Shown: positions 1 to 64,000 of the stretch, in pieces | How the letters are laid out: each line of letters opens with the position of its first letter | Numbering within the stretch: position 1 is the stretch's first letter | Assembly: GCF_026210795.1 (NCBI RefSeq) | Contig: NC_089446.1 | Span: 2,013,001 to 2,077,000, forward strand | Length of the DNA: 64,000 nt | Direction: 5' to 3' | Source of the DNA: Rhizophagus irregularis | Lineage: Eukaryota > Glomeromycota > Glomeromycetes > Glomerales > Glomeraceae | Position numbers and translations under genes: made by a program | Notes under the pieces: generated by a model | What the model was told of the DNA's origin: nothing | Databases searched by the model: none | Seen by the model: only the letters and a program-made list of their open reading frames with translations

Positions 1-3000
1 ATGCCATTAGTCAAGTTTTACCAACCAGTTTGGGTAAAAATGCTATAGTTGAAGCCGAACTCGAGTTAAAAACTTATGTCGAAAGTGGTAACTCTGATCA
101 CACAAAAGAAAAAACTATAGAAATTAATCCTTTTCCTTTACAAAAAGTATTTGAACAATTTAGAGTTAAATGTCAATTCTTTAGTACTCTTGGTGAACGA
201 GGCGCTGATGATCGTGATCCTGATTCTGTACCTGACCTATATGCATCCGAAGGGATACATATTGCTCCAAGCTTAGCTATTTATTTAACTGCTGTTTTGG
301 AATATGTTGGTGAATATATATTAATATTAGTTGCAAAGGCTTCTGAAAAGCAAGGTGTGGAAGTTGCTAGATCACAAGAGGTTTATTCTGCTCTTTCTGA
401 AGATTCTCAAATTTTTCCTTTATTCAGAAGGACAAATTTAAAAGAACAAATGGAGGTAATTCATCAAAATATTCTATCTAGATTATGTAATTATTACATT
501 TACGGTCAAGTTAAATGCTTGCGATTAGTGGATTAGTGAATTAGCGAATAAGTGAATTAGTTACCTAATTAATTGGTTAGATTTATTTAATATAATTAGC
601 TAACATATTTTTAATTAATTTATTTAATATATTATAGTCACAACGTGAAAGTACTACAAGTATGTTCATTTTTCCTAAAGTTGTGATATTTTCATGTAAT
701 GTAATTAACATGAAATTTAATATTATTAACAGATGGTAATGAATACAATTCTTCTACTACCTCTCAGTTATCAACACACTTACCTAAAAGTGGTAAACTG
801 AGATATTAATCAAGATTTTTTCGGTGTGTTTATTTATACCATTATACCAATATCATCCGATTTATATAATTTTTTAGGATATATACAATCTTCCACTCCA
901 CGTAGTCCCACTAAGTCTAGTTCATATAATGGAGGAATTAGACAAACATCTTTGGATAATAGTTGGCCTACTTCCCCGGTTAAATCACTAAGCGATTATA
1001 GTAGACACAGTTCAGAACATAAAAATGTAGGTATGCGTTCAACTAAAAGTATGCAGAGCTTACAAAGACAAGGAGACAAGGAACCAGATTTAAGAAATGT
1101 ATCGAGTATGGTAGGTCTAAGGTTCGCAATAATATATGGATTGTCTTATTATCGAAATTCAGATATTTAAAGTATATTTCAACACAATTGTGTTTGATTG
1201 TTAGGAGGATAATAGAGAAAAAATGAAGAGTTTTGAAACGTTGATTTCTAGCAATCAAACGATGAAGGTTTCTTTAACACCAAATCGATTGATAACAATT
1301 GAGGTAGATTATTAAGTTTTTATTTCTTTTTTTTTCATTTTTCTTTTCTTTTTCTTTTTTTTTTTAACTCGAAAGAATCTATGGAAATTCACTATCTGGG
1401 CAGACACACAAGAGGCCACCAAAACTTGCACCTCGTGAACCTGTTTCCCGTGAGCGAATAATTCAAAAATCAAATCCCACTTCCCCTAAATTTGAAGATT
1501 TTGATGACGACGACGATGAGCTATTTGGAAAGCGTAAATCCAAAAAGGATAAAGAAGAAAGTTTATGGGAATTTTTAAAGAACACAAGTCCAGATGATGT
1601 ATTAGGCGAGAAAACAAGGAAAAAAAGATCAAAAACCCCCAGTTCACCGGGAAATAATCCTCGTTATACTCCTCTTATGCCATCTTCCCCATCTTCCCCA
1701 TCTTCCCCATCTTCACCTTATCAGTCTGATCGTATTAATGCTACAATCAATCAAACTTTATCATTTTCACAAGCGAGTAATAATCAATATCAAAATCGGA
1801 CTAACTTTTCATCATTGCATCATAGTAAGTCTTTAGATCATACACAATCCAGTTATTATCAACATTCTCAAGCTAGCAAGAGTACAGGAAATATTCAAAA
1901 TTCTGCGACAAAAAGTCTTCCACCTGTTCCTAAACCAAGGCCGGATCCTTTGGATTTGATTGATGACGATGACGATTTATTATATCCTCAAGGACAAAAA
2001 AAACCTAAGCGAAGACATGAAGCTCAGGACTTAATTGATTTCTTGAGTACATCACCACCAAAAGATCCTATTTTAAATAATGGTGTTGGTTCGTTAGATG
2101 CCGGTAATGTTGGAAAGAAGAAAGAAAAGAAATTGAAAAAATTGCTTTCAAAGCTGAAAAAATCCTCATTTGCTGATGAATCAACAAATCTTAGTAGTCA
2201 AAGACTTACTAATGCTAGTATAAATAGTTTATCTACCACAAATACATATGGTTCTAATTCAACATCCAGTACATTAGTTAATAAACCGGCTAGATACATA
2301 AAAATTGAAATACCTAAAATTCCACCAAAGGAAGATAATCGAGAACAAAGTATTTTTGATCAAGTGGAAATTCAAGGAAGGCATGCTCGTCAAATTTCAA
2401 GGGCGAGTTTAACAGGCTCAACACGTAGTTTACAATATACCCCTAATAGATCTACATTTTCAAGCACCGGTGGAATGAAGAGTCCAACTATTTTGGAAAG
2501 GAGTAACAGTGAACAGGACGCAGATAATTATGATGAATACGTGGGAATAACAGATAGGTCAAGAAAATCTCAAAAATCAACAAATATATCAAATATTCAA
2601 CAATCTCCTCCTACAAATACTTCTACTTTATCACAATCAAATGCTAATGATGTTCCAACATATCCTGCACATAAAGTTCCTTCCCCTATCTCACCTTCTC
2701 GACAAAAATCTTATAATACCAATAACAATAATTTTACTAATAAAAACAATAATCAAACATCATCACAAGGAATAAATAGAATTACACCAGCTTTGCCTAA
2801 AGAGCAAAAAATGGATGTGTCCGAAAACTTATTACCACCAATTTCAGCTGCAAAATCATCAGCAACAAATAAAAGAAAATCACAACAAATATCAGTGAAG
2901 GCTTTACAGAATTTCACTTCATCAGAGGAATTACCACTAACTAACAGTAATAATATTAAGGAAAATGAGAATATTGAAGTAGTTCAAACTAAACCTGAAA

Positions 3001-3497
3001 AAATAGTAATATTCAAAGAATCTATACATAATAAAGCAGTTGTTCAAACAAAATCTAAAGGAGTAGTATTATCAAAAGAGCTTGTACAGAATAAAGAAGT
3101 AGCTCAAAAAGAATTAATGGTATCCAATGAATATACACAGAATGAAATAGTTCAAATAAAATCTAAAGAAGCAATAGAACCTGTACAAAATAATGAAATT
3201 ATTTCAGATGTTGGTTTCTTAGTATCTATAATTGAAGCTGAAATAAAAAATGTGCAAGAAGAAATAAAAATTAAGACTCATAATGAAGAAGAAGAATTAG
3301 AGGAAGCTTTTATTGTTGAATGGTTATTGGGAACTAATCTTACCTTTAAAAATGCAATGTCATATGTAGATATAATGCAGGAATATGAAGATGATGAGAT
3401 TCCTGAAATGGAAAAATCTGAATATGAAGATGCAAATGATATTGAATTTATAGATGATTATGATGATAATAGCAATATTGTTCAAATTAAAACATAA
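1..3497 (+). CDS. Histone-fold-like, low-complexity protein; six exons, 5' end outside window
   Basis: Reading frame is open from base 3. My exon model is <3-455, 638-659, 733-792, 878-1110, 1205-1303 and 1404-3497. All junctions are GT-AG (donors gtaatt, gtatgt, gtaaac, gtaggt, gtagat) and phases agree throughout, giving about 986 residues from the window edge. Exon 1 has a stretch resembling the H2A-type histone fold (IAPSLAIYLTAVLEY, then a second helix and LSEDSQIFPLF), which suggests dimerisation with another histone-fold protein. The rest is Ser/Pro/Asn-rich and disordered, with an acidic DFDDDDDELF patch, a repeated short motif (SLWEFLKNTSPDD near the start of exon 6, then DLIDFLSTSPPKDP), a lysine-rich block KKKEKKLKKLL, and an acidic C-terminus. 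The 22-nt exon 2 is needed to keep phase. I do not recognise a named gene. The exon model is inferred; the histone-fold similarity is by eye. Confidence 0.75.
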
Positions 3498-4970
3498 ATA
3501 TAGTTAAATTGGAAGTTTAATTTTTATTATTTCCAATAAAATTTGTAGTTTGAAAAAAGTAAATAGAGCTTAGCTTTTTAATTTACTTTATTATTTATAT
3601 ATTAGGTAATTTATTTTGTAGAATATAACAAATTTTACATTAGTTTATTTTAATAATTATTATTATTTTTAGTATTTCTTTATTATTGTATTATTGTATT
3701 ACATTTTCTTTTTTAAAAAAAGTATTTTTTTTTATTTTTTGCTACAAATACAAATATTATAGTTTTAAATAACAAAATGGTTATTTTTAGACCAATTATT
3801 ATTATATATATAAAAAATTTTAAAGTTCTTTTTGTTATATAAATATAAAATGCATTTATTAGATAAATAAATAAGATTTTTATTATCATAATAATTGATT
3901 TTTTTTTTAATCCAATTATTTTATTAAATATTTAGCAAATTTATATACAAATATAAAATTTTATAATTTAAATATATACTTGAATATGCAATACAAATAT
4001 AATAATTAAATTAAGAAATAGATCATTACTTAATAAAAGAAAATAATCAACATTTTATCCCTTAAACTATAAGCAATTGTGGCCAAATTACAATTTTACC
4101 AAATTTCAGCTCTCATCTAATTTTATGAAAAATAAAGCAATTTTAATAAAATTTTTTTCAGAATAATTTAAATTATATATTATGTAGCAATTATTATCAT
4201 TTATAAATTATATATTAGAAAATCATTATCCATTGATCAAAAGTTGTATTTTAAAATAATCATAAAATTTTAAAAAACTTTGCACTTAACTTTGACGATT
4301 TTGTTAATAATTAATTGTAGCTATATAAAAGCTTAATAGAATATGTAGAATTTGGTATGAAAAACAACTTTTGTTAATATAATTTTTGATATTTATAAGT
4401 AGGATTTTAACTTTATATAGAATCTAAATGAAAATTTTATTATTCATTTTAATTATATACTCATAAAAATTAATTTTTTTTATCTCTATTTTGTTTATTA
4501 GAATGCAAAATTTTTATAATGAAAATAAAAGTTATAATAAATATTCAAATAGAGAAAAAATATGATAAGAAAAGTCTAGATTTTATTATATAAAAATTCT
4601 GATACTATTTTTGCTGGTTAATTTCTCATCCAATTTTAATGATCAACTGCACATTTAACTCATACAATTTATAGCCAGAATGTAGATCAATTTGGCTACA
4701 AAATTATGTGATGATCTGGCCAAAATTAAAGAATTTTTTATAGCGTCATTTATTCTAATTTAAAAATTGCAGGTAAATTTGCTCGTAAAACAGTTTAAAA
4801 GATAATTAATTTTATGGTTTATAATTAATAAAAAAAATATTTTCAGAATTTTTTATAAAAAAATAGTATATAATGGCCTTTTTTAATTCAAAAAATATTT
4901 GTATTATCATAGTGGAAAGGGATTCACCAATTTTACAGCCAATCAGTAGCGAATATTTTTACAATTTATT
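3498..4970. other. AT-rich intergenic stretch
   Basis: No reading frame or structured repeat that I can support. There are many poly(A)/poly(T) runs. The first ~60 bases after the stop presumably hold the 3' UTR of the preceding gene (an aataaa lies at about 3535). Confidence 0.6.
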
Positions 4971-4974
4971 TAAC

Positions 4975-6105
4975 TATATCATTTTAGAAATACCTTTCAG
5001 ATATAGATAGAAAAAGTCTGACTCATTTTATTAGGGTTTGTTCAATTTTAATAAATCAGATTTTAGAATCAAATTTAGTGGATAAATTCATTAAGAATCA
5101 TTACAATAGAGATAAAATTACATTGAATCTCAATCTTTTGCTGCATTTGCGCTGATTATAGACTATTATATGCATTCTGGCATTTCTCTTTTGAACATAT
5201 GAATGATATATTAAGTAAATATCCATTAACAATTTTTTAATGATTTTAATAATTTTAATATTAGCTTATAATTTATTAATTTTGCACTTTTAAGTTCATT
5301 ACCAAACAGCAACAGGAAAATTGAATCTGAACTTATACATCAATTAATGTTTGATAAATAAATCAAAAATATCATAAATTCAGGTATTGAAATAAAAGGT
5401 CTTGAATTATTAAACAGTTAGCATACTATTAAGTCCCTTTCAGTTACTGATGAATTTTCATCAGATGAGATGTATCGATTTTAACTGAATTCATAAAATA
5501 TTAAAGATTTACAGATTTCTGGCAAGAAAGACTTCTCAGATGAATTTCTCAAGTCGGTATCTCATAATATACTACTTTCAAATAAAATGTTAAATTTAAT
5601 AGTTAAATATTACAATGTGACTTATGAATCATTTAAATTTTAGAGGCCTCTTGTAAAAAGTTTAAATAATGATATAATAATTAAGGTTAAAATTAATCAA
5701 TTCAGAAGGTGTCAAACTGGTTCTGAAGTCTTTAGATTATCATTATCACTATAACATATAAAAAGTTCATATGTCTTAGCAAAATTTATTACAGATGATG
5801 AAAATGTTAATACCTACCCAGATCAAATTCAGTATTATTTTACTTACGTAATAGACACAGGTCGAAAAGTGAAAAATTAGGCATCAATCAGTCACCAATC
5901 AGTCACCAATCAGGCACCAATCAGCTACCTGATTGGTGACCGATTGGTGCCTGATTTTTCACTTTTCAACCTGTGAGACTTTTCAGATGATCCTGTCAAA
6001 TATTTTCTAATATATGTTTATTAGTATAAATATGCAAATTCAACCAATATTCGATACTATTTCAGTAAGACCCCAGACAATTATAATTAAGGTCATATCT
6101 TTTAT
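4975..6105 (+). pseudogene. Decayed F-box/LRR-type gene
   Basis: One frame near 4985-5155 reads as an F-box-like start (LSDIDRKSLTHFIRVCSILIN). Another frame from about 5290 to 5850 reads as a leucine-rich continuation (for example KIESELIHQLMFDK, SLSVTDEFSSDEM, DLQISGKKDFSDEF). The two are in different frames and the second is interrupted by several in-frame TAA/TAG codons, most at places where Gln would be natural. A 120-bp palindromic element (5856-5975) interrupts the tail, after which similar protein-like sequence resumes. F-box families are expanded in Glomeromycotina, so a dead host paralogue is the likeliest explanation. Exact limits are uncertain. Confidence 0.5.
5856..5975. mobile_element. 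Palindromic MITE, 120 bp, 3-bp target duplication
   Basis: Near-perfect inverted repeat: the left arm begins CACAGGTCGAAAAGTG and the right arm ends CACTTTTCAACCTGTG. The centre is made of ACCAATCAG / CTGATTGGT words. It is flanked by AGA on both sides (5853-5855 and 5976-5978), consistent with a 3-bp target duplication as in CACTA or PIF/Harbinger-type elements. It lies inside the decayed F-box gene. Confidence 0.7.
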
Positions 6106-6505
6106 GCTAAAAATTTATCCTTGTCATCCTGAACTTACTTTTAAAGCTATAGATACAAAACTTTGTAATAATAATTGCCCTCCTATTATCTATAATTTTG
6201 TTACTTAAAAAGTAATATTTAATAATAGTAATTTTTATTTTTTTGTATATTTCTATGTATACCGATAGTGAAAAAGCGTATATTTTTTTGCCAAATTTTG
6301 CCTGTGTAATGATACTTATCTCAAATTCTAATCAGTAGATTTACAAGATTTTGGTATCAAAAGATTCTTCTTTTCAAAAGAAACATTTTTTTCTATAGTA
6401 AAAAATAATATTAACTTAATAAAATTATATGTTAAAAGAAAAATAAAGTTTAAAACATAGTAAGATATAACCTCAATTATAATTATCTGGGGTCCTATTT
6501 CAGTA
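6058..6505. repeat. Inverted repeat of a degenerate protein-like segment
   Basis: The + strand at about 6058-6104 (around GACCCCAGACAATTATAATT) matches, at roughly three-quarters identity by eye, the reverse complement of about 6460-6505 (GGACCCCAGATAATTATAATT). Both sides contain short open frames with similar wording. This looks like two diverged copies of one sequence in opposite orientation. No transposon ends are visible. Confidence 0.4.
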
Positions 6506-6943
6506 GTGATGAAATTTGTAATATTGAGTTGTAGAATACCAAATTTTATCAAATAAATTGTGATTGTATAATACCTGTGCATCATATTTTAGGTAAATTT
6601 GTACCAGTAAGTTACAAAATTTCAAATTGGCAAAATACAAGAGAGTACAGTCAACTCCCTCTATAGTCACTCCCGTTATAGTCACATTCTACTATATAGT
6701 CACACCAGTTGAATGTTCAAAACACTTTATTATTAAAATCTATCCTATATAGTCACAATCTATCTATAGTCACTATCACACCTATCCTCAAAAATCTTAT
6801 ATTAAAAAGAACCGTTTATAATCACGGTTATATAAAGAATATATTAAATAACTTGGCATCTAATAATCGTACAAAGATGTGTCATAGCTTGTTAGAATCG
6901 TCTCACTGAGACGAATCGAATGGTGGTAGTTTTATCCTTTTCC

Positions 6944-8880
6944 TTTGCTAATGTTTACGCCAGACCTCACCCATTGCCTCTTATGGAGACTAATCGGTCT
7001 GTGCCCTATCATCTTCAATGGGCAACCATTATACCGAGTTTAACGACCTCGTAACAGCACCATATAGAAGACATCTCCCATCGGGCCATTATAGGCTGAT
7101 CTGAAGCTAGGTACACGCCGCCTACTCATCCTATACCCATTGTACGATACTGATACTCAATTTATTTAACGACCTTTAGAGAGCATCTACTTTCATGGAG
7201 GGACTTTCGACAGGTAACATCAACCATCTAAGACTCTTCCATACCACCATTTTATGTGACAAGCCTCACTCAGCCACTACAGCCCGCGATTACCTAGCAC
7301 CGATAGTACAGTTGTTTACTCCCCAACCTGGTATACTTTCAGAGCTGACCACTGGACAGGAAGTAGCAGGCTTCTGTCCAGGATCGCATATGGTGGGTAT
7401 CGAACCCCATAACCATGCTACCTGTTCTGCGCACGAACACCTTGGTTGGTCTAAGACGAACAGAAGGTCAAACTACCACTAAGACATTGCACCCTCAGCT
7501 TTACCATCTAGGACGACCATCTAGCAATTACTGACCCCTTTAAGTGGTATCGTGGACACCACCTGAACAGGAAGCCCTCCCAGCGCATATAGTAGTGACC
7601 CCGCGACAGGACTGCGCATGGCCAATCGGCATAGGGAACGTTAGAAGGACACCATGACCCTTAGTTGAAATGTGCGGCCTAACCTTAGTACACACTAATT
7701 CACCATGATGCAGTCCAACTACACTAATCCCTGTACCTTCACGCTATTGGTTGTAGCGTCGCAGTAAATTCTTTTTATTTCCGTGGTCGTAGGAATCGAA
7801 CCTGCGACCTCACCATACTCGGCTTAATGAGGGTCTCAGTGACTAACCACCGAGATAGGTGGCCGACCAGCAGCTTTTATCCTTTTCCTTTGCAAGCCGT
7901 TTACGGCCAGACCACCATTGCCTCCCGCGTACTAATCTCGGGTCTAAGGCTCCTATCATCTTCAATGGGCAACCATTAAACCGCACTTAATTCCTCAGGT
8001 AACAGCTCCACTATGAAGACATCCCCCATCGGGCCATTTTAGGCCGATCCCTGGTTTGCCTGAGCACACGCCGCCTACTCATCCTATACCCATTGCACGA
8101 TACTGATACTCAATTTATTTTACGACCTTTAGAGAGCATCAACTTTCATGGAGGACTTTCGACAGGTAACATCAACCATCTAGTACCCTTCCATACCACC
8201 ATTTTAGATGTACCTAAGAATCCACCCATTTCAAAGGCCACTACAGCCCGCGATTACCCAGTACCGATAGTACAGTTGTTTACCCCAAGTAGTATACTTT
8301 GTAGTGACCACTCAGACAGGAAGTAGCAGGCATCTGTCCAGGATCACCCCTTATGGTGGGTATCAACCACCAGGGATCACCAACCAGGACCCAAGGAGTA
8401 GGGAATCGAACCCTATAGCCACCCGTTCTGTTAAATGCACGAACACTTTGGTTGGTCTAAGACCTAACAGAAGGTCAAACTACCACTAAGACATTGCACC
8501 CTCAGCTTTACCATCTAGGACGACCATCTAGCCATTACTGACCCCAAGTGGTATCGTAGAGTGACCACCTGGACAGGAAGTCCCCTCCAAGGTATAGTAG
8601 TGACCTCGGGACAGGACTGCGCACATACTAATGGCCTCATAGGGAACGTTAGAAGGACACCATGACCCTTAGTTGAAATGTGCGGCCTAACCGTACACAC
8701 TAATTCACCATGATGCAGTCCAACTACACTAATCCCTGTACCTTCACGCTATTGGTTGTAGCGTCCGCAGTAAAATTCTTTTTATTTCCCGTGGTCATGG
8801 GAATCGAACCTGCGACCTCACCATACTCAGGCTTAATGAGGGTCTCAGTGACTAACCACCGAGATAGGGTGACCAACCCT
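6944..8880 (-). mobile_element. Dimeric tRNA-derived SINE-like insertion
   Basis: Two diverged tandem units (6944-7871 and 7889-8880, about 0.93 and 0.99 kb) sit inside the pogo-like element. The whole insert is flanked by an exact 16-bp duplication, AGTTTTATCCTTTTCC (6928-6943 and 8881-8896). The second pogo-like copy has the empty site, with this word once. Read on the minus strand, each unit has two RNA polymerase III B-box-like motifs, GGTTCGATTCC or GGGTTCGATACCC (about 7396-7406, 7793-7803, 8402-8413, 8810-8821). A 16-bp duplication and tRNA-like promoters fit SINE retroposition. The unit junction (7872-7888) carries almost the same word as the target duplication. No convincing protein is encoded; open frames inside differ between the units. 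Confidence 0.7.
8797..8877 (-). other. tRNA-like head of the SINE-like unit
   Basis: The minus strand reads from GGTCACCCTATCTCGGTGG to GCAGGTTCGATTCCCATGACC. It has a near-consensus B box, an A-box-like GGTGGTTAGTC, and GGTCA/TGACC ends that could pair. The middle loop is too long for a normal anticodon arm, so this is a tRNA-derived promoter rather than a working tRNA. A second version lies at about 7785-7865. Confidence 0.55.
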
Positions 8881-9034
8881 AGTTTTATCCTTTTCCGATC
8901 ACTGGCTGACGAGTTATTCAACAAAATGTTAAACATCGGCATTATAATATTTCTTGATTTACGTTTACTGCGCCATTTAACATTTTGCTAGATTTCTCGG
9001 TACCTAGTGATTGTAAAAAGATGATTTATAGCTC

Positions 9035-9400
9035 GTTGGAATCGCCTCATCGAGACGAATCGAATGGTGGTAAGCTCATCTCTCTGTGATCAATATTGAC
9101 GAAGTTATTACTTAAAAACCATTTAATATTTTTTAATTTCGGAAATTGATCTAGTGATTGGATTTCGATGTATTTTATACCATTAGATTCGTCTCATCAA
9201 GACGAATCGAATGGTAGTAAGATCGACTTTCTAGGATCAATATTAACAGAGTTATCACACAAAAACCATTAATATTTTTTTAATTTCGGAAATTAATCTA
9301 GTGATTGGATTTCGACGTATTTTATACCATTAGAACCGTCTCATCAAGACGAATCGAATGGCGGTAAGATCATCTCTCTACGATTAATATTGGTGAAGTT
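9035..9400. repeat. Subrepeats inside the pogo-like element
   Basis: Three spaced copies of a word like CGTCTCATCAAGACGAATCG followed by AATGG(T/C)GGTAAG, about 155 bp apart. Between them come ATTAATATTTTTTAATTTCGG and CTAGTGATTGGATTTCG. The same array is inverted in the copy at 26.9-27.3 kb. Confidence 0.6.
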
Positions 9401-9732
9401 ACGATACAATAAAGGTTTAAGTATAATTCTGGCTAAAATTATGTTAATTTTTGGCCGGAATTATGATATACAAATATAAGAAATTTTTTATATAGTCACA
9501 TCTCTTTATAATCACCAAATATGGACTGTCCCAAATGTGTGACTATAAAGAGAGTTGACTGTATTTAGCTATAAATCCAGTTAGTAGAAAATATCAATTA
9601 TAAACTTATAAGTTTTAGACATAAATTTATAATAAATTAAGTAATTAACTATAAATTTGATGTTGATTTTTTCTGAATTTCTGAATTTTAATGACAAATC
9701 ATATTTTCAAAAGTTAATTTTAATGACTTTTT

Positions 9733-10116
9733 TATATCAATCAGCCTTCAATCAAATATTATGAATTTTTGCTGAATTTTTATTGAATTGTCAATTTTCA
9801 ATAAATCTGAAGTATATATTTAAATATTGGGCAAATTTTAGATTGATTTGCCATTTTGTCCAATTTTTTTTTTTGATTTCAATCAGCATCAATTAGCTAT
9901 CAATCAAATATAATGAATTTTTGCTGAATTTTTATTGAATTTTTATTGAATTGTTAATTTTCCATAAATCTGAAGTACATATTTGAATATTGGATAAATT
10001 TTAAATTGATTTGCTATTTATCTATTTTTTTTTTTAATTTCAACTAGCATCAATTAGCCATCAATCAAATATGATAATTTTTTGCTAAATTTTTATTAAA
10101 TTTTCTGATTGGTATC
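9733..10116. repeat. Three-copy tandem repeat, period about 150 bp
   Basis: Units start with ATCAATCAGCNTCAAT and continue with ATCAAATATNATGAATTTTTGCTG, then a T-run. The third unit is incomplete because the half-LINE integrated in it. Its continuation resumes after 12129. Confidence 0.6.
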
Positions 10117-10135
10117 AATTAGATATGCTGATTTG

Positions 10136-12110
10136 AAAAAAAAAAACTCTTTTCTCTGAAATAATTAAAACATAACAATTCTGCAGTAAAAACGAAAAAT
10201 TTTTTACTTTTGTTTTTTTATTATGGAAAGCGTTAGAACTACTATTAAAATAGCTGAAAATAATTTTTTGACTAAAGAATATGAACAAGAACCATTTTTA
10301 TTACACACATATCAATATTATATACAATATTGTGAAAGTCTTTATTCTTCATTTTTTAAAGGACGAAATACAGAAGTTCAACGTAATATAATACGGAATA
10401 ATTTTGGCCTAAATGATGAAGATATTAACAGTTGGAAGGGAAGGGCTTTACGTTATCAAATGACTCCAGAAAGTTTTACATTTTTCCTGCATGTTGCTAT
10501 GTATTCCACTTCAGAAGGCTTCGCCGCAGTACAAGCTAAGAAGTTGGAAAACGACAAAAGTTTATCTATGTTATTAAAACAACAAATTAAAAAGCGGGAG
10601 GAACTGGAAAGACAGCTGGAATTTTTACCTAGAAGTTACAAGAAGTCCAAAAAATCAAAGAAATCAAAAAAATCAAAAAAAAAGATTTCAAAAACCCAAC
10701 TCGATTCCTCGAATAATTCTGACTCAGAAGAGTTAGATTATGACGCAATACCTTTTCAACCGAATTTAGAAGCTGATGATGATGATCTAATGGATGATGA
10801 TCGAGATTTGAATATAAATCAGCCGATCGATAAGTCTCATGACGTTCAAGATCGGCCGATCGCAGAATCATCTGGTACACAACCTAATGTTGATAAATCA
10901 CTTTTGGATTTTAATCTGAACACAGCCACACCATTAATAGTCGATATTACACAGCCGCAACATGTAATACAACAAGAAAATATTAGTATGGATTTGACAA
11001 AGTCTTCGAAGCAAAAAAAAAAGTCAAACAAAAATTTGGTTAAAAATGTAATAACTGGACATATACCTACCGATGATGATACATCGCGAGTCAGAGACAT
11101 TTTGGTGTATGACATTCTGGTATCCTGGACTCCTGAAGATATTCTGAAGGAACTTTTGAAGATAGAATTAAGTACCTTTCAGTTAGCCCAATTCGAAGTT
11201 AATGAAGATCCGGTATGGACTACAGATTTAGGAGGGATACCAGTACGATGATTTCCAGCAAGGTGGACTCTCAAAGAAAGAAAACAACGTGAAAAGTTCC
11301 AAGCTACGATTCATAAAATACCAGATTCAATGACTCTAGCAGCCTTATGGACCGACCGTCGCCCACATTCTTTCCTTTCTGCGATCAAAGGATTGAAAAG
11401 TTTTAAAATTGTACAAACAGCGAGAGGGGAACGTAAGTTACTTGGTTTTTTCGAAAGGTGGGTTGATATGCGCGCAGCATTAGAAAATCAGGTAATTTGG
11501 GAAAATTATAATCTGTCATGAAATCGACACGCTCCTCCGACGCAACCAACAAGGTCACATGGTGATAAAGCCAATAAGAACTGAAATCGAACTTCAAGAA
11601 GTCAGAAGACCAAGAAAACTCAACAGAATTCGAAGAATTCTAAGAAGAAACTAGAAGAAACGACGTCCAAAAAGCCTGATGAGCAAAAGAACAAAAAGGA
11701 CAAGTCCTGTAGTAAATTAAAGGATAAAGTTTTGGTGGAAATTTTAGATTTGCTGCGTAAATTAGTTTAAAAATATTTTTTATTAATTTAGGTTTTAGAA
11801 TTTATTTTTCATTCATTTATATTTTTTCTTGCCGTTTCTAGCTTATTAGGCGGTAATTCATTTGGTAGGTGGGAGTTATTCTAGCTTATTGGGTGGATTT
11901 TCTGCTTTATGAGTGGGAGTTTAGTCTTTTTTTGTAATTTTTTCGTAAATGTGTAGCATCGTAGGTATACTTCTACGTGTTTAGTTGTATACTTAGATTT
12001 TTTGTATGATTCGTGCTGCCCCAAGTCTTTTGGACTTATGGCCTTTTATCTACAAAATTAATAAAAATCGTCCTTGTAACATCATTAGCTTCACAAAAAA
12101 AAAAAAAAAA
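10136..12110 (+). mobile_element. Half-LINE: ORF1-only non-LTR element with poly(A) tail
   Basis: The 1,975-bp insert is bounded by an exact 19-bp duplication AATTAGATATGCTGATTTG (10117-10135 and 12111-12129) and ends in an 18-base poly(A) tract. These are hallmarks of target-primed reverse transcription. It contains one ORF1-type frame (10223-11770) and about 330 bp of 3' UTR with GTCTTTTGGACTTATGGCC near its end. There is no reverse transcriptase or endonuclease. A perfect target duplication suggests a young insertion. The closest analogy is a mammalian HAL1-type half-LINE mobilised in trans by full LINEs. A retroposed host transcript is the alternative. Confidence 0.75.
10223..11251 (+). 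CDS. ORF1-like protein of the half-LINE (342 aa to first stop)
   Basis: ATG at 10223. The first 100 residues form a compact domain (ending near FTFFLHVAMYSTSEG). A coiled-coil-like charged helix follows (KKLENDKSLSMLLKQQIKKREELERQ), then a run of K-K-S repeats, an acidic patch, and the start of a second folded part. The frame continues past the TGA at 11249-11251 with clear protein wording (FPARWTLKERKQREKF, LAALWTDRRPHSFLSAI, RGERKLLGFFERWVDM). It also crosses TGAs at 11519 and 11582 and ends at a TAA at 11768-11770 after a Lys-rich tail, 515 codons in all. All three TGAs stand where Trp would fit. The protein probably binds RNA, as LINE ORF1 products do; family membership is inferred from the wording and the element structure. 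Confidence 0.65.
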   Translation: MESVRTTIKIAENNFLTKEYEQEPFLLHTYQYYIQYCESLYSSFFKGRNTEVQRNIIRNNFGLNDEDINSWKGRALRYQMTPESFTFFLHVAMYSTSEGFAAVQAKKLENDKSLSMLLKQQIKKREELERQLEFLPRSYKKSKKSKKSKKSKKKISKTQLDSSNNSDSEELDYDAIPFQPNLEADDDDLMDDDRDLNINQPIDKSHDVQDRPIAESSGTQPNVDKSLLDFNLNTATPLIVDITQPQHVIQQENISMDLTKSSKQKKKSNKNLVKNVITGHIPTDDDTSRVRDILVYDILVSWTPEDILKELLKIELSTFQLAQFEVNEDPVWTTDLGGIPVR

Positions 12111-12129
12111 AATTAGATATGCTGATTTG

Positions 12130-12457
12130 TAATATTAGTCAATTTTGATCTGATTTTTGGCCGATTTTCATATGTTTAATTTTTTTGATTTTGATCAGTA
12201 CATACTTTTTTATAATTATTTATTTTATAAAACTGACTTAAAATATTTAATTTTGCAGTATATTTGTTAGTTTATTAAAATATAATATACAAGATTATAT
12301 AATAAAAAATTACAAATATACAAGTACAAAAAATTCTAACATAATTAACTAGTAAATCATTTATTATATACCAGAATACTTTATATATGTACTATTAAGT
12401 AGCTAATTTAACTTAGTAAGTATTAGCATTTAAATGCCTTCAGTTATTTTTAACATA
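12130..12457. other. AT-rich spacer
   Basis: Continuation of the tandem-repeat sequence interrupted by the half-LINE, then AT-rich sequence with no supported gene. Confidence 0.5.
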
Positions 12458-12616
12458 TGGGGACTGGTCTAGCAAAACAAGGGGTTTGGTCTTAAAAAAA
12501 ACTTTTTAAGTTTATATGACAATTATATGTTAATTCCACTAAAAATTACAAATATAATAAAATTTCAAAAAAAAATTTTTTGGACCTAACCCCTTGTTTT
12601 GCTGGACCAGTCCCCA
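12458..12616. mobile_element. TA-flanked MITE, 159 bp
   Basis: Long inverted ends TGGGGACTGGTCTAGCAAAA and its reverse GCTGGACCAGTCCCCA, with AACAAGGGGTTTGGTC / GACCTAACCCCTTGTT continuing inward. It is flanked by TA at 12456-12457 and 12617-12618, so a Tc1/mariner-type target. No coding capacity. Confidence 0.8.
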
Positions 12617-12756
12617 TATATATACTTTATATTCAATAATATTATATAACTACAAAACCTATTACATTATGATAACCTTATAAAAAATATTTTTACTAAA
12701 ATATACTTAAAATAAACTTAAAATTTTATTTTATACTTAAAATATACTAAAGCATA

Positions 12757-13674
12757 TGGGCTGATTTGTCTACCTTTAATTAAAATATTATATTTTTATT
12801 ATACAAAATACTATATACTATACAGTAAATTGGAAATGAGTATTAAAAAATTTTTATTTAATGTTATTATACTATAATTTGGTAAATATTTCTTTTAAAT
12901 TAATATAATTCTTAGCACTTACTATATATATTAAAAATTTGTATCTCAACTTAAAACGTAAATATCTCCAGATCCAGTGATCCAATTGGCAAGCTCTTTT
13001 TTCGTTCATATAGACCAGATCAAAGGCTTTCCAAAGAGCCTAAATTTATAAAAAATGGATCAGTGGATCCCAAGATATCTGCATTTAAGCATGTTAAAAA
13101 GTTCATACCTTAACTTTAAACGTAAATATTTCCAGATCTAATAATTCAATCGGCAAGTTCTTTTTTCTCCTATAAAGTCAGAACAAGGGCTTTCCAACGA
13201 GCCTAAAATTATGGAAAACGGATCAGTGAATCTTGATATATTTGCATTTAAAGTTGGTAATACAAACTCTGACATAAAATAATTATTTTTATTGTTTAAA
13301 AATATTTATTATGATACCATCTTTTATATGATATTTTTATTATACTTTTATAAACATTTATAGCTACTAAGGCTATATAAATTTTTATTTTACTTTATAT
13401 TTTTTTTATTAAAATATACTTACTTTTTAATAATATATGTTAAAAATTCCATATATATGAAAAATGGGTTTTTTATTAGTGAAATGGGTTTTTTTACAGC
13501 TCTTTTACATTTAATAATTTAAGTTTCACAAATGTAAATTTTTGTTTAACTTATTATTTAGTCAAGTGATCATCAATCAGATGATTTTTTGGTATTACAA
13601 AACAATTTTGAGTAACAAAAATTGTGAAAATTAATCAATAAATCTTTTTAATGCAGAATAGACAAATCAGCCCA
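12757..13674. mobile_element. TA-flanked non-autonomous element, 918 bp
   Basis: Inverted ends TGGGCTGATTTGTCTA and TAGACAAATCAGCCCA, with TA on both sides (12755-12756 and 13675-13676). The middle carries a duplicated ~175-bp segment and no reading frame of note. The terminus differs from the neighbouring 159-bp MITE, so this is a separate family. Confidence 0.8.
12940..13270. repeat. Diverged tandem duplication, about 175 bp x 2
   Basis: Two copies share CGTAAATAT(C/T)TCCAGATC, GGCAAG(C/T)TCTTTTTTC, GGCTTTCCAA(A/C)GAGCC and GGATCAGTG(G/A)ATC, with scattered mismatches. They lie inside the 918-bp element. Confidence 0.6.
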
Positions 13675-13676
13675 TA

Positions 13677-14428
13677 TGTAATAGGCAAAAATTAAATATC
13701 ATTTAAGTATAATTTAAGTATATAATAATATACTTAAAATATTCTTATTTTAAATATCCTTAAAATATACTAAAATAGGCAAAATTTAAATGTAAATTAA
13801 ATATATTTTAAGTATATATTAAATACAATTTAATTCAAATTTTGTGAAAATTCAATTTTCAGTATATTTTAAGTATAAAATAAGAAAATTAAGTATATTT
13901 TAAATAAAATTAAATATATTTAAATATATTTTAAGTAAAATTTTTTTTATAGGATAAGATGACATATCGACTAATTAATCAAAACTATATTAGATACTTT
14001 AATAGCCAATTCTACTATAATCAAAATTTTTTATTATACAAAGTTTAAATCAGTCTATTACTTTTTTTATAAATCATTTAATATAAATAATACTTAAAAC
14101 TTTAAAAGATTCCTATAAACATTAAAGTTATTTTTTTTATAGAAATCATTCTTAAGAACTGTTACAAAATAATTATGTTCTTTTTTTTCCAAATTTTTTA
14201 TAAAATTTAAATTTTTACAGTTTTTTTTTGTAAAGAAAAAATATATGAAATTTATTTAGTTCTTAAAATAAATTCTTAGAATTTCATATTAAAAGTGAAA
14301 TATTTGAATGTAATTTTGTCCTTTAATCTTTTATAGACTTATTATAAAAATTTGGAGGTAAATCCATGTTTTGATAAGGTAAAATAATTTTATAATATTG
14401 TATGTTAATTAATATAATTACAGATAAA
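13677..14428. other. AT-rich spacer with TTAAGTATA words
   Basis: 13,690-13,950 is a patchwork of TTTAAGTATATTTTAAAT-like words. The remainder is AT-rich and leads into the decayed gene at 14429. Confidence 0.5.
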
Positions 14429-14616
14429 ATGCTAAAGGTTTCTAAAAGAAAAAGTCAATCACGCAAAGCAAACCAAATTTCTGTAACACATAAAGAATTT
14501 CTCAGAAAGAAAAAGAATTCTTGAAATTAAATAAGCACTTATACTAATGAATTGCTACTAATCTATCAAAATATCATTTAACTAACTAATGATAAAAAGA
14601 TGATTAAATATACATG

Positions 14617-15044
14617 TTGTGTCTCAGATTGATTCTTGTCTCAGATTAAAACTACCAATAGGATGTGACGAATTATGTATATACACGTGATGATCTACAT
14701 AGTAAAATTACCATATATGTAATGCACGTGATCTGATGTTAATCTCACGCAGCGTGAGTTTTAATCTGAGGCAAGAATCAATCTGAGACACAACTAAGGT
14801 TGCTTGCTGAAACCTAGGGGTTTAGGAAAGATGGCGTTTTGCCGAAAAGCAAAATTTTGCCGAAACTATATTAAGTTATATTAAAAAACTGGCGAAACTT
14901 TGGAGAAAGACGAAACTGCCGAAACTTATTATAAATGCTGAAACTGCCAAAATTCTGCTGAAACTATAATAAATCTATAGTAAAATTTTGACAAAACTAA
15001 TCGTAGGATTTTGAAGTGGTTTAGACAAGCAATCTTAGGCACAA
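14617..15044. mobile_element. hAT-like composite MITE with 8-bp target duplication
   Basis: Flanked by exact TATACATG (14609-14616 and 15045-15052). The ends are TTGTGTCTCAGATTG and, inverted, TTGTGCCTAAGATTG. Eight-base duplications are typical of hAT. The left 178 bp is itself a near-complete palindrome (TTGTGTCTCAG...CTGAGACACAA). The remaining right part holds GCCGAAACT-type words, so it looks as if one palindromic unit was joined to, or inserted at the end of, a relative. Confidence 0.7.
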
Positions 15045-15052
15045 TATACATG

Positions 15053-16906
15053 TCATAAAAAGTTAATTGAAACAATTGAAAAATTACCAGATGATTAATT
15101 AAAATCTACTGTTTATTTACTTAATACTATGCATTATTTAAAAAGACCAAATCAGAGTAATTTATTTTCACCATTTCTACAAAATAAAGCTCTGGATTTT
15201 GTAAACTCCTCTCTTTACAGAGCAGATCAAAACTCAAGTTCATTGATTCAAAACAATAAAACACTTCAAAAGCAAATAACTAAATTAAAACATTCTAATA
15301 CTAAAAAAAATCATAAAATTAGATAACTAATAAGTTCATTATCACAATATAAACACAAGCATCACTAATATATATCAAAGTTCATGTTACAGCTCGTAGG
15401 TTAATTTACAACCTCTTAAAGAATCTATTAAAGCAATGATTATGAAAAATAAATCACAATACACAAATGAGTTTATCAACATAGTAATACAAATTTCTCA
15501 AATAGGCCAAATTTCTTTTTGAAGTACAGTTCAAGCCACACAATATTTTTAATTGGAAAAAGGTCACTACTATTAAAATAATAATCTATTATTTGTTGGA
15601 ATAAAGAGATTAGTGATGCATGTAAATAAAATTTTTAATCAGAGTAATACCTTTAAATTTTACTCCTTTGGCAATTGGCATAATGGTAAATAAATCAATT
15701 TGAAGTTAACAAAAAATTTTTGTTCTTTGTATTATATTCTGGAATAATAGAACAAATACTCCTGATTTTCGATTACTTAAAATGAGGAATTTAGATTGTT
15801 GTACTGGAAATTCTGTTGTATAAGCAATATATGGCATTTTTAAATATTTTAAAATAAAATTTTACTAATGCTTGACTTTTGTATCTGATAATACAAATTA
15901 CATAAGTAGCCCAGTAAAAAGTCCTGTACTGAATTCATATTAGGTTTGTATTGAATTTATACATGAGCCCGTTTGGTATGAAAAATTGGACCATAAATGG
16001 GATAAAAGTAAAATAAATATGGCCAAATTTTATACCGAATAGGCTCATTTCATAATTGGCCTATATTTGGTACAAGAACTTTTTACTGGGTAGTAAAACT
16101 GGAGGAGCAGTGGTACTATTTAATAAATTAACTGGAGCTGAATCTTATCAGATTTCTTGTAGTCTATATGTAGTGTATATTATTATGAATAATTTTGAAA
16201 AAGTATGTTTTGGAAAATTATCTAGTATAAGTAGATTTTACAAAAGAAGCTTCCTGCAAACTTACTTTATTTAACTGGAAACTTCATGATGACTATAACA
16301 AAAGTAATAAAGAAACTCCTAATTCTAATCATGTTTGTATACTTTATCAAGAAAGAATTCAATATAAACTACCTAAATATTAATAATCAATTAGATTCAG
16401 ATGGCTTTATGAATTGACATATGCAGAACAATATCTGAAACATGAAGAAACATATATATAATTTGTTAATTAATTTTTACCTTATCTTAAATCTCAAAAA
16501 AATACATAAAAGACTTATATTAAAAAATGGAAGTTATTTGAAACTTGGCTTCATGATCTATTCCTTAATATTCAAATTAAGGTTTTAATTCATTTTGGCA
16601 AAAACTTTTATCGACCTTTTGTAAAATTTGTTACTGGATATAATCAGATGTCAATTTTTGTGATTTGAATAACAATGTAACTAAAAAATATTGTTGAAAA
16701 TCCCTATCATTTTTTTGAAAATGAGCTTTTAAAAAGTACTAATTTATTAAATAATAATCAATTTAATGAACTTAAATAAAAATTGAACTAGATACATAAA
16801 AAGTATTAGAACTTCACCAAAAATAATTAAATTGTTAGTTACATTTATCACTAAGTATTTGTCAATTAGGTGAAAAACATGGACATAATTATCTCTACTT
16901 TCACTT
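15053..16906 (+). other. Body of the decayed gene between insertions
   Basis: No intact gene. It holds only the protein-like scraps described for the pseudogene starting at 14429. The longest open pieces are about 65-72 codons. Confidence 0.5.
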
Positions 16907-18260
16907 AAAGCTCCGCATGAGCCGGTTTAAGCCGAGCCACAGTCTGGCTCAGCTCAGCTCGAAAAAAAATTCTGTCTGCAGTAATAAGCCGAACCATAAA
17001 AATTTCGCTACCCCCTGTTCAAAGGCAGTTGGCCGAGCCATTTTCGAGCATGGCTCGAGCCAAGCCAGGCTCGAGCTTTATCTTCAGAAAAACGTTTCGC
17101 AACATTTTTTTATTAAAGAATTAAAAAAAATGTTGCAAAACGTTTTTTTCTAAAATAATATTGTGAAAAAAACGTTTTCGCAACGTTTTTTTATTAAAGA
17201 ACTTAAAAAAACATTGCGAAACGTTTTTTTCTAATATAATATTGTGAAAAAAACGTTTTCGCAACGTTTTTTTACTAAAGAATTTAAAAAATGTTGCGAA
17301 AACGCTTTTTCTAAAATAATATAGTGAAAAAACGTTTCACAACGTTTTTTACTAAAGAATTAAAAAACGCTGCGAAACGTTTTTTCCAATATAATATAGT
17401 GAAAAAAACATTTTCGCAACGTTTTTTATTAAAGAACTTAAAAAAACGTTGTGAAATATTTTTTTCTAAAATAATATAGTGAAAAAAGCGTTTTCGCAAT
17501 GTTTTTATTAAAGAACTTAAAAAAAACGCTGCAAACGCTTTTTTTCCAATATAATATAGTGAAAAACGCCGCAATGTTTTTATTAAAGAATTTAAAAAAC
17601 GTTGCAAAATGTTTTTTTCTAAAATAATATAGTGAAAAAAACGTTTTCGCAACGTTTTTTACTAAAGAATTAAAAAAAACGTTGCGAAATGTTTTTTTCC
17701 AATATAATATAGTGAAAAAAACGTTTTCGCAACGTTTTTTTATTAAAGAACTTAAAAAAACGTTGCGAAACATTTTTTTCTAATATAATATAGTGAAAAA
17801 AATGTTTTCACAACATTTTTTTATTAAAGAATTTAGAAAAACGCTGTGAAACATTTTTTCTAATATTAGATAATGAAAAAAACGTTTTCGCAACGTTTTT
17901 TTACTAAAGAATTTAAAAAAACGTTGCGAAACATTTTTTTCTAAAATAATATAGTGAAAAAAATGTTTTCGCAACGTTTTTTACTAAAGAATTAAAAAAA
18001 ACGTTGCGAAACGTTTTTTTTAATATAATATTATACAAAAAACGTTTTCGCAACGTTTTTTGTATGATAACTCAAGCCAGCTCGAGCTTTTTGAGCCAAG
18101 CCTATTACTGGCTTGAGCTTTTTGAGCTGAGCCTATCACTGGCTCGAGCTCATTTCAAGCTGGCTCGCGAGCCACTGAGCCAATTTAATTGTGGCTCAGC
18201 TCGGCTCAGATTGAAAAGCTCAAGCCAGCTCGTAAGCCGGCTCGGCTCATGCGGAGCTTT
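16907..18260. mobile_element. Minisatellite-cored TIR element (MULE-like), GAGCC type
   Basis: Termini AAAGCTCCGCATGAGCCG and CGGCTCATGCGGAGCTTT, flanked by exact ACTTTCACTT (16897-16906 and 18261-18270). A 9-10-bp duplication suggests a Mutator-like transposase. The outer ~170 bp on each side are dense in GAGCC/GGCTC words, strikingly GC-rich for this sequence. The core (about 17090-18065) is a palindromic AACGTT minisatellite. Short open frames across the core are by-products of the repeat. Inserted in the decayed gene at 14.4-19.1 kb. Confidence 0.85.
17090..18065. repeat. Palindromic AACGTT minisatellite array
   Basis: About a dozen units alternate GCAACGTTTTTT-TTAAAGAA-TTAAAAAA with CGTTGCGAAACGTTTTTTCT-AATATAATATAGTG. 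Each unit can fold on itself. Units differ mainly by CG changing to TG or CA, and by T/A run length. Confidence 0.85.
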
Positions 18261-18438
18261 ACTTTCACTTCGAGAATTATGTTATGCAAAATTTATTGAA
18301 GCAGATATTAGTAGCAAAGGAATTAATGATTTTATTATCCAAAAGCTAAAATGAATTTTAAAGCAATTTACAAATTAAGAAATAATTTTTATGATTTTTT
18401 CAAGATATTTGAATTCATTAAATATTGCATTTGATATA

Positions 18439-18843
18439 CAGTTAACCCTTGTTATAACAAACTCTAGGGTCCAGACTATACATATAGCCAAAACCTCTAT
18501 AAAGCTGAATAGAGTTTTGGACTTTCAGTAATTTAATTATAATAAATTATTAAAAACTATTTAGAAATCCATCTGAAACTCCAAAGACTTTATATTATAG
18601 TTTCAGCTAGATGTAGAGATTAATTTTTATCATTTTTTAACTTAATTTTGATTTAAAGACGTGTTCAAAAATCACGTGAAAAGGTTTCAGCTACAAGTAT
18701 AGTCCAAACTTCAACTTCGCTATAAGACTATAGTGAAGATTTTAAGAGATTTGATTAGTTAATTCGTTATAATGAGGGGAAATTTATTATAATTGTCTGA
18801 AAAATTTACTATATTAAGGGTTCGTCATATCAAGGTTTGACTG
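18439..18843. mobile_element. pogo-like MITE, 405 bp
   Basis: Ends CAGTTAACCCTTGTTATAAC and, inverted, CAGTCAAACCTTGATATGAC, flanked by TA (18437-18438 and 18844-18845). Diverged from the pogo-like family at 6.6 and 26.8 kb but with the same CAGT(T/C)AA-type start. Inserted in the tail of the decayed gene. Confidence 0.75.
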
Positions 18844-19140
18844 TATTGTTATTCATCAACAATATGTAGAAGATTTTTTTAACAAATAGAATTTTAAAAC
18901 ACATCAAAATATGATAAATAGCTTTCAACAATTAAAACTTCAACTGTCTACTACTTCCTTTACTAAAATTAAATGTTTCCTTTTTTGATTTAATGAAGTT
19001 TAGAACTAAAAAACATCAAACTTTAAATGAAATAACTTCTCTTTATAACCAAAATTTTAATGAAAAAAGTGATAATAAAGATCAAGACCTTGAACAAAAA
19101 GCAAATATATTGTTTAAGAGATTATTTGACCGAAAATAAT

Positions 19141-20150
19141 TTTAATTTTATATATTATAAAATAATATAAATATTATATACAAATATTCTATTATTTTAT
19201 GTATAATTATTCCAGTTTTTTAATTCTAATTGTTGTATAATATTAAAAAATCTCCATTATCTAAATTTTAATAGTTAACTGATATAAGTTTAATTAATTA
19301 ATTGGTATACTACCCTAACATCATGGTATTTTGTAATTTTATAGTTTAGTAAATCAAAAAAATTAGTATTCCCATTGATCACTCCACAATAGTATATATA
19401 ATTCATGCAAATAAAAACTAATAAGATAATTGTAATTAAGATATAATATCTAATTATAAAATGATAAATAAAAAAGTTAGATTAATCAGTTGTATAGCAA
19501 AAGTTATTTTTTATTAAATTATGAATAGTATCATATTAGTTATTATAGTCCTATTATATAAAAGTGACAGAGTTAAAATTAAAGCTAATGTATTTTTCAT
19601 CAAATATTTATTATAGCACAATATAAAAAATATGAACAATACTAAAAATCTTTAGTTTTTCTAAGATAATCTACCACCAAATATATAAAAACTGTCTATA
19701 TATAAAGAAAATAAAACAGAAATGAAGAAATAAAAATAAAAGATAAAACTATAATAATCAGTTTATAAAAAATTAAAAAAAGAAAATTTTTATATAATTT
19801 CAGTAAAACTGAAATTGATATCTTTGTCTCAATATTTCAAGGTTTTAGGTGTATATAGATTAAAAAAGATGATGCTAAATGTATTATCCATCCATAGTTT
19901 AAACTATTCAATATACTATTAGTTTCAATAAAATGCCAAATCTGAAATACAAAATTATAATTATACTGAAATAGAAGAATTGTTTTGAATCAGTAATTGA
20001 CTATAAAGAGAATGGTAATGCTTGAAATGTAACTAAAAAATATTCAATAAAAAGTGTAAACAGGTCTAAAAGTATTTATATAATAGATTTCTGGAAAGAA
20101 TTATTCATTTCCATTTTAGAAAAAGTTTTAAGTATAAGAAAATTAGAATT
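19141..20150. other. AT-rich spacer
   Basis: No supported gene or structured repeat. Confidence 0.5.
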
Positions 20151-21533
20151 AAAGCTCTAATCGAGTCAGTTCTAATCCGACAACCCGGACTGAAAATTCG
20201 GATTGGTCCAGTCTGGGTTGATGCTTTAATCCGGACCAAAATATTTGGTCTGGTCTGGTCCGGTTTCAGATTATAAATCTAACCCAGGCTGAAAAAATGG
20301 GTTGGAACTGGATCAGACTGATAAATATTTTCGCAATGGTTTATATTAAAACCGTTGCGATTATTTAATTATTAAATAAAAAAATGTTGCGTAACATTTT
20401 TTTTAACATATTATTATAAAAAAAACGTTTGCATAATGTTTTTTTAATTAATTTAAAGAAAAAATGTTGCGCAACATTTTTTCTAAGTATATTTATTAAA
20501 AAAAACGTTTGCGCATCATTTTTCTAATTAGTTTAAAGAAAAAACATTGTGAAACATTTTTTCTTATCATATTTAATTAGAAAAAATATTTGTGCAATGT
20601 TTTTCTAATTAGTTTAAAGAAAAAATGTTGCGAAACGTTTTTTCTTATCATATTTAATTAGAAAAAATGTTTGCGCAATATTTTTCTAATTAGTTTAAAG
20701 AAAAAATGTTGCAAAACGTTTTTTCTTATTATATTTAATTAGAAAAAACATTTGCGCAATGTTTTTCTAATTAATTTAATGAAAAAATGTTGCAAAACGT
20801 TTTTTCTAAGTATATTTATTAAAAAAAACGTTTGCACAATGTTTTTCTAATTAGTTTAAAGAAAAAACGTTGTGAAACATTTTTTCTTATCATATTTAAT
20901 TAGAAAAAACGTTTGCGCAATGTTTTTCTAATTAGTTTAAAGAAAAAACGTTGCGAAATGTTTTTTCTTATCATATTTAATTAGAAAAAATGTTTGCACA
21001 ACATTTTTCTAATTGGTTTAAAGAAAAAACGTTGCGAAACATTTTTTCTTATCATATTTAATTAGAAAAAACGGTTGCACAACATTTTTCTAATTGGTTT
21101 AAAGAAAAAATGTTGCAAAACATTTTTTCTTATTATATTTAATTAGAAAAAACATTTGCGCAATGTTTTTCTAATTAGTTTAAAGAAAAAACATTGCGAA
21201 ACATTTTTTCTTATCATATTTAATTAGAAAAAACGTTGGCGTAATGTTTTTCTAATTAATTTAACAAAAAAATGTTGCGAAATGTTTTTTCTAAGTATAT
21301 TTAATTAGAAAAAACGTTTTCGCAACATTTTTCTAATTAACTTAACGAAAAAATGTTGTGAAACGTTTTTTCTAAGTAATTGCAACGTTTTTTTATTATA
21401 GGACCGGACTGGATTGGACCAAAATAACTGGTCTGGTCTGATCTGGTCTCAGATTCTCCTTTTAATATAAACCGGACCAGACCGAAATGAACTAATTTTT
21501 CAGTCTGGTCTCAGGTTACTCTTCAACCCGTAG
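20151..21533. mobile_element. Minisatellite-cored TIR element, CCAGACC type, right end truncated
   Basis: Starts AAAGCTCTAATCGAGTCAG and matches the reverse complement of the right end of the 23047-25287 element over at least 120 bp. The right side matches that element up to ACTCTTCAA(T/C)CC and then leaves homology, so the terminal ~30 bp and any target duplication are lost. Subterminal blocks are rich in GGTCTGG/CCAGACC. The core is an AACGTT-type palindromic array of about 81-bp units. Confidence 0.75.
20320..21400. repeat. Palindromic minisatellite, about 81-bp unit
   Basis: Roughly twelve units built from AAAAAACGTTTGCGCAATG, TTTTTCTAATTAGTTTAAAG, AAAAAACGTTGCGAAACAT and TTTTTCTTATCATATTTAAT. 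Variation is concentrated at CG dinucleotides (CG/TG/CA). Confidence 0.85.
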
Positions 21534-22341
21534 TAGATGAAGAAAGAGCCTGCCAATAGATAGTAATAGTATCATTAAGACCTAAATTATAAGCTATTTA
21601 TAAGTGTGATAAAAGTACTTTAACTCATTCAAAAGCATTTTCTTATTCTTATTCTGTCTTTCTTTCTACTTTTCAGTTAGTACTGCTAATAAATTATGGA
21701 TTTTAGCTCAAAAAACACAAAAAATCTTAATAAAAACTAAAAAAAAGGGTTTTAATAAAGTAGGGGTATTTAAAGTATATTATATTAAGAAAAAATAAAA
21801 AAAATAAAAAAATATTTTTTTCAAAAATATGGTTTTCCTATAGCATAGGGAAAGTTTGTTTTTATTGGTTATAATCAATGTATATCACGTTATTATGATT
21901 GGCTAAATAAAATAATACGTGATAATACTACACGTATTACAAATCATCCTATGAGTCATTTTCAACTCATCTGTAGGGGTTTTAACTATTCAATATGGTC
22001 CAAAAAAATCATGGCCCATATTTAGTATGAAATTGTAATAATCAAGTGATTCGTTTTCTTTAATTCATTTCATTAGCATATGAGAAAGCTCAAAAAAAAA
22101 AAAAAAGAAACATATAAATATACATATCTAATAATTAGACAACAATTGTGTCATAGTCATTATATGAGTATTGTTGAACTTTACGATACTCAAAAGTTAG
22201 AAGTTCTTTTTTTTTTAGAACCAGATAAAGAAAATTCAAATCATAAATATTAAAATGATTGAAAATTAAATTTTTTTATAACTAATTTTTTATTTATTAC
22301 ATACAAAATCAAAAAGCAATTCATTTACCAAGTAGGTTACT
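21534..22341. other. Spacer
   Basis: AT-rich, with a few poly(A) runs. No supported gene. Confidence 0.5.
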
Positions 22342-23524
22342 ATGCTTACAAAGGTTCCATATGAGTGGCATGGTAATTTAAAGCTTAATCCTATCCATTT
22401 TAAACAAATGATAGAAAAAGCAGACCCATATTTATAAGGTCTTTTTGATAAATTAGTAAAGGCATTAGTTTCTGATAAAAAATCTGTATATAATAAAGTT
22501 GAAGCAAGAAAAACAATTGTAAGTCTATGTTATATCATGGCTGAAATGTAAAATAAGTTTATTAATGATTTCAAGTTAGAAATTGGATTATATTTATCAG
22601 TATTGGATGCAACATGTGTTGCAATTAATACAATAAATAGTATTGGATTTTCTGCTTATTATATAATAGTTAATAATTTTAAACATAAAATTGCCAATGA
22701 ACATTCATTAAATATCAGAAAATTTCTCTCTGAACATGTAAGTAAAAAAATATATTTTTTTTTTATTTGAAGAACTACTATTAACCAAAATTTAATTACC
22801 AATCAGAGTGACCATTTGTACGTTTATAATCTAAATAATTATCATGATATACATAAAAAAAGAAGACCAGATGCCATAACTTTATCTACTGCCAAACATA
22901 TGGCCACTTGAATCTGTAAGCAGGTTTCAGGTTGTGCACCAATACCTATTATTTTTAACAACGTGTCAGTTCATAATCTAGTAAATATTGATGCAAGCAA
23001 TAAATTAATTCAGGAATATCATGGAATATTTGATATTGCATATACTAAAGCTCTAAATGGTCTGGATTGATCCGGATTGAAGAGTAATCCGAGATCAGAC
23101 TGAAAAATTAGTTCATTTTGGTCCAGTTCAGTTTACATTAAAAAGAGAATCTAGGATCAGACTGGACTGGACTAGTTATCTTGGTCCAGTCCAGTCCAGT
23201 CCTATAATGAAAAAACATTGCACATTTTTTTTATAATAATATATTAAAAAAAAATGTTTTCGCAACATTTTTTCATTAAATTAATTAAAAAAATGTTGCA
23301 AAAATGTTTTTCTAATTAAAATTACTTTGAAAAAATGTTTCGCAACATTTTTTCATTAAATTATTATAGAAACGTTGCGAAAATATTTTTTCTATAATAA
23401 TATATTAAAAAAAAACGTTTTTGCAACATTTTTTCATTAAATTATTATAAAAACATTGCAAAAACATTTTTTCTATAATAATATATTAAAAAAAAATGTT
23501 TTCACAACGTTTTTTCATTAAATT

Positions 23525-23908
23525 TAAAGATGTAATATGTAATTATTTTTAAAAGGTTGTAAGGTTGCAACTATTACAACATACATACAACACTTTTGTT
23601 GTAATTACAACACAATATTATAATCGTTATATAGTATAATAATTACTACTAGTATTGTAATTATTATATAGTGTTGTAATTATTTCTAATTATACAAATA
23701 TGTATTATAATACATTAATCATTTTTTTTATAATAATATTTGTTTTATAAAAACTTATTTTTGTAATTTTTATTTTTCAAAAAGGAAATTTTTGAACAAT
23801 CATAAGTGTTGTAATATTACAACACTTTAACTTTAAAAGTAGTAATAGGTTGCAACCCTTATTATTACAACACAAAATAGTAATTATCAATTACATACTA
23901 CATCTTTA
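23525..23908. mobile_element. hAT-like MITE, 384 bp, 8-bp target duplication
   Basis: Ends TAAAGATGTAATATGTAATT and, inverted, TAAAGATGTAGTATGTAATT, flanked by ATTAAATT (23517-23524 and 23909-23916). Rich in TTGTAAT/ATTACAAC words. Inserted in the minisatellite core of the enclosing element. Confidence 0.8.
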
Positions 23909-23929
23909 ATTAAATTAATTAAAAAAATG

Positions 23930-24415
23930 TTGCAAAAACGTTTTTTAATTAAAATTACTTTGAAAAAACGTTTTTTTTAATTAAAATTACTTTGAAAAAA
24001 CGTTTTTTTTAATTAAAATTACTTTGAAAAAACGTTTTTTTTAATTAAAATTACTTTGAAAAAACATTTTTTTAATTAAAATTACTTTGAAAAAACGTTT
24101 TTTTTAATTAAAATTACTTTGAAAAAACGTTTTTTTAATTAAAATTACTTTGAAAAAACATTTTTTTAATTAAAATTACTTTGAAAAAATGTTTTTTTTA
24201 ATTAAAATTACTTTGAAAAAATGTGTTTTTTAATTAAAATTACTTTGAAAAAACGTTTTTTTAATTAAAATTACTTTGAAAAAACATTTTCTTAATTAAA
24301 ATTACTTTGAAAAAACGTTTTTTTTAATTAAAATTACTTTGAAAAAATGTTTTTTTAATTAAAATTACTTTGAAAAAATGTTTTTTTTAATTAAAATTAC
24401 TTTGAAAAACGTTTT
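23930..24415. repeat. 32-bp tandem array, about 15 copies
   Basis: Unit AATTAAAATTACTTTG followed by AAAAAACGTTTTTTTT, 31-33 bp, with (A)CG, (A)TG and (A)CA variants at the only CpG. Three or four more copies occur at 24545-24665. This simple array appears to be a locally amplified half of the longer palindromic unit. Confidence 0.85.
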
Positions 24416-24870
24416 GCAACATTTTTTCATTAAATTATTATAGAAATGTTGCGAAAACATTTTTTCTATAATAATATATTAAAAAAAAATGTTTTCACAA
24501 CATTTTTTCATTAAATTAATTAAAAAAACGTTGCAAAAACATTTTTTAATTAAAATTACTTTAAAAAAATGTTTTTTTAATTAAAATTACTTTGAAAAAA
24601 CATTTTTTTTAATTAAAATTACTTTGAAAAAACATTTTTTTTAATTAAAATTACTTTGAAAAACGTTTTGCAACATTTTTTCGTTAAATTATTATAGAAA
24701 TGTTGCGAAAATATTTTTTCTATAATAATATTTTAAAAAAAACGTTTTCGCAACATTTTTTCATTAAATTAATTAAAAAAAACATTGCGTAAACATTTTT
24801 TTATAACAATATATTAAAAAAATGGTTCACAACGTTTTTTTATTTAATAATTACAATCACAACGGTTTTA

Positions 24871-25044
24871 CAGCTATTTTCTAAATTATTAACTCCTCCC
24901 TGTTATTTTTAAAAAATTTTTCAGATACAGTCAGCCTGAATTACTGTGTCTGACGGCGTTTGACTGCGTCTAATTGCATCTGACTGTGTCTGAAAAATTT
25001 TTTAAAAATAACAGGAAGGAGGTCAATAATTTAGAAAATAGCTG
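24871..25044. mobile_element. Palindromic TA-flanked MITE, 174 bp
   Basis: Arms CAGCTATTTTCTAAATTATT and AATAATTTAGAAAATAGCTG pair almost perfectly through CAGATACAGTCAG / CTGACTGTGTCTG. TA lies on both sides (24869-24870 and 25045-25046). It is the innermost layer of the nest at 22.3-28.0 kb. Confidence 0.8.
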
Positions 25045-26770
25045 TATTATAAAATTATTGTGAAAATGTTTATTTAGTCCAATCCATAAAATTTGGTCTG
25101 GATTAGATTTATAATCTGAAATTAGACCAGACCGGACTGAATATTTTGGTCCAGATTAGATTTATAATCCGAAATCAGACCAGACCAGACTGAATATTTT
25201 GGTCTGAATTGAAACATCAACCCAGTCCTGACCAATCTGAATTTTTAGTTCAGATTGCCAGATTAGGACTGGACCGATTAGAGCTTTAGCATACACTAAT
25301 CGTAAAAAGTAATGGCTTATTAATGAACAATTAGCTATTGATACTTTTGATCAAATTGAACTACTCACAGTGCATTGTTATAATGATGCCATTGCTGAAT
25401 AAAAAGAAGAATGTTCAATGAAAGAAGTATGATTAATTGGGTTTCAAGAAAAGAATTTGCATTCTCTGAATGATTATGTAACAACATTACAAATGATCTT
25501 GGATATTAATAAAGATACTGAATACTTACAAAATCATATTGCACTATTAGTAGCAGATTGGCCTGGACAGTTATTTGTTCGTAAAGCAATAACAAATTTG
25601 CATAAGTTGGATTCACAATATTCAATACCAACTGGGATTAACTCATTTATTCCAATTTTAGGCCCTTTTCACATATCTCTAAATAGCAGAGAATATATAT
25701 TAATTATATATTATACCTTCTTTCAAAAACTATTTCATTTTGTATTTGGTAAAAGAAAAGTATTAGCAAAGAAACCCAAATCTTGAAAAATTAATTTGCT
25801 TCTTGATACTATTTTAACAAAATTTGAAAATACCTGTAAAGACATAGAATACCGTAAGGTTATTGACTTGTTGGATAATATAATTCCTGCAACTTTAGAT
25901 GTATATTTTATTCTTTTTTGATTTGGTTTATTCAATGAATATATAGAAACAATTTTTTAAAATTTGGACATTTACACTTAGATGGAAATGTCATAATTAT
26001 AATAAAGTACCATTAGCCTTCTTATCAGATAGTTTTTATTAGCAAGATACAAACCATCCATTTGCTGAAGCTGTAAAATTATTTTTAGTAAACTTTAATA
26101 ATTATTATCATATTTTTCCAAAATTAGTTACTTTTTTTTTACAAGGATTTCGGTTAAAAAACTTGGGAAGATGCTTAATTTTGAAAGTTTTTTTACTAGT
26201 ATTTTATATAAAAATCTTTTTATCAAAGTACAAAAAGTTGGTAGGGGTGCTTAATTTTGGGGGTGACTAATTTTAGAAAAATACAGTATGTTGAGAATAT
26301 GTATAGTAAAATAAGATCTTAAACACCAATGTTAACAATATAATAAAATAAGCTTATGTGATTAGTATTTTATTTTGCCAACTATTTTTTATTTCTATTT
26401 GTTGTTTTATGCAATATACACTTTTAACATTATTTAATCTTTATGTAAAGAACGAAACCATTGTAAATTTAAAGATACTTTTCAAAAAATAAAGGCATAT
26501 TCTTACAAGCCATCATTGTTAAACATTCTGGCAGAAAAAACATTATTATTTTTATTAGACTATTTTTAGAGAATTTTTAAGAATCATGGGAAAAGTAGTA
26601 AATTATATAAATCAAAGAAAAAGATACAATGTCAATTAGCTACCTTGAGAGAGACTGTTAATACAAATGTCTTCCAATAGAATACAATACAAATATGCCT
26701 TTATTGCCAAATTCTTGTGATCATTGCCGTAAAAAACTTGATGATGGCGAAGTATTGATTTGTGGGTATA

Positions 26771-27731
26771 CAGTCAACTCTCTTTATAGTCACACATTTG
26801 GGACAGTCCATATTTGGTGATTATAAAGAGATGTGACTATATAAAAAATTTCTTATATTTGTATATCATAATTCCGGCCAAAAATTAACATAATTTTAGC
26901 CAGAATTATACTTAAACCTTTATTGTATCGTAACTTCACCAATATTAATCGTAGAGAGATGATCTTACCGCCATTCGATTCGTCTTGATGAGACGGTTCT
27001 AATGGTATAAAATACGTCGAAATCCAATCACTAGATTAATTTCCGAAATTAAAAAAATATTAATGGTTTTTGTGTGATAACTCTGTTAATATTGATCCTA
27101 GAAAGTCGATCTTACTACCATTCGATTCGTCTTGATGAGACGAATCTAATGGTATAAAATACATCGAAATCCAATCACTAGATCAATTTCCGAAATTAAA
27201 AAATATTAAATGGTTTTTAAGTAATAACTTCGTCAATATTGATCACAGAGAGATGAGCTTACCACCATTCGATTCGTCTCGATGAGGCGATTCCAACGAG
27301 CTATAAATCATCTTTTTACAATCACTAGGTACCGAGAAATCTAGCAAAATGTTAAATGGCGCAGTAAACGTAAATCAAGAAATATTATAATGCCGATGTT
27401 TAACATTTTGTTGAATAACTCGTCAGCCAGTGATCGGAAAAGGATAAAACTACCACCATTCGATTCGTCTCAGTGAGACGATTCTAACAAGCTATGACAC
27501 ATCTTTGTACGATTATTAGATGCCAAGTTATTTAATATATTCTTTATATAACCGTGATTATAAACGGTTCTTTTTAATATAAGATTTTTGAGGATAGGTG
27601 TGATAGTGACTATAGATAGATTGTGACTATATAGGATAGATTTTAATAATAAAGTGTTTTGAACATTCAACTGGTGTGACTATATAGTAGAATGTGACTA
27701 TAACGGGAGTGACTATAGAGGGAGTTGACTG
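26771..27731. mobile_element. pogo/Tigger-like non-autonomous element, 961 bp (empty-site copy)
   Basis: Ends CAGTCAACTCTCTTTATAGTC and, inverted, CAGTCAACTCCCTCTATAGTC, with TA at 26769-26770 and 27732-27733. Inverted relative to the copy at 6648-9561 and nearly identical where compared, including an identical meaningless 66-codon frame (6709-6909 and 27470-27670). It lacks the SINE-like insert and so records the pre-insertion site. Inserted into the Cys-rich end of the decayed gene. Confidence 0.85.
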
Positions 27732-27987
27732 TAGTTATCATTTTAAGTATTATCAAATGATAGAATATGGTTGTCATCATTGTGACGAATACTACAAATG
27801 CAAAATTTATAGTAATGTGAACTCTTTCTTAGATCAATTAGAAAAGGGATCAAATGTTTTTACTTTTGATGAACAAGACAAAACTTCAACAGAAGAAAAT
27901 GAGACAGTGGAAGAAGTGGAAATAAATGGAAGCCAGGAAGTGCATACAGAACTTTTAATTGCACTTATTCATGTTAATACCTGGTGA

Positions 27988-28653
27988 TATTGTCTGTAAT
28001 TTAGTTAAAATGTATTAACTATTGTAATGTGTTATTTTTTTTCATGTATAAAAGACAAAATTAAATAAATTACTTATTCTTGTAATATTTTAAAACAAAT
28101 ACTCTGTTTAGAATAACATTTTGTAAGTTCAGTTTGAAATTTACTAAGAATAACTTCAATTTCAATCCTATTGCCATAATTATAGAAAATACTTCATATA
28201 AAATCTCTGAAACATTGGATGTCATTGGATGTTATTAGTTCTAGAGAAGAAAATAGATTTAAAGAACATATTTGTAAAGTTTCATTATGTGTCATTTAGT
28301 AGTATTTGTGGCTTATCATATGGTCGATTATAATTTAGTTGAATACTATTGTAAAATACATATAAATAATTGTGTAACAATTATTACCAAATTTAAACTT
28401 TCCCTATGCTTTCTCCTATAAACCAGTTATATATAGCCACTATTATACCAAATACTTAATATATATTTTACTTTTATTAATAATTAAACCTCTTTACAAT
28501 AGATTTTCACATAATTTATGATATGTAAATCATAAAAAACATTTTTCTTTTTTTTAAAAAAGTCTTATATTTTAATACTTAGTTTTAATACAAACTAACC
28601 AATAAAATAGTATAGTAGTAGTACATTTATTAAGTAATTGTAGTTTATGATTA
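27988..28653. other. AT-rich spacer
   Basis: No supported gene. It starts with the presumed 3' region of the decayed gene. Confidence 0.5.
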
Positions 28654-28721
28654 CAGTTACACCCCTGTATATTTATCATTTTTAACTAAACCAACTTGGT
28701 GACTATAAAAGGGTCTAACTG
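28654..28721. mobile_element. Short pogo-like MITE, 68 bp
   Basis: Ends CAGTTACACCCCTGTATATT and, inverted, CAGTTAGACCCTTTTATAGT, with TA on both sides (28652-28653 and 28722-28723). It lies about 480 bp upstream of the first BTB gene. Confidence 0.6.
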
Positions 28722-28723
28722 TA

Positions 28724-29196
28724 GTTAAAAAGTTAACAAAATTTAATGTACTAGTTAACAAAAAAATAAATAAATAAATTAGTTATCTAAAAATTTATAT
28801 AATTTTTTATGCTTATATTAATTATGTCGATCGTGTGACACATGACAATGACAAAACCTAAAATTGTTATGAACTTTATAAAAACATAAGTGAGTGCGAT
28901 AAGAAACAAAACCATAAGTTGGATTTTTCAAAAATATAAAAGAAATTTATAAATAATTATAGGATATAATTAAAATTCTTTGCTAATAAGAGATTTCTTT
29001 GAGATAATTTTAATCGATACATATATGCTAAAATGAGGCTGAAATCTTTGAGGCTTTGATTGTGTTACAAAGCATTTTAATAAAAAAATTTATTTTGTAT
29101 TTGAACCCATAAGTGGATAATGCCTCGTTTCTTTTTTTAAACCACATTTTTTCTGTTTAAAAAATTTGGGAAATAATAAGTTAAATTTTTTTAATA
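28724..29196. promoter_or_regulatory. Upstream region of the first BTB gene
   Basis: AT-rich with a T-run (TTTCTTTTTTT, about 29127-29137) some 60 bases before the start codon. No specific element can be named. Confidence 0.3.
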
Positions 29197-30618
29197 ATGA
29201 CAGCTTCATCTAGACCAGATGCAAATCAAAATAATTCTCCGAGAGGAAAATCCTTAGAAAATGATTTAAAACAGCTACTTTATGATAAAAGGTTCTTTGA
29301 CATTAAGTTAAGATGTTCAGATGAAGTTGTCATAAATGCTTGTAAAGCCATCTTATCCAATCGTTGCAACGTATTTAATAATCTTATTTTTGATGAGTGT
29401 GGAAAAATTAATAATGATATTAAATTTTACGAAATTAATTCAACAGCAATGAATATTTTACTTGAATTTTTATATACTTCTAAAGTTGAAAAAGAAAGAT
29501 TAACAGTTGAAAATGTTGTTGAAGTTTATTATGCAGCAATATATTTTGAATTAGATGTTCTTCAGAAACGTATTATAGAATTTATTAAACAATCTTTGGA
29601 AGAAAGAGATGAAGATTTAGGGAAAAAACTTTTATCCCAATTTGTCGAAAAATTTTCCACAGATGCAGATAATGAGATGGCTCAGGTTTTGGTCGATTGG
29701 GTTGCAAAAATTAAATTAGTTCCTATAGATGACTCATTATCATTGTTTGGATTAAAATACCTTTTATGTAAGACTTTCAGAGTTAGAAAACCTTTTGCGA
29801 CTACAGAATTTTCTATCTGGGAATATGCCATGAATAAGGTTAAGAGAATAGTTATAAAGACAAATTCAACGATGCAAAATTATCCATTTAATATGGATTA
29901 TGAACCAAATGTAATTCAAGAAATTAAAGATCATTTAAAACCATTACTTCCTTATCTTGATTTGTGTCGAATGGAATCAAATGAAATCGCTGATTATGTT
30001 GAACCTTTGGATATTTTTCCTACACAGAAATTATTGGATACTTATCGTCGAATGTCTCAGCAGTCTCAGTCTCAGTCTCAAGGAAGTAGAAATTTGGAAA
30101 CGAATGAATTAGCATGTATTCGAGGAATTCCTATTTTTAGATGGATGTTGCAATCCGATGATACGAGTATAAACATTTCAAAAGATGGATTTAAACTTGA
30201 AGTTAACCAGCTGCAAAATTCTGTTAAATTTAGAACTGGAGATATCATTTTTAAAGGTAGCGGATTATATGAATGGGATATTGTAATCAAAAAATTGAGT
30301 AAAATTATTTATATTGGCATATGTAGTATTGATGAGGATGTTAATAAAAATGAAATAGATTATCATGGATATTGTGGGTGGGTTCTTGGTTCTGATGGTT
30401 ACGTTTATCATAAGAAAGACTGGAAATGGTATGATGCAAGATTTAAAGAAAGTGATATTGTTACCGTTCATTTAGATATGACAAAGAAATCATGTTCTTT
30501 CTCAGTTAATGGTATAAGACGACCAAATGTTTCCGAATGGACAAATATTTCTTCTGAAGTTCGTCCTGTTGTTTCAATAAGACAAAGTGGCAAGTTACAT
30601 GTACAACCTCATATTTAA
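29197..30618 (+). CDS. BTB-BACK-SPRY-like protein 1 (473 aa)
   Basis: Intronless. The ATG at 29197 is followed by a short Ser/Asn-rich leader and GKSLENDLKQLLYDKRFFDI, the entry to a BTB/POZ domain (about residues 30-125: DIKLRCSDE, NACKAILSNRCNVFNNL, LEFLYTSK, YYAAIYFELDVLQ). Residues about 135-290 form a BACK-like helical region (GKKLLSQFVEKFS, LVDWVAKIKL). Residues about 308-473 form a SPRY/B30.2-like beta domain (RGIPIFRW, GLYEWDIVI, IYIGICS, CGWVLGSDGYVYHKKDWKW, CSFSVNG). BTB proteins of this build commonly act as Cullin-3 substrate adaptors, with the C-terminal domain binding the target; that role is inferred. First of five tandem paralogues on the + strand. Confidence 0.88.
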   Translation: MTASSRPDANQNNSPRGKSLENDLKQLLYDKRFFDIKLRCSDEVVINACKAILSNRCNVFNNLIFDECGKINNDIKFYEINSTAMNILLEFLYTSKVEKERLTVENVVEVYYAAIYFELDVLQKRIIEFIKQSLEERDEDLGKKLLSQFVEKFSTDADNEMAQVLVDWVAKIKLVPIDDSLSLFGLKYLLCKTFRVRKPFATTEFSIWEYAMNKVKRIVIKTNSTMQNYPFNMDYEPNVIQEIKDHLKPLLPYLDLCRMESNEIADYVEPLDIFPTQKLLDTYRRMSQQSQSQSQGSRNLETNELACIRGIPIFRWMLQSDDTSINISKDGFKLEVNQLQNSVKFRTGDIIFKGSGLYEWDIVIKKLSKIIYIGICSIDEDVNKNEIDYHGYCGWVLGSDGYVYHKKDWKWYDARFKESDIVTVHLDMTKKSCSFSVNGIRRPNVSEWTNISSEVRPVVSIRQSGKLHVQPHI

Positions 30619-32374
30619 GAATTTTTTCTGTATATTAAAAAAGTAAATGTTTAAAGAGAATAAATACTTTCTTTGAACTTCCAACATCGTCAACTTGTAC
30701 CTCCTTTTATACTTTTTTTCTCTATAATAAATTTCATAATTCGTAAAGTTAAATAATTTATTTCTTGACTGAATCAAAAAAAGGTGAACGTTATTTGGTC
30801 GTGGCGAATGTTTAGGGTTTGACGGTTTGAATACCACACGACTCATAAAAAGTAATTTCCTTAACTATAGTATATCTCCTTGATGACCATTATTGAGCCT
30901 TGGAGTGGAACTATTTCCTTCCTTTTTCAAATACTAAACAGCATAGTACTTAACAATATATACTGTATATGTGAAAGGCATTTTAGTGATGAAAAGAATA
31001 CCCTTATTAGTTGAACTTATCGGAAAAAGCTTCTCTACAAAATGAAAGATCTCGAAAACTCTTCTCGATAATCCTGATCAAAGATATGAGCAACTTATCG
31101 GGAAATGAGTTACGGTGCGAATTTAATATGACGTATAGGATTTTATTGTTTAGGATCGTTAAAAAATCATGAAGCCACATTCTTTAAAGAATGCGTAAAT
31201 ATTTATTACCGTAAACACAAACAAAAATGCGAATCTAAATCATAATAATCAAAATTCACGATGAAAAAAAAAAAATGTTTTATATGATGCCTCTTCACCC
31301 CCAAAAAAGTGTGTGGCTAATATGTTTTTGATTAGGGAATATAAATTATATGTATTTTTACTTTCATTTTTATTTTTCACAAAAACGAATTTGAACTCTT
31401 TGATTTTAAGAATTCGGATGACATTTAAATTTTTATGTATATCAACAAATACCAGATTCATGTTCGGATAGTGTAGCATGGTTAATAAGTTCACGGTAAG
31501 TGAAACATTCAAAGAGAAGTTTTTTAATTGGAGAAAATTTGTAATATTGAAGAAATTTGAGAGGAGAAAGTTCAAAAATTTTCAAAGTAGAGCCGGAGAA
31601 GTATTTAATAATGAATTAAAGTTATTGATGAAACGATTTTTTTAGCTTCAAACAAATTGAATTTGCAGAAGATAATAATGTTGTTATTATAATTGCTAAA
31701 GCTGAAAGTGAAAGAATTATTTTAAATGTTGAATATACTAGAAGAGATTATCCTTTTTTTAAATACTGTATTTATCAAATTTTACTTTTTATTATTAATT
31801 TTGTTAATCCTTTGCTACTCAATTAAACTTTTTAAAAGACTGTGTGGTTAAATTTATGGAAAAAAAGGAAGAGAAGGTATATGGCGTAATTATAAATCGG
31901 CATTTCCGACCGCATGTATACACTGATTATAACAGATAACTTGTTAGATTTCTATTTGACACCATATAATAATAATCCAGTATTAGATACTTGTATGATT
32001 TCATAACTAATTTTACTTTTAACAATAGTCATTTAAAGATCACATAGGTTATTCCAATTAAAGTTTTCACATCTGTCGAGAGATAATTTAACTTAAAATA
32101 AAAATTTTTTTGACGATCGAGATAAACCCTTTTTTTCCAAAAATGCTGTATAATTTGTACTACAATTATAAAACGATTATTGCGATTGTAGTTAATAATA
32201 CCAAATTTAGTTGGATTGTGTGCTGCTGTAACTATGCATATAAAAAAATCGATTAGTTACTTCATTTGGATAGCTCTGTATTTCTGTGTATGGGAAATTT
32301 GATTAGATGGATTATGACTATCAGTTATCATTGAGCATAAAAAAACATTGAATAAAACAAGAGTTAGATGCAAT
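30619..32374. other. Intergenic stretch between BTB genes 1 and 2
   Basis: 1.7 kb without a convincing gene. Short frames at 30595-30846 and 31249-31575 (minus) have no recognisable wording. Confidence 0.5.
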
Positions 32375-32481
32375 ATGAACCATTTACCGCTGAATTTGGT
32401 AAGTATATATATATTTCTTTTTTGAAAAAAAAATCGTATAAAAAAATCGATTAAACAACTTAAAAAATATTTTTTTTTTAG
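32375..32481 (+). promoter_or_regulatory. Putative 5'-leader intron and overlapping uORF
   Basis: An upstream ATG at 32375 opens eight codons up to a strong donor GTAAGT at 32399. A T-rich acceptor TTTTTTTTTAG ends at 32481, eleven bases before the BTB ATG. If spliced, the short upstream frame runs over the main ATG in another frame and stops just after it. Such an overlapping uORF would lower or gate translation. Inferred from splice signals alone. Confidence 0.4.
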
Positions 32482-32491
32482 CCAAATAATA

Positions 32492-33976
32492 ATGGCATCT
32501 CAATCTGATAACCCTCCTAATCCACCTAATTCATCTAATTCATCCCAACCTTCTCCCCAACCAAAATCTTTAGAAGGTGATTTGAGAAAATTATTATATG
32601 ACGAAAGATTTTATGATATTTCTTTAAAATGTTCGGATAACATTGTATTAAATGCTTGCAAAAATATTTTGGCAAGCCGTACTGAAGTATTTAATGAATA
32701 TATCTTTGATAAATCAAAAAAAAACAATGCAAATCAACAACGACAACAATTAGAGTTTGATAAAGTTAACTCAATAGCGATGAAACTTATTTTAGAATAT
32801 TTATATACTTCAAAGAATGAGAAAGAAACTTTAAGTGTTTCTAATGTTATAGAAGTTTATTATGCTGCAATTTTTTTCAAATTAGATGACCTACAGAATG
32901 ATATAATTGAATATACTATGAAAATTTTAAGAGAAGGTGATAAAACAGATGAAACAATAACTTATGGGACCGAAGAATTGAACGAATTGGCAAAAAAACT
33001 TTTATCAGAATTTATCGAAAAATTTTCATTAGATGTGAATAATGACATGAGTAAATTATTAGTTGATTGGGTAGCTAAAATACAGCTTTTCCCTGATAAT
33101 GCTGATGGTGATTCATTATCATTAATGGGACTTCAACATCTTCTAAATAAGACGTTTGAAACCAAAGATCAATTCGCTACTTATGAACTTACTCTTTTCG
33201 AATATACTCTAGTCAAAACTAAACATATTATATTAGAAGAGAAGACTGGCTCAAAAAAGCCTTATGATATGAATTACGATTCAAATGTGATCGAAAGAAT
33301 TAAGGATCGTTTAATGCCATTACTTCCATTTATTGACTTACGCATAATAGATCCTGATGATGTTGTATTAAAACTCGAACCTTTAAAATTATTTCCACAA
33401 GAAATGATTACAAATGCTTATCGTTATAGGATAGAAAAAAAGCACGAACTGCTTCAACCTATACGCGGTCGGATAACTTTTAGATGGAAATACGAATTCG
33501 AAGGTAAAGAATCTAAGGAATCCAAAAACCCACCTCCGCCCCCAATTATAACCAACAACGGATTTACCGTAGAAGTTGATTCAAATATTAAAAATTACCA
33601 ATCTATAATGGGAGATTTAGTTATCAAAGGTAACGGAATTCATAAGTGGGACATTTCAGTTGAAAATTTAAATGATACTATTTATATTGGAATATGTGGT
33701 AAAGATGAGAAATTTGATAAACCTGGGGATAAAACTTATCAATATGGATGGGCACTCGGTTCGGATGGCTATGTTTATAATAAGAGAGATTGGAAATGGA
33801 ATAACGCCAAATTTACAGTAGGCGATGTGGTTAATATTACCGTAGACATGACCGCTAAACATTGCTATTTTAGTATAAATAATCAAACTTTTTACGAAGT
33901 TATTGGTCATGCTTTTCCTGATGAATTATATCCTTTTGTTTCATTAAACAAGGGTGGTAAATTACATATAAAATAA
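32492..33976 (+). CDS. BTB-BACK-SPRY-like protein 2 (494 aa)
   Basis: Start ATG at 32492 after a T-rich acceptor-like tract. A Pro/Ser/Asn leader (PPNPPNSSNSSQPSPQPK) precedes KSLEGDLRKLLYDERFYDI. The BTB domain is about residues 38-150, with an NANQQRQQ insertion in the middle and LEYLYTSKNEKETL. The BACK-like region is about 150-310 and has an extra acidic loop (EGDKTDETITYGTEE). The C-terminal SPRY-like domain is about 325-494 (GRITFRW, GIHKWDISV, IYIGICG, YGWALGSDGYVYNKRDWKW, CYFSINN). Its SPRY wording is closest to the next gene downstream, which points to a recent tandem duplication between the two. Intronless coding part; an upstream leader intron is possible. Confidence 0.88.
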   Translation: MASQSDNPPNPPNSSNSSQPSPQPKSLEGDLRKLLYDERFYDISLKCSDNIVLNACKNILASRTEVFNEYIFDKSKKNNANQQRQQLEFDKVNSIAMKLILEYLYTSKNEKETLSVSNVIEVYYAAIFFKLDDLQNDIIEYTMKILREGDKTDETITYGTEELNELAKKLLSEFIEKFSLDVNNDMSKLLVDWVAKIQLFPDNADGDSLSLMGLQHLLNKTFETKDQFATYELTLFEYTLVKTKHIILEEKTGSKKPYDMNYDSNVIERIKDRLMPLLPFIDLRIIDPDDVVLKLEPLKLFPQEMITNAYRYRIEKKHELLQPIRGRITFRWKYEFEGKESKESKNPPPPPIITNNGFTVEVDSNIKNYQSIMGDLVIKGNGIHKWDISVENLNDTIYIGICGKDEKFDKPGDKTYQYGWALGSDGYVYNKRDWKWNNAKFTVGDVVNITVDMTAKHCYFSINNQTFYEVIGHAFPDELYPFVSLNKGGKLHIK

Positions 33977-34377
33977 TTATCATTTCTCCTTACCAAATTA
34001 GAGATTTTTCTTTTATTTTAACAAATATGTATTTGATTATATCTTTTAAATAAATAACGATAATATTTAAACCTTCCATAAAAAAAGTAAATTTCATATG
34101 ATTATCAGAAAGCTTTGTATTATGTATTAAAAAAACGAGTTTTTATTATTTCATTGTGTAAAGATACCATTGATTGTGATCATTGCATGTCGTTCTTTAT
34201 TTGATATAATATTTCCAAATATGGTATCATTTCACTGAATTATTTGTTTTCCAAAATTAGTGTGGAAAAAAAAAAATTTTTAAAGGTTGAAAATCTTTTC
34301 CCTCAAATTTAAACTTTTTTTTTAAAAAAAAAAACCACGAGATTTGTATAACTTAAGTTTTACGTTTTATAAAATAA
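33977..34377. other. Short intergenic region
   Basis: AT-rich. A T-run/A-run pair (about 34314-34334) able to pair lies about 45 bases before the next start codon. Confidence 0.5.
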
Positions 34378-35775
34378 ATGACAATTTCAGCAGAACTTGA
34401 GCTTGAGTCTATAATGATGGTTTCACCACGAAGAAAATTAGAAAATAATTTGAGAAAATTATTGGAAGATGAAAGATTTTTTGATATTACTTTAAAATGT
34501 TCAGATAGTCTTACATTACGTGCGTGTAAAAATATTTTAGCCGTTCGTTCTGAAGTATTTAATGACCTTATCTTTGATAATGTCGATAAACCAAAAAAAC
34601 AACTTGAATTTAATAAAATTGATTCAGTGGCGATGAAATATATATTAGAATATTTATACACTTCTGAGAATGAACGAGAAACGTTAAGAAAAAATAATGT
34701 GATAGAAATTTATTTTTCATCAATTTATTTTAAACTTAATGAATTACAAAAAACTATAATTGAATTTACAGAAAAAATTTTAAGAAATGGAGATGAGGAA
34801 TTAGGAAAAGATCTTTTAACAAGTTATATTGAAAAATTTTCTTTAGAAGCGGATAATGATATGGCCAATCTTTTAGTTAATTGGGTAGCTAAGATACAAT
34901 TATTACCCCATGAAGCTGATAGAGATTTATTATCATTGACAGCATTACATTATCTATTGAAGAAAACATATTGTACCGATAAGTCATTTGGAACTTATGA
35001 GCTTACACTTTTTGAATATACTCTTGTCAAGGCGAAATATACTGTATTAGAGGAAAAAATTGGTTTGAAAAAGGATCCATATGACATGAAATATGATTCA
35101 AATGTAATCGAAAGAATTAAGGAACGTTTAACGCCCTTACTTCCTTATATTGATTTACGTATAATAGATCCTGATGAGATTGTAAATAAACTTGAACCTT
35201 TATTTCCATCGGAAATGATTACAGACGCTTATCGTTTCAAAATAGAAAAGAAGCATGAAAAATTACAACCTATGCGTGGAAGGTTAATCTTTAAGTGGAA
35301 AAACTTTGGGAAAGATCTTTGGCAAGCTGAGAATAGGTTATACATAAGTAACAATGGATTTACCGTAGGAGCTGATTCTAAACTTAAAAACTACAAATCT
35401 ATCATGGGAGATTTAACTATTAAAGGGAAAGGAATTCATAGATGGGATATTTTAGTTGTAAACTTGAATGATACCATTTATATTGGAATATGTGGTTTTG
35501 AAGAGGAATTTAATAAACCTGGTGATAAAGGGTTTCATGGATGGGCCCTCGGTTCTGATGGGTATATTTATAATAAGAGAGATTGGAAATGGAATAGTTC
35601 TGTATATAAGATAGGTGATGTTATTAACATTATTGTTGACATGGACTCTAATCATTGTTATTTTGGTGTTAATAATAATATTCGGTATGAAAATTTTGGT
35701 CATTCATTCCCTGATGAAATTTACCCCTTTGTTTCTCTAAAAAGAGGTAGTAAATTACGTTTAATATCATATTAA
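34378..35775 (+). CDS. BTB-BACK-SPRY-like protein 3 (465 aa)
   Basis: Intronless. BTB about residues 28-125 (RKLLEDERFFDITLKCSD, RACKNILAVRSEVFNDL, LEYLYTSENERETL), BACK-like about 130-290 (LGKDLLTSYIEKFSLEADND), SPRY-like about 300-465 (RGRLIFKW, GIHRWDILV, IYIGICG, HGWALGSDGYIYNKRDWKW, CYFGVNNN). Met 1 and later in-frame Mets at residues 13-14 could both serve as starts; the first is kept because the next ones leave only a short leader before the conserved RRKLENNLRKLL. Closest sister within the window is gene 2 at 32492. Likely soluble cytosolic or nuclear adaptor; function inferred from domains only. Confidence 0.88.
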   Translation: MTISAELELESIMMVSPRRKLENNLRKLLEDERFFDITLKCSDSLTLRACKNILAVRSEVFNDLIFDNVDKPKKQLEFNKIDSVAMKYILEYLYTSENERETLRKNNVIEIYFSSIYFKLNELQKTIIEFTEKILRNGDEELGKDLLTSYIEKFSLEADNDMANLLVNWVAKIQLLPHEADRDLLSLTALHYLLKKTYCTDKSFGTYELTLFEYTLVKAKYTVLEEKIGLKKDPYDMKYDSNVIERIKERLTPLLPYIDLRIIDPDEIVNKLEPLFPSEMITDAYRFKIEKKHEKLQPMRGRLIFKWKNFGKDLWQAENRLYISNNGFTVGADSKLKNYKSIMGDLTIKGKGIHRWDILVVNLNDTIYIGICGFEEEFNKPGDKGFHGWALGSDGYIYNKRDWKWNSSVYKIGDVINIIVDMDSNHCYFGVNNNIRYENFGHSFPDEIYPFVSLKRGSKLRLISY

Positions 35776-36140
35776 TCATATTAATAATGAACAAATATTA
35801 TATATAATTATATAAATTTATATATATATATATATATATTGTATATATCAGATATATATATTTTTTTTTCACAAATTAAAAATTTTGTAACTTATTTTCG
35901 ATCGCGTTACTTTTGATTTTTTATGATAAAGTCATTTGATGGTCGATTAAATTTAAATTTAGTTAATACATAACTGATAACGACTTATCTTCATATGAGG
36001 GATCACATATTAGTAATTACACAAGTTAATCAAACCTTAAAACTCTTTGAAGAAGTCTTCCCCTAAAAATTCATTATAAATGGTCAAAGATCTTTTTTTT
36101 TTTAAAAAAAAAAAAAAATCAAGACGCAATTTATCCCACA
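35776..36140. other. Intergenic region with (TA)n microsatellite
   Basis: A TA run lies at about 35819-35840, with imperfect TA sequence on either side. A T12/A16-type pair at about 36091-36118 lies just before the next start codon. Confidence 0.6.
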
Positions 36141-37523
36141 ATGACAAATTTAACCAAACCAATAACGAAACAAATTATTAAGACACGAGGAGAATCATTG
36201 GAAAATGATTTGAGAGCATTACTTTATAACGAAAGATTTTTTGATATCAAGTTAAAATGTTCTAATGGTATCGTTTTGGGAGCATGTAAAAATATTTTAT
36301 CCGCTCGTTCTAATGTATTCAATAATTTTATACAACAAAAAAATATGAATAATATTGAATTTGATAAAATTGATTCAAATGCAATGGAATTTATTTTAAA
36401 TTTTTTATATACTTGTGAAATTGATCTTGAAAAATTGACGATAGATAATATTATTGAAATATATCACGCGACAGAATATTTTGAATTAGATATTCTTCAA
36501 AAACATATTATTGAATATACTAAACAAATTTTAGAATATGAAAATGATGATACAGGAAAAAAACTGTTATCAAATTTTGTTAATAAATATTGGTTCAATA
36601 ATGATAATGAAATTTCACAAGTTTTGATCGATTGGTTAGCAAAGATTTCATTGGTTCCTGATGAAGCTGAAAAAGATTCATTATCATTGATGGGATTACG
36701 ATATTTTTTGTGTAAAACTTATGATACTAGAAAACCTTTTGCAACATTCGAACTTGATATTTTTGAATATATCATTATTAAGATTGTCAAAATTATCGTA
36801 AAAAGTTTAGAAATCAAAGATAAACAAAATGAGAAAGAAATTATTTCCAAGAGAATAAATTATTATTTAAAATTATTAATTCCTTATATTGATTTACGTA
36901 GAATTGAATCCGATTATATTATTAAAAAAATTGAACCAATGAACGTATTTCCTTCTGAAATGATTACAGATGCTTACCGATTCAAATTACAAGAACAAAA
37001 TAAAATATTTCGATCTATTCGTGGAATTCCAATATTTAGATGGAATGATAATAATTTACATGATAACTTATATATTTCTAAAGATGGATTCACCTTACAA
37101 GCTGATCAAAATCTTGACGCGTATAAACATGTGATTGGAGATTTAATTATCAGAGGGAAAGGAATTTATGAATGGGATATTATAATTGAAAAATTGTGTA
37201 AAACTATTTATATTGGTATTTGTGATCATAAAGAATTTAATCAAGAATTTTGTTATAATAATCAATATTATGGTTGGGTTCTTGGATCAGATGGTTTTGT
37301 TTATAATAAAAAAAAATGGAAAAAATATACAAGTGAAAAATTTAAGGAAGGAGATAAAGTTACGGTACATTTAAATATGACAGATAAAACTTGTGCATTT
37401 TCGGTTAATAATTTTAGGAATGATGATGTTACTGAATGGAAAAATATTCCTTCTGAAATTTGTCCTATTGTCTCATTGAAACAAGGTAGTAGATTACGTA
37501 TACAACCTCATTTTTTACTATGA
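36141..37523 (+). CDS. BTB-BACK-SPRY-like protein 4 (460 aa)
   Basis: Intronless. A leader MTNLTKPITKQIIKTR precedes GESLENDLRALLYNERFFDI. BTB is about residues 30-120 (GACKNILSARSNVFNNF, LNFLYTCEIDLEKL, YHATEYFELDILQ), BACK-like about 130-285 (KKLLSNFVNKYWFNNDNE, LIDWLAKISLVPDEAE), SPRY-like about 295-460 (RGIPIFRW, GIYEWDIII, IYIGICD, YGWVLGSDGFVYNKKKWKK, CAFSVNN). The BTB middle loop is short. SPRY wording groups with genes 1 and 5 (YEWDI, SEWxN-type, RIQPH ending) rather than with genes 2 and 3, so the array holds two subgroups. An adaptor role is inferred. Confidence 0.87.
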   Translation: MTNLTKPITKQIIKTRGESLENDLRALLYNERFFDIKLKCSNGIVLGACKNILSARSNVFNNFIQQKNMNNIEFDKIDSNAMEFILNFLYTCEIDLEKLTIDNIIEIYHATEYFELDILQKHIIEYTKQILEYENDDTGKKLLSNFVNKYWFNNDNEISQVLIDWLAKISLVPDEAEKDSLSLMGLRYFLCKTYDTRKPFATFELDIFEYIIIKIVKIIVKSLEIKDKQNEKEIISKRINYYLKLLIPYIDLRRIESDYIIKKIEPMNVFPSEMITDAYRFKLQEQNKIFRSIRGIPIFRWNDNNLHDNLYISKDGFTLQADQNLDAYKHVIGDLIIRGKGIYEWDIIIEKLCKTIYIGICDHKEFNQEFCYNNQYYGWVLGSDGFVYNKKKWKKYTSEKFKEGDKVTVHLNMTDKTCAFSVNNFRNDDVTEWKNIPSEICPIVSLKQGSRLRIQPHFLL

Positions 37524-38070
37524 ATTATAAATCCTGTATTAAATAAATTAGTTATTAGCCTTGTATGATTATTATAATAAAAGTATCACAAAAAAAAAAA
37601 ACCTTATATAAGTTTTCAGGATTTTTAATGTTGTACCGTTCGCGCTAATTATTAAACGGATCGGAAAAAAGTGGTAAATAATAAATTGATTTTTTTTTTC
37701 GTTCTTCAACAATATTATTTTTTTATTGTAGCTGACAAAAGTCGATAAAATAATTAAAATTGATATAAAATTTACGTCTCGTTTTCTTTCTAAGGTGATA
37801 GTGGAAGAAGAGGTGATAGCGGGTTATATAAGTCGTGGGAAAGTTAACTAAATAAGATTTGAGATAAGCGAGATTGCCATGTGAAGTGAAATTGATTAAC
37901 CATATCTAGCATAAATTATATCATAATACAGACATTAATCAAACGTTAAATAAATAAAGGGTATTGAACTCCAAGAAAAATAACCAAGAAAAATCAAAAA
38001 AAGTTTTACCTGAAAACCTATCGCAATCAATCTTTCTAATCCTTCTTTCTTGGATTATTTATATATACAA
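37524..38070. other. Intergenic region
   Basis: AT-rich with poly(A)/poly(T) runs. No gene seen. Confidence 0.5.
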
Positions 38071-38484
38071 ATGCGCAACACATATATATTACTTTATTGG
38101 TGTTACCAATTGATTCGTTGGTGTTTGAAATCTGTGATTTCTAGTCATATTGTAAATGCTCTTATAGCAACTGGTTGTTCAGGAATGGTGATTGGCACCT
38201 TAGTTTATGGTACCAGTTATTGTATTATACGTAATAAAAATAATAATAATAATAATAACAATGAAGCATTAAAATTTGTTGAAGATGTTTTACACGATGC
38301 TGCTTTAGAAACATTAATGAGCTTTATAGGAAAAGTAGTGGCTCCAAAAATTATTAGATATAAAACATCTAAAGGAATTGCAAAAATAATCACAGCAAGT
38401 AAAAAAATCTCTTACTTAATATTAAAGGAGATTACAGAATTTATCACATGTTTCAGCAAGGTAACTTCTCTCTTGTTGAATTAA
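38071..38484 (+). CDS. Small membrane-protein candidate (137 aa)
   Basis: ATG at 38071; the frame is open slightly further upstream but without another ATG. The N-terminal third is hydrophobic (YILLYWCYQLIRW, then ATGCSGMVIGTLVYGTSYCII), compatible with one or two membrane spans. An Asn run (NNNNNNNNE) and a mixed C-terminal half (ALETLMSFIGKVVAPKIIRY) follow. A possible donor (AAG|GTAACT) near 38459-38462 means the C-terminus could continue in another exon. I do not recognise the family. It sits between BTB genes 4 and 5 and is unrelated to them in sequence. Confidence 0.5.
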   Translation: MRNTYILLYWCYQLIRWCLKSVISSHIVNALIATGCSGMVIGTLVYGTSYCIIRNKNNNNNNNNEALKFVEDVLHDAALETLMSFIGKVVAPKIIRYKTSKGIAKIITASKKISYLILKEITEFITCFSKVTSLLLN

Positions 38485-39297
38485 AAATACTATAAAGATT
38501 TTTTAGTAGTAACATAAATTATCTTTAGTGAAAATATCAAAAATGATTAGAAATATTATCTGATACTATTATTTAGTTGAGAAAAATATGATTAGACAAA
38601 TAAAGTATCATACATTCATACTGATATATGTAAATAACCAAGTATGAAAACAAACTTGGAACTTAGAACGTAAATAAACTTATCATTAGCTATAAATAAT
38701 CATAACCTTTTTCTGATAATCACTTAAAAGTCGTGTAACACTAATCAATGTTCATATGTAGTGTGTTTGTACAGTATATATATATATATATTTATATATA
38801 TACAATCCACAATCCATCCTTTTATAATATTGAAACTTTTCACATCTCCGCTTAAATATTTACTTGGTTCGTTCGAATTTTTTTTTCTTTGTACAGTTTA
38901 CTTTTCAAAAATTCGTGTAACCTCTATTCTATTAGTATTCTATTACGTTATTACAATGTTAACAATATATTGTATTATTGTATCGCTGTCGCGATTTAAT
39001 TAAAATTAATTAGAATAAATTAAATTTTACCAAAAATAAAATAATACATTTGATATTTTCTCAATATAATTGATGTCCACGTGGTTAATCAACAGGAATA
39101 ACAGGAATTTTAACTTTTTTTTTAAAAAAGTAAACAAATAACATATATGTCTTCAAATCATATGCTTTATCATAAAGATTTCTCATGATAGCCAAATTAG
39201 TTAAGCCACAACATTTTCTCCAACCTATTTTTTTTTTCCTTTTTTTTTCGAAAGAAAAAATTTTTTTCTTTTACTTTTTTCTTCGATAGATAATATC
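38485..39297. other. Intergenic region
   Basis: AT-rich, with a (TA)n-like tract near 38776-38802. A T9/A6 pair at about 39117-39130 and long T tracts lie just before the next start. No gene supported. Confidence 0.5.
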
Positions 39298-40743
39298 ATG
39301 ACAACATTATTCAAATCAAAAAAAAATCATAATAAACCATCTATACGAGGAAAATCATTAGAGAATGATTTGAGAACTTTACTAAATGATGAAAGATCCT
39401 ATAATATTTCTTTAAAATGTTCTGATGGAGTTACGTTACGTGCATGTAAAAATATTCTAGCAACTCGTAGCGATGTATTCAACAATCTTATCTTTAATAA
39501 ATCAAAAGCAGAAATTAAAAATATTATATTTACAAAGATTAATTCTACTGTCATGAAGGTTATATTGGAATTTTTATATACTTCAAATATTAAAAAAGTG
39601 GATTTAACAGTTAAGGATTTTATAGAAATGTATTATGCAGCAAATTGTTTTAAATTAAATGAACTCCAAAAAGATATTATTGAATTTACCAAGAAAATTT
39701 TAAATGATGGAGATAAAGATTTAGGTAAACAACTTTTATCTCAATATGTTGAAATCTTTACTATAAAAAGTTATAATGGAATGTCAAAATTATTGATTGA
39801 TTTTGTGGCAAAATTTAATTTAAATCCTTTAAAAGATGATTCTTTATCATTATTAGCTTTAAAATATCTTTTATCAAAAACACTTGATGTTAAAGTACCT
39901 TTTGCCACTACAGAATTTGAATTATTTAAATATACTTTAATCAAGATTAAAAGAATCATTATTAAAGATTATTATTTACCTAATCAAGATTCAGCATTTA
40001 TTATGGATTATGAACCAAATATAGTTAAAGATATACAAAAACAGTTGAAACCATTATTACCTTATTTTGATTTACATCGAATGGATTTCATGTGCATCAT
40101 GAAATATGTCGAACCTTTAAATGTCTTTCCTTATGAAAGATTATTAGATGCTTACCGTTGTAAAATTGATGAAAATATTTCTGCTCAAGAAATTATTAAT
40201 AACTCAAGATTAATTCGTGGTGTTCCTATTTTTAGATGGCAAGCTTATCATGAAAGATTCATCGAATTAAATTATGGTTTTCATGTTTCAAAGGATGGAT
40301 TCACTGTAGAAGTTAGTAATATTAATGATAATTCTATTAAATCTATGATAACGGATATGATCATTAAAGGAAAAGGAATTTATGAATGGGATATCGTAAT
40401 CGAAAAATTACATAAAACTGTTTGGATTGGATTATGTGATTATGATAAAACATTAGAAGAAAATGTAATAATATATATTCAAAAATATCATGGTTGGCTT
40501 CTTTGTTCTGATGGTTATGTTTATCATAAGAAAGATCGTAAATGGTATGATGCTAAATTGAAAGAAGGTGATATTATTACAATTCATTTGGATATGACTG
40601 AAAAATCTTTTGCGTTCTCAATTAATGGTAAAAAATATCCAATTGTTTCTGAATGGAAAATTACTTCTAAAATTATTCCTGTTGTTTCATTAAGACAAGG
40701 AAGTAGATTACGAATACAACCTCATTTAAACGAATTGTCTTAG
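39298..40743 (+). CDS. BTB-BACK-SPRY-like protein 5 (481 aa)
   Basis: Intronless. The basic leader (FKSKKNHNKPS) is followed by GKSLENDLRTLLNDERSYNI. BTB is about residues 30-128 (RACKNILATRSDVFNNL, LEFLYTSNIKKVDL, YYAANCFKLNELQ), BACK-like about 130-290 (GKQLLSQYVEIFTIKSYN, LLIDFVAKFNLNP), SPRY-like about 300-481 (RGVPIFRW, GIYEWDIVI, VWIGLCD, HGWLLCSDGYVYHKKDRKW, FAFSINGKK). The usual GWVLGSDGY motif reads GWLLCSDGY and the following DWKW reads DRKW, so the SPRY-like surface has diverged. Last member of the array; HMG-box genes begin about 700 bp downstream. Confidence 0.87.
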   Translation: MTTLFKSKKNHNKPSIRGKSLENDLRTLLNDERSYNISLKCSDGVTLRACKNILATRSDVFNNLIFNKSKAEIKNIIFTKINSTVMKVILEFLYTSNIKKVDLTVKDFIEMYYAANCFKLNELQKDIIEFTKKILNDGDKDLGKQLLSQYVEIFTIKSYNGMSKLLIDFVAKFNLNPLKDDSLSLLALKYLLSKTLDVKVPFATTEFELFKYTLIKIKRIIIKDYYLPNQDSAFIMDYEPNIVKDIQKQLKPLLPYFDLHRMDFMCIMKYVEPLNVFPYERLLDAYRCKIDENISAQEIINNSRLIRGVPIFRWQAYHERFIELNYGFHVSKDGFTVEVSNINDNSIKSMITDMIIKGKGIYEWDIVIEKLHKTVWIGLCDYDKTLEENVIIYIQKYHGWLLCSDGYVYHKKDRKWYDAKLKEGDIITIHLDMTEKSFAFSINGKKYPIVSEWKITSKIIPVVSLRQGSRLRIQPHLNELS

Positions 40744-41458
40744 AGATATTCAACCTTTTTTTTTTTTTTCTTTTTTTTATTACTTGAACATTTGGGTTAA
40801 TATTTATTTTATAAATAATTTATGTCAAATAAAATTTTCCAACCATTTTTATTATCAAAAAAAATTATAAAATTGTACCTTCATATTTATGATTGTACCA
40901 AGAATTTTATTTAGGATAAAAGTGGTAAAGGGAATCGAGTGTAACGAAACCTACTGTAAGTTTATTTTGGTTCATCTTACAATTAATTATTCATTCATTC
41001 ATGCCATTCAACTTTATCTATTATTAGGAAAGTTAGTAAATTTTGTCCCACCAAAGTCGTCCGTTTTCCGAGATCTTCCATAGAATTCCTAAATAAGAAT
41101 TTACTGAGCATAATAATATCCTAGAAAAAGTTGCCGTTTGACAAAAAATCTGCTAGGATTGGAAATTAAATAATATTATTGTATAGTATACGTTGTTTGG
41201 TCATATTTTCAGTTGACTTATTATGTATTAATAAGGTCAAAAAACAAAGCAATAAATTTTGTGTTTCTGGAATATTTTACCCGGATCGCCAACTGAACTA
41301 CATGAAATTATCAAACAATAACATACTGCGGTTTGTATTAAAAAAAACAAAAACAATATAATAAATTAAGGGATTTTTTTATAAAAAGGCATTTTTGTAC
41401 GGAATCTAATGAAACATCCTTCAATTGGATCCATTTAATTATTTTTTTCTTATTAAGT
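40744..41458. other. Boundary between BTB and HMG arrays
   Basis: AT-rich, with two short frames lacking any recognisable wording (40889-41083 and 41179-41361). No feature supported. Confidence 0.5.
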
Positions 41459-43090
41459 ATGGGTAAACCTAGAAAACAAAGATGGTGTGCCAACTACTAT
41501 CCACCTGATCCGGATAAAACTGACGAAGATATTGTAAATGATTATATCTATAGGTATAATATAAATAAAGAAAAATTCTATAAATTGTTGACTAACTCGA
41601 AAAAAACTCGACGTCATAAAAGTCAAGAGAAATCAGAAAGAAATGGAACCATCAAAGTTAAAACACCTCCCCGCCCTCAGAATAGGTTTATTTTATATAG
41701 GAGATTTAAATCACGTAGCCCCAAATTTAAAAAAAGGCGAAAGGAGGATAGAAAAGTTAAACTTACATCAAAAGAAATAGCAATTCTTTGGAAAAATGAG
41801 ACGGAAGAAGTAAAAAAGGTTTTCTGTGCTCTTGAAAGGATGGTCAAGATAAAGCACAGGGAGGTTTATGGAGATGATTATAAATATAAAAAAAAGAAAA
41901 GAGGGTCATCGATCTCATCTGACAATTCTTCAACCGAATCATTACCATATTATCAAGCTTCCCAATCTTCAACAGATTCATCCAATATGAGCTTGCACAC
42001 ACTTGGAGACTCTACCTCGTCCAACTTAAATTCGCCGAATCAAAACATGATGAATGATGCCATTCCAGGAGATTCGCACAATCACAACTTTACTAATAAC
42101 GCTCATGGAGATTCTACCTCTCCCAGCTTAAATTTGCCGAATCAGAACTTGATGATTGATGCCACTTCTGGAGATTACTTGAGATCGTACAATTACAACT
42201 TTACTAATAACACTCTTGGAGATACTACCTCGCCCAACTTAAATTTGCCGAATCAAAACATGATGAATGATGCCACTTCTGGAGATTACTCGAGATCGTA
42301 CAATCACAACTTTACGAATAACACTCTTGGAGATTCTACCTCTCCCAACTTAAATTTGCCGAATCAAAACATGATGAATGATGCCACCTCTGAAGATTAC
42401 TCGAGATCGTACAATCACAACTTTACTAATAATACTCTTGGAGATTCTACCTCGCCCAACTTAAATTTGCCGAATCAAAACATGATGAATGATGCCACTT
42501 TTGGAGATTATTCGAGATCATACAATCACAACTTTACTAATAACATTCTTGGAGTTTATACCTCGCCCAACTTAAATTTGCCGAATCAAAACATGATGAA
42601 TGATGCCACTTTTGGAGATTCGCACAATCACGACTTTATTAATAACATCCTTGGAGATTCTACCTCGCCCAACTCGAGATTGCAGAATCCAAACTTGATG
42701 AATGCCGACGCTTTTAGAGATTCTACCCCACCCAACTTGATTTCGCAGAATCAAAATACAATGAATGATGCGACTTCTGGAGATTGCCCCGGCTTCACCT
42801 ACATTCTTGAAGATTCTACTTCATCGAGTTCGCAGAATTACAACTTACCTAATTATGCTTCTACCTTACCCGACTTATTCTATGATCAGGATAATTTAAA
42901 CAATTATGCTAATTCTACCTCACCCAACAATGACGCATTTGGATTTTACACTCAACAGTCTTCCAATTTTGATTCAACGGATCCTTTTGAACCTGATTAT
43001 ATGGTTGATAATACATACTTATATTTCGACTTCATCGTACGACAGTTACTTGAATCAAATCTGAAACAAAGTGTTTCAGGGTATCTATAA
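41459..43090 (+). CDS. MATA-type HMG-box protein 1 with 37-aa repeats (543 aa)
   Basis: Intronless. The N-terminal DPDKTDEDIVNDYIYRYNI motif is shared with the paralogues. The HMG box spans about residues 69-142 (TPPRPQNRFILYRR, LTSKEIAILWKNETEEVKKVF, HREVYGDDY). This type binds DNA in the minor groove and is the mating-type/MATA class that is massively expanded in Rhizophagus. A basic stretch KYKKKKRGSS may localise the protein to the nucleus. Residues about 170-430 are seven or so tandem 37-aa units (PNLNLPNQNMMNDAT, GDYSRSYNHNFTNN), followed by Asn/Ser-rich sequence. The repeat probably gives a disordered, length-variable region. Whether it regulates mating genes is unknown. Confidence 0.88.
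   Translation: MGKPRKQRWCANYYPPDPDKTDEDIVNDYIYRYNINKEKFYKLLTNSKKTRRHKSQEKSERNGTIKVKTPPRPQNRFILYRRFKSRSPKFKKRRKEDRKVKLTSKEIAILWKNETEEVKKVFCALERMVKIKHREVYGDDYKYKKKKRGSSISSDNSSTESLPYYQASQSSTDSSNMSLHTLGDSTSSNLNSPNQNMMNDAIPGDSHNHNFTNNAHGDSTSPSLNLPNQNLMIDATSGDYLRSYNYNFTNNTLGDTTSPNLNLPNQNMMNDATSGDYSRSYNHNFTNNTLGDSTSPNLNLPNQNMMNDATSEDYSRSYNHNFTNNTLGDSTSPNLNLPNQNMMNDATFGDYSRSYNHNFTNNILGVYTSPNLNLPNQNMMNDATFGDSHNHDFINNILGDSTSPNSRLQNPNLMNADAFRDSTPPNLISQNQNTMNDATSGDCPGFTYILEDSTSSSSQNYNLPNYASTLPDLFYDQDNLNNYANSTSPNNDAFGFYTQQSSNFDSTDPFEPDYMVDNTYLYFDFIVRQLLESNLKQSVSGYL
42010..42690 (+). repeat. 111-bp coding minisatellite
   Basis: In-frame 111-bp units (37 codons) keyed on AATTTGCCGAATCAAAACAT and TACAATCACAACTTTAC. 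Inner units are nearly identical; outer ones are diverged or shortened, the usual sign of recent unequal exchange in the centre. Confidence 0.85.
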
Positions 43091-43165
43091 AAAAAATCAA
43101 ACCCAACTGAAAGTCTATAAGAAGTCAATATAATAACTTAGACAAAAATATCAACCAAATCTTTT

Positions 43166-43379
43166 TTGAAAGGGTTCCTTTGAGTCACCGGGCATATGGA
43201 CCGATTCGGATATTTGAACATCGCAGATCACGTAAGGAATTTTCCGTTCGTCTTATTCAGATTCCAGATAATTCACTAATTGTTTTATTTCTTCTAATTA
43301 CAATTAAAGGTCGATGGTCAAATGTCCGAATCGGACCGTATGCCCGGAGACTCCGAGGCACCCTTTCAAATAGATTTGT
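43166..43379. mobile_element. TIR element, 214 bp, downstream of HMG gene 1
   Basis: Ends TTGAAAGGGTTCCTTTGAGT and, inverted, TTGAAAGGGTGCCTCGGAGT. The inverted match continues through CCGGGCATA(T/C)GG(A/T)CCGATTCGGA for about 50 bp. The GC content is unusual for the region. No clear target duplication. Confidence 0.7.
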
Positions 43380-44237
43380 TTGATACTTTTGTAATTTATT
43401 ATATAAACTTTGCATAGAAATTTCACTTCTTGTGCTTACAAATTATATTACAGATTGACTCTAAGATTAAATTATACGTACTTATTTATAGAAATGCATA
43501 GCTTTTCCTCTTTTTTATTTTTTTATTTTTTTTTGTTCTTTTATAATTTATTTTATATTTATTAAATATGCATTTATCATTCTTTTTAAATAGAAAAAGT
43601 TGATGCTAAAAATGTTGACTGCGTAATGAAGCTATAAAGAAAAAATTTCATCACCGATAAAAAATATTACAGTAAATAGATTCTGTGATCTAAACCAAAT
43701 AAATATAATTCAAAATAAAATAAAACGGGTTTTACGCGCTTTTTCCAAAACTTGATTTAATAATGTTCATTGTGTTACCAAAAAAAAAATTTAGCTATTT
43801 ACGTTGAAGATAAGGCGCAATTATGTAAAAATGATATCATAACTTCATTATCTTTCATTATCAACCTTTTTTGTCCAAATGAGAAAATCATACTACGCAT
43901 TGTATACTATAAATAAAGATTTTCATGGCTACGGCCTACTATTTTTAGAATTTGGAGAAGTATCTCCGAGACCGCCATTAACTTGTAAGGTATCAATAAT
44001 CCTTTCATAAATTCTTAATAAGGTTAAAAAATTACAATGTGATTCCTTTTGAAAAAAAAGATTATTAATTTTAATTGGTTTCATCTTGTAAAACTGTAAA
44101 GTTAAAGTAACACTGCATATCAATAACGAGATCGACGCGTAATTTTATAATTTATACACCGTAGAATTCCCGCTGAAAATTCTCAAATTTTTTTCTTTTT
44201 CTTTTTCTTTTTTTTTTTTTAATAGATTACGATTACA
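43380..44237. other. Intergenic region
   Basis: AT-rich, with a T-rich tract (TTTTTCTTTTTCTTTTTCTT, near 44190-44215) directly upstream of the next start codon. No gene supported. Confidence 0.5.
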
Positions 44238-45632
44238 ATGGAATATACCTTTACCAATAGTTTCCAGTCAGATGACGAAATTATTAATGGAACAACTTAT
44301 GCATTTTCTTTAGATATGAATACTTTGTTGGGTAATTCACGAACGAACAAACGTGCAGAAAAATTCCAGAGTGGAGAATTGAGTCGTCCACCAAAATGTC
44401 AAAATGCGTTTATTTTATATAGGAAGGACAAGATGGCCAGTCCCGAATTTAAAAATAGACCAGCTGAAGATAGAAGAGCTTGTGACGTTTCGAAAGAAAT
44501 AAAAGCTCTTTGGAATAGGGAACCAGAGCATATAAAATCACTTTTCCGTGCTCTTGCGAGAAAGGCTGAACAAATACATTCCGAGAATTATAGACAAGAA
44601 ACTGAAATTTTGGAACCTGAAGAACAAATATATACCATTGATCAAGCATTTACCGAGCAATTTCAGCACATACAAGATAACAATATGCAAGATTTATTCG
44701 ATATTAATACACGTCAAATATATATTCTATCTAACTCTAACCTTAACTTTTGTGAGCCAATAATTTTTGAATACTATTCCTCCGAGATTGGAATAGCACA
44801 ACAAGCACACGATTATCCTTCCATGGTCGGAGAAAATGGAACAGCGCAAGAAACAATTACGGCAGCACAACAAGAATACTATTATCCCTCGTGGGATGGA
44901 AGGGTCGAAACAGCACAAGAAACACACGATTTGATTGTAACAGCAGCACAACAAGAATACTATTATCCCTCGCGGGATGGAAGGGATGAAACAGCACAAG
45001 AAACACACGATTTGATTGTAACAGCAGCACAACAAGAATACTATTGTCCTTCCGGGGATGGAAGGAATAAAACAGCACAAGAAACACACGATTTGATTGT
45101 AACAGCAGCACAACAAGAATACTATTGTCCTTCCGGGGATGGAAGGAATAAAACAGCACAAGAAACACACGATTTGATTGTAACAGCAGCACAACAAGAA
45201 TACTATTGTCCTTCCGGGGATGGAAGGAATAAAACAGCACAAGAAACACACGATTTGATTGTAACAGCAGCACAACAAGAATACTATTGTCCTTCCAGGG
45301 ATGGAAGGGATGGAACAGCACAAGAAACACACGATTTGATTGTAACAGCAACACAACAGGGATACTATTGTCCCTTCGAGGATGGAAGGTATGAAACAGC
45401 ACAAGAAACACACGATTTGATTGTAACAGCAACACAACAGGGATATTATTGTCCCTTCGAGGATGGAAGGTACGAAACAGCACAAGAAACACACGATTTG
45501 ATTGTAACAGCAACACAACAGGGATATTATTGTCCCTTCGGGGATGGGAGGTATGAAACAGCACAAGAAACACACGATTTGATTGTAACAGCAGCACCAC
45601 ATGCGCTTTTAAGATTGAATCAGTTCAATTAA
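44238..45632 (+). CDS. MATA-type HMG-box protein 2 with 27-aa repeats (464 aa)
   Basis: Intronless. Lacks the MGK basic leader of its paralogues and starts with a Thr/Ser-rich segment. The HMG box spans about residues 49-121 (RPPKCQNAFILYRKDKMASPEF, VSKEIKALWNREPEHIKSLF); the usual PRPQN reads PKCQN. From about residue 205 there are nine tandem 27-aa units (AQETHDLIVTAAQQEYYCPS, GDGRNKT). The repeat leaves long open frames on the opposite strand as well; these are by-products. Sequence outside the box is diverged from the other four genes, so this may be an older or differently constrained member. Confidence 0.87.
   Translation: MEYTFTNSFQSDDEIINGTTYAFSLDMNTLLGNSRTNKRAEKFQSGELSRPPKCQNAFILYRKDKMASPEFKNRPAEDRRACDVSKEIKALWNREPEHIKSLFRALARKAEQIHSENYRQETEILEPEEQIYTIDQAFTEQFQHIQDNNMQDLFDINTRQIYILSNSNLNFCEPIIFEYYSSEIGIAQQAHDYPSMVGENGTAQETITAAQQEYYYPSWDGRVETAQETHDLIVTAAQQEYYYPSRDGRDETAQETHDLIVTAAQQEYYCPSGDGRNKTAQETHDLIVTAAQQEYYCPSGDGRNKTAQETHDLIVTAAQQEYYCPSGDGRNKTAQETHDLIVTAAQQEYYCPSRDGRDGTAQETHDLIVTATQQGYYCPFEDGRYETAQETHDLIVTATQQGYYCPFEDGRYETAQETHDLIVTATQQGYYCPFGDGRYETAQETHDLIVTAAPHALLRLNQFN
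44850..45602 (+). repeat. 81-bp coding minisatellite
   Basis: Nine units of 81 bp keyed on GCACAAGAAACACACGATTT and GAATACTATTGTCC. Central units are identical or nearly so. Antisense frames of 247-291 codons cross the array only because the unit length is a multiple of three. Confidence 0.9.
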
Positions 45633-46632
45633 CGTAATGATTTTTCCCTCTGAGAAGTTAACATTAAACAAGATCAATTGATTATCTGTTGAATAACATC
45701 TTCCATGTCGGTGTCAATACAGGATGGTAGGTCTGTTTTGGCAATGAATATGGAGGATATATTACTCAATGGGTAGTTGGTTGATTTTGCTATGTTGCTT
45801 TTCATAGAATATAATGAATGGTGATGGTAAATTTTAATTTTATATTGATTAGTTTTTGGATCATTGGTTTTTTGGGAATTATATTCTTATTAAAATTAAA
45901 TAAACATATAATTATTTCACTCTTTATATTTATATTTATTTGCCTTTTTATTTTAATTTTATTGAAATGTAATTTGTTCTAATATAAAAATAAATAAAAA
46001 CATCCACTTCGAAAATTATAATATAAAATGATTGGTTTTAAATATCATTTGTTTTAATGTTAAAAAAATAAAGTCGCAATTTTTATATATTGCCTGCGAA
46101 AACATTATTCAGAATCAGCGTGTAAAATTATTCTTTATTCCTTGAGATCGTGACTTACTGTTAATTTTTAATTAAAATAACTACAAGAGGCTAAAATAAT
46201 TAAGCCAAGAATTCTTTTATTTGCATACAAAATTGTTATAGATTTGGTGACGTGTTTGATTAATTAAAATGAAAATGATTTATTAATAAAACTTAAATAA
46301 AAACTCGGAGTGTTGGTTATTTTTGGAAACAAATGCTTTTATGACCCCTATTTTTGAATGAAAGAATTCTGTGACTAGATCTTCAAGGATGTGATCTTAT
46401 TTTAGAAAATAGCGCTTTATGATATCATGTGGTGTGTTCGAGTTATAAAGTAATCATATGTTACACATTCGAATTCAAACAATAACCAAGCTGCGGTATG
46501 AAAAGTCAAATAAATTATAAAGGACGACTACTCGATGAAAATTCCTAAATTTTCCTACAAGGTTTTATCATTATCCTCTTAAAAAAAATTATCCTCTTAA
46601 AAAAAAATTTTTTTAAAAAATTTTATTTAGCG
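45633..46632. other. Intergenic region
   Basis: AT-rich. Paired A- and T-runs (about 46580-46625) precede the next start codon. No gene supported. Confidence 0.5.
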
Positions 46633-48099
46633 ATGGGTAAATTTAATCAACGCAACAAATCTTCTGCGCATAAGAGAAATAATAAAAAATTTGCGCCTGA
46701 TCCTTGTAAATCAGATGAGGATATTGTTAAGGACTCGATTCATCTGTTTTATTTAGATATAGATGAGTTACTTACTAATCCAAATACAACTCGTCGTTAT
46801 AAAAAAATGTTGAGAACCGGAATTGGAAATCCACCACGTCCTCAGAATGCATTTATGTTGTATAGAAGGAATCAAATGGCTGGTCCTCTATTTATAAATA
46901 GAGCACCTGAAGATAAAAAAGCGAAATTTATTTCAGGTGAAATAGCAGGTTTCTGGAATAATGAAACAAAAGAAGTAATGAAAACTTTCTATGCTCTTCA
47001 AAGAATGGCGAAGAAAAAACATGGACAAATTTATGAAAATTATAAATTTATAAGAAATTTTAAAAATCAACTAAAAATTCGAAAAACTGAAACCTATGAA
47101 GAGTCGTCTGTATCATCCCGTTCTTCCTCAACTGAAACATTTCCTGAATCGTCGCCAAATGAAGTCATAGCTTCACCCAATTCAACAAATTATGTATCGC
47201 AATCCTCAACGGAATCTTTTGAATTCGACTCTATTATTAGTTCCATTTGTGACAATATACAAGATTATGATATTATTTACGACTCATTTGGCCAACCATA
47301 CTTATTTAATACTAAAACGGATCAAATTTGTTTTTTACCTAACATCAACTTTGATAATTATCAAACGAACGAAATGATGTTAAACACTTCCCAGCAACCA
47401 TGTATTATTCAACAACCTGAATTAGCAAACATTCCTCAATCATATAATGAATTAGCAAACACTATTCAACAACCTGAATTAGCAAACATTCCTCAACAAT
47501 CATATAATGAATTAGCAAACACTATTCAACAACCTGAATTAGCAAACATTCCTCAGCAATCATATAATGAATTAGCAAACACTATTCAGCAACCTGAATT
47601 ACCAACCATTCCTCAACAATCATATAATGGTCCTGAATTTATTCAACAACCTGAATTAGTAAACATTCCTCAACAATCATATAATGAATTAGCAAACATT
47701 ATTCAACAACCTGAATTAGCAACCATTTTTCAGCAATCATATAATGGTCCTGAATTTATTCAACAACCTAAATTAGCAAACATTCCTCAACAATCATATA
47801 ATGAATTAGCAAACACTATTCAACAACCTGAATTACCAACCATTTTTCAGCAATCATATAATGGTCCTGAATTTATTCAACAACCTAAATTAGCAAACAT
47901 TCCTCAACAATCATATAATGAATTAGCAAATACTATTCAACAACCTGAATTACCAACCATTTTTCAGCAAGAACGAATATATGACTATCGCCCTGATTTC
48001 AACCTTTCTCAACAAATACTTTATAATATGCTCTTTGAACAAAGCCCTCCCAAACAAGATGGTTATTCCCCTGGATGTTCTTACAAAAAGTCAACATAG
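46633..48099 (+). CDS. MATA-type HMG-box protein 3 with Gln-rich repeats (488 aa)
   Basis: Intronless. Leader MGKFNQRNKSSAHKRNNKKF and DIVKDSIHLFYLDIDELL are shared with genes 4 and 5 (at 49287 and 53166). The HMG box is about residues 66-139 (NPPRPQNAFMLYRRN, ISGEIAGFWNNETKEVMKTF). Residues about 258-448 alternate 20-aa (QQPELANIPQQSYNELANTI) and 19-aa (QQPELPTIFQQSYNGPEFI) units. Gln/Asn-rich tracts of this sort can act as activation or self-association regions; here that is inference. The C-terminus YKKST and its stop lie in a repeated word that forms one arm of a downstream palindrome. Confidence 0.88.
   Translation: MGKFNQRNKSSAHKRNNKKFAPDPCKSDEDIVKDSIHLFYLDIDELLTNPNTTRRYKKMLRTGIGNPPRPQNAFMLYRRNQMAGPLFINRAPEDKKAKFISGEIAGFWNNETKEVMKTFYALQRMAKKKHGQIYENYKFIRNFKNQLKIRKTETYEESSVSSRSSSTETFPESSPNEVIASPNSTNYVSQSSTESFEFDSIISSICDNIQDYDIIYDSFGQPYLFNTKTDQICFLPNINFDNYQTNEMMLNTSQQPCIIQQPELANIPQSYNELANTIQQPELANIPQQSYNELANTIQQPELANIPQQSYNELANTIQQPELPTIPQQSYNGPEFIQQPELVNIPQQSYNELANIIQQPELATIFQQSYNGPEFIQQPKLANIPQQSYNELANTIQQPELPTIFQQSYNGPEFIQQPKLANIPQQSYNELANTIQQPELPTIFQQERIYDYRPDFNLSQQILYNMLFEQSPPKQDGYSPGCSYKKST
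47400..47975 (+). repeat. 57/60-bp coding minisatellite
   Basis: Alternating 60- and 57-bp units, e.g. ATTCAACAACCTGAATTAGC and CAATCATATAATGAATTAGC. Higher-order pairs are repeated, showing duplication of two-unit blocks. Confidence 0.85.
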
Positions 48100-48244
48100 C
48101 AAAGTATCAAAGGTATCAACTTAAATATCTGAAATAACGCTCTTTGACTCAAATCAACATAGCAAAGTATCAAAAACACAACTAAAAATATACAAGACTT
48201 TCAGATTTTTAGTTGATTTTTTGATACTTTGCTATGTTGACTTT
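48086..48244. repeat. Palindromic 3' repeat overlapping a stop codon
   Basis: TCAACATAGCAAAGTATCAA occurs at the stop (its TAG is the stop codon at 48097-48099), again at about 48154, and inverted at about 48222-48242 (TTGATACTTTGCTATGTTGA). The RNA could fold into a hairpin of more than 25 bp. Confidence 0.75.
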
Positions 48245-49286
48245 GCGTAGAACATTCTAGCTGCTCAAAGCCAATACTTTACCAACATATCCGATAAGTT
48301 CTCAAAGATATGAGCGACTTAAGCGACCTATGATAGCCGATCAACGCCTTATGTTCTTTTTTACTTAGTAATGCAGAATTTAGTTTTCTTTTTAATTGAT
48401 TTAATTAACAAATTGCGCTCTGTGAGTATCGTGCAATTTGTTAATTAAATAAATTAAAAATGAAACGAAAAAAAAACTTTATTCTTATATTTTATATATA
48501 CAATTTATATTTATCTATTTTTATTGGAGTGTAATTTCTATTTTATTGGAATGTAATCTTTTTATTAAATAATAAAATATCATTTTAAATAGAAATTATA
48601 AAAAATATTTATTACGGATTTGTCGAATGTGTTGCTGCACAAACGACATTTTATTCTAAAATCCGTATGCATTTGTTTTTCTAATAAACATTTCGAATTT
48701 AATAATGATATACACTTTAATGATTATTCATAGTATGAACAAGCAAAGTATGCCTCAGATAAAAAATATGTTGATCCGCATTATGTTTTATAGCCTTAAA
48801 TTATGGAAAATTTCATCTCTCTAACACGGATATCCGTCATTTTCACGAGAAATAATGGAAAAATATTCGGATAAAAATTTTTACAGGGTATACATTTTCA
48901 AACAATGAAAAAAAGTGTGGTGCTTACGTCAATTACGTGACGTGGTTTAAAATTAAGCACAAATAATAAAAATATTAATAGTTGATCTCTCACATATTGC
49001 CACCGGCGTACAAGATTTCAACCATGACCTTAGTAAGGAAAAGATTGATTAGCTACGAACGAAGATATGATCAACCTTTCATGCTTTGTGTTATGTTACA
49101 TAATAGGTTATTCAACAATGATATCGGAAAACTAACTACGAAAGATAAAGTAAATATATGATCAACAACAATAGCATGCTTCAGACTATTCATGCTGAAT
49201 TTTTTTTTTTAATAAAAAAAAATTGCTTCCGAAAAAAATTTCGATAAAAATATTCTTGAAATATTTTTAATTTTTTTTAATTGACA
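48245..49286. other. Intergenic region
   Basis: AT-rich. An AATTTGTTAATTAA word is inverted around 48390-48455. A T11/A9 pair lies at about 49200-49222 before the next gene. No gene supported. Confidence 0.5.
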
Positions 49287-50345
49287 ATGGGTAAATTCAA
49301 ACAACAAGAAGGACGCATCAAATCTTTTGCGCATAATAGAATTGAGAATGAAAATAAACCAGACGAGGATATTGTTAAAGAGTTGAGTCATCTACTTTAT
49401 TTAGACATTGATGAATTACTGATTAATTCAAAAGAAACTCGTCGTTATAAAAATCTAAAGAGGAGGGGAATTACCGAATTTGAAAAACCCCCACGTCTTC
49501 AGAATATATTTATTTTATATAGAAGAAATAAATCAGCCAGCCCTGAATTTAAAAACAAGCTAAAGGTGGATAGAAAAGTTAAACTTACATCAAAAGAAAT
49601 AGGAATTCTTTGGAAAAATGAGACGGAAGAAGTAAAAAAGCTTTTCTATGCTCTTGAAAGGATGGCCAAGAAAAAACATAGAGAAATTTATGGAGATAAT
49701 TATAAACCTGAAAGGAAGAAAAGTCAACCAAAAGATCGAAAAAATAAAAATAAAAAAGAGTTGTCGATGTCATCCTCCTCTTCCCCAGCCGAAACATCTT
49801 TGGGACCACAGATCCATACTTCGCAATCTTCAACGTTAGATGAACTTCCTTATCTACAGGATGATGATTCGCAATCTTCAATGGATTATGCCTTATCCGA
49901 CTTGTTGTTTGAAGAACCTGCATCTCCTCACTTATCTAATAACATTTCCCAATTTCCAACGAATTCTACCCTATCAGAGTCGAGAACTAATGACATTGTT
50001 TCAACGAATTCCATCCCACCCGACTCGAGATACCTAATTAATGATATTTCACAAATTTCAACGAACTTTACCCCACCCGACTCGATTACACCTTCAACAC
50101 AATATTTAACGAATTCAACGAATTCTTTTGGATCTATTTGTAGTTATACACAAGATTTTGTTATTCACTACTTGTCAGACAAACCATATTTGTTAGTTAA
50201 TATTAAAACGGGGCAAGTGTATTTTCTATTTAACTCTGATCTCAACTTTTATAATTTTGTATATGATTATGAGCAATCTCAACAAGTAAATAATTCCTTA
50301 CAATCCAATCCAGATGAAGGTTGTTATTATGAAAAATCAACATAG
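49287..50345 (+). CDS. MATA-type HMG-box protein 4 (352 aa)
   Basis: The ATG at 49287 gives MGKFKQQEGR, matching paralogue starts; the frame is open six bases upstream only through TTG. DIVKELSHLLYLDIDELL precedes the HMG box (about residues 67-140: KPPRLQNIFILYRRN, LTSKEIGILWKNETEEVKKLF, HREIYGDNYK). A basic tail KPERKKSQPKDRKNKNKK follows. The C-terminal half is Ser/Thr/Pro-rich but has no long tandem array, so it may resemble the state before repeat expansion. Box and basic tail are almost the same as in the minus-strand gene at 52069-53166, and the two converge, indicating an inverted duplication. It ends YEKST with the stop inside a palindrome. Confidence 0.88.
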   Translation: MGKFKQQEGRIKSFAHNRIENENKPDEDIVKELSHLLYLDIDELLINSKETRRYKNLKRRGITEFEKPPRLQNIFILYRRNKSASPEFKNKLKVDRKVKLTSKEIGILWKNETEEVKKLFYALERMAKKKHREIYGDNYKPERKKSQPKDRKNKNKKELSMSSSSSPAETSLGPQIHTSQSSTLDELPYLQDDDSQSSMDYALSDLLFEEPASPHLSNNISQFPTNSTLSESRTNDIVSTNSIPPDSRYLINDISQISTNFTPPDSITPSTQYLTNSTNSFGSICSYTQDFVIHYLSDKPYLLVNIKTGQVYFLFNSDLNFYNFVYDYEQSQQVNNSLQSNPDEGCYYEKST

Positions 50346-50442
50346 CAAAATATCAAAAAAACAACTACATTCCCGAAATCAATCACGCGGATTTCAGGAA
50401 TTTACTTGTTTTTTTGATACTTTGCTATGTTGATTTTTCATA
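50328..50442. repeat. Perfect-arm palindrome containing a stop codon
   Basis: Arms of 37 bp (50328-50364 and 50406-50442) match with one mismatch, keyed on AAAATCAACATAGCAAA and TTTGCTATGTTGATTTT. The 41-bp loop includes AATCAATCACGCGGATTTC. The left arm encodes the last residues and stop of HMG gene 4. The core is shared with the palindrome after HMG gene 3. It could be a MITE or a 3'-end hairpin. Confidence 0.8.
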
Positions 50443-51370
50443 CGACATCACTCATTATCAATTATAGATGGTTTTTTCTGAGATTAGTATAATACTTTGT
50501 TAGTTAATACTACGTTCTGGTAGTAATGGCCAATTTTATTTCACCTTCTAAATAGATGAACTATCTCTTTATGCTTTATCTTTATTTTATTTTATTTTAT
50601 TTATTTTATTATTATCAGTTTTCTACTTTTTTTTATATAATTTATTGGAACGAATTTGTTAATTATAAAAATAATAAAAATATTATTTTAACATGAAATT
50701 TAAAATAAGAATACAAGGTGTTACTTTCAAAGTAAAAAACTATTTTTTTGTTTTTTCTGTAGTTTGGAATGAACAATATATGCAGTAAATTCGTTCTAAA
50801 ATCAGCATGTAAAATTATTTTTTTTTATATCCCCGAGGACTACGAACATTATAAATTTTAACAACCACAAGGGTATTATATTAATTATGAATCAGCAATA
50901 GCCGTATTATACTAATATGCTGTAGCATTTCAATGTAAATTCACTAAATTGACTATAAATTTAAATTGTTTAGCAGTAAATTTTATTTCTTTTCCTTTAA
51001 CTTTTTATAAATTGCCGCTACATTGGAATAACTTTCAAGTTCTTACCGGTCTTTCATATAATACACCAGCAAAATCTAGATATGTCACATATGTCACATG
51101 ATTTTATAGGAATTTTATATTTTATTTTATTTAAATACATAAAACAAATTACACTTTGAAAGAGATCTGAGTTGGTCAATCTGTAATCGTCCAAACTTTA
51201 CCGGGAGAAATTCCTCCTCATGATATAATATAGGATGGATTTCTTTCGGTTAAACATAGTTATTGTCTTACATATTTTAATAAAAAAAAATATTAAAAAA
51301 AAGGTAAATACTGTAAGTATAAAAGGACAATTATTTATTAAAATCAAAGACAATCATGAGTAGTAGTGTT
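50443..51370. other. Spacer between convergent HMG genes 4 and 5
   Basis: AT-rich. No gene supported. Confidence 0.5.
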
Positions 51371-51371
51371 G

Positions 51372-52465
51372 CTAATTTAAATCATCATACATTTGAGCAA
51401 TGTTTGCTAATTCAAAATCATTATATGTTTGAGGAATGTTTTCTAATTCAAAATCATTATATGTTTGAGGAATGTTTTCTAATTCAAAATCATTATATGT
51501 TTGAGGAATGTTTTCTAATTCAAAATCATTATATGTTTGAGGAATGTTTTCTAATTCAAAATCATTATATGTTTGAGGAATGTTTTCTAATTCAAAATCA
51601 TTATATGTTTGAGGAATGTTTTCTAATTCAAAATCATTATATGTTTGAGGAATGTTTTCTAATTCAAAATCATTATATATTTGAGGAATGTTTTCTATCA
51701 ACATCATTATATGTTTGAGGAATGTTTTCTAATTCAAAATCATTATATGTTTGAGGAATATTTTCTATCAACATCATTATATATTTGAGGAATGTTTTCT
51801 AATTCAAAATCATTATATGTTTGAGGAATGTTTTTTAATTCAAAATCATTATATGTTTGAGGAATGTTTGCTAATTCAAAATCATTATATGTTTGAGGAA
51901 TGTTTGCTAATTCAAAATCATTATACGTTTGAGGAATGTTTTCTAATCCAAAATTATTATCTAATTCAAAATTATTATATGTTTGAGGAATGTTTGCTAA
52001 TTCAAAATCATTATACGTTTGAGGAATGTTTTCTAATTCAAAATTATTATCTAATTCAAAATTATTATCTAATTCAAAATTATTAGAATGTTTGCTAATT
52101 CAAAATTATTATTTATTTGAAGAATGTTTGCTAATTCAATTTCCTCATACGCCTGAGGAATGTTTGCTAATTCAAAATTATTATTTGTTTGAGGAATGGT
52201 TTCTAATTCAATATCATTATATGTTTGAGGAATGTTTGCTAATTCAAAATTATTATTTGTTTGAGGAATGGTTTCTAATTCAAAATCATTATATGTTTGA
52301 AGAATGTTTGCTAATTCAATTTCCTCATACGCCTGAGGAATGTTTGCTAATTCAAAATCATTATATGTTTGAGGAATGTTTGCTAATTCGATTCCTTTAT
52401 ATTCTTGAGGAATGTTTGCTAATTCGGTTCCTTCATACTCTTGAGGAATGTTGATTCCCTCATAT
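51372..52465 (-). repeat. 36-bp minisatellite overlapping and extending beyond HMG gene 5
   Basis: About 28 units of 36 bp (minus strand 12 aa, ENIPQTYNDFEL and variants such as ANIPQAYEEIEL). The block 51380-51700 is almost perfectly homogeneous. 51750-52100 has unit-length irregularities and shortened units. 52100-52465 is diverged and lies in the gene. The current stop at 52069 leaves more than half the array outside the frame. Confidence 0.88.
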
Positions 52466-53166
52466 ATTTGAGGAATGGTTGGTTCGTTTGTATTTCCAAA
52501 ATTGGGGTTAAAGTTAAGATTAGAGTTAGGATTAGAGTTAGAGTTAGGGTTAGGGTTAGGGTTAGGGTTAGGGTTAGAGCTAGGGTTAGATGTGTTTATT
52601 TGACCATCATACTGTTGGTCATATGGCAATGGTATCGGAAGTGTTTCGATTGGGGGAGAATGGGATGATATCAAAGATCCTTTTTTATTTTTATTTTTTC
52701 GATCTTTTGGTTGACTTTTCTTCTTTTCAAATTTATAATTATCCCCATAAATTTCTCTGTGCTTTTTTTCGGCAATCCTTTCAAGAGCGCAGAAAAACTT
52801 TATCACTTCTTCCGTTTCATTGTTCCAAAGAATTCCTATTTCTTTTGATGTAAGTTTAACTTTTTTATCCACCTTTAGCTTGTTTTTAAATTCAGGGCTG
52901 GCTGATTTATTTCTTCTATATAAAATAAATATATTTTGAGGACGTGGGGGTTTTTCAAATTCGGTAATTCCCTTCCTACTTAGTCTTTCGTAACGACGAG
53001 TTTTTTTTGAATTAATCAGTAATTTATCAATGTCTAAGTAAAGTAGATGGATCGATTCTTTAATAATATCCTCGTCTGGTTTATTCGGGTCAGGTGGATA
53101 TTTTTTTTTATTCCTCTTATACGCGGGGGATTTGTTAAGCCTTCGTTTTTGTTTGTATTTACTCAT
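52069..53166 (-). CDS. MATA-type HMG-box protein 5 with 12-aa repeats (365 aa)
   Basis: ATG at 53164-53166. MSKYKQKRRLNKSPAYKR and DIIKESIHLLYLDIDKLL precede the HMG box (about residues 72-145: KPPRPQNIFILYRRN, LTSKEIGILWNNETEEVIKFF, HREIYGDNYKFEKKK). After a basic and Ser/Pro segment comes a Pro-Asn run (about residues 195-217) encoded by telomere-type repeats, then 12-aa units (ELANIPQTYNDF) to the end. The frame leaves the array through shortened units and stops (ILIILN). The array continues downstream in an open but different frame, so the C-terminus has probably been shortened recently. Closest to gene 4 at 49287, in convergent orientation. Confidence 0.87.
   Translation of the reverse strand: MSKYKQKRRLNKSPAYKRNKKKYPPDPNKPDEDIIKESIHLLYLDIDKLLINSKKTRRYERLSRKGITEFEKPPRPQNIFILYRRNKSASPEFKNKLKVDKKVKLTSKEIGILWNNETEEVIKFFCALERIAEKKHREIYGDNYKFEKKKSQPKDRKNKNKKGSLISSHSPPIETLPIPLPYDQQYDGQINTSNPSSNPNPNPNPNPNSNSNPNSNLNFNPNFGNTNEPTIPQIYEGINIPQEYEGTELANIPQEYKGIELANIPQTYNDFELANIPQAYEEIELANILQTYNDFELETIPQTNNNFELANIPQTYNDIELETIPQTNNNFELANIPQAYEEIELANILQINNNFELANILIILN
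52505..52590 (+). repeat. Interstitial telomere-type (TTAGGG) repeat inside a coding region
   Basis: Five perfect TTAGGG units (52544-52573) flanked by variants (TTAGAG, TTAGGA, TTAAGA). On the minus strand each hexamer encodes Asn-Pro within HMG protein 5. Confidence 0.9.
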
Positions 53167-55673
53167 CGTTAAAAATAATATTTTTTTTTTTAATAATAAT
53201 GGTAAAAATTTTTTTGAAAATAAATCATCAGATGTCGTAGATGTCGTTTAATTATATAGAAAAAAATTGCTTTTGTTTGAATTACTTTTAAGACGCAGCA
53301 TTGTTATTATTTGAATGTAAACACGCAATTAGTTTTCCGATCAGCGCTTTCAATTATGATGTAATAATATAAATAATATAAATTAACCCCTTTTTCGACG
53401 GACCACATGATGGGACTTACATTGATTTTTAACCTTTTCGGGAAGGATCTTTTATTCATTAATTTCTTTTCATCCATTTTCATTTTGAAAAGCGACTTTT
53501 GATCAAAAAATTGCTGTGCATTTTTGATTGACACAATTAGATGTCACATGATAAGTCACCAATGAGGAAACGTCACGATAATACTACTATAATTCGATAT
53601 TGCGATCGATACACACTACACAGCCATTCAGTGGTCAGAATGTCACATGATAATGTCATCATTTTATTTTCATGAATAAGCAATCCAAAAATAAATTTAT
53701 TGAAATATAACATGCCATCGATGAGAATATTAAGACAGGCCGGGAAGAGCATCTTCGAAAAAAAAAATAGTCAGAAATATTGTGTTAGTAAGGTCCAAAC
53801 AAAACCATAGATTTCCACGCATAGCAAATTTTTTATTGAGTTCAGGTTGGATCAATTATTGATTATATTGATTATATTGATTATATTGAAAGCATACTAT
53901 ATATGACACTTTTTTCATTTTTCGTCTGATGGTGGTAAATAAAAACAATCATTATTATCATACTTGTTTTTTTGATAAATTGAGTACAAAATAATTGTTA
54001 TATTTTATACATAGTTCTTTAGTTATTTTGTTTAAATAATTATTGGTTTACAAAGTCAGAAAATTTGTTGTTGAGTTCAATTCCAGGACAGAGAAATTAA
54101 TTTGATATCTTTATAAGTAGTTACGTTCATAATTTATTTAAGTATTAGATATTTACTGTTTTGATTGATAATATGATGTTTATTATTACTTGATCTATAT
54201 GGTGCGTTTAATACAATCTTTATGAAGTTTCTCGTATGTTCTTTATCTTTAATTCAACCATTCATTGGAAATTGGACCATATTCACGAATTATTTGAACA
54301 ATCACTGCATATCTTATATTGCTGCGCAAACTTGTCACGTGAACAAGATATCAGTATTTTATAATTTCAATTTTAAAGTTAACAAGGTTAGTTTGACACA
54401 TTAAGTATTTTAAAAGATTGTAATATGGGACATGGACCTTACACCTTACAATATTTATACTTACTTTATTATGCAAGCATTTTCTATACCACCATTCTCT
54501 TTATCTTCCCGCTACTTAACAAGAGAGATTCCATCATCTAAAATATTGTACCATTATTTATAAAAGATATGATTGGATGAATTTCTATTTAACTTCAAAT
54601 AAGTATTAGTTGTAAATCATTGTCAATCAAAAATGTCCAAAAAAAAATAAATTTTTTTACAGGTTTAAACTTAAAATATATAATGATAGCATATATTTAA
54701 TAATTATACGCACATTTTTAGAACCACTTTTTAAGATAAGATACGCGTTTTTAGTTAGATTACTAAACCAAATTCAAATTATTTAATATAATAACACGAA
54801 TTTGCCACACACGCACTAACCACACAATAATCACTGCCAAGCCATAATCTAAATCTAGTTCAAATGATAATAGTGCAGTAATGGTCCATTGTTTTCTACA
54901 TAATTCGGAAATAATCGTTTATATATAAATTTATTTCAAAAAATTAAAATTTTTGATTCATCTTTAAAATCTTTTAAAAGATGTTTTAACGATAATTTTC
55001 CCAAAAATCACGTGACTTATGATGTAACTTATACAGTATATTGTATAACGTTTCTCAATTAAGCTTAATTAAGTTTAATGACACAATAAGTACGACATTA
55101 ATAAAGGGTGGCTGGTTGCTTTCTTTGCAAGTTAGTGCAGTGATTGCCAAGAAATACTAAGAGATAAGCGAAATACAAAGAATTAAACAACCGAGTTTAA
55201 GGACTTCTTTGAAATACTAATTTGATAAATAATTAATTGTAAGAATAGTGTAAAAGGAAATCAATTTTTTTTTCTATAATATGGTATCAGATTATATATC
55301 TGAAAGATTATATTTATGATTGAAAGTTATTAAAGGTGATTGATAGACATGTTTATGAGAAAATTTCATGTGTCAAAATAATTATTTGTTCTATTCTAAA
55401 CAATTATGTCAATATAACGTAAAAGGACAAAAGTTTTTAACTTATAATAAATACATCATTTTTACGTGGGGATTTTTAAAAACGATCTTCATATTAAATA
55501 TCACCTTATTTAGTTACCGTAATTGTATGATGTCATGCGTGTTTATCGAAAAAATGTTTATAAAGGCACCGAAAGTTTTCTACTTTTCAAAAAAAAAAAA
55601 AAAAAGTCACAACTAAAGAAACAAAATTAAAAATTAAAAGAAACAAATTCAATAAACTAAATTCTAAACAAAA
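53167..55673. other. 2.5-kb intergenic region
   Basis: AT-rich, with a T-run just upstream of the minus-strand HMG start. A threefold GATTATATT run lies near 53862-53890. A short frame at 54222-54404 has no recognisable content. The last few hundred bases presumably hold the PMP3 promoter. No other gene supported. Confidence 0.5.
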
Positions 55674-55927
55674 ATGGCTGTTACTTTCTCTGATATTTTT
55701 AAGATCGCTTTCGCTATCATTCTTCCACCTTTGGGCGTCTTATTAGAAAAAGGATGTGGTCCTGACCTCTGTATTAATATACTCTTAACAATTCTTGGTT
55801 ATATTCCTGGTATGTATTTAATTAATTAGAATTTAATTGTTTTTAGAAAAAAAAAATCAATTATTAATGAAAAAAAAATAATTTTATAGGTATCATTCAC
55901 GCTCTTTATATCATCTTTAAATACTAA
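55674..55927 (+). CDS. PMP3: PMP3/UPF0057 plasma-membrane proteolipid (57 aa, two exons)
   Basis: Exon 1 is 55674-55809 (ATG; donor GTATGT) and exon 2 is 55890-55927 (acceptor TTTATAG; stop TAA). Phase 1 is kept across the 80-bp intron. The product runs MAVTFSDIFKIAFAIILPPL, then GVLLEKGCGPDLCINILLTI and LGYIPGIIHALYIIFKY. It has two hydrophobic spans around a short polar turn, the ILPPLGV and LGYIPGIIHALYII signatures, and the ~55-residue length of yeast Pmp3. Family members help set membrane potential and tolerance to cations, salt and cold. No other family fits. One of the most secure calls in the window although very short. Confidence 0.93.
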
Positions 55928-56829
55928 TGTGTAAATTAGTATAAAAAATTCACATTGGTATAAAAAATTATTATTAAAATAATTTCTAGAACTATTATAT
56001 ATTAATTCACGCTCAAATTCACACATTTATTTTGTATTTTTTGTATCATTATAATAATATATACATATATTTATTCTCTCTTTTTCATATATTATCTACT
56101 TATCATGTAATTTTTTGGTAATTTTGATAATTTTTAAAGAACTTTATTGGATAATATATATAATAAAAAGTAAAAATATTTTATTTGACCAATTAAATTA
56201 ATCTTATTTGATATTCAATTAATTACACAGTCCATTTTGCCGAATGGACATTTGTAGCGATTAACATTTATGAAAAATATTCATCGCTCAATGAAATAAA
56301 AAATTATTTTGGGAGTTTTTTTCCGGGATATTATAAATAATTTTTCGGCGAAATGTTCATTCGCCAAAATATCCATTGGGCGAAATGTCCATTAGTAAAA
56401 ATAGCTTCGGCGAAATGGAATTCGGCGAACTTTCCCTTCGGGGAAGTACCGATACCATCTATAGTATACTTTAAAAAATATAAACTAAATGTAAGCAAAT
56501 TAACAAATACTTTATTTTTTTTACCTATAAAAAAAAATGCTAAACTAAAATATGAATTACAACTTCGTTACGAAAATACAAATATTAGAAACATACAGTA
56601 TGCAAAGGAGTAGCTACAATTATCTATTCTCCTTACATCTACTGTATCTAATTCAGTGTTTACCTTAACATTTAATGCCTATTTACGATATAAGATAATC
56701 GTTGATTGATATTTTTATCTACTTCAATTTACTCTTAGTTTTCTTGGAGTCTTGAAACAATCAGAAAAAAATTTGAGTGTAGTGGTGAAGAAATTGAGCA
56801 TGATGCTGAAGAAAGTCCGCCAAATTCCA
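55928..56829. other. Spacer with GGCGAA-type repeat
   Basis: AT-rich, except for 56233-56455, which repeats words such as GGCGAAATG(T/G) and CCGAATGGA in both orientations. This looks like a short dispersed repeat. No gene supported. Confidence 0.4.
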
Positions 56830-58335
56830 TCAATTCATTTATTTAGGATTAATGTTCTGAATATTTAAAATTTGTAGGTTGTCCTTTATGATAGTCTGTG
56901 AAAATGAAACTCAAATGAATAGAAGATTAAGAGAAGTTTAAGAGAAACAAGATCATAATTCAAAAACAAATTTATCTTACCTTGTGCTGACAAATTGATA
57001 TCGAAAAATGCAAATTGATCCACCAGCACGCCATAACCTTGCGAATTGGATCCATAACCCGAGATGTATAATGCCAAAGGCTTAAATTTTTTTGCTCTCT
57101 GATCGTTGAAATCTATAGCTCATATCAATTCTGAGTACATGTCACGAAGTGTCTTCGGCATTTTAAATTTTTCGAGAAGATACTTCCGATCTGACACTCC
57201 TTGGAAGGATCTAGCTCCTTCGATTGATTGCACCAAATTCAAGAAGTCTTTTAACGGAATAAATAATCCCGTCAATCTTGCGACCGGTGAGTTTCCTTGC
57301 TTGTGTATTCACTTGCTGCCCACGATTCTTCCGATTAGCACTACTTAATAGTCCTATAAACAGTTATAAACGAATTAAAAAATGGGAAGTTGTCAATAAT
57401 TTATTGTTTATGGTAGTAGAAAGTAGTTAACTTTTTTAACTATTTAAGCACGCCTTACCCTTCATCAATTCAAAATGAAAAATAAAGTGACATCTTTTCC
57501 CACCTCTTGTATCGAACTATACACTTTCAATTTTAATATGTGGTCAATTCTTTTGAGCTCAGATGTAAGATGCTGAAGGGACCGACTATATTGATAGATC
57601 AGTATAGCATATTCTTCTTTTCTTGCTTAATATTACGAACAATTCTCTAGAATGAGAATATAGTCTCATCATTTGCTCTATACATTATATCATACTCGTT
57701 TGTGTACCTTTTGTTTTTTGTTTATGTATGAAGTTACATACACGTGCAACTGTGAACCAATGTTCTCATACAACTTTACGAGTATTTTCATCCATTCTTT
57801 ATGTGGTGCTTATGGATGTTGTATTTTCCTATCTTCGTCATTACAGCTGTACGTAAGTTTTCTAGGGAGTTCTTTCCGTATTTTCCCAATTCCTTGACAA
57901 AATCGTATGAAATAGATGGTATTCCAATTCGATCTTCTGTTAGCTTTCCACTCTAATTCGGTAAATAACGCTTTGATTGTTTCGTCATCACAATCATCAC
58001 AATCAACAATGTAGGAATGGCATAACAAATAATAATTCAGTACCATGAATTACAAAATAAAAAGAATTAATTTCGAGAAACTTACTGTTCGTAACCTAAA
58101 TCTTTTGTGAGTTCAAAGAGAACAACCTCAACAACTTTGCCCGTGCTCAATCGCAACTTCATAAAATCAGGTATAATATCATGTGCTTTTGAAAAGTGGC
58201 CTTATCTACTTTTGAGGGGTGTATCTTCCTCGTCTTCATCTCTATCATCTGTATTAGTTATCTTCTTCATCCGTCTCATCATGATCAAGAGACGATTCAT
58301 TATCAGATGATAAAGTAATAATTTCCCAAAATCTG
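56830..58335 (-). pseudogene. Decayed minus-strand gene, nuclease-like scraps
   Basis: Protein-like stretches on the minus strand are separated by intron-like or broken sequence. They are MKLRLSTGKVVEVVLFEL (about 58090-58162), CHSYIVDCDDCDDETIKALF (about 57950-58030), GRKIDGIIYSVKRLLEFGAI (about 57235-57295) continuing to KMPKTLRDMYSELI, and PLALYISGYGSNSQGYGVL to a GTAAGA donor near 56980. One in-frame stop lies between the last two. The D...E spacing in GRKIDGI...EFGAIEGAR is reminiscent of PD-(D/E)XK folds, but this is weak. It resembles, from memory, a large Rhizophagus hypothetical family. It could be the 3' part of the same locus as 58396-59385. Confidence 0.45.
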
Positions 58336-58395
58336 CTTCTAAATTAGTCTGGTAACATGACTTCTCCCTCTCCTTTGATCAAAAATAATGTTATA

Positions 58396-59385
58396 TTATT
58401 TGCCTATTTTCTTCTGGTAAATTTTATTTGAAAAGCAAATTCCATTATTATTATAAACCATTAATGACATAGAATTTTTTGTTCCGCAGTACGGACAAAA
58501 TACTATTGATCTAAAGTTATTTAAACTAGAACAAAGGTTTAATATTTGTTGTATTTACCTCTGATGCAATTGAGACAATAGGGAGATTCGTTCCGCTTAT
58601 GCTTTATTTTAAGAATCTACAAAGAGTGAAAGCGGGATGGGAATATATAAATCCCTGAATTTATTTGCTGATGAATAGCAATAACTGAGCAATTCACTTT
58701 AATATAAATAATACGGTATATCTCACTTCTCTCGTTGTATATTTTGTCTTCCAAATTCTGTAAAACAGATTTGACGATTTTTTTTTTCGCGAGATTTTTA
58801 AAAAACTCGTTAGCCTCGTTACTAAAATCCTATAGAAATAAGGGATGAAATGAAAAGCAATATATTCATAGTTAGATATGTTTTTGCAGATTAAACATTT
58901 AAAAAGAATGATTTTTATCTACCGGAGTATGTAGTCTGTGCGGATAGATGACATTCGCATTCTCTAGGTGTCTGGTATATTTATCTCGTACAATTTGGTC
59001 TTGTTGTTTGAAAATTGACCGTGTAACGGAAGTAGTATGCTCCCCCTGTAACAATAGAAAAGAATTGAACATAATTATTAAACATCAAAAATATTTAACT
59101 GATCAAAATACTCCATACCACTAGAACTACGCGTCTAGCTATAGCCTCCATCCTTTGTTGTTCTACCGACGCGATATTCTCCCAAAACTTGACGATTATC
59201 TGTGATTTCTTTTCTTTCGGAAATCGCTACACTGTTGGCGGTGTGTTAAAAAACTCAGCAGAGACCATTCATGGTTAAAAGTGAAATAAGCAGGGTCGTC
59301 TACAAGGATTCCTAACGAAAAAGACTTCAGCACTAAAAAAACCATCCCAAACGTGTCGAGAAGGGAGTATAAAATAGCCTTCCAT
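58396..59385 (-). CDS. Multi-exon protein with zinc-ribbon-like end (tentative model)
   Basis: Consecutive minus-strand exons with usable splice sites. The start MEGYFILPSRHVWDGFFSAE is at 59385. The next exon, KSQIIVKFWENIASVEQQRM, ends at donor GTATGG near 59120. Then GEHTTSVTRSIFKQQDQIVR (59045-58923, phase 0), DFSNEANEFFKNLAKKKIVK (about 58830-58740) and a short exon near 58560-58610 that reads either NESPYCLNCIR or another frame. The last exon is SIVFCPYCGTKNSMSLMVYN, with TAA at 58396-58398. The C-x2-C pair(s) suggest a zinc ribbon. Phases of the first and the last two junctions are uncertain, so this may be a partly decayed gene. Function unknown. Confidence 0.45.
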
Positions 59386-59399
59386 TATTGTGAACGCGT

Positions 59400-60597
59400 T
59401 CTTACTTCCCGGATAAAAAATTACCCGATTTGTTCACTCCGAACACTTAGTGTTGTGACTTGTGACTTGGTCTGTCAAGTCCATTGACTCGTCAAACTAA
59501 ACTGAACTGAACTGTGACTTATTTGATCATCTTTAATTCCCAATTAGTAATATAATTAAATTATGGCTTACTATAATTATTTTTGTAATGACCAAGAATG
59601 AGTGAATGAATTCGGCTTAATATTGTTATACAATTGTGATCGGTGTAGATTATAGCAATTAATCGTGGCGAAGCCAAAAATCATCAAAATTGCGCTGAAT
59701 CAATTCATCATATAACTTAGCCTACTATAGTATTTATAAGGAGAACAATATATTATTTATATTTCGATTTACGGGAAGATAATGAGGTATGATAATAATC
59801 AACTTAGTCAACCTGAGATCATCGAAGAACTTCAGCTGAGCCGATCAAACATCATTCTTCGGATCTAGAAGCAAAACTTGAGTATTAAATTGTAATTCGG
59901 GTTTTGAATAATTTTGCTATTTTATCTAAACAATATTTAATGATAATAGTAATACTAATCATATTAATAGATTAAATCGGTTAACGATTTATAAATAGTA
60001 AAGTATTAAATTAAATATTTCATTCAAGAAAGGAAACGGGATTTATATTGACATGTGAATAAAGTCAACAAACCGATAATTTAGCCACAAAATTGGGAAA
60101 TTATTAAAGGTATTGTGCCATGAACGTTTCACAGTATACTTTTTTTTTTTAAAACAATGTTTGTCGTGACATTTTATTTGGCGTTAAAAAAAATATTTTA
60201 AAAAAAGAAATTAAAAAAAAGTTCGTGGTCCAATTTAGGTAAAATGTTTGTTAAATTCATAACCCAAGTTAGAAAATAATCTCTCGTCAATTAGTATCAT
60301 AAATTGTCATAATCTTTTTTTTTTCTCATATGGGATCTTTGGTTTCGATTTTTTTTTTCTTTTCTCTTTAAACCAAAGTTTTTTTTTTCACTCTTTTTTA
60401 CCTTTTAAAAAATATTTTAATGGTACAAAAAATTGATTATTATAAAAAAGTATTATATTAGTTCAAAAGATTATTACATTGGTAAATAACACGTGAAATT
60501 AATCTTTTGAACGTTTTATTTTTAGTTATAATAGAAGGTTAAGCGTATAATTCAAATATCTTAATATCTTGTAAGAAAATACTTTGAAATATTAAAG
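59400..60597. other. Intergenic region
   Basis: Divergent upstream region between the minus-strand gene and the PB1 gene. AT-rich, with T tracts at 60303-60395. No gene supported. Confidence 0.5.
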
Positions 60598-60772
60598 ATG
60601 AGTGATAATCCTATTCCTTGGGTAAGTTGATCATAATGATAATGATCATTCTTTATTACTAGTAACTGATCCTATTAATAATACAGGTTTACGCCAATCA
60701 AAAAAATTATACTAATGGTTACGGAAATAATAAATATTCTGGAGGAAATTATAAGAAATCATCAAAACGTTC

Positions 60773-60818
<46 letters not shown>

Positions 60819-61817
60819 CATAATAATAATCATAATAACAGAAAAAGTAACCAAAATCGTTCAAGTTCATATCAACTACCGCCAAAATATATTGAATTTA
60901 ATCTATTAAATATTTCTATTGATGAATATCGTGAATCGGTCGATTATAATGTTGATGATTACAAATTGAGATTTCGTTATAAATATTTAGAAGAAGGCAT
61001 ATCAATCTTTTTAAATGATAATAAATGTAAAATTTATATTCCTGTTGATAATATTGAAGCAATCTCCAAAATACAATCAAATGCTATTGTTTTAACCTTG
61101 AAAAAAGATAAAGATAGAAAAAATTCGGTAAGTCATTCAAGTCAATTTCAAATGTTCTAAAAAAGTGAGAATTATTTAATCATTGATTTTTTTGATGATT
61201 AGATTCATTATAATTCAAAGGAAGGTTATAATATAGATGATCCTATCCGTGAAAACTTATGTAAGATAATTATATATATTTGATTCATTTTCTATATATA
61301 AGTTTTTTAACTAAAAATTTTCACAGATAAAGCAACATCAATTAGTATGATGGCTCAAGATTCAACTCCTCAACAAGTAATTGATATGACTACTTTACAT
61401 ATTCAGTACCTTATTGAAATAAATAACAGGAACAAACCAAGATTTCCCATTTCCAATTGGGGAAGATTTAACGCATCAATTCCATGTGTTCTAGTAAGTA
61501 ATTTTATCGTATTTGTTAATCGTATGATGATGTTATTATTAATTATCCTTTTTTTATTACCTTAGATGAAAGAAGATGAAATCCTTTTAAAATGTCACGT
61601 CGGCCGAGATATTCGTATATTAAACTTTATTCTACCAATTAGATATGAAGAAATAAAACGAAAAATACAAGAAGCCTTTGGAATTGCCGAAATATCAAAA
61701 TTAAAATATAAAGATGAAGATGGTGAATTTATTACAATTATTGATAACGTCGATTTTGATACTGCTTCTAAATTATATAAGAGAGAAAATAAACTTGAAA
61801 TTTGGGTTATTGAATAA
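60598..61817 (+). CDS. PB1-domain protein with poly-Asn tract (313 aa, five exons)
   Basis: Exons 60598-60621, 60687-61127, 61203-61260, 61327-61493 and 61566-61817. All introns are GT-AG with GTAAG-type donors and phases agree. The protein starts MSDNPIPW and has a long Asn/His run from an (AAT)n tract (residues about 38-60). Next is a conserved-looking segment (PPKYIEFNLLNISIDEYRES, GISIFLNDNKCKIYIPVDNI). Then comes a helical part (MAQDSTPQQVIDMTTLHIQY). The C-terminal ~80 residues resemble a PB1 domain (ILLKCHVGRDIRILNFILPI, LKYKDEDGEFITIIDNVDFD, LEIWVIE), including the acidic DEDGE cluster of type I PB1 partners. PB1 domains pair with other PB1 domains in polarity and signalling scaffolds. 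The middle part is not recognised. Confidence 0.82.
60775..60840 (+). repeat. (AAT)n microsatellite coding poly-Asn
   Basis: About sixteen AAT codons, then CAT-interrupted AAT codons, in frame in exon 2 of the PB1 gene. Length is expected to vary between isolates. Confidence 0.9.
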
Positions 61818-62765
61818 TAATTAATATTGGAGGAATAGTAATAAATTTTTTTTTTTAAAAAAACATTTATTATATTTCTTTCTATTTTTTATACATATAT
61901 TTTATTTTTTTATATTATTACTATTATATTTTACTATACTTAGCTTATGAAGATTTGCAATTTTTTATATTTTATCATACTTATTCTTTTTATATTCTAG
62001 ATATTGAGAGAGAGAAATTTAACAGAATTTATTGATAATTTTTAATAGCTTTTTTTGGGTAGTTTAAATAAATCATATTATTATACAGAAGTACATTTTT
62101 TGTTGTCAGACACTAAATTGATAATTCTGGCCCAAGTTATTAATTCTGCCCAAATTTAAGATTAGAGATGCGTAATTTGGATTAAGCATTAACTATCACA
62201 TGATTTAAATATTATATCACAAAATTCAACAAGATATACATACACTTTTCACCTCCCGAACGAGATGAAAGTAAATGTGAATTGAGGCCAAATTACAGTA
62301 TTCCAAGGGTTGATACGGTAGTCCGGCACAGTTCATGTATATGGCATAAAACATTTTGCATCCAATCATCAATTAAAGAAATTAATTACACTTCATCTAT
62401 CTATTCTTCCCTGCGTTCTGGAAGAATGTTGGAATTAATAAGTCGCATAACTTTCAAAAATTCATTCTCTCTCTTTATTTTTATTTGTCATAAGCTTTCT
62501 TATTTATCAATTTAGCTCAAAAGATTTCTTGTTCTAATGGAACGGTCGTGTACTACTGTACAAAATAGGAATTTTTATTAAAGAATTCGAAATACAGTAT
62601 ACAGTATAGTCATTATATTGACAAATAATATTTATAAACGGTATGGTTTATATATTCAGCAGTAAAAATACAAATATCACACTGTTAAGTTATTACAAAT
62701 TTAACTATATATTAATAAGAATTTTCAACTCAAAGAAACGAAGTAACAAAAATAAGTTGCTTTCT
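61818..62765. other. Spacer between convergent genes
   Basis: 3' regions of the PB1 gene and the Sel1 gene. AT-rich. No gene supported. Confidence 0.5.
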
Positions 62766-64000
62766 TTAATGAATATTTTTAAGCGTTTCTTCATTATTGT
62801 TGTAGTAATACTTTAATTCATTCACATATAATTTTAAAATATTTTCGATATCTTCACCTGCTGGAATTATATCTAAAGCACGTAATTCTCTGAGACGAAA
62901 TTGTGCAACGTGACTATAATATCCATTGTTTTGTTCAGCAGCTTTAAAATAGAATTTAATGGCCTCTTCAATATTTTCTTCCTTTCTTCCTATTTGTCCT
63001 CTTTCATAAGCTTCACCAAGAAATGTTTGACCCATAACTAATCCATTTTCCGCTGCATATTTCAACATTCGAATCCCTTTCATTTTTTCATTTTCATCTA
63101 TACCATCTTTATTAATTAAGATTCTTCCAAGTTTGGCTTTTGCATATAGATTATTTTTATCAAGTTGTATGGCCTTCTTAAACCATTTTTCTGCTTCCTT
63201 TTCATCTTTAATTTCATCATCACTTTCATACAGTAATCCAAGATGGTATGCGGATAGACTATCTCCTAATTCGCAAGATTTTTCATACCATTTTATTGCT
63301 ATGTTTAATTTTTTTCTAGATAATTTCTTAATATTAAAATCATTTGGTCTGGATAATTTAATAAAATTTTTCCATTCAAAAGGTTTTATAACGTAACTAC
63401 TATGATATATTATTGCCATGTTTCTCATTGCTATTCTGGCTAGTTCTTTACTTGTTACTTCACTATCTATTGCTTCTTTATTTACAGATAGTTTCTCCGT
63501 TGCTTCTTTGTCTGCACCTGAATCATCTGTTGCTTCTTTATAATCATTCGTTACTTTTTTGTCTGCAGTTGCTTCTTCTGTTACATTTTTGTTTGTAGTA
63601 GATTCTTTTGTTATGATTTTACCTATAATCATTTCTTTCATTGTAGTCGTTTCCTCTGTTGCTTTCTTTCCTGTAGTCCCATTTTTTTCTGTTGTTTCCT
63701 GTTTTACAATTACATCTATTACTTCTTTAAACAATTTTTTAGCTTTTTGTGGATTATAAAATGACTTACTATAACCAATAGAATACAAATACCCTAGACA
63801 TAGTTTTGCTTCTATAGATCCTAATTTTTCAGCTTCTTGACACCATTTTTCGGCTTCTTTATACCATTCTTCAGATTTTGGGTCCAAATCTGTAGAATTT
63901 GAATAATTCTCTTTAATTCCTAACATATAATATCCAAATAATGTCAATTTATGAATAAAACCATCTTCACTTATTACATTTTCTTCTAATTCTTTTAATT
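62766..64000 (-). CDS. Sel1-repeat protein, N-terminus outside window
   Basis: Minus-strand frame open to the window end, at least 410 residues, with no ATG near the edge, so the start lies beyond 64000. Sel1/TPR-like repeats flank a low-complexity insert. One is GSIEAKLCLGYLYSIGYSKS. The rest are AIKWYEKSCELGDSLSAYHL, AEKWFKKAIQLDKNNLYAKA, GIRMLKYAAENGLVMGQTFL and AIKFYFKAAEQNNGYYSHVA. The insert (about 63450-63730) is a decayed Thr/Lys/Glu repeat of the type T(T/A)xKxATEE. Sel1 proteins are scaffolds; in Rhizophagus many are fused to protein kinase domains upstream, which cannot be checked here. It ends ETLKNIH, with its stop at 62766-62768. Confidence 0.85.
   Translation of the reverse strand, partial: LKELEENVISEDGFIHKLTLFGYYMLGIKENYSNSTDLDPKSEEWYKEAEKWCQEAEKLGSIEAKLCLGYLYSIGYSKSFYNPQKAKKLFKEVIDVIVKQETTEKNGTTGKKATEETTTMKEMIIGKIITKESTTNKNVTEEATADKKVTNDYKEATDDSGADKEATEKLSVNKEAIDSEVTSKELARIAMRNMAIIYHSSYVIKPFEWKNFIKLSRPNDFNIKKLSRKKLNIAIKWYEKSCELGDSLSAYHLGLLYESDDEIKDEKEAEKWFKKAIQLDKNNLYAKAKLGRILINKDGIDENEKMKGIRMLKYAAENGLVMGQTFLGEAYERGQIGRKEENIEEAIKFYFKAAEQNNGYYSHVAQFRLRELRALDIIPAGEDIENILKLYVNELKYYYNNNEETLKNIH

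Follow-up and report, generated by a model that had tools for sequence, protein, structure and literature searches.

Homologous palindromic satellite cores are carried by five families of transposon ends (I-V) in our sample of the genome of Rhizophagus irregularis, an arbuscular mycorrhizal fungus that lives in symbiosis with plant roots. Three of these elements, E1, E2 and E3, lie in the window (the whole stretch of 64,000 nucleotides analysed here). We are confident that they are real, non-autonomous hAT transposons of R. irregularis and not Mutator elements, built like maize Ds2 with a palindromic satellite core as filler. Satellite-bearing elements were already known; what is new is that a single palindromic core recurs across five families of hAT ends. 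This suggests that the middles and ends of transposons can have separate histories.

Repeats make up about half of the R. irregularis genome, and until recent curation about two-thirds of the transposable elements had no classification (PMC11075540). The conspicuous AT-rich hairpin arrays can now be placed in hAT elements, with tips, a duplication length and one coding partner. The system offers a natural setting in which to test how cores become separated from ends in transposons. Should the core be a shared module, classifying families by internal sequence and by ends will give conflicting results, with consequences for repeat annotation.

Three elements in the window

E1 (16906..18261) is a complete family I element with tips TAAAGCTCCGCATGAGCC. 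Flank comparison shows that it is bordered by perfect 8-bp target duplications, CTTTCACT, at 16898..16905 and 18262..18269. Its left end region (16906..17087, forward strand) holds seven GAGCC/GGCTC motifs and its right end region (18062..18261, reverse strand) ten. The core between them (17088..18061) comprises 12.3 copies of a palindromic 80-bp unit according to TRF, so that the array makes up 974 of the 1,356 bp.

E2 (20150..21530) belongs to family II and has a complete left end, a core of 12.3 copies of an 81-bp unit (20379..21373; TRF), and a right end that is cut or degraded; neither an intact right tip nor a target duplication was found for it. Its similarity to the right ends of three other copies (L010, L013 and L014) stops 27-29 bp before the tip, at about 21528-21530 of the window. 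A weaker alignment (79%) of this right end with the left end of E3 extends to 21549, and the tip may thus be degraded rather than cut off.

E3 (23046..25288), also of family II, has both tips and two nested insertions. Its left and right target duplications, GCATATAC (23038..23045) and GCATACAC (25289..25296), are again 8 bp long and differ by one mismatch. The first part of its core (23224..23524; 3.7 copies of an 81-bp unit, TRF) is split from the rest by a nested, MITE-like inverted-repeat insertion at 23524..23909, with 21-bp arms at 23524-23544 and 23889-23909. Beyond it lies a secondary array of 22.9 copies of a 32-bp unit (23915..24669; TRF), which resembles part of the 80-bp unit and indicates that local re-amplification also occurs. 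The last part of the core, with a unit of about 80 bp, spans 24405..24853, a TRF row that overlaps the 32-bp array, and a second nested inverted-repeat insertion (24869..25046) sits at the right edge of the core.

A preliminary description of this DNA had reported AAAGCTC-type inverted tips on all three elements, bodies made mostly of AACGTT-type tandem arrays, and two end types, GAGCC and CCAGACC, with the same kind of core. TRF bears out the arrays in E1, E2 and E3, and the two end types do share one kind of core. The inverted tips, TAAAGCTC, are present on E1 and E3 but not intact on the right of E2. The elements have no coding capacity, possess terminal inverted repeats and consist mostly of tandem repeats, as non-autonomous satellite-bearing (MITE-like) elements do. 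E1-E3 exceed the 1-kb MITE size limit used in PMC11075540, and family III copies (about 0.5 kb) fall below it.

Target duplications and tips are of hAT type

Nearest facing ends of the same family carry 8-bp duplications with no more than one mismatch in 39 of 47 pairs. The distribution of mismatches is bimodal: none in 34 pairs, one in 5, two to four in no pair, and five to seven in 8. Three of the eight pairs without a duplication join ends from separate copies or include a spurious left match; at L015, L016, L020, L037 and L040 the ends face each other and the duplication is absent. In a control of 1,482 mis-paired flanks, none matched perfectly, 3 had one mismatch and 15 had two. At the L030 insertion site, two unoccupied paralogues carry a single CACATATT. 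Core motifs are present in 37 of the 39 elements bounded by terminal inverted repeats, many of which were fetched through the core.

The 39 duplications show a target preference: position 2 is T in 29 of them and position 7 is A in 20, the latter being the weaker half of the consensus (6 of 15 in family I). The Hermes element likewise uses 8-bp nTnnnnAn target sites, and its N-terminal BED domains read subterminal repeats (PMC2803484, PMC10368747). It differs in being an autonomous insect element with ends of about 450 bp, and the portions of these sources used here mention no satellite core.

The hAT superfamily is characterized by short terminal inverted repeats and YARNG tips, and the tips of families I-V are TAAAG or TAGGG, matching YARNG. 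This pattern was used as a filter in a single end search, and families I and II were recovered independently of it.

The preliminary description had favoured Mutator-like (MULE) elements with target duplications of 9-10 bp. Duplications of MULEs are 9-11 bp long; those of the 47 end pairs, where present, are 8 bp. In E1 and E3, the length is 8 bp once the terminal T/A is counted as part of the element. The flanks of E1 do agree over 10 bp, the 8-bp duplication plus one base on each side, which taken alone would favour a MULE. Just beyond the duplications, 17 of the 39 elements have A and 19 have T, so this agreement reflects chance or a weak flank preference. Given the 8-bp duplications, the target preference, the YARNG tips and the hAT coding partner of family I, a MULE origin is extremely improbable, and for family I it is refuted.

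A coding partner for family I

A 4,495-bp element, L063 (C4:3982386-3986880), has type I (E1-like) tips and the duplication CCAAGAGC, and its right end is 87% identical to that of E1 over 183 bp. It encodes zf-BED (E 1.5e-7) and Dimer_Tnp_hAT (E 6.8e-6) domains, both above the Pfam cut-offs. Its middle exons match no Pfam family above the cut-off, and one middle exon and the last exon gave no PDB sequence match; these searches yielded no RNase H-like catalytic domain with DDE residues. No core motif or box is present in L063. Genome-wide, there are 17 matches to the BED exon; those on C4 (L063), C30 and C32 adjoin type I ends in the same orientation, at 1.51, 1.59 and 1.54 kb, respectively, among the ends listed. 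Judged from these sequence features, a core-less element encoding a hAT transposase, such as L063, likely moves family I, and L063 is a candidate mover. The search for an autonomous partner proposed in the preliminary description thus led to a coding family I copy, but to hAT rather than MULE domains.

Two other long elements were rejected as partners. In the 4,053-bp L030, a Harbinger-type element (DDE_Tnp_4) that has separate inverted ends is nested within the core, and in L064 (3,994 bp, family III ends) the sole reading frame of at least 90 amino acids is a low-complexity one of 99. Matches to hAT domains also lie at a distance of 2.4 kb from one type II end (C7:5243197-5245814) and of 1.7 kb from one type III end (C4:1014459-1016359); a rough calculation by hand places one such pair for each family near chance.

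Cores are shared between end families

Core loci were surveyed on C1-C4 and the first 0.8 Mb of C5, with 100 of 637 core matches listed, and about 100 matches were listed for each end search. Most family I and II loci came from end searches, in which the E1 query took in the first core bases, and most family III-V loci came from the core pattern. Families IV (L024, L054 and L059) and V (L053, L061 and L062) comprise three loci each; the ends and duplication (CCGATCAT) of L053 were read by eye and stand outside the 39, and one end of L062 was read.

The preliminary description had raised the possibility that core units lie mostly outside inverted-repeat elements. This does not hold for multi-hit core loci in the surveyed region, 14 of 21 of which lie within 2.5 kb of a correctly directed family I-III end, but of the 30 single-hit loci there, 26 have no assigned end. 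Four further multi-hit loci have family IV or V ends (one end only in L062), and the arrays L056 and L060 have no recognised ends.

Units from different families are 0.74-0.76 identical, compared with 0.52-0.53 after shuffling (orientation was ignored, which can only lower similarity). Within family I, units are 0.83-0.86 alike between elements and 0.85-0.87 within them, and for 233 of 235 units of families I, II and III the nearest relative outside the unit's own element belongs to the same end family. Near-equal divergence together with subtypes that track end families indicates that arrays were inherited, contrary to the earlier suggestion that they are regenerated in each element. Core sharing between families predates the present copies, and among families I-III any spread of the core is at most an old event.

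We propose that ends of about 170-200 bp, each with a YARNG tip and subterminal motif arrays, would serve transposase recognition around the filler. In family I, the BED finger of the hAT transposase probably reads the GAGCC arrays. Insertion by cut-and-paste would leave the observed 8-bp duplications. The satellite may have been amplified locally by slippage or unequal exchange, as in the 32-bp sub-array of E3, and the array would then have been copied along with its element, as the near-equal divergence within and between elements supports. Before the copies seen today spread, several hAT end lineages would already have possessed the core or exchanged it, the likely routes being template switching during gap repair, or nested insertion with later deletion.

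How the core came to be shared may be explained in two ways. It is quite conceivable, though we stop short of calling it probable, that descent was purely vertical, from one ancestral core-bearing non-autonomous hAT element whose ends diverged as lineages became adapted to different transposases while the core stayed. The agreement of core subtype with end family in I, II and III fits such descent, as do the 94% identity of the L059 and L024 cores in family IV and the remaining relatedness of some ends against 3-mer shuffles (z about 10 for III-IV, 3-4 for II-IV and 2-4 for II-V). However, family III ends resemble neither family I nor family II ends (z 0.5 for I-III and 1.5-1.9 for II-III), and V-III ends are also not clearly above shuffles (z 1.4; 1.7-3.5 against plain shuffles), despite homologous cores. 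Family VI, with ends akin to those of family II (z 8-10), holds a quite different core resembling a unit of about 147 bp.

Such decoupling in both directions, with unrelated ends around one core and related ends around different cores, would instead fit horizontal spread of the core between end families, whether by gap repair, by template switching, or by nesting of one element in another and subsequent deletion. We give this explanation the same weight as vertical descent. Nested insertions are seen in L024, L042, L030 and E3, and arrays are mixed in L053, L061 and L054: one unit of L053 (family V) is 0.91 like family III, and in the L054 core (family IV) two tiles out of three are closest to family V, which sits poorly with vertical descent. 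The mixed arrays come from three elements, though, and unequal amplification of a heterogeneous ancestral array could also explain them, and no recent transfer is seen among families I, II and III in the sample. The earlier picture of a module spreading between elements thus fits the few mixed elements of families IV and V, and families I-III only as an old event.

Comparison with known satellite-bearing elements

Maize Ds2 retains about 200 bp of the ends of the autonomous Ac element, including the subterminal hexamer repeats to which the transposase binds (PMC3260210). Like the elements here, Ac-Ds elements are hAT transposons with 8-bp duplications and ends enclosing unrelated filler; the motif arrays are GAGCC, GGTCC/AGACC or GGTCGG here and AAACGG in Ac-Ds (PMC3260210). 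Unlike in Ds2, the filler here is a tandem palindromic satellite, homologous across several end families. Coral CMITEs are a related case, but are of piggyBac type, and the description drawn on gives no 80-bp palindromic tandem array inside them (PMC2872659). Xenopus miDNA4 and Xstir likewise have satellite monomers in a MITE, with variable copy number and proposed capture and expansion; unlike the hAT elements here, miDNA4 is a Tc1/mariner MITE, and sharing between unrelated end families is not stated in the parts of the accounts cited (PMC9659126, PMC12628747). Crassostrea gigas Helitrons also have central tandem repeats between conserved end boxes, with arrays both element-associated and standalone. 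They differ in being rolling-circle elements, where eleven satellites lie between two sets of end boxes, the reverse of our main case (PMC8268682).

Conservation and decay of the core box

Each core unit, about 80 bp long, contains two 17-bp boxes (AACGTTTTCGCAACGTT) that are inverted relative to each other and keep a fixed register. The E1 core has 15 box matches, against 0.0 in 50 mononucleotide shuffles, and the rest of the window beyond the region of the three elements, 55,600 bases, has none. In families I-V, spacing from plus to minus boxes is mostly 36-40 bp and from minus to plus mostly 41-44 bp; neighbours in the same orientation at 30-50 bp also occur (20 in family I, 38 in II, 5 in III and 3 in V). 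Between families, conservation is 0.72-0.84 for boxes, a figure inflated by box-based detection, and 0.64-0.84 (mostly 0.64-0.76) for spacers. Variation at non-CpG box sites is 0.039 in family I, against 0.068 in spacers, and 0.058 against 0.066 in family II, a small difference. The box is better kept than the spacer between families and in family I, which pure filler does not predict.

Boxes whose register and sequence outlast the spacers between families could be selected cis-acting sites, or hairpins that aid the transposition or survival of non-autonomous copies, and a 182-nt piece of the E1 core has an RNA fold z-score of -8.2. We nevertheless consider selection on the box unlikely. The transposase-coding L063 is boxless, and among the 20 exact family III end pairs on C1-C4, 12 enclose no exact core motif. 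Arms mismatch as often within a unit (4.41) as between units of the same element (4.34; n=249, P=0.58), so pairing is not maintained by compensation; an RNA hairpin function acting through arm compensation is therefore rejected. It is also doubtful that the AACGTT array is a transferable selfish module, taken up by unrelated hAT systems and retained because it helps non-autonomous elements. If it were, the box array may help by recruiting a host factor or by shaping methylation or replication, and the core of about 147 bp, similar in one mariner-like and one hAT-like element, would be another module of this kind.

CpG sites in the arrays change faster than other box sites. In a blind in-array count, their mismatch rate is 0.171 in family I and 0.195 in family II, compared with 0.039 and 0.058 at other box sites, and the changes are C>T or G>A in 179 of 184 cases in family I and 58 of 59 in family II. 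Judging by this substitution spectrum, CpG cytosines in the boxes probably carry methylation and are lost through deamination to TpG/CpA. CpG decay in the arrays may thus serve as a readable record of methylation.

Core-bearing elements belong to the hAT superfamily

The window's three core-bearing elements, E1 (16906-18261), E2 (20150-21530) and E3 (23046-25288), and elements of their type are hAT transposons. All three had been recognized in the preliminary description; their tips, TAAAGCTC, are one base longer than it gave, and with this base counted the target duplications, which it put at 9-10 bp, are 8 bp. E1 is flanked by CTTTCACT, identical on both sides (8 bp), and E3 by GCATATAC and GCATACAC (8 bp). 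E2 has an intact left end; its right end has neither an intact tip nor a target duplication. There, similarity to three intact type II right ends stops 27-29 bp before the tip, and a weaker alignment with the left end of E3 reaches 4 bp before it. Since both alignments halt short of the tip, this end is cut or degraded.

We searched 146.7 Mb of genome in 32 contigs, in which the window is C18:2013001-2077000, grouping elements into families by end sequence (E1 in family I, E2 and E3 in family II). Type I and type II ends each have at least 42 matches. Tip patterns matched 154 times for type I (at most two mismatches), 239 for type II and 383 for type III (at most one mismatch each), against 0, 3 and 0 matches to the reversed patterns. 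Joining ends in the window or in a fetched locus to the nearest facing end of the same family gave 47 pairs; their 8-bp flanks differ at 0-1 positions in 39 pairs, 2-4 in none and 5-7 in eight, while mis-paired flanks gave 0-1 mismatch in 3 of 1,482 controls. Three of the eight are spurious (two surplus left matches in locus L015, and the left end of E2 with the right end of E3), and therefore five genuine pairs have no duplication. An earlier listing of elements had admitted only those with at most two duplication mismatches.

Target sites favour T at position 2 (29 of the 39 sites; 15/15 in family III) and A at position 7 (20 of 39; 6/15 in family I). The insect hAT element Hermes prefers nTnnnnAn, according to the accessible text of PMC2803484 and PMC10368747. 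At locus L030, CACATATT occurs once in each of two unoccupied paralogues of the site and twice in the occupied copy. A Harbinger-type element (DDE_Tnp_4; L030 about 827-3905) is nested inside the family I core there; it is bounded by inverted ends different from those of the host element, GGGGATCTTCACAAAA/TTTTGTGAAGACCCC.

A candidate coding partner of family I

A 4,495-bp element, L063 (C4:3982386-3986880), has type I tips and the duplication CCAAGAGC, and its right end is 87% identical to that of E1 over 183 bp. One strand carries, in separate open pieces, Pfam matches to a BED zinc finger (E 1.5e-7) and to a hAT dimerisation region (E 6.8e-6). The intervening pieces gave nothing above the Pfam cut-off, a PDB sequence search with two pieces found no match, and the core motif is absent. 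Its BED exon has 17 matches genome-wide. Three of these have a listed type I end nearby and oriented as they are: C4:3983898 (L063 itself) at 1.51 kb, C30:2879303 at 1.59 kb and C32:1795604 at 1.54 kb. Among the ends listed, no other match has a type I end so placed.

Because L063 shares E1-type ends and encodes hAT domains without a core, we conclude that the non-autonomous copies of family I kept the ends of this candidate partner, with satellite replacing its gene. In maize Ds2, as the accessible text of PMC3260210 describes it, filler likewise stands where the interior of Ac was. Genome-wide, the hAT dimerisation domain gave 835 first-look candidates, and all 150 that were scored matched; the genome is thus rich in hAT-like genes.

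Five end families share one core architecture

The core unit, of ~80 bp, contains a box, AACGTTTTCGCAACGTT, and its reverse complement. The arrays of E1-E3 are far from chance. The E1 core holds 15 boxes (0.0 in shuffles), and the rest of the window, 55,600 bases beyond the element region, has none. Five end families bear the core, distinguished by GAGCC (I), GGTCC/AGACC (II), TAGGGATGGCAACGGTC (III), TAGGGTTGGATYRGTCC (IV) and TAGGGCTCYGATC (V). Across all five, plus-to-minus spacing of boxes is mostly 36-40 bp and minus-to-plus mostly 41-44 bp, although some adjacent boxes share an orientation (family II, n=38). These spacings therefore indicate a register common to the families, beyond composition. 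A box-blind test gives the same picture: of 20 elements fetched without the core pattern (17 via ends, three the window's own), 19 contain a TRF array of 74-88-bp period; both boxes lie at a 37-39-bp offset in 18 of the 19 consensus units, matching 12-17 of 17 letters (shuffle maximum 11-12).

The core motif, CGCAACGTTTTTT, occurs 637 times genome-wide (reversed pattern, 21); in the part covered by the core census, contigs C1-C4 plus the initial 0.8 Mb of C5, it forms 51 loci. Among the 21 multi-hit loci, 14 have a family I-III end within 2.5 kb in the right direction; among the 30 single-hit loci, 4 do. Family IV or V accounts for a further four multi-hit loci (L059; L053, L061 and L062, the last by one end), an assignment for L057 is probable, and L056 and L060 have no recognized ends. 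The check set in the preliminary description, on whether core units lie mostly outside TIR-bounded elements, thus had a mixed outcome: most multi-hit loci have a recognized end, and 26/30 single-hit loci are unassigned. On C1-C4, ends of family III form 20 exact pairs; the exact motif is inside 8 of them and absent from 12. Copies with a decayed core or none are therefore common. One more such pair, the 21st, is on C5, past the reach of the core census.

L057 contains a 3.4-kb array of 43 units (L057:671-4375) and probably carries a further tip pair, TARTGTTCCAAA, 11/12 alike and without a target duplication. One of its boxes is CCGTTTCGCAACGG, with both arms altered and dyad symmetry kept. 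Next to a family V-type end, L062:960-1400 holds another hairpin array of like architecture, with the box AACGTCGCACTTGACGTT.

Cores and ends are decoupled

Units are 0.74-0.76 identical across families (shuffled units, 0.52-0.53). End regions of I-III, II-III and V-III show no clear excess over 3-mer shuffles (z 0.5-1.9; V-III against plain shuffles, z 1.7-3.5). By 3-mer shuffles, III-IV (z 10) and II-VI (z 8-10) ends are related; II-IV and II-V ends are weakly so. The family VI element (L042:2276-3438; duplication TTCGCAAC/TTCACAAC) combines II-related ends with a core unlike that of II. Alike cores with unlike ends, and alike ends with unlike cores, mean that the two are decoupled in both directions.

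With unit orientation respected and the unit's own element excluded, nearest relatives fall within the same end family for 159/159 (I), 46/47 (II) and 28/29 (III) units. Identity is 0.83-0.89, by part, between same-family elements (I-III), and 0.85-0.87 (I), 0.84-0.91 (II) and 0.78-0.85 (III) inside one element. Units are nearly as similar between elements as within them; arrays were therefore inherited with copies, contrary to the suggestion that the core is regenerated in each. Families IV and V are mixed, on few elements: the cores of L059 and L024 are 94% alike, two of three L054 core tiles are closest to family V, and a single unit of L053 has 0.91 similarity to family III. The mixing (L054, L053) speaks against vertical descent only, to which we give somewhat less than an even chance. 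Exchange of cores between end families is a tentative reading of the same strength, but the outcome would look alike if an ancestral array of mixed units had been amplified unevenly. We weight the two equally because mixed elements are few and unequal amplification also fits.

Mutation and possible function of the core

In box-blind, in-array alignments, mismatch is 0.171 (I) and 0.195 (II) at box CpG sites, 0.039 and 0.058 at non-CpG box sites, and 0.068 and 0.066 in spacers. C>T or G>A makes up 179/184 (I) and 58/59 (II) of the CpG changes, a spectrum that points to methyl-cytosine deamination. It agrees with the DNA methylation of R. irregularis transposon loci described in the accessible text of PMC8647823.

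A stretch of 182 nt from the E1 core has a strong predicted RNA fold (z -8.2), but arms match no better within a unit than with arms from other units. Given the latter, and the coding copy L063 without a core, we favour filler. A role in cis is an unlikely reading, which the slower change of boxes than of spacers across families would favour, although box-based detection weakens this contrast.

We found no account of this palindromic core in Rhizophagus among titles and abstract openings of the full-text literature, a scope outside which most subscription papers and Repbase lie; the accessible text of PMC8647823, PMC10234402 and PMC11075540 does not mention it. The nearest precedents, from the accessible text of each source, are coral CMITEs (PMC2872659), Xenopus satellite MITEs (PMC9659126, PMC12628747) and oyster Helitrons (PMC8268682).

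Other elements and open frames in the window

A mariner-like element occurs twice in opposite orientation (26768-27733 and 6646-9564). Stretches of 685 and 298 bp are 100% identical between the two copies, the inverted ends are of CAGTCAACTC type, and each border has TA. The left copy is split by ~1.9 kb of GC-richer repeated sequence, flanked by the 16-bp direct repeat AGTTTTATCCTTTTCC. Within the element (9039-9401, 26931-27293) lies a second palindromic core of ~147-bp units with GATTCGTCTC...GAGACGAATC. It is also found in the hAT-like family VI element (81-84% over 49-58 bp) and matches eight further fetched loci, nearly at full length in L029 and L031. Adjacent open frames at 29185-30618 and 32426-33976 have BTB and SPRY-like domains; in the former, SPRY scores under the Pfam cut-off.
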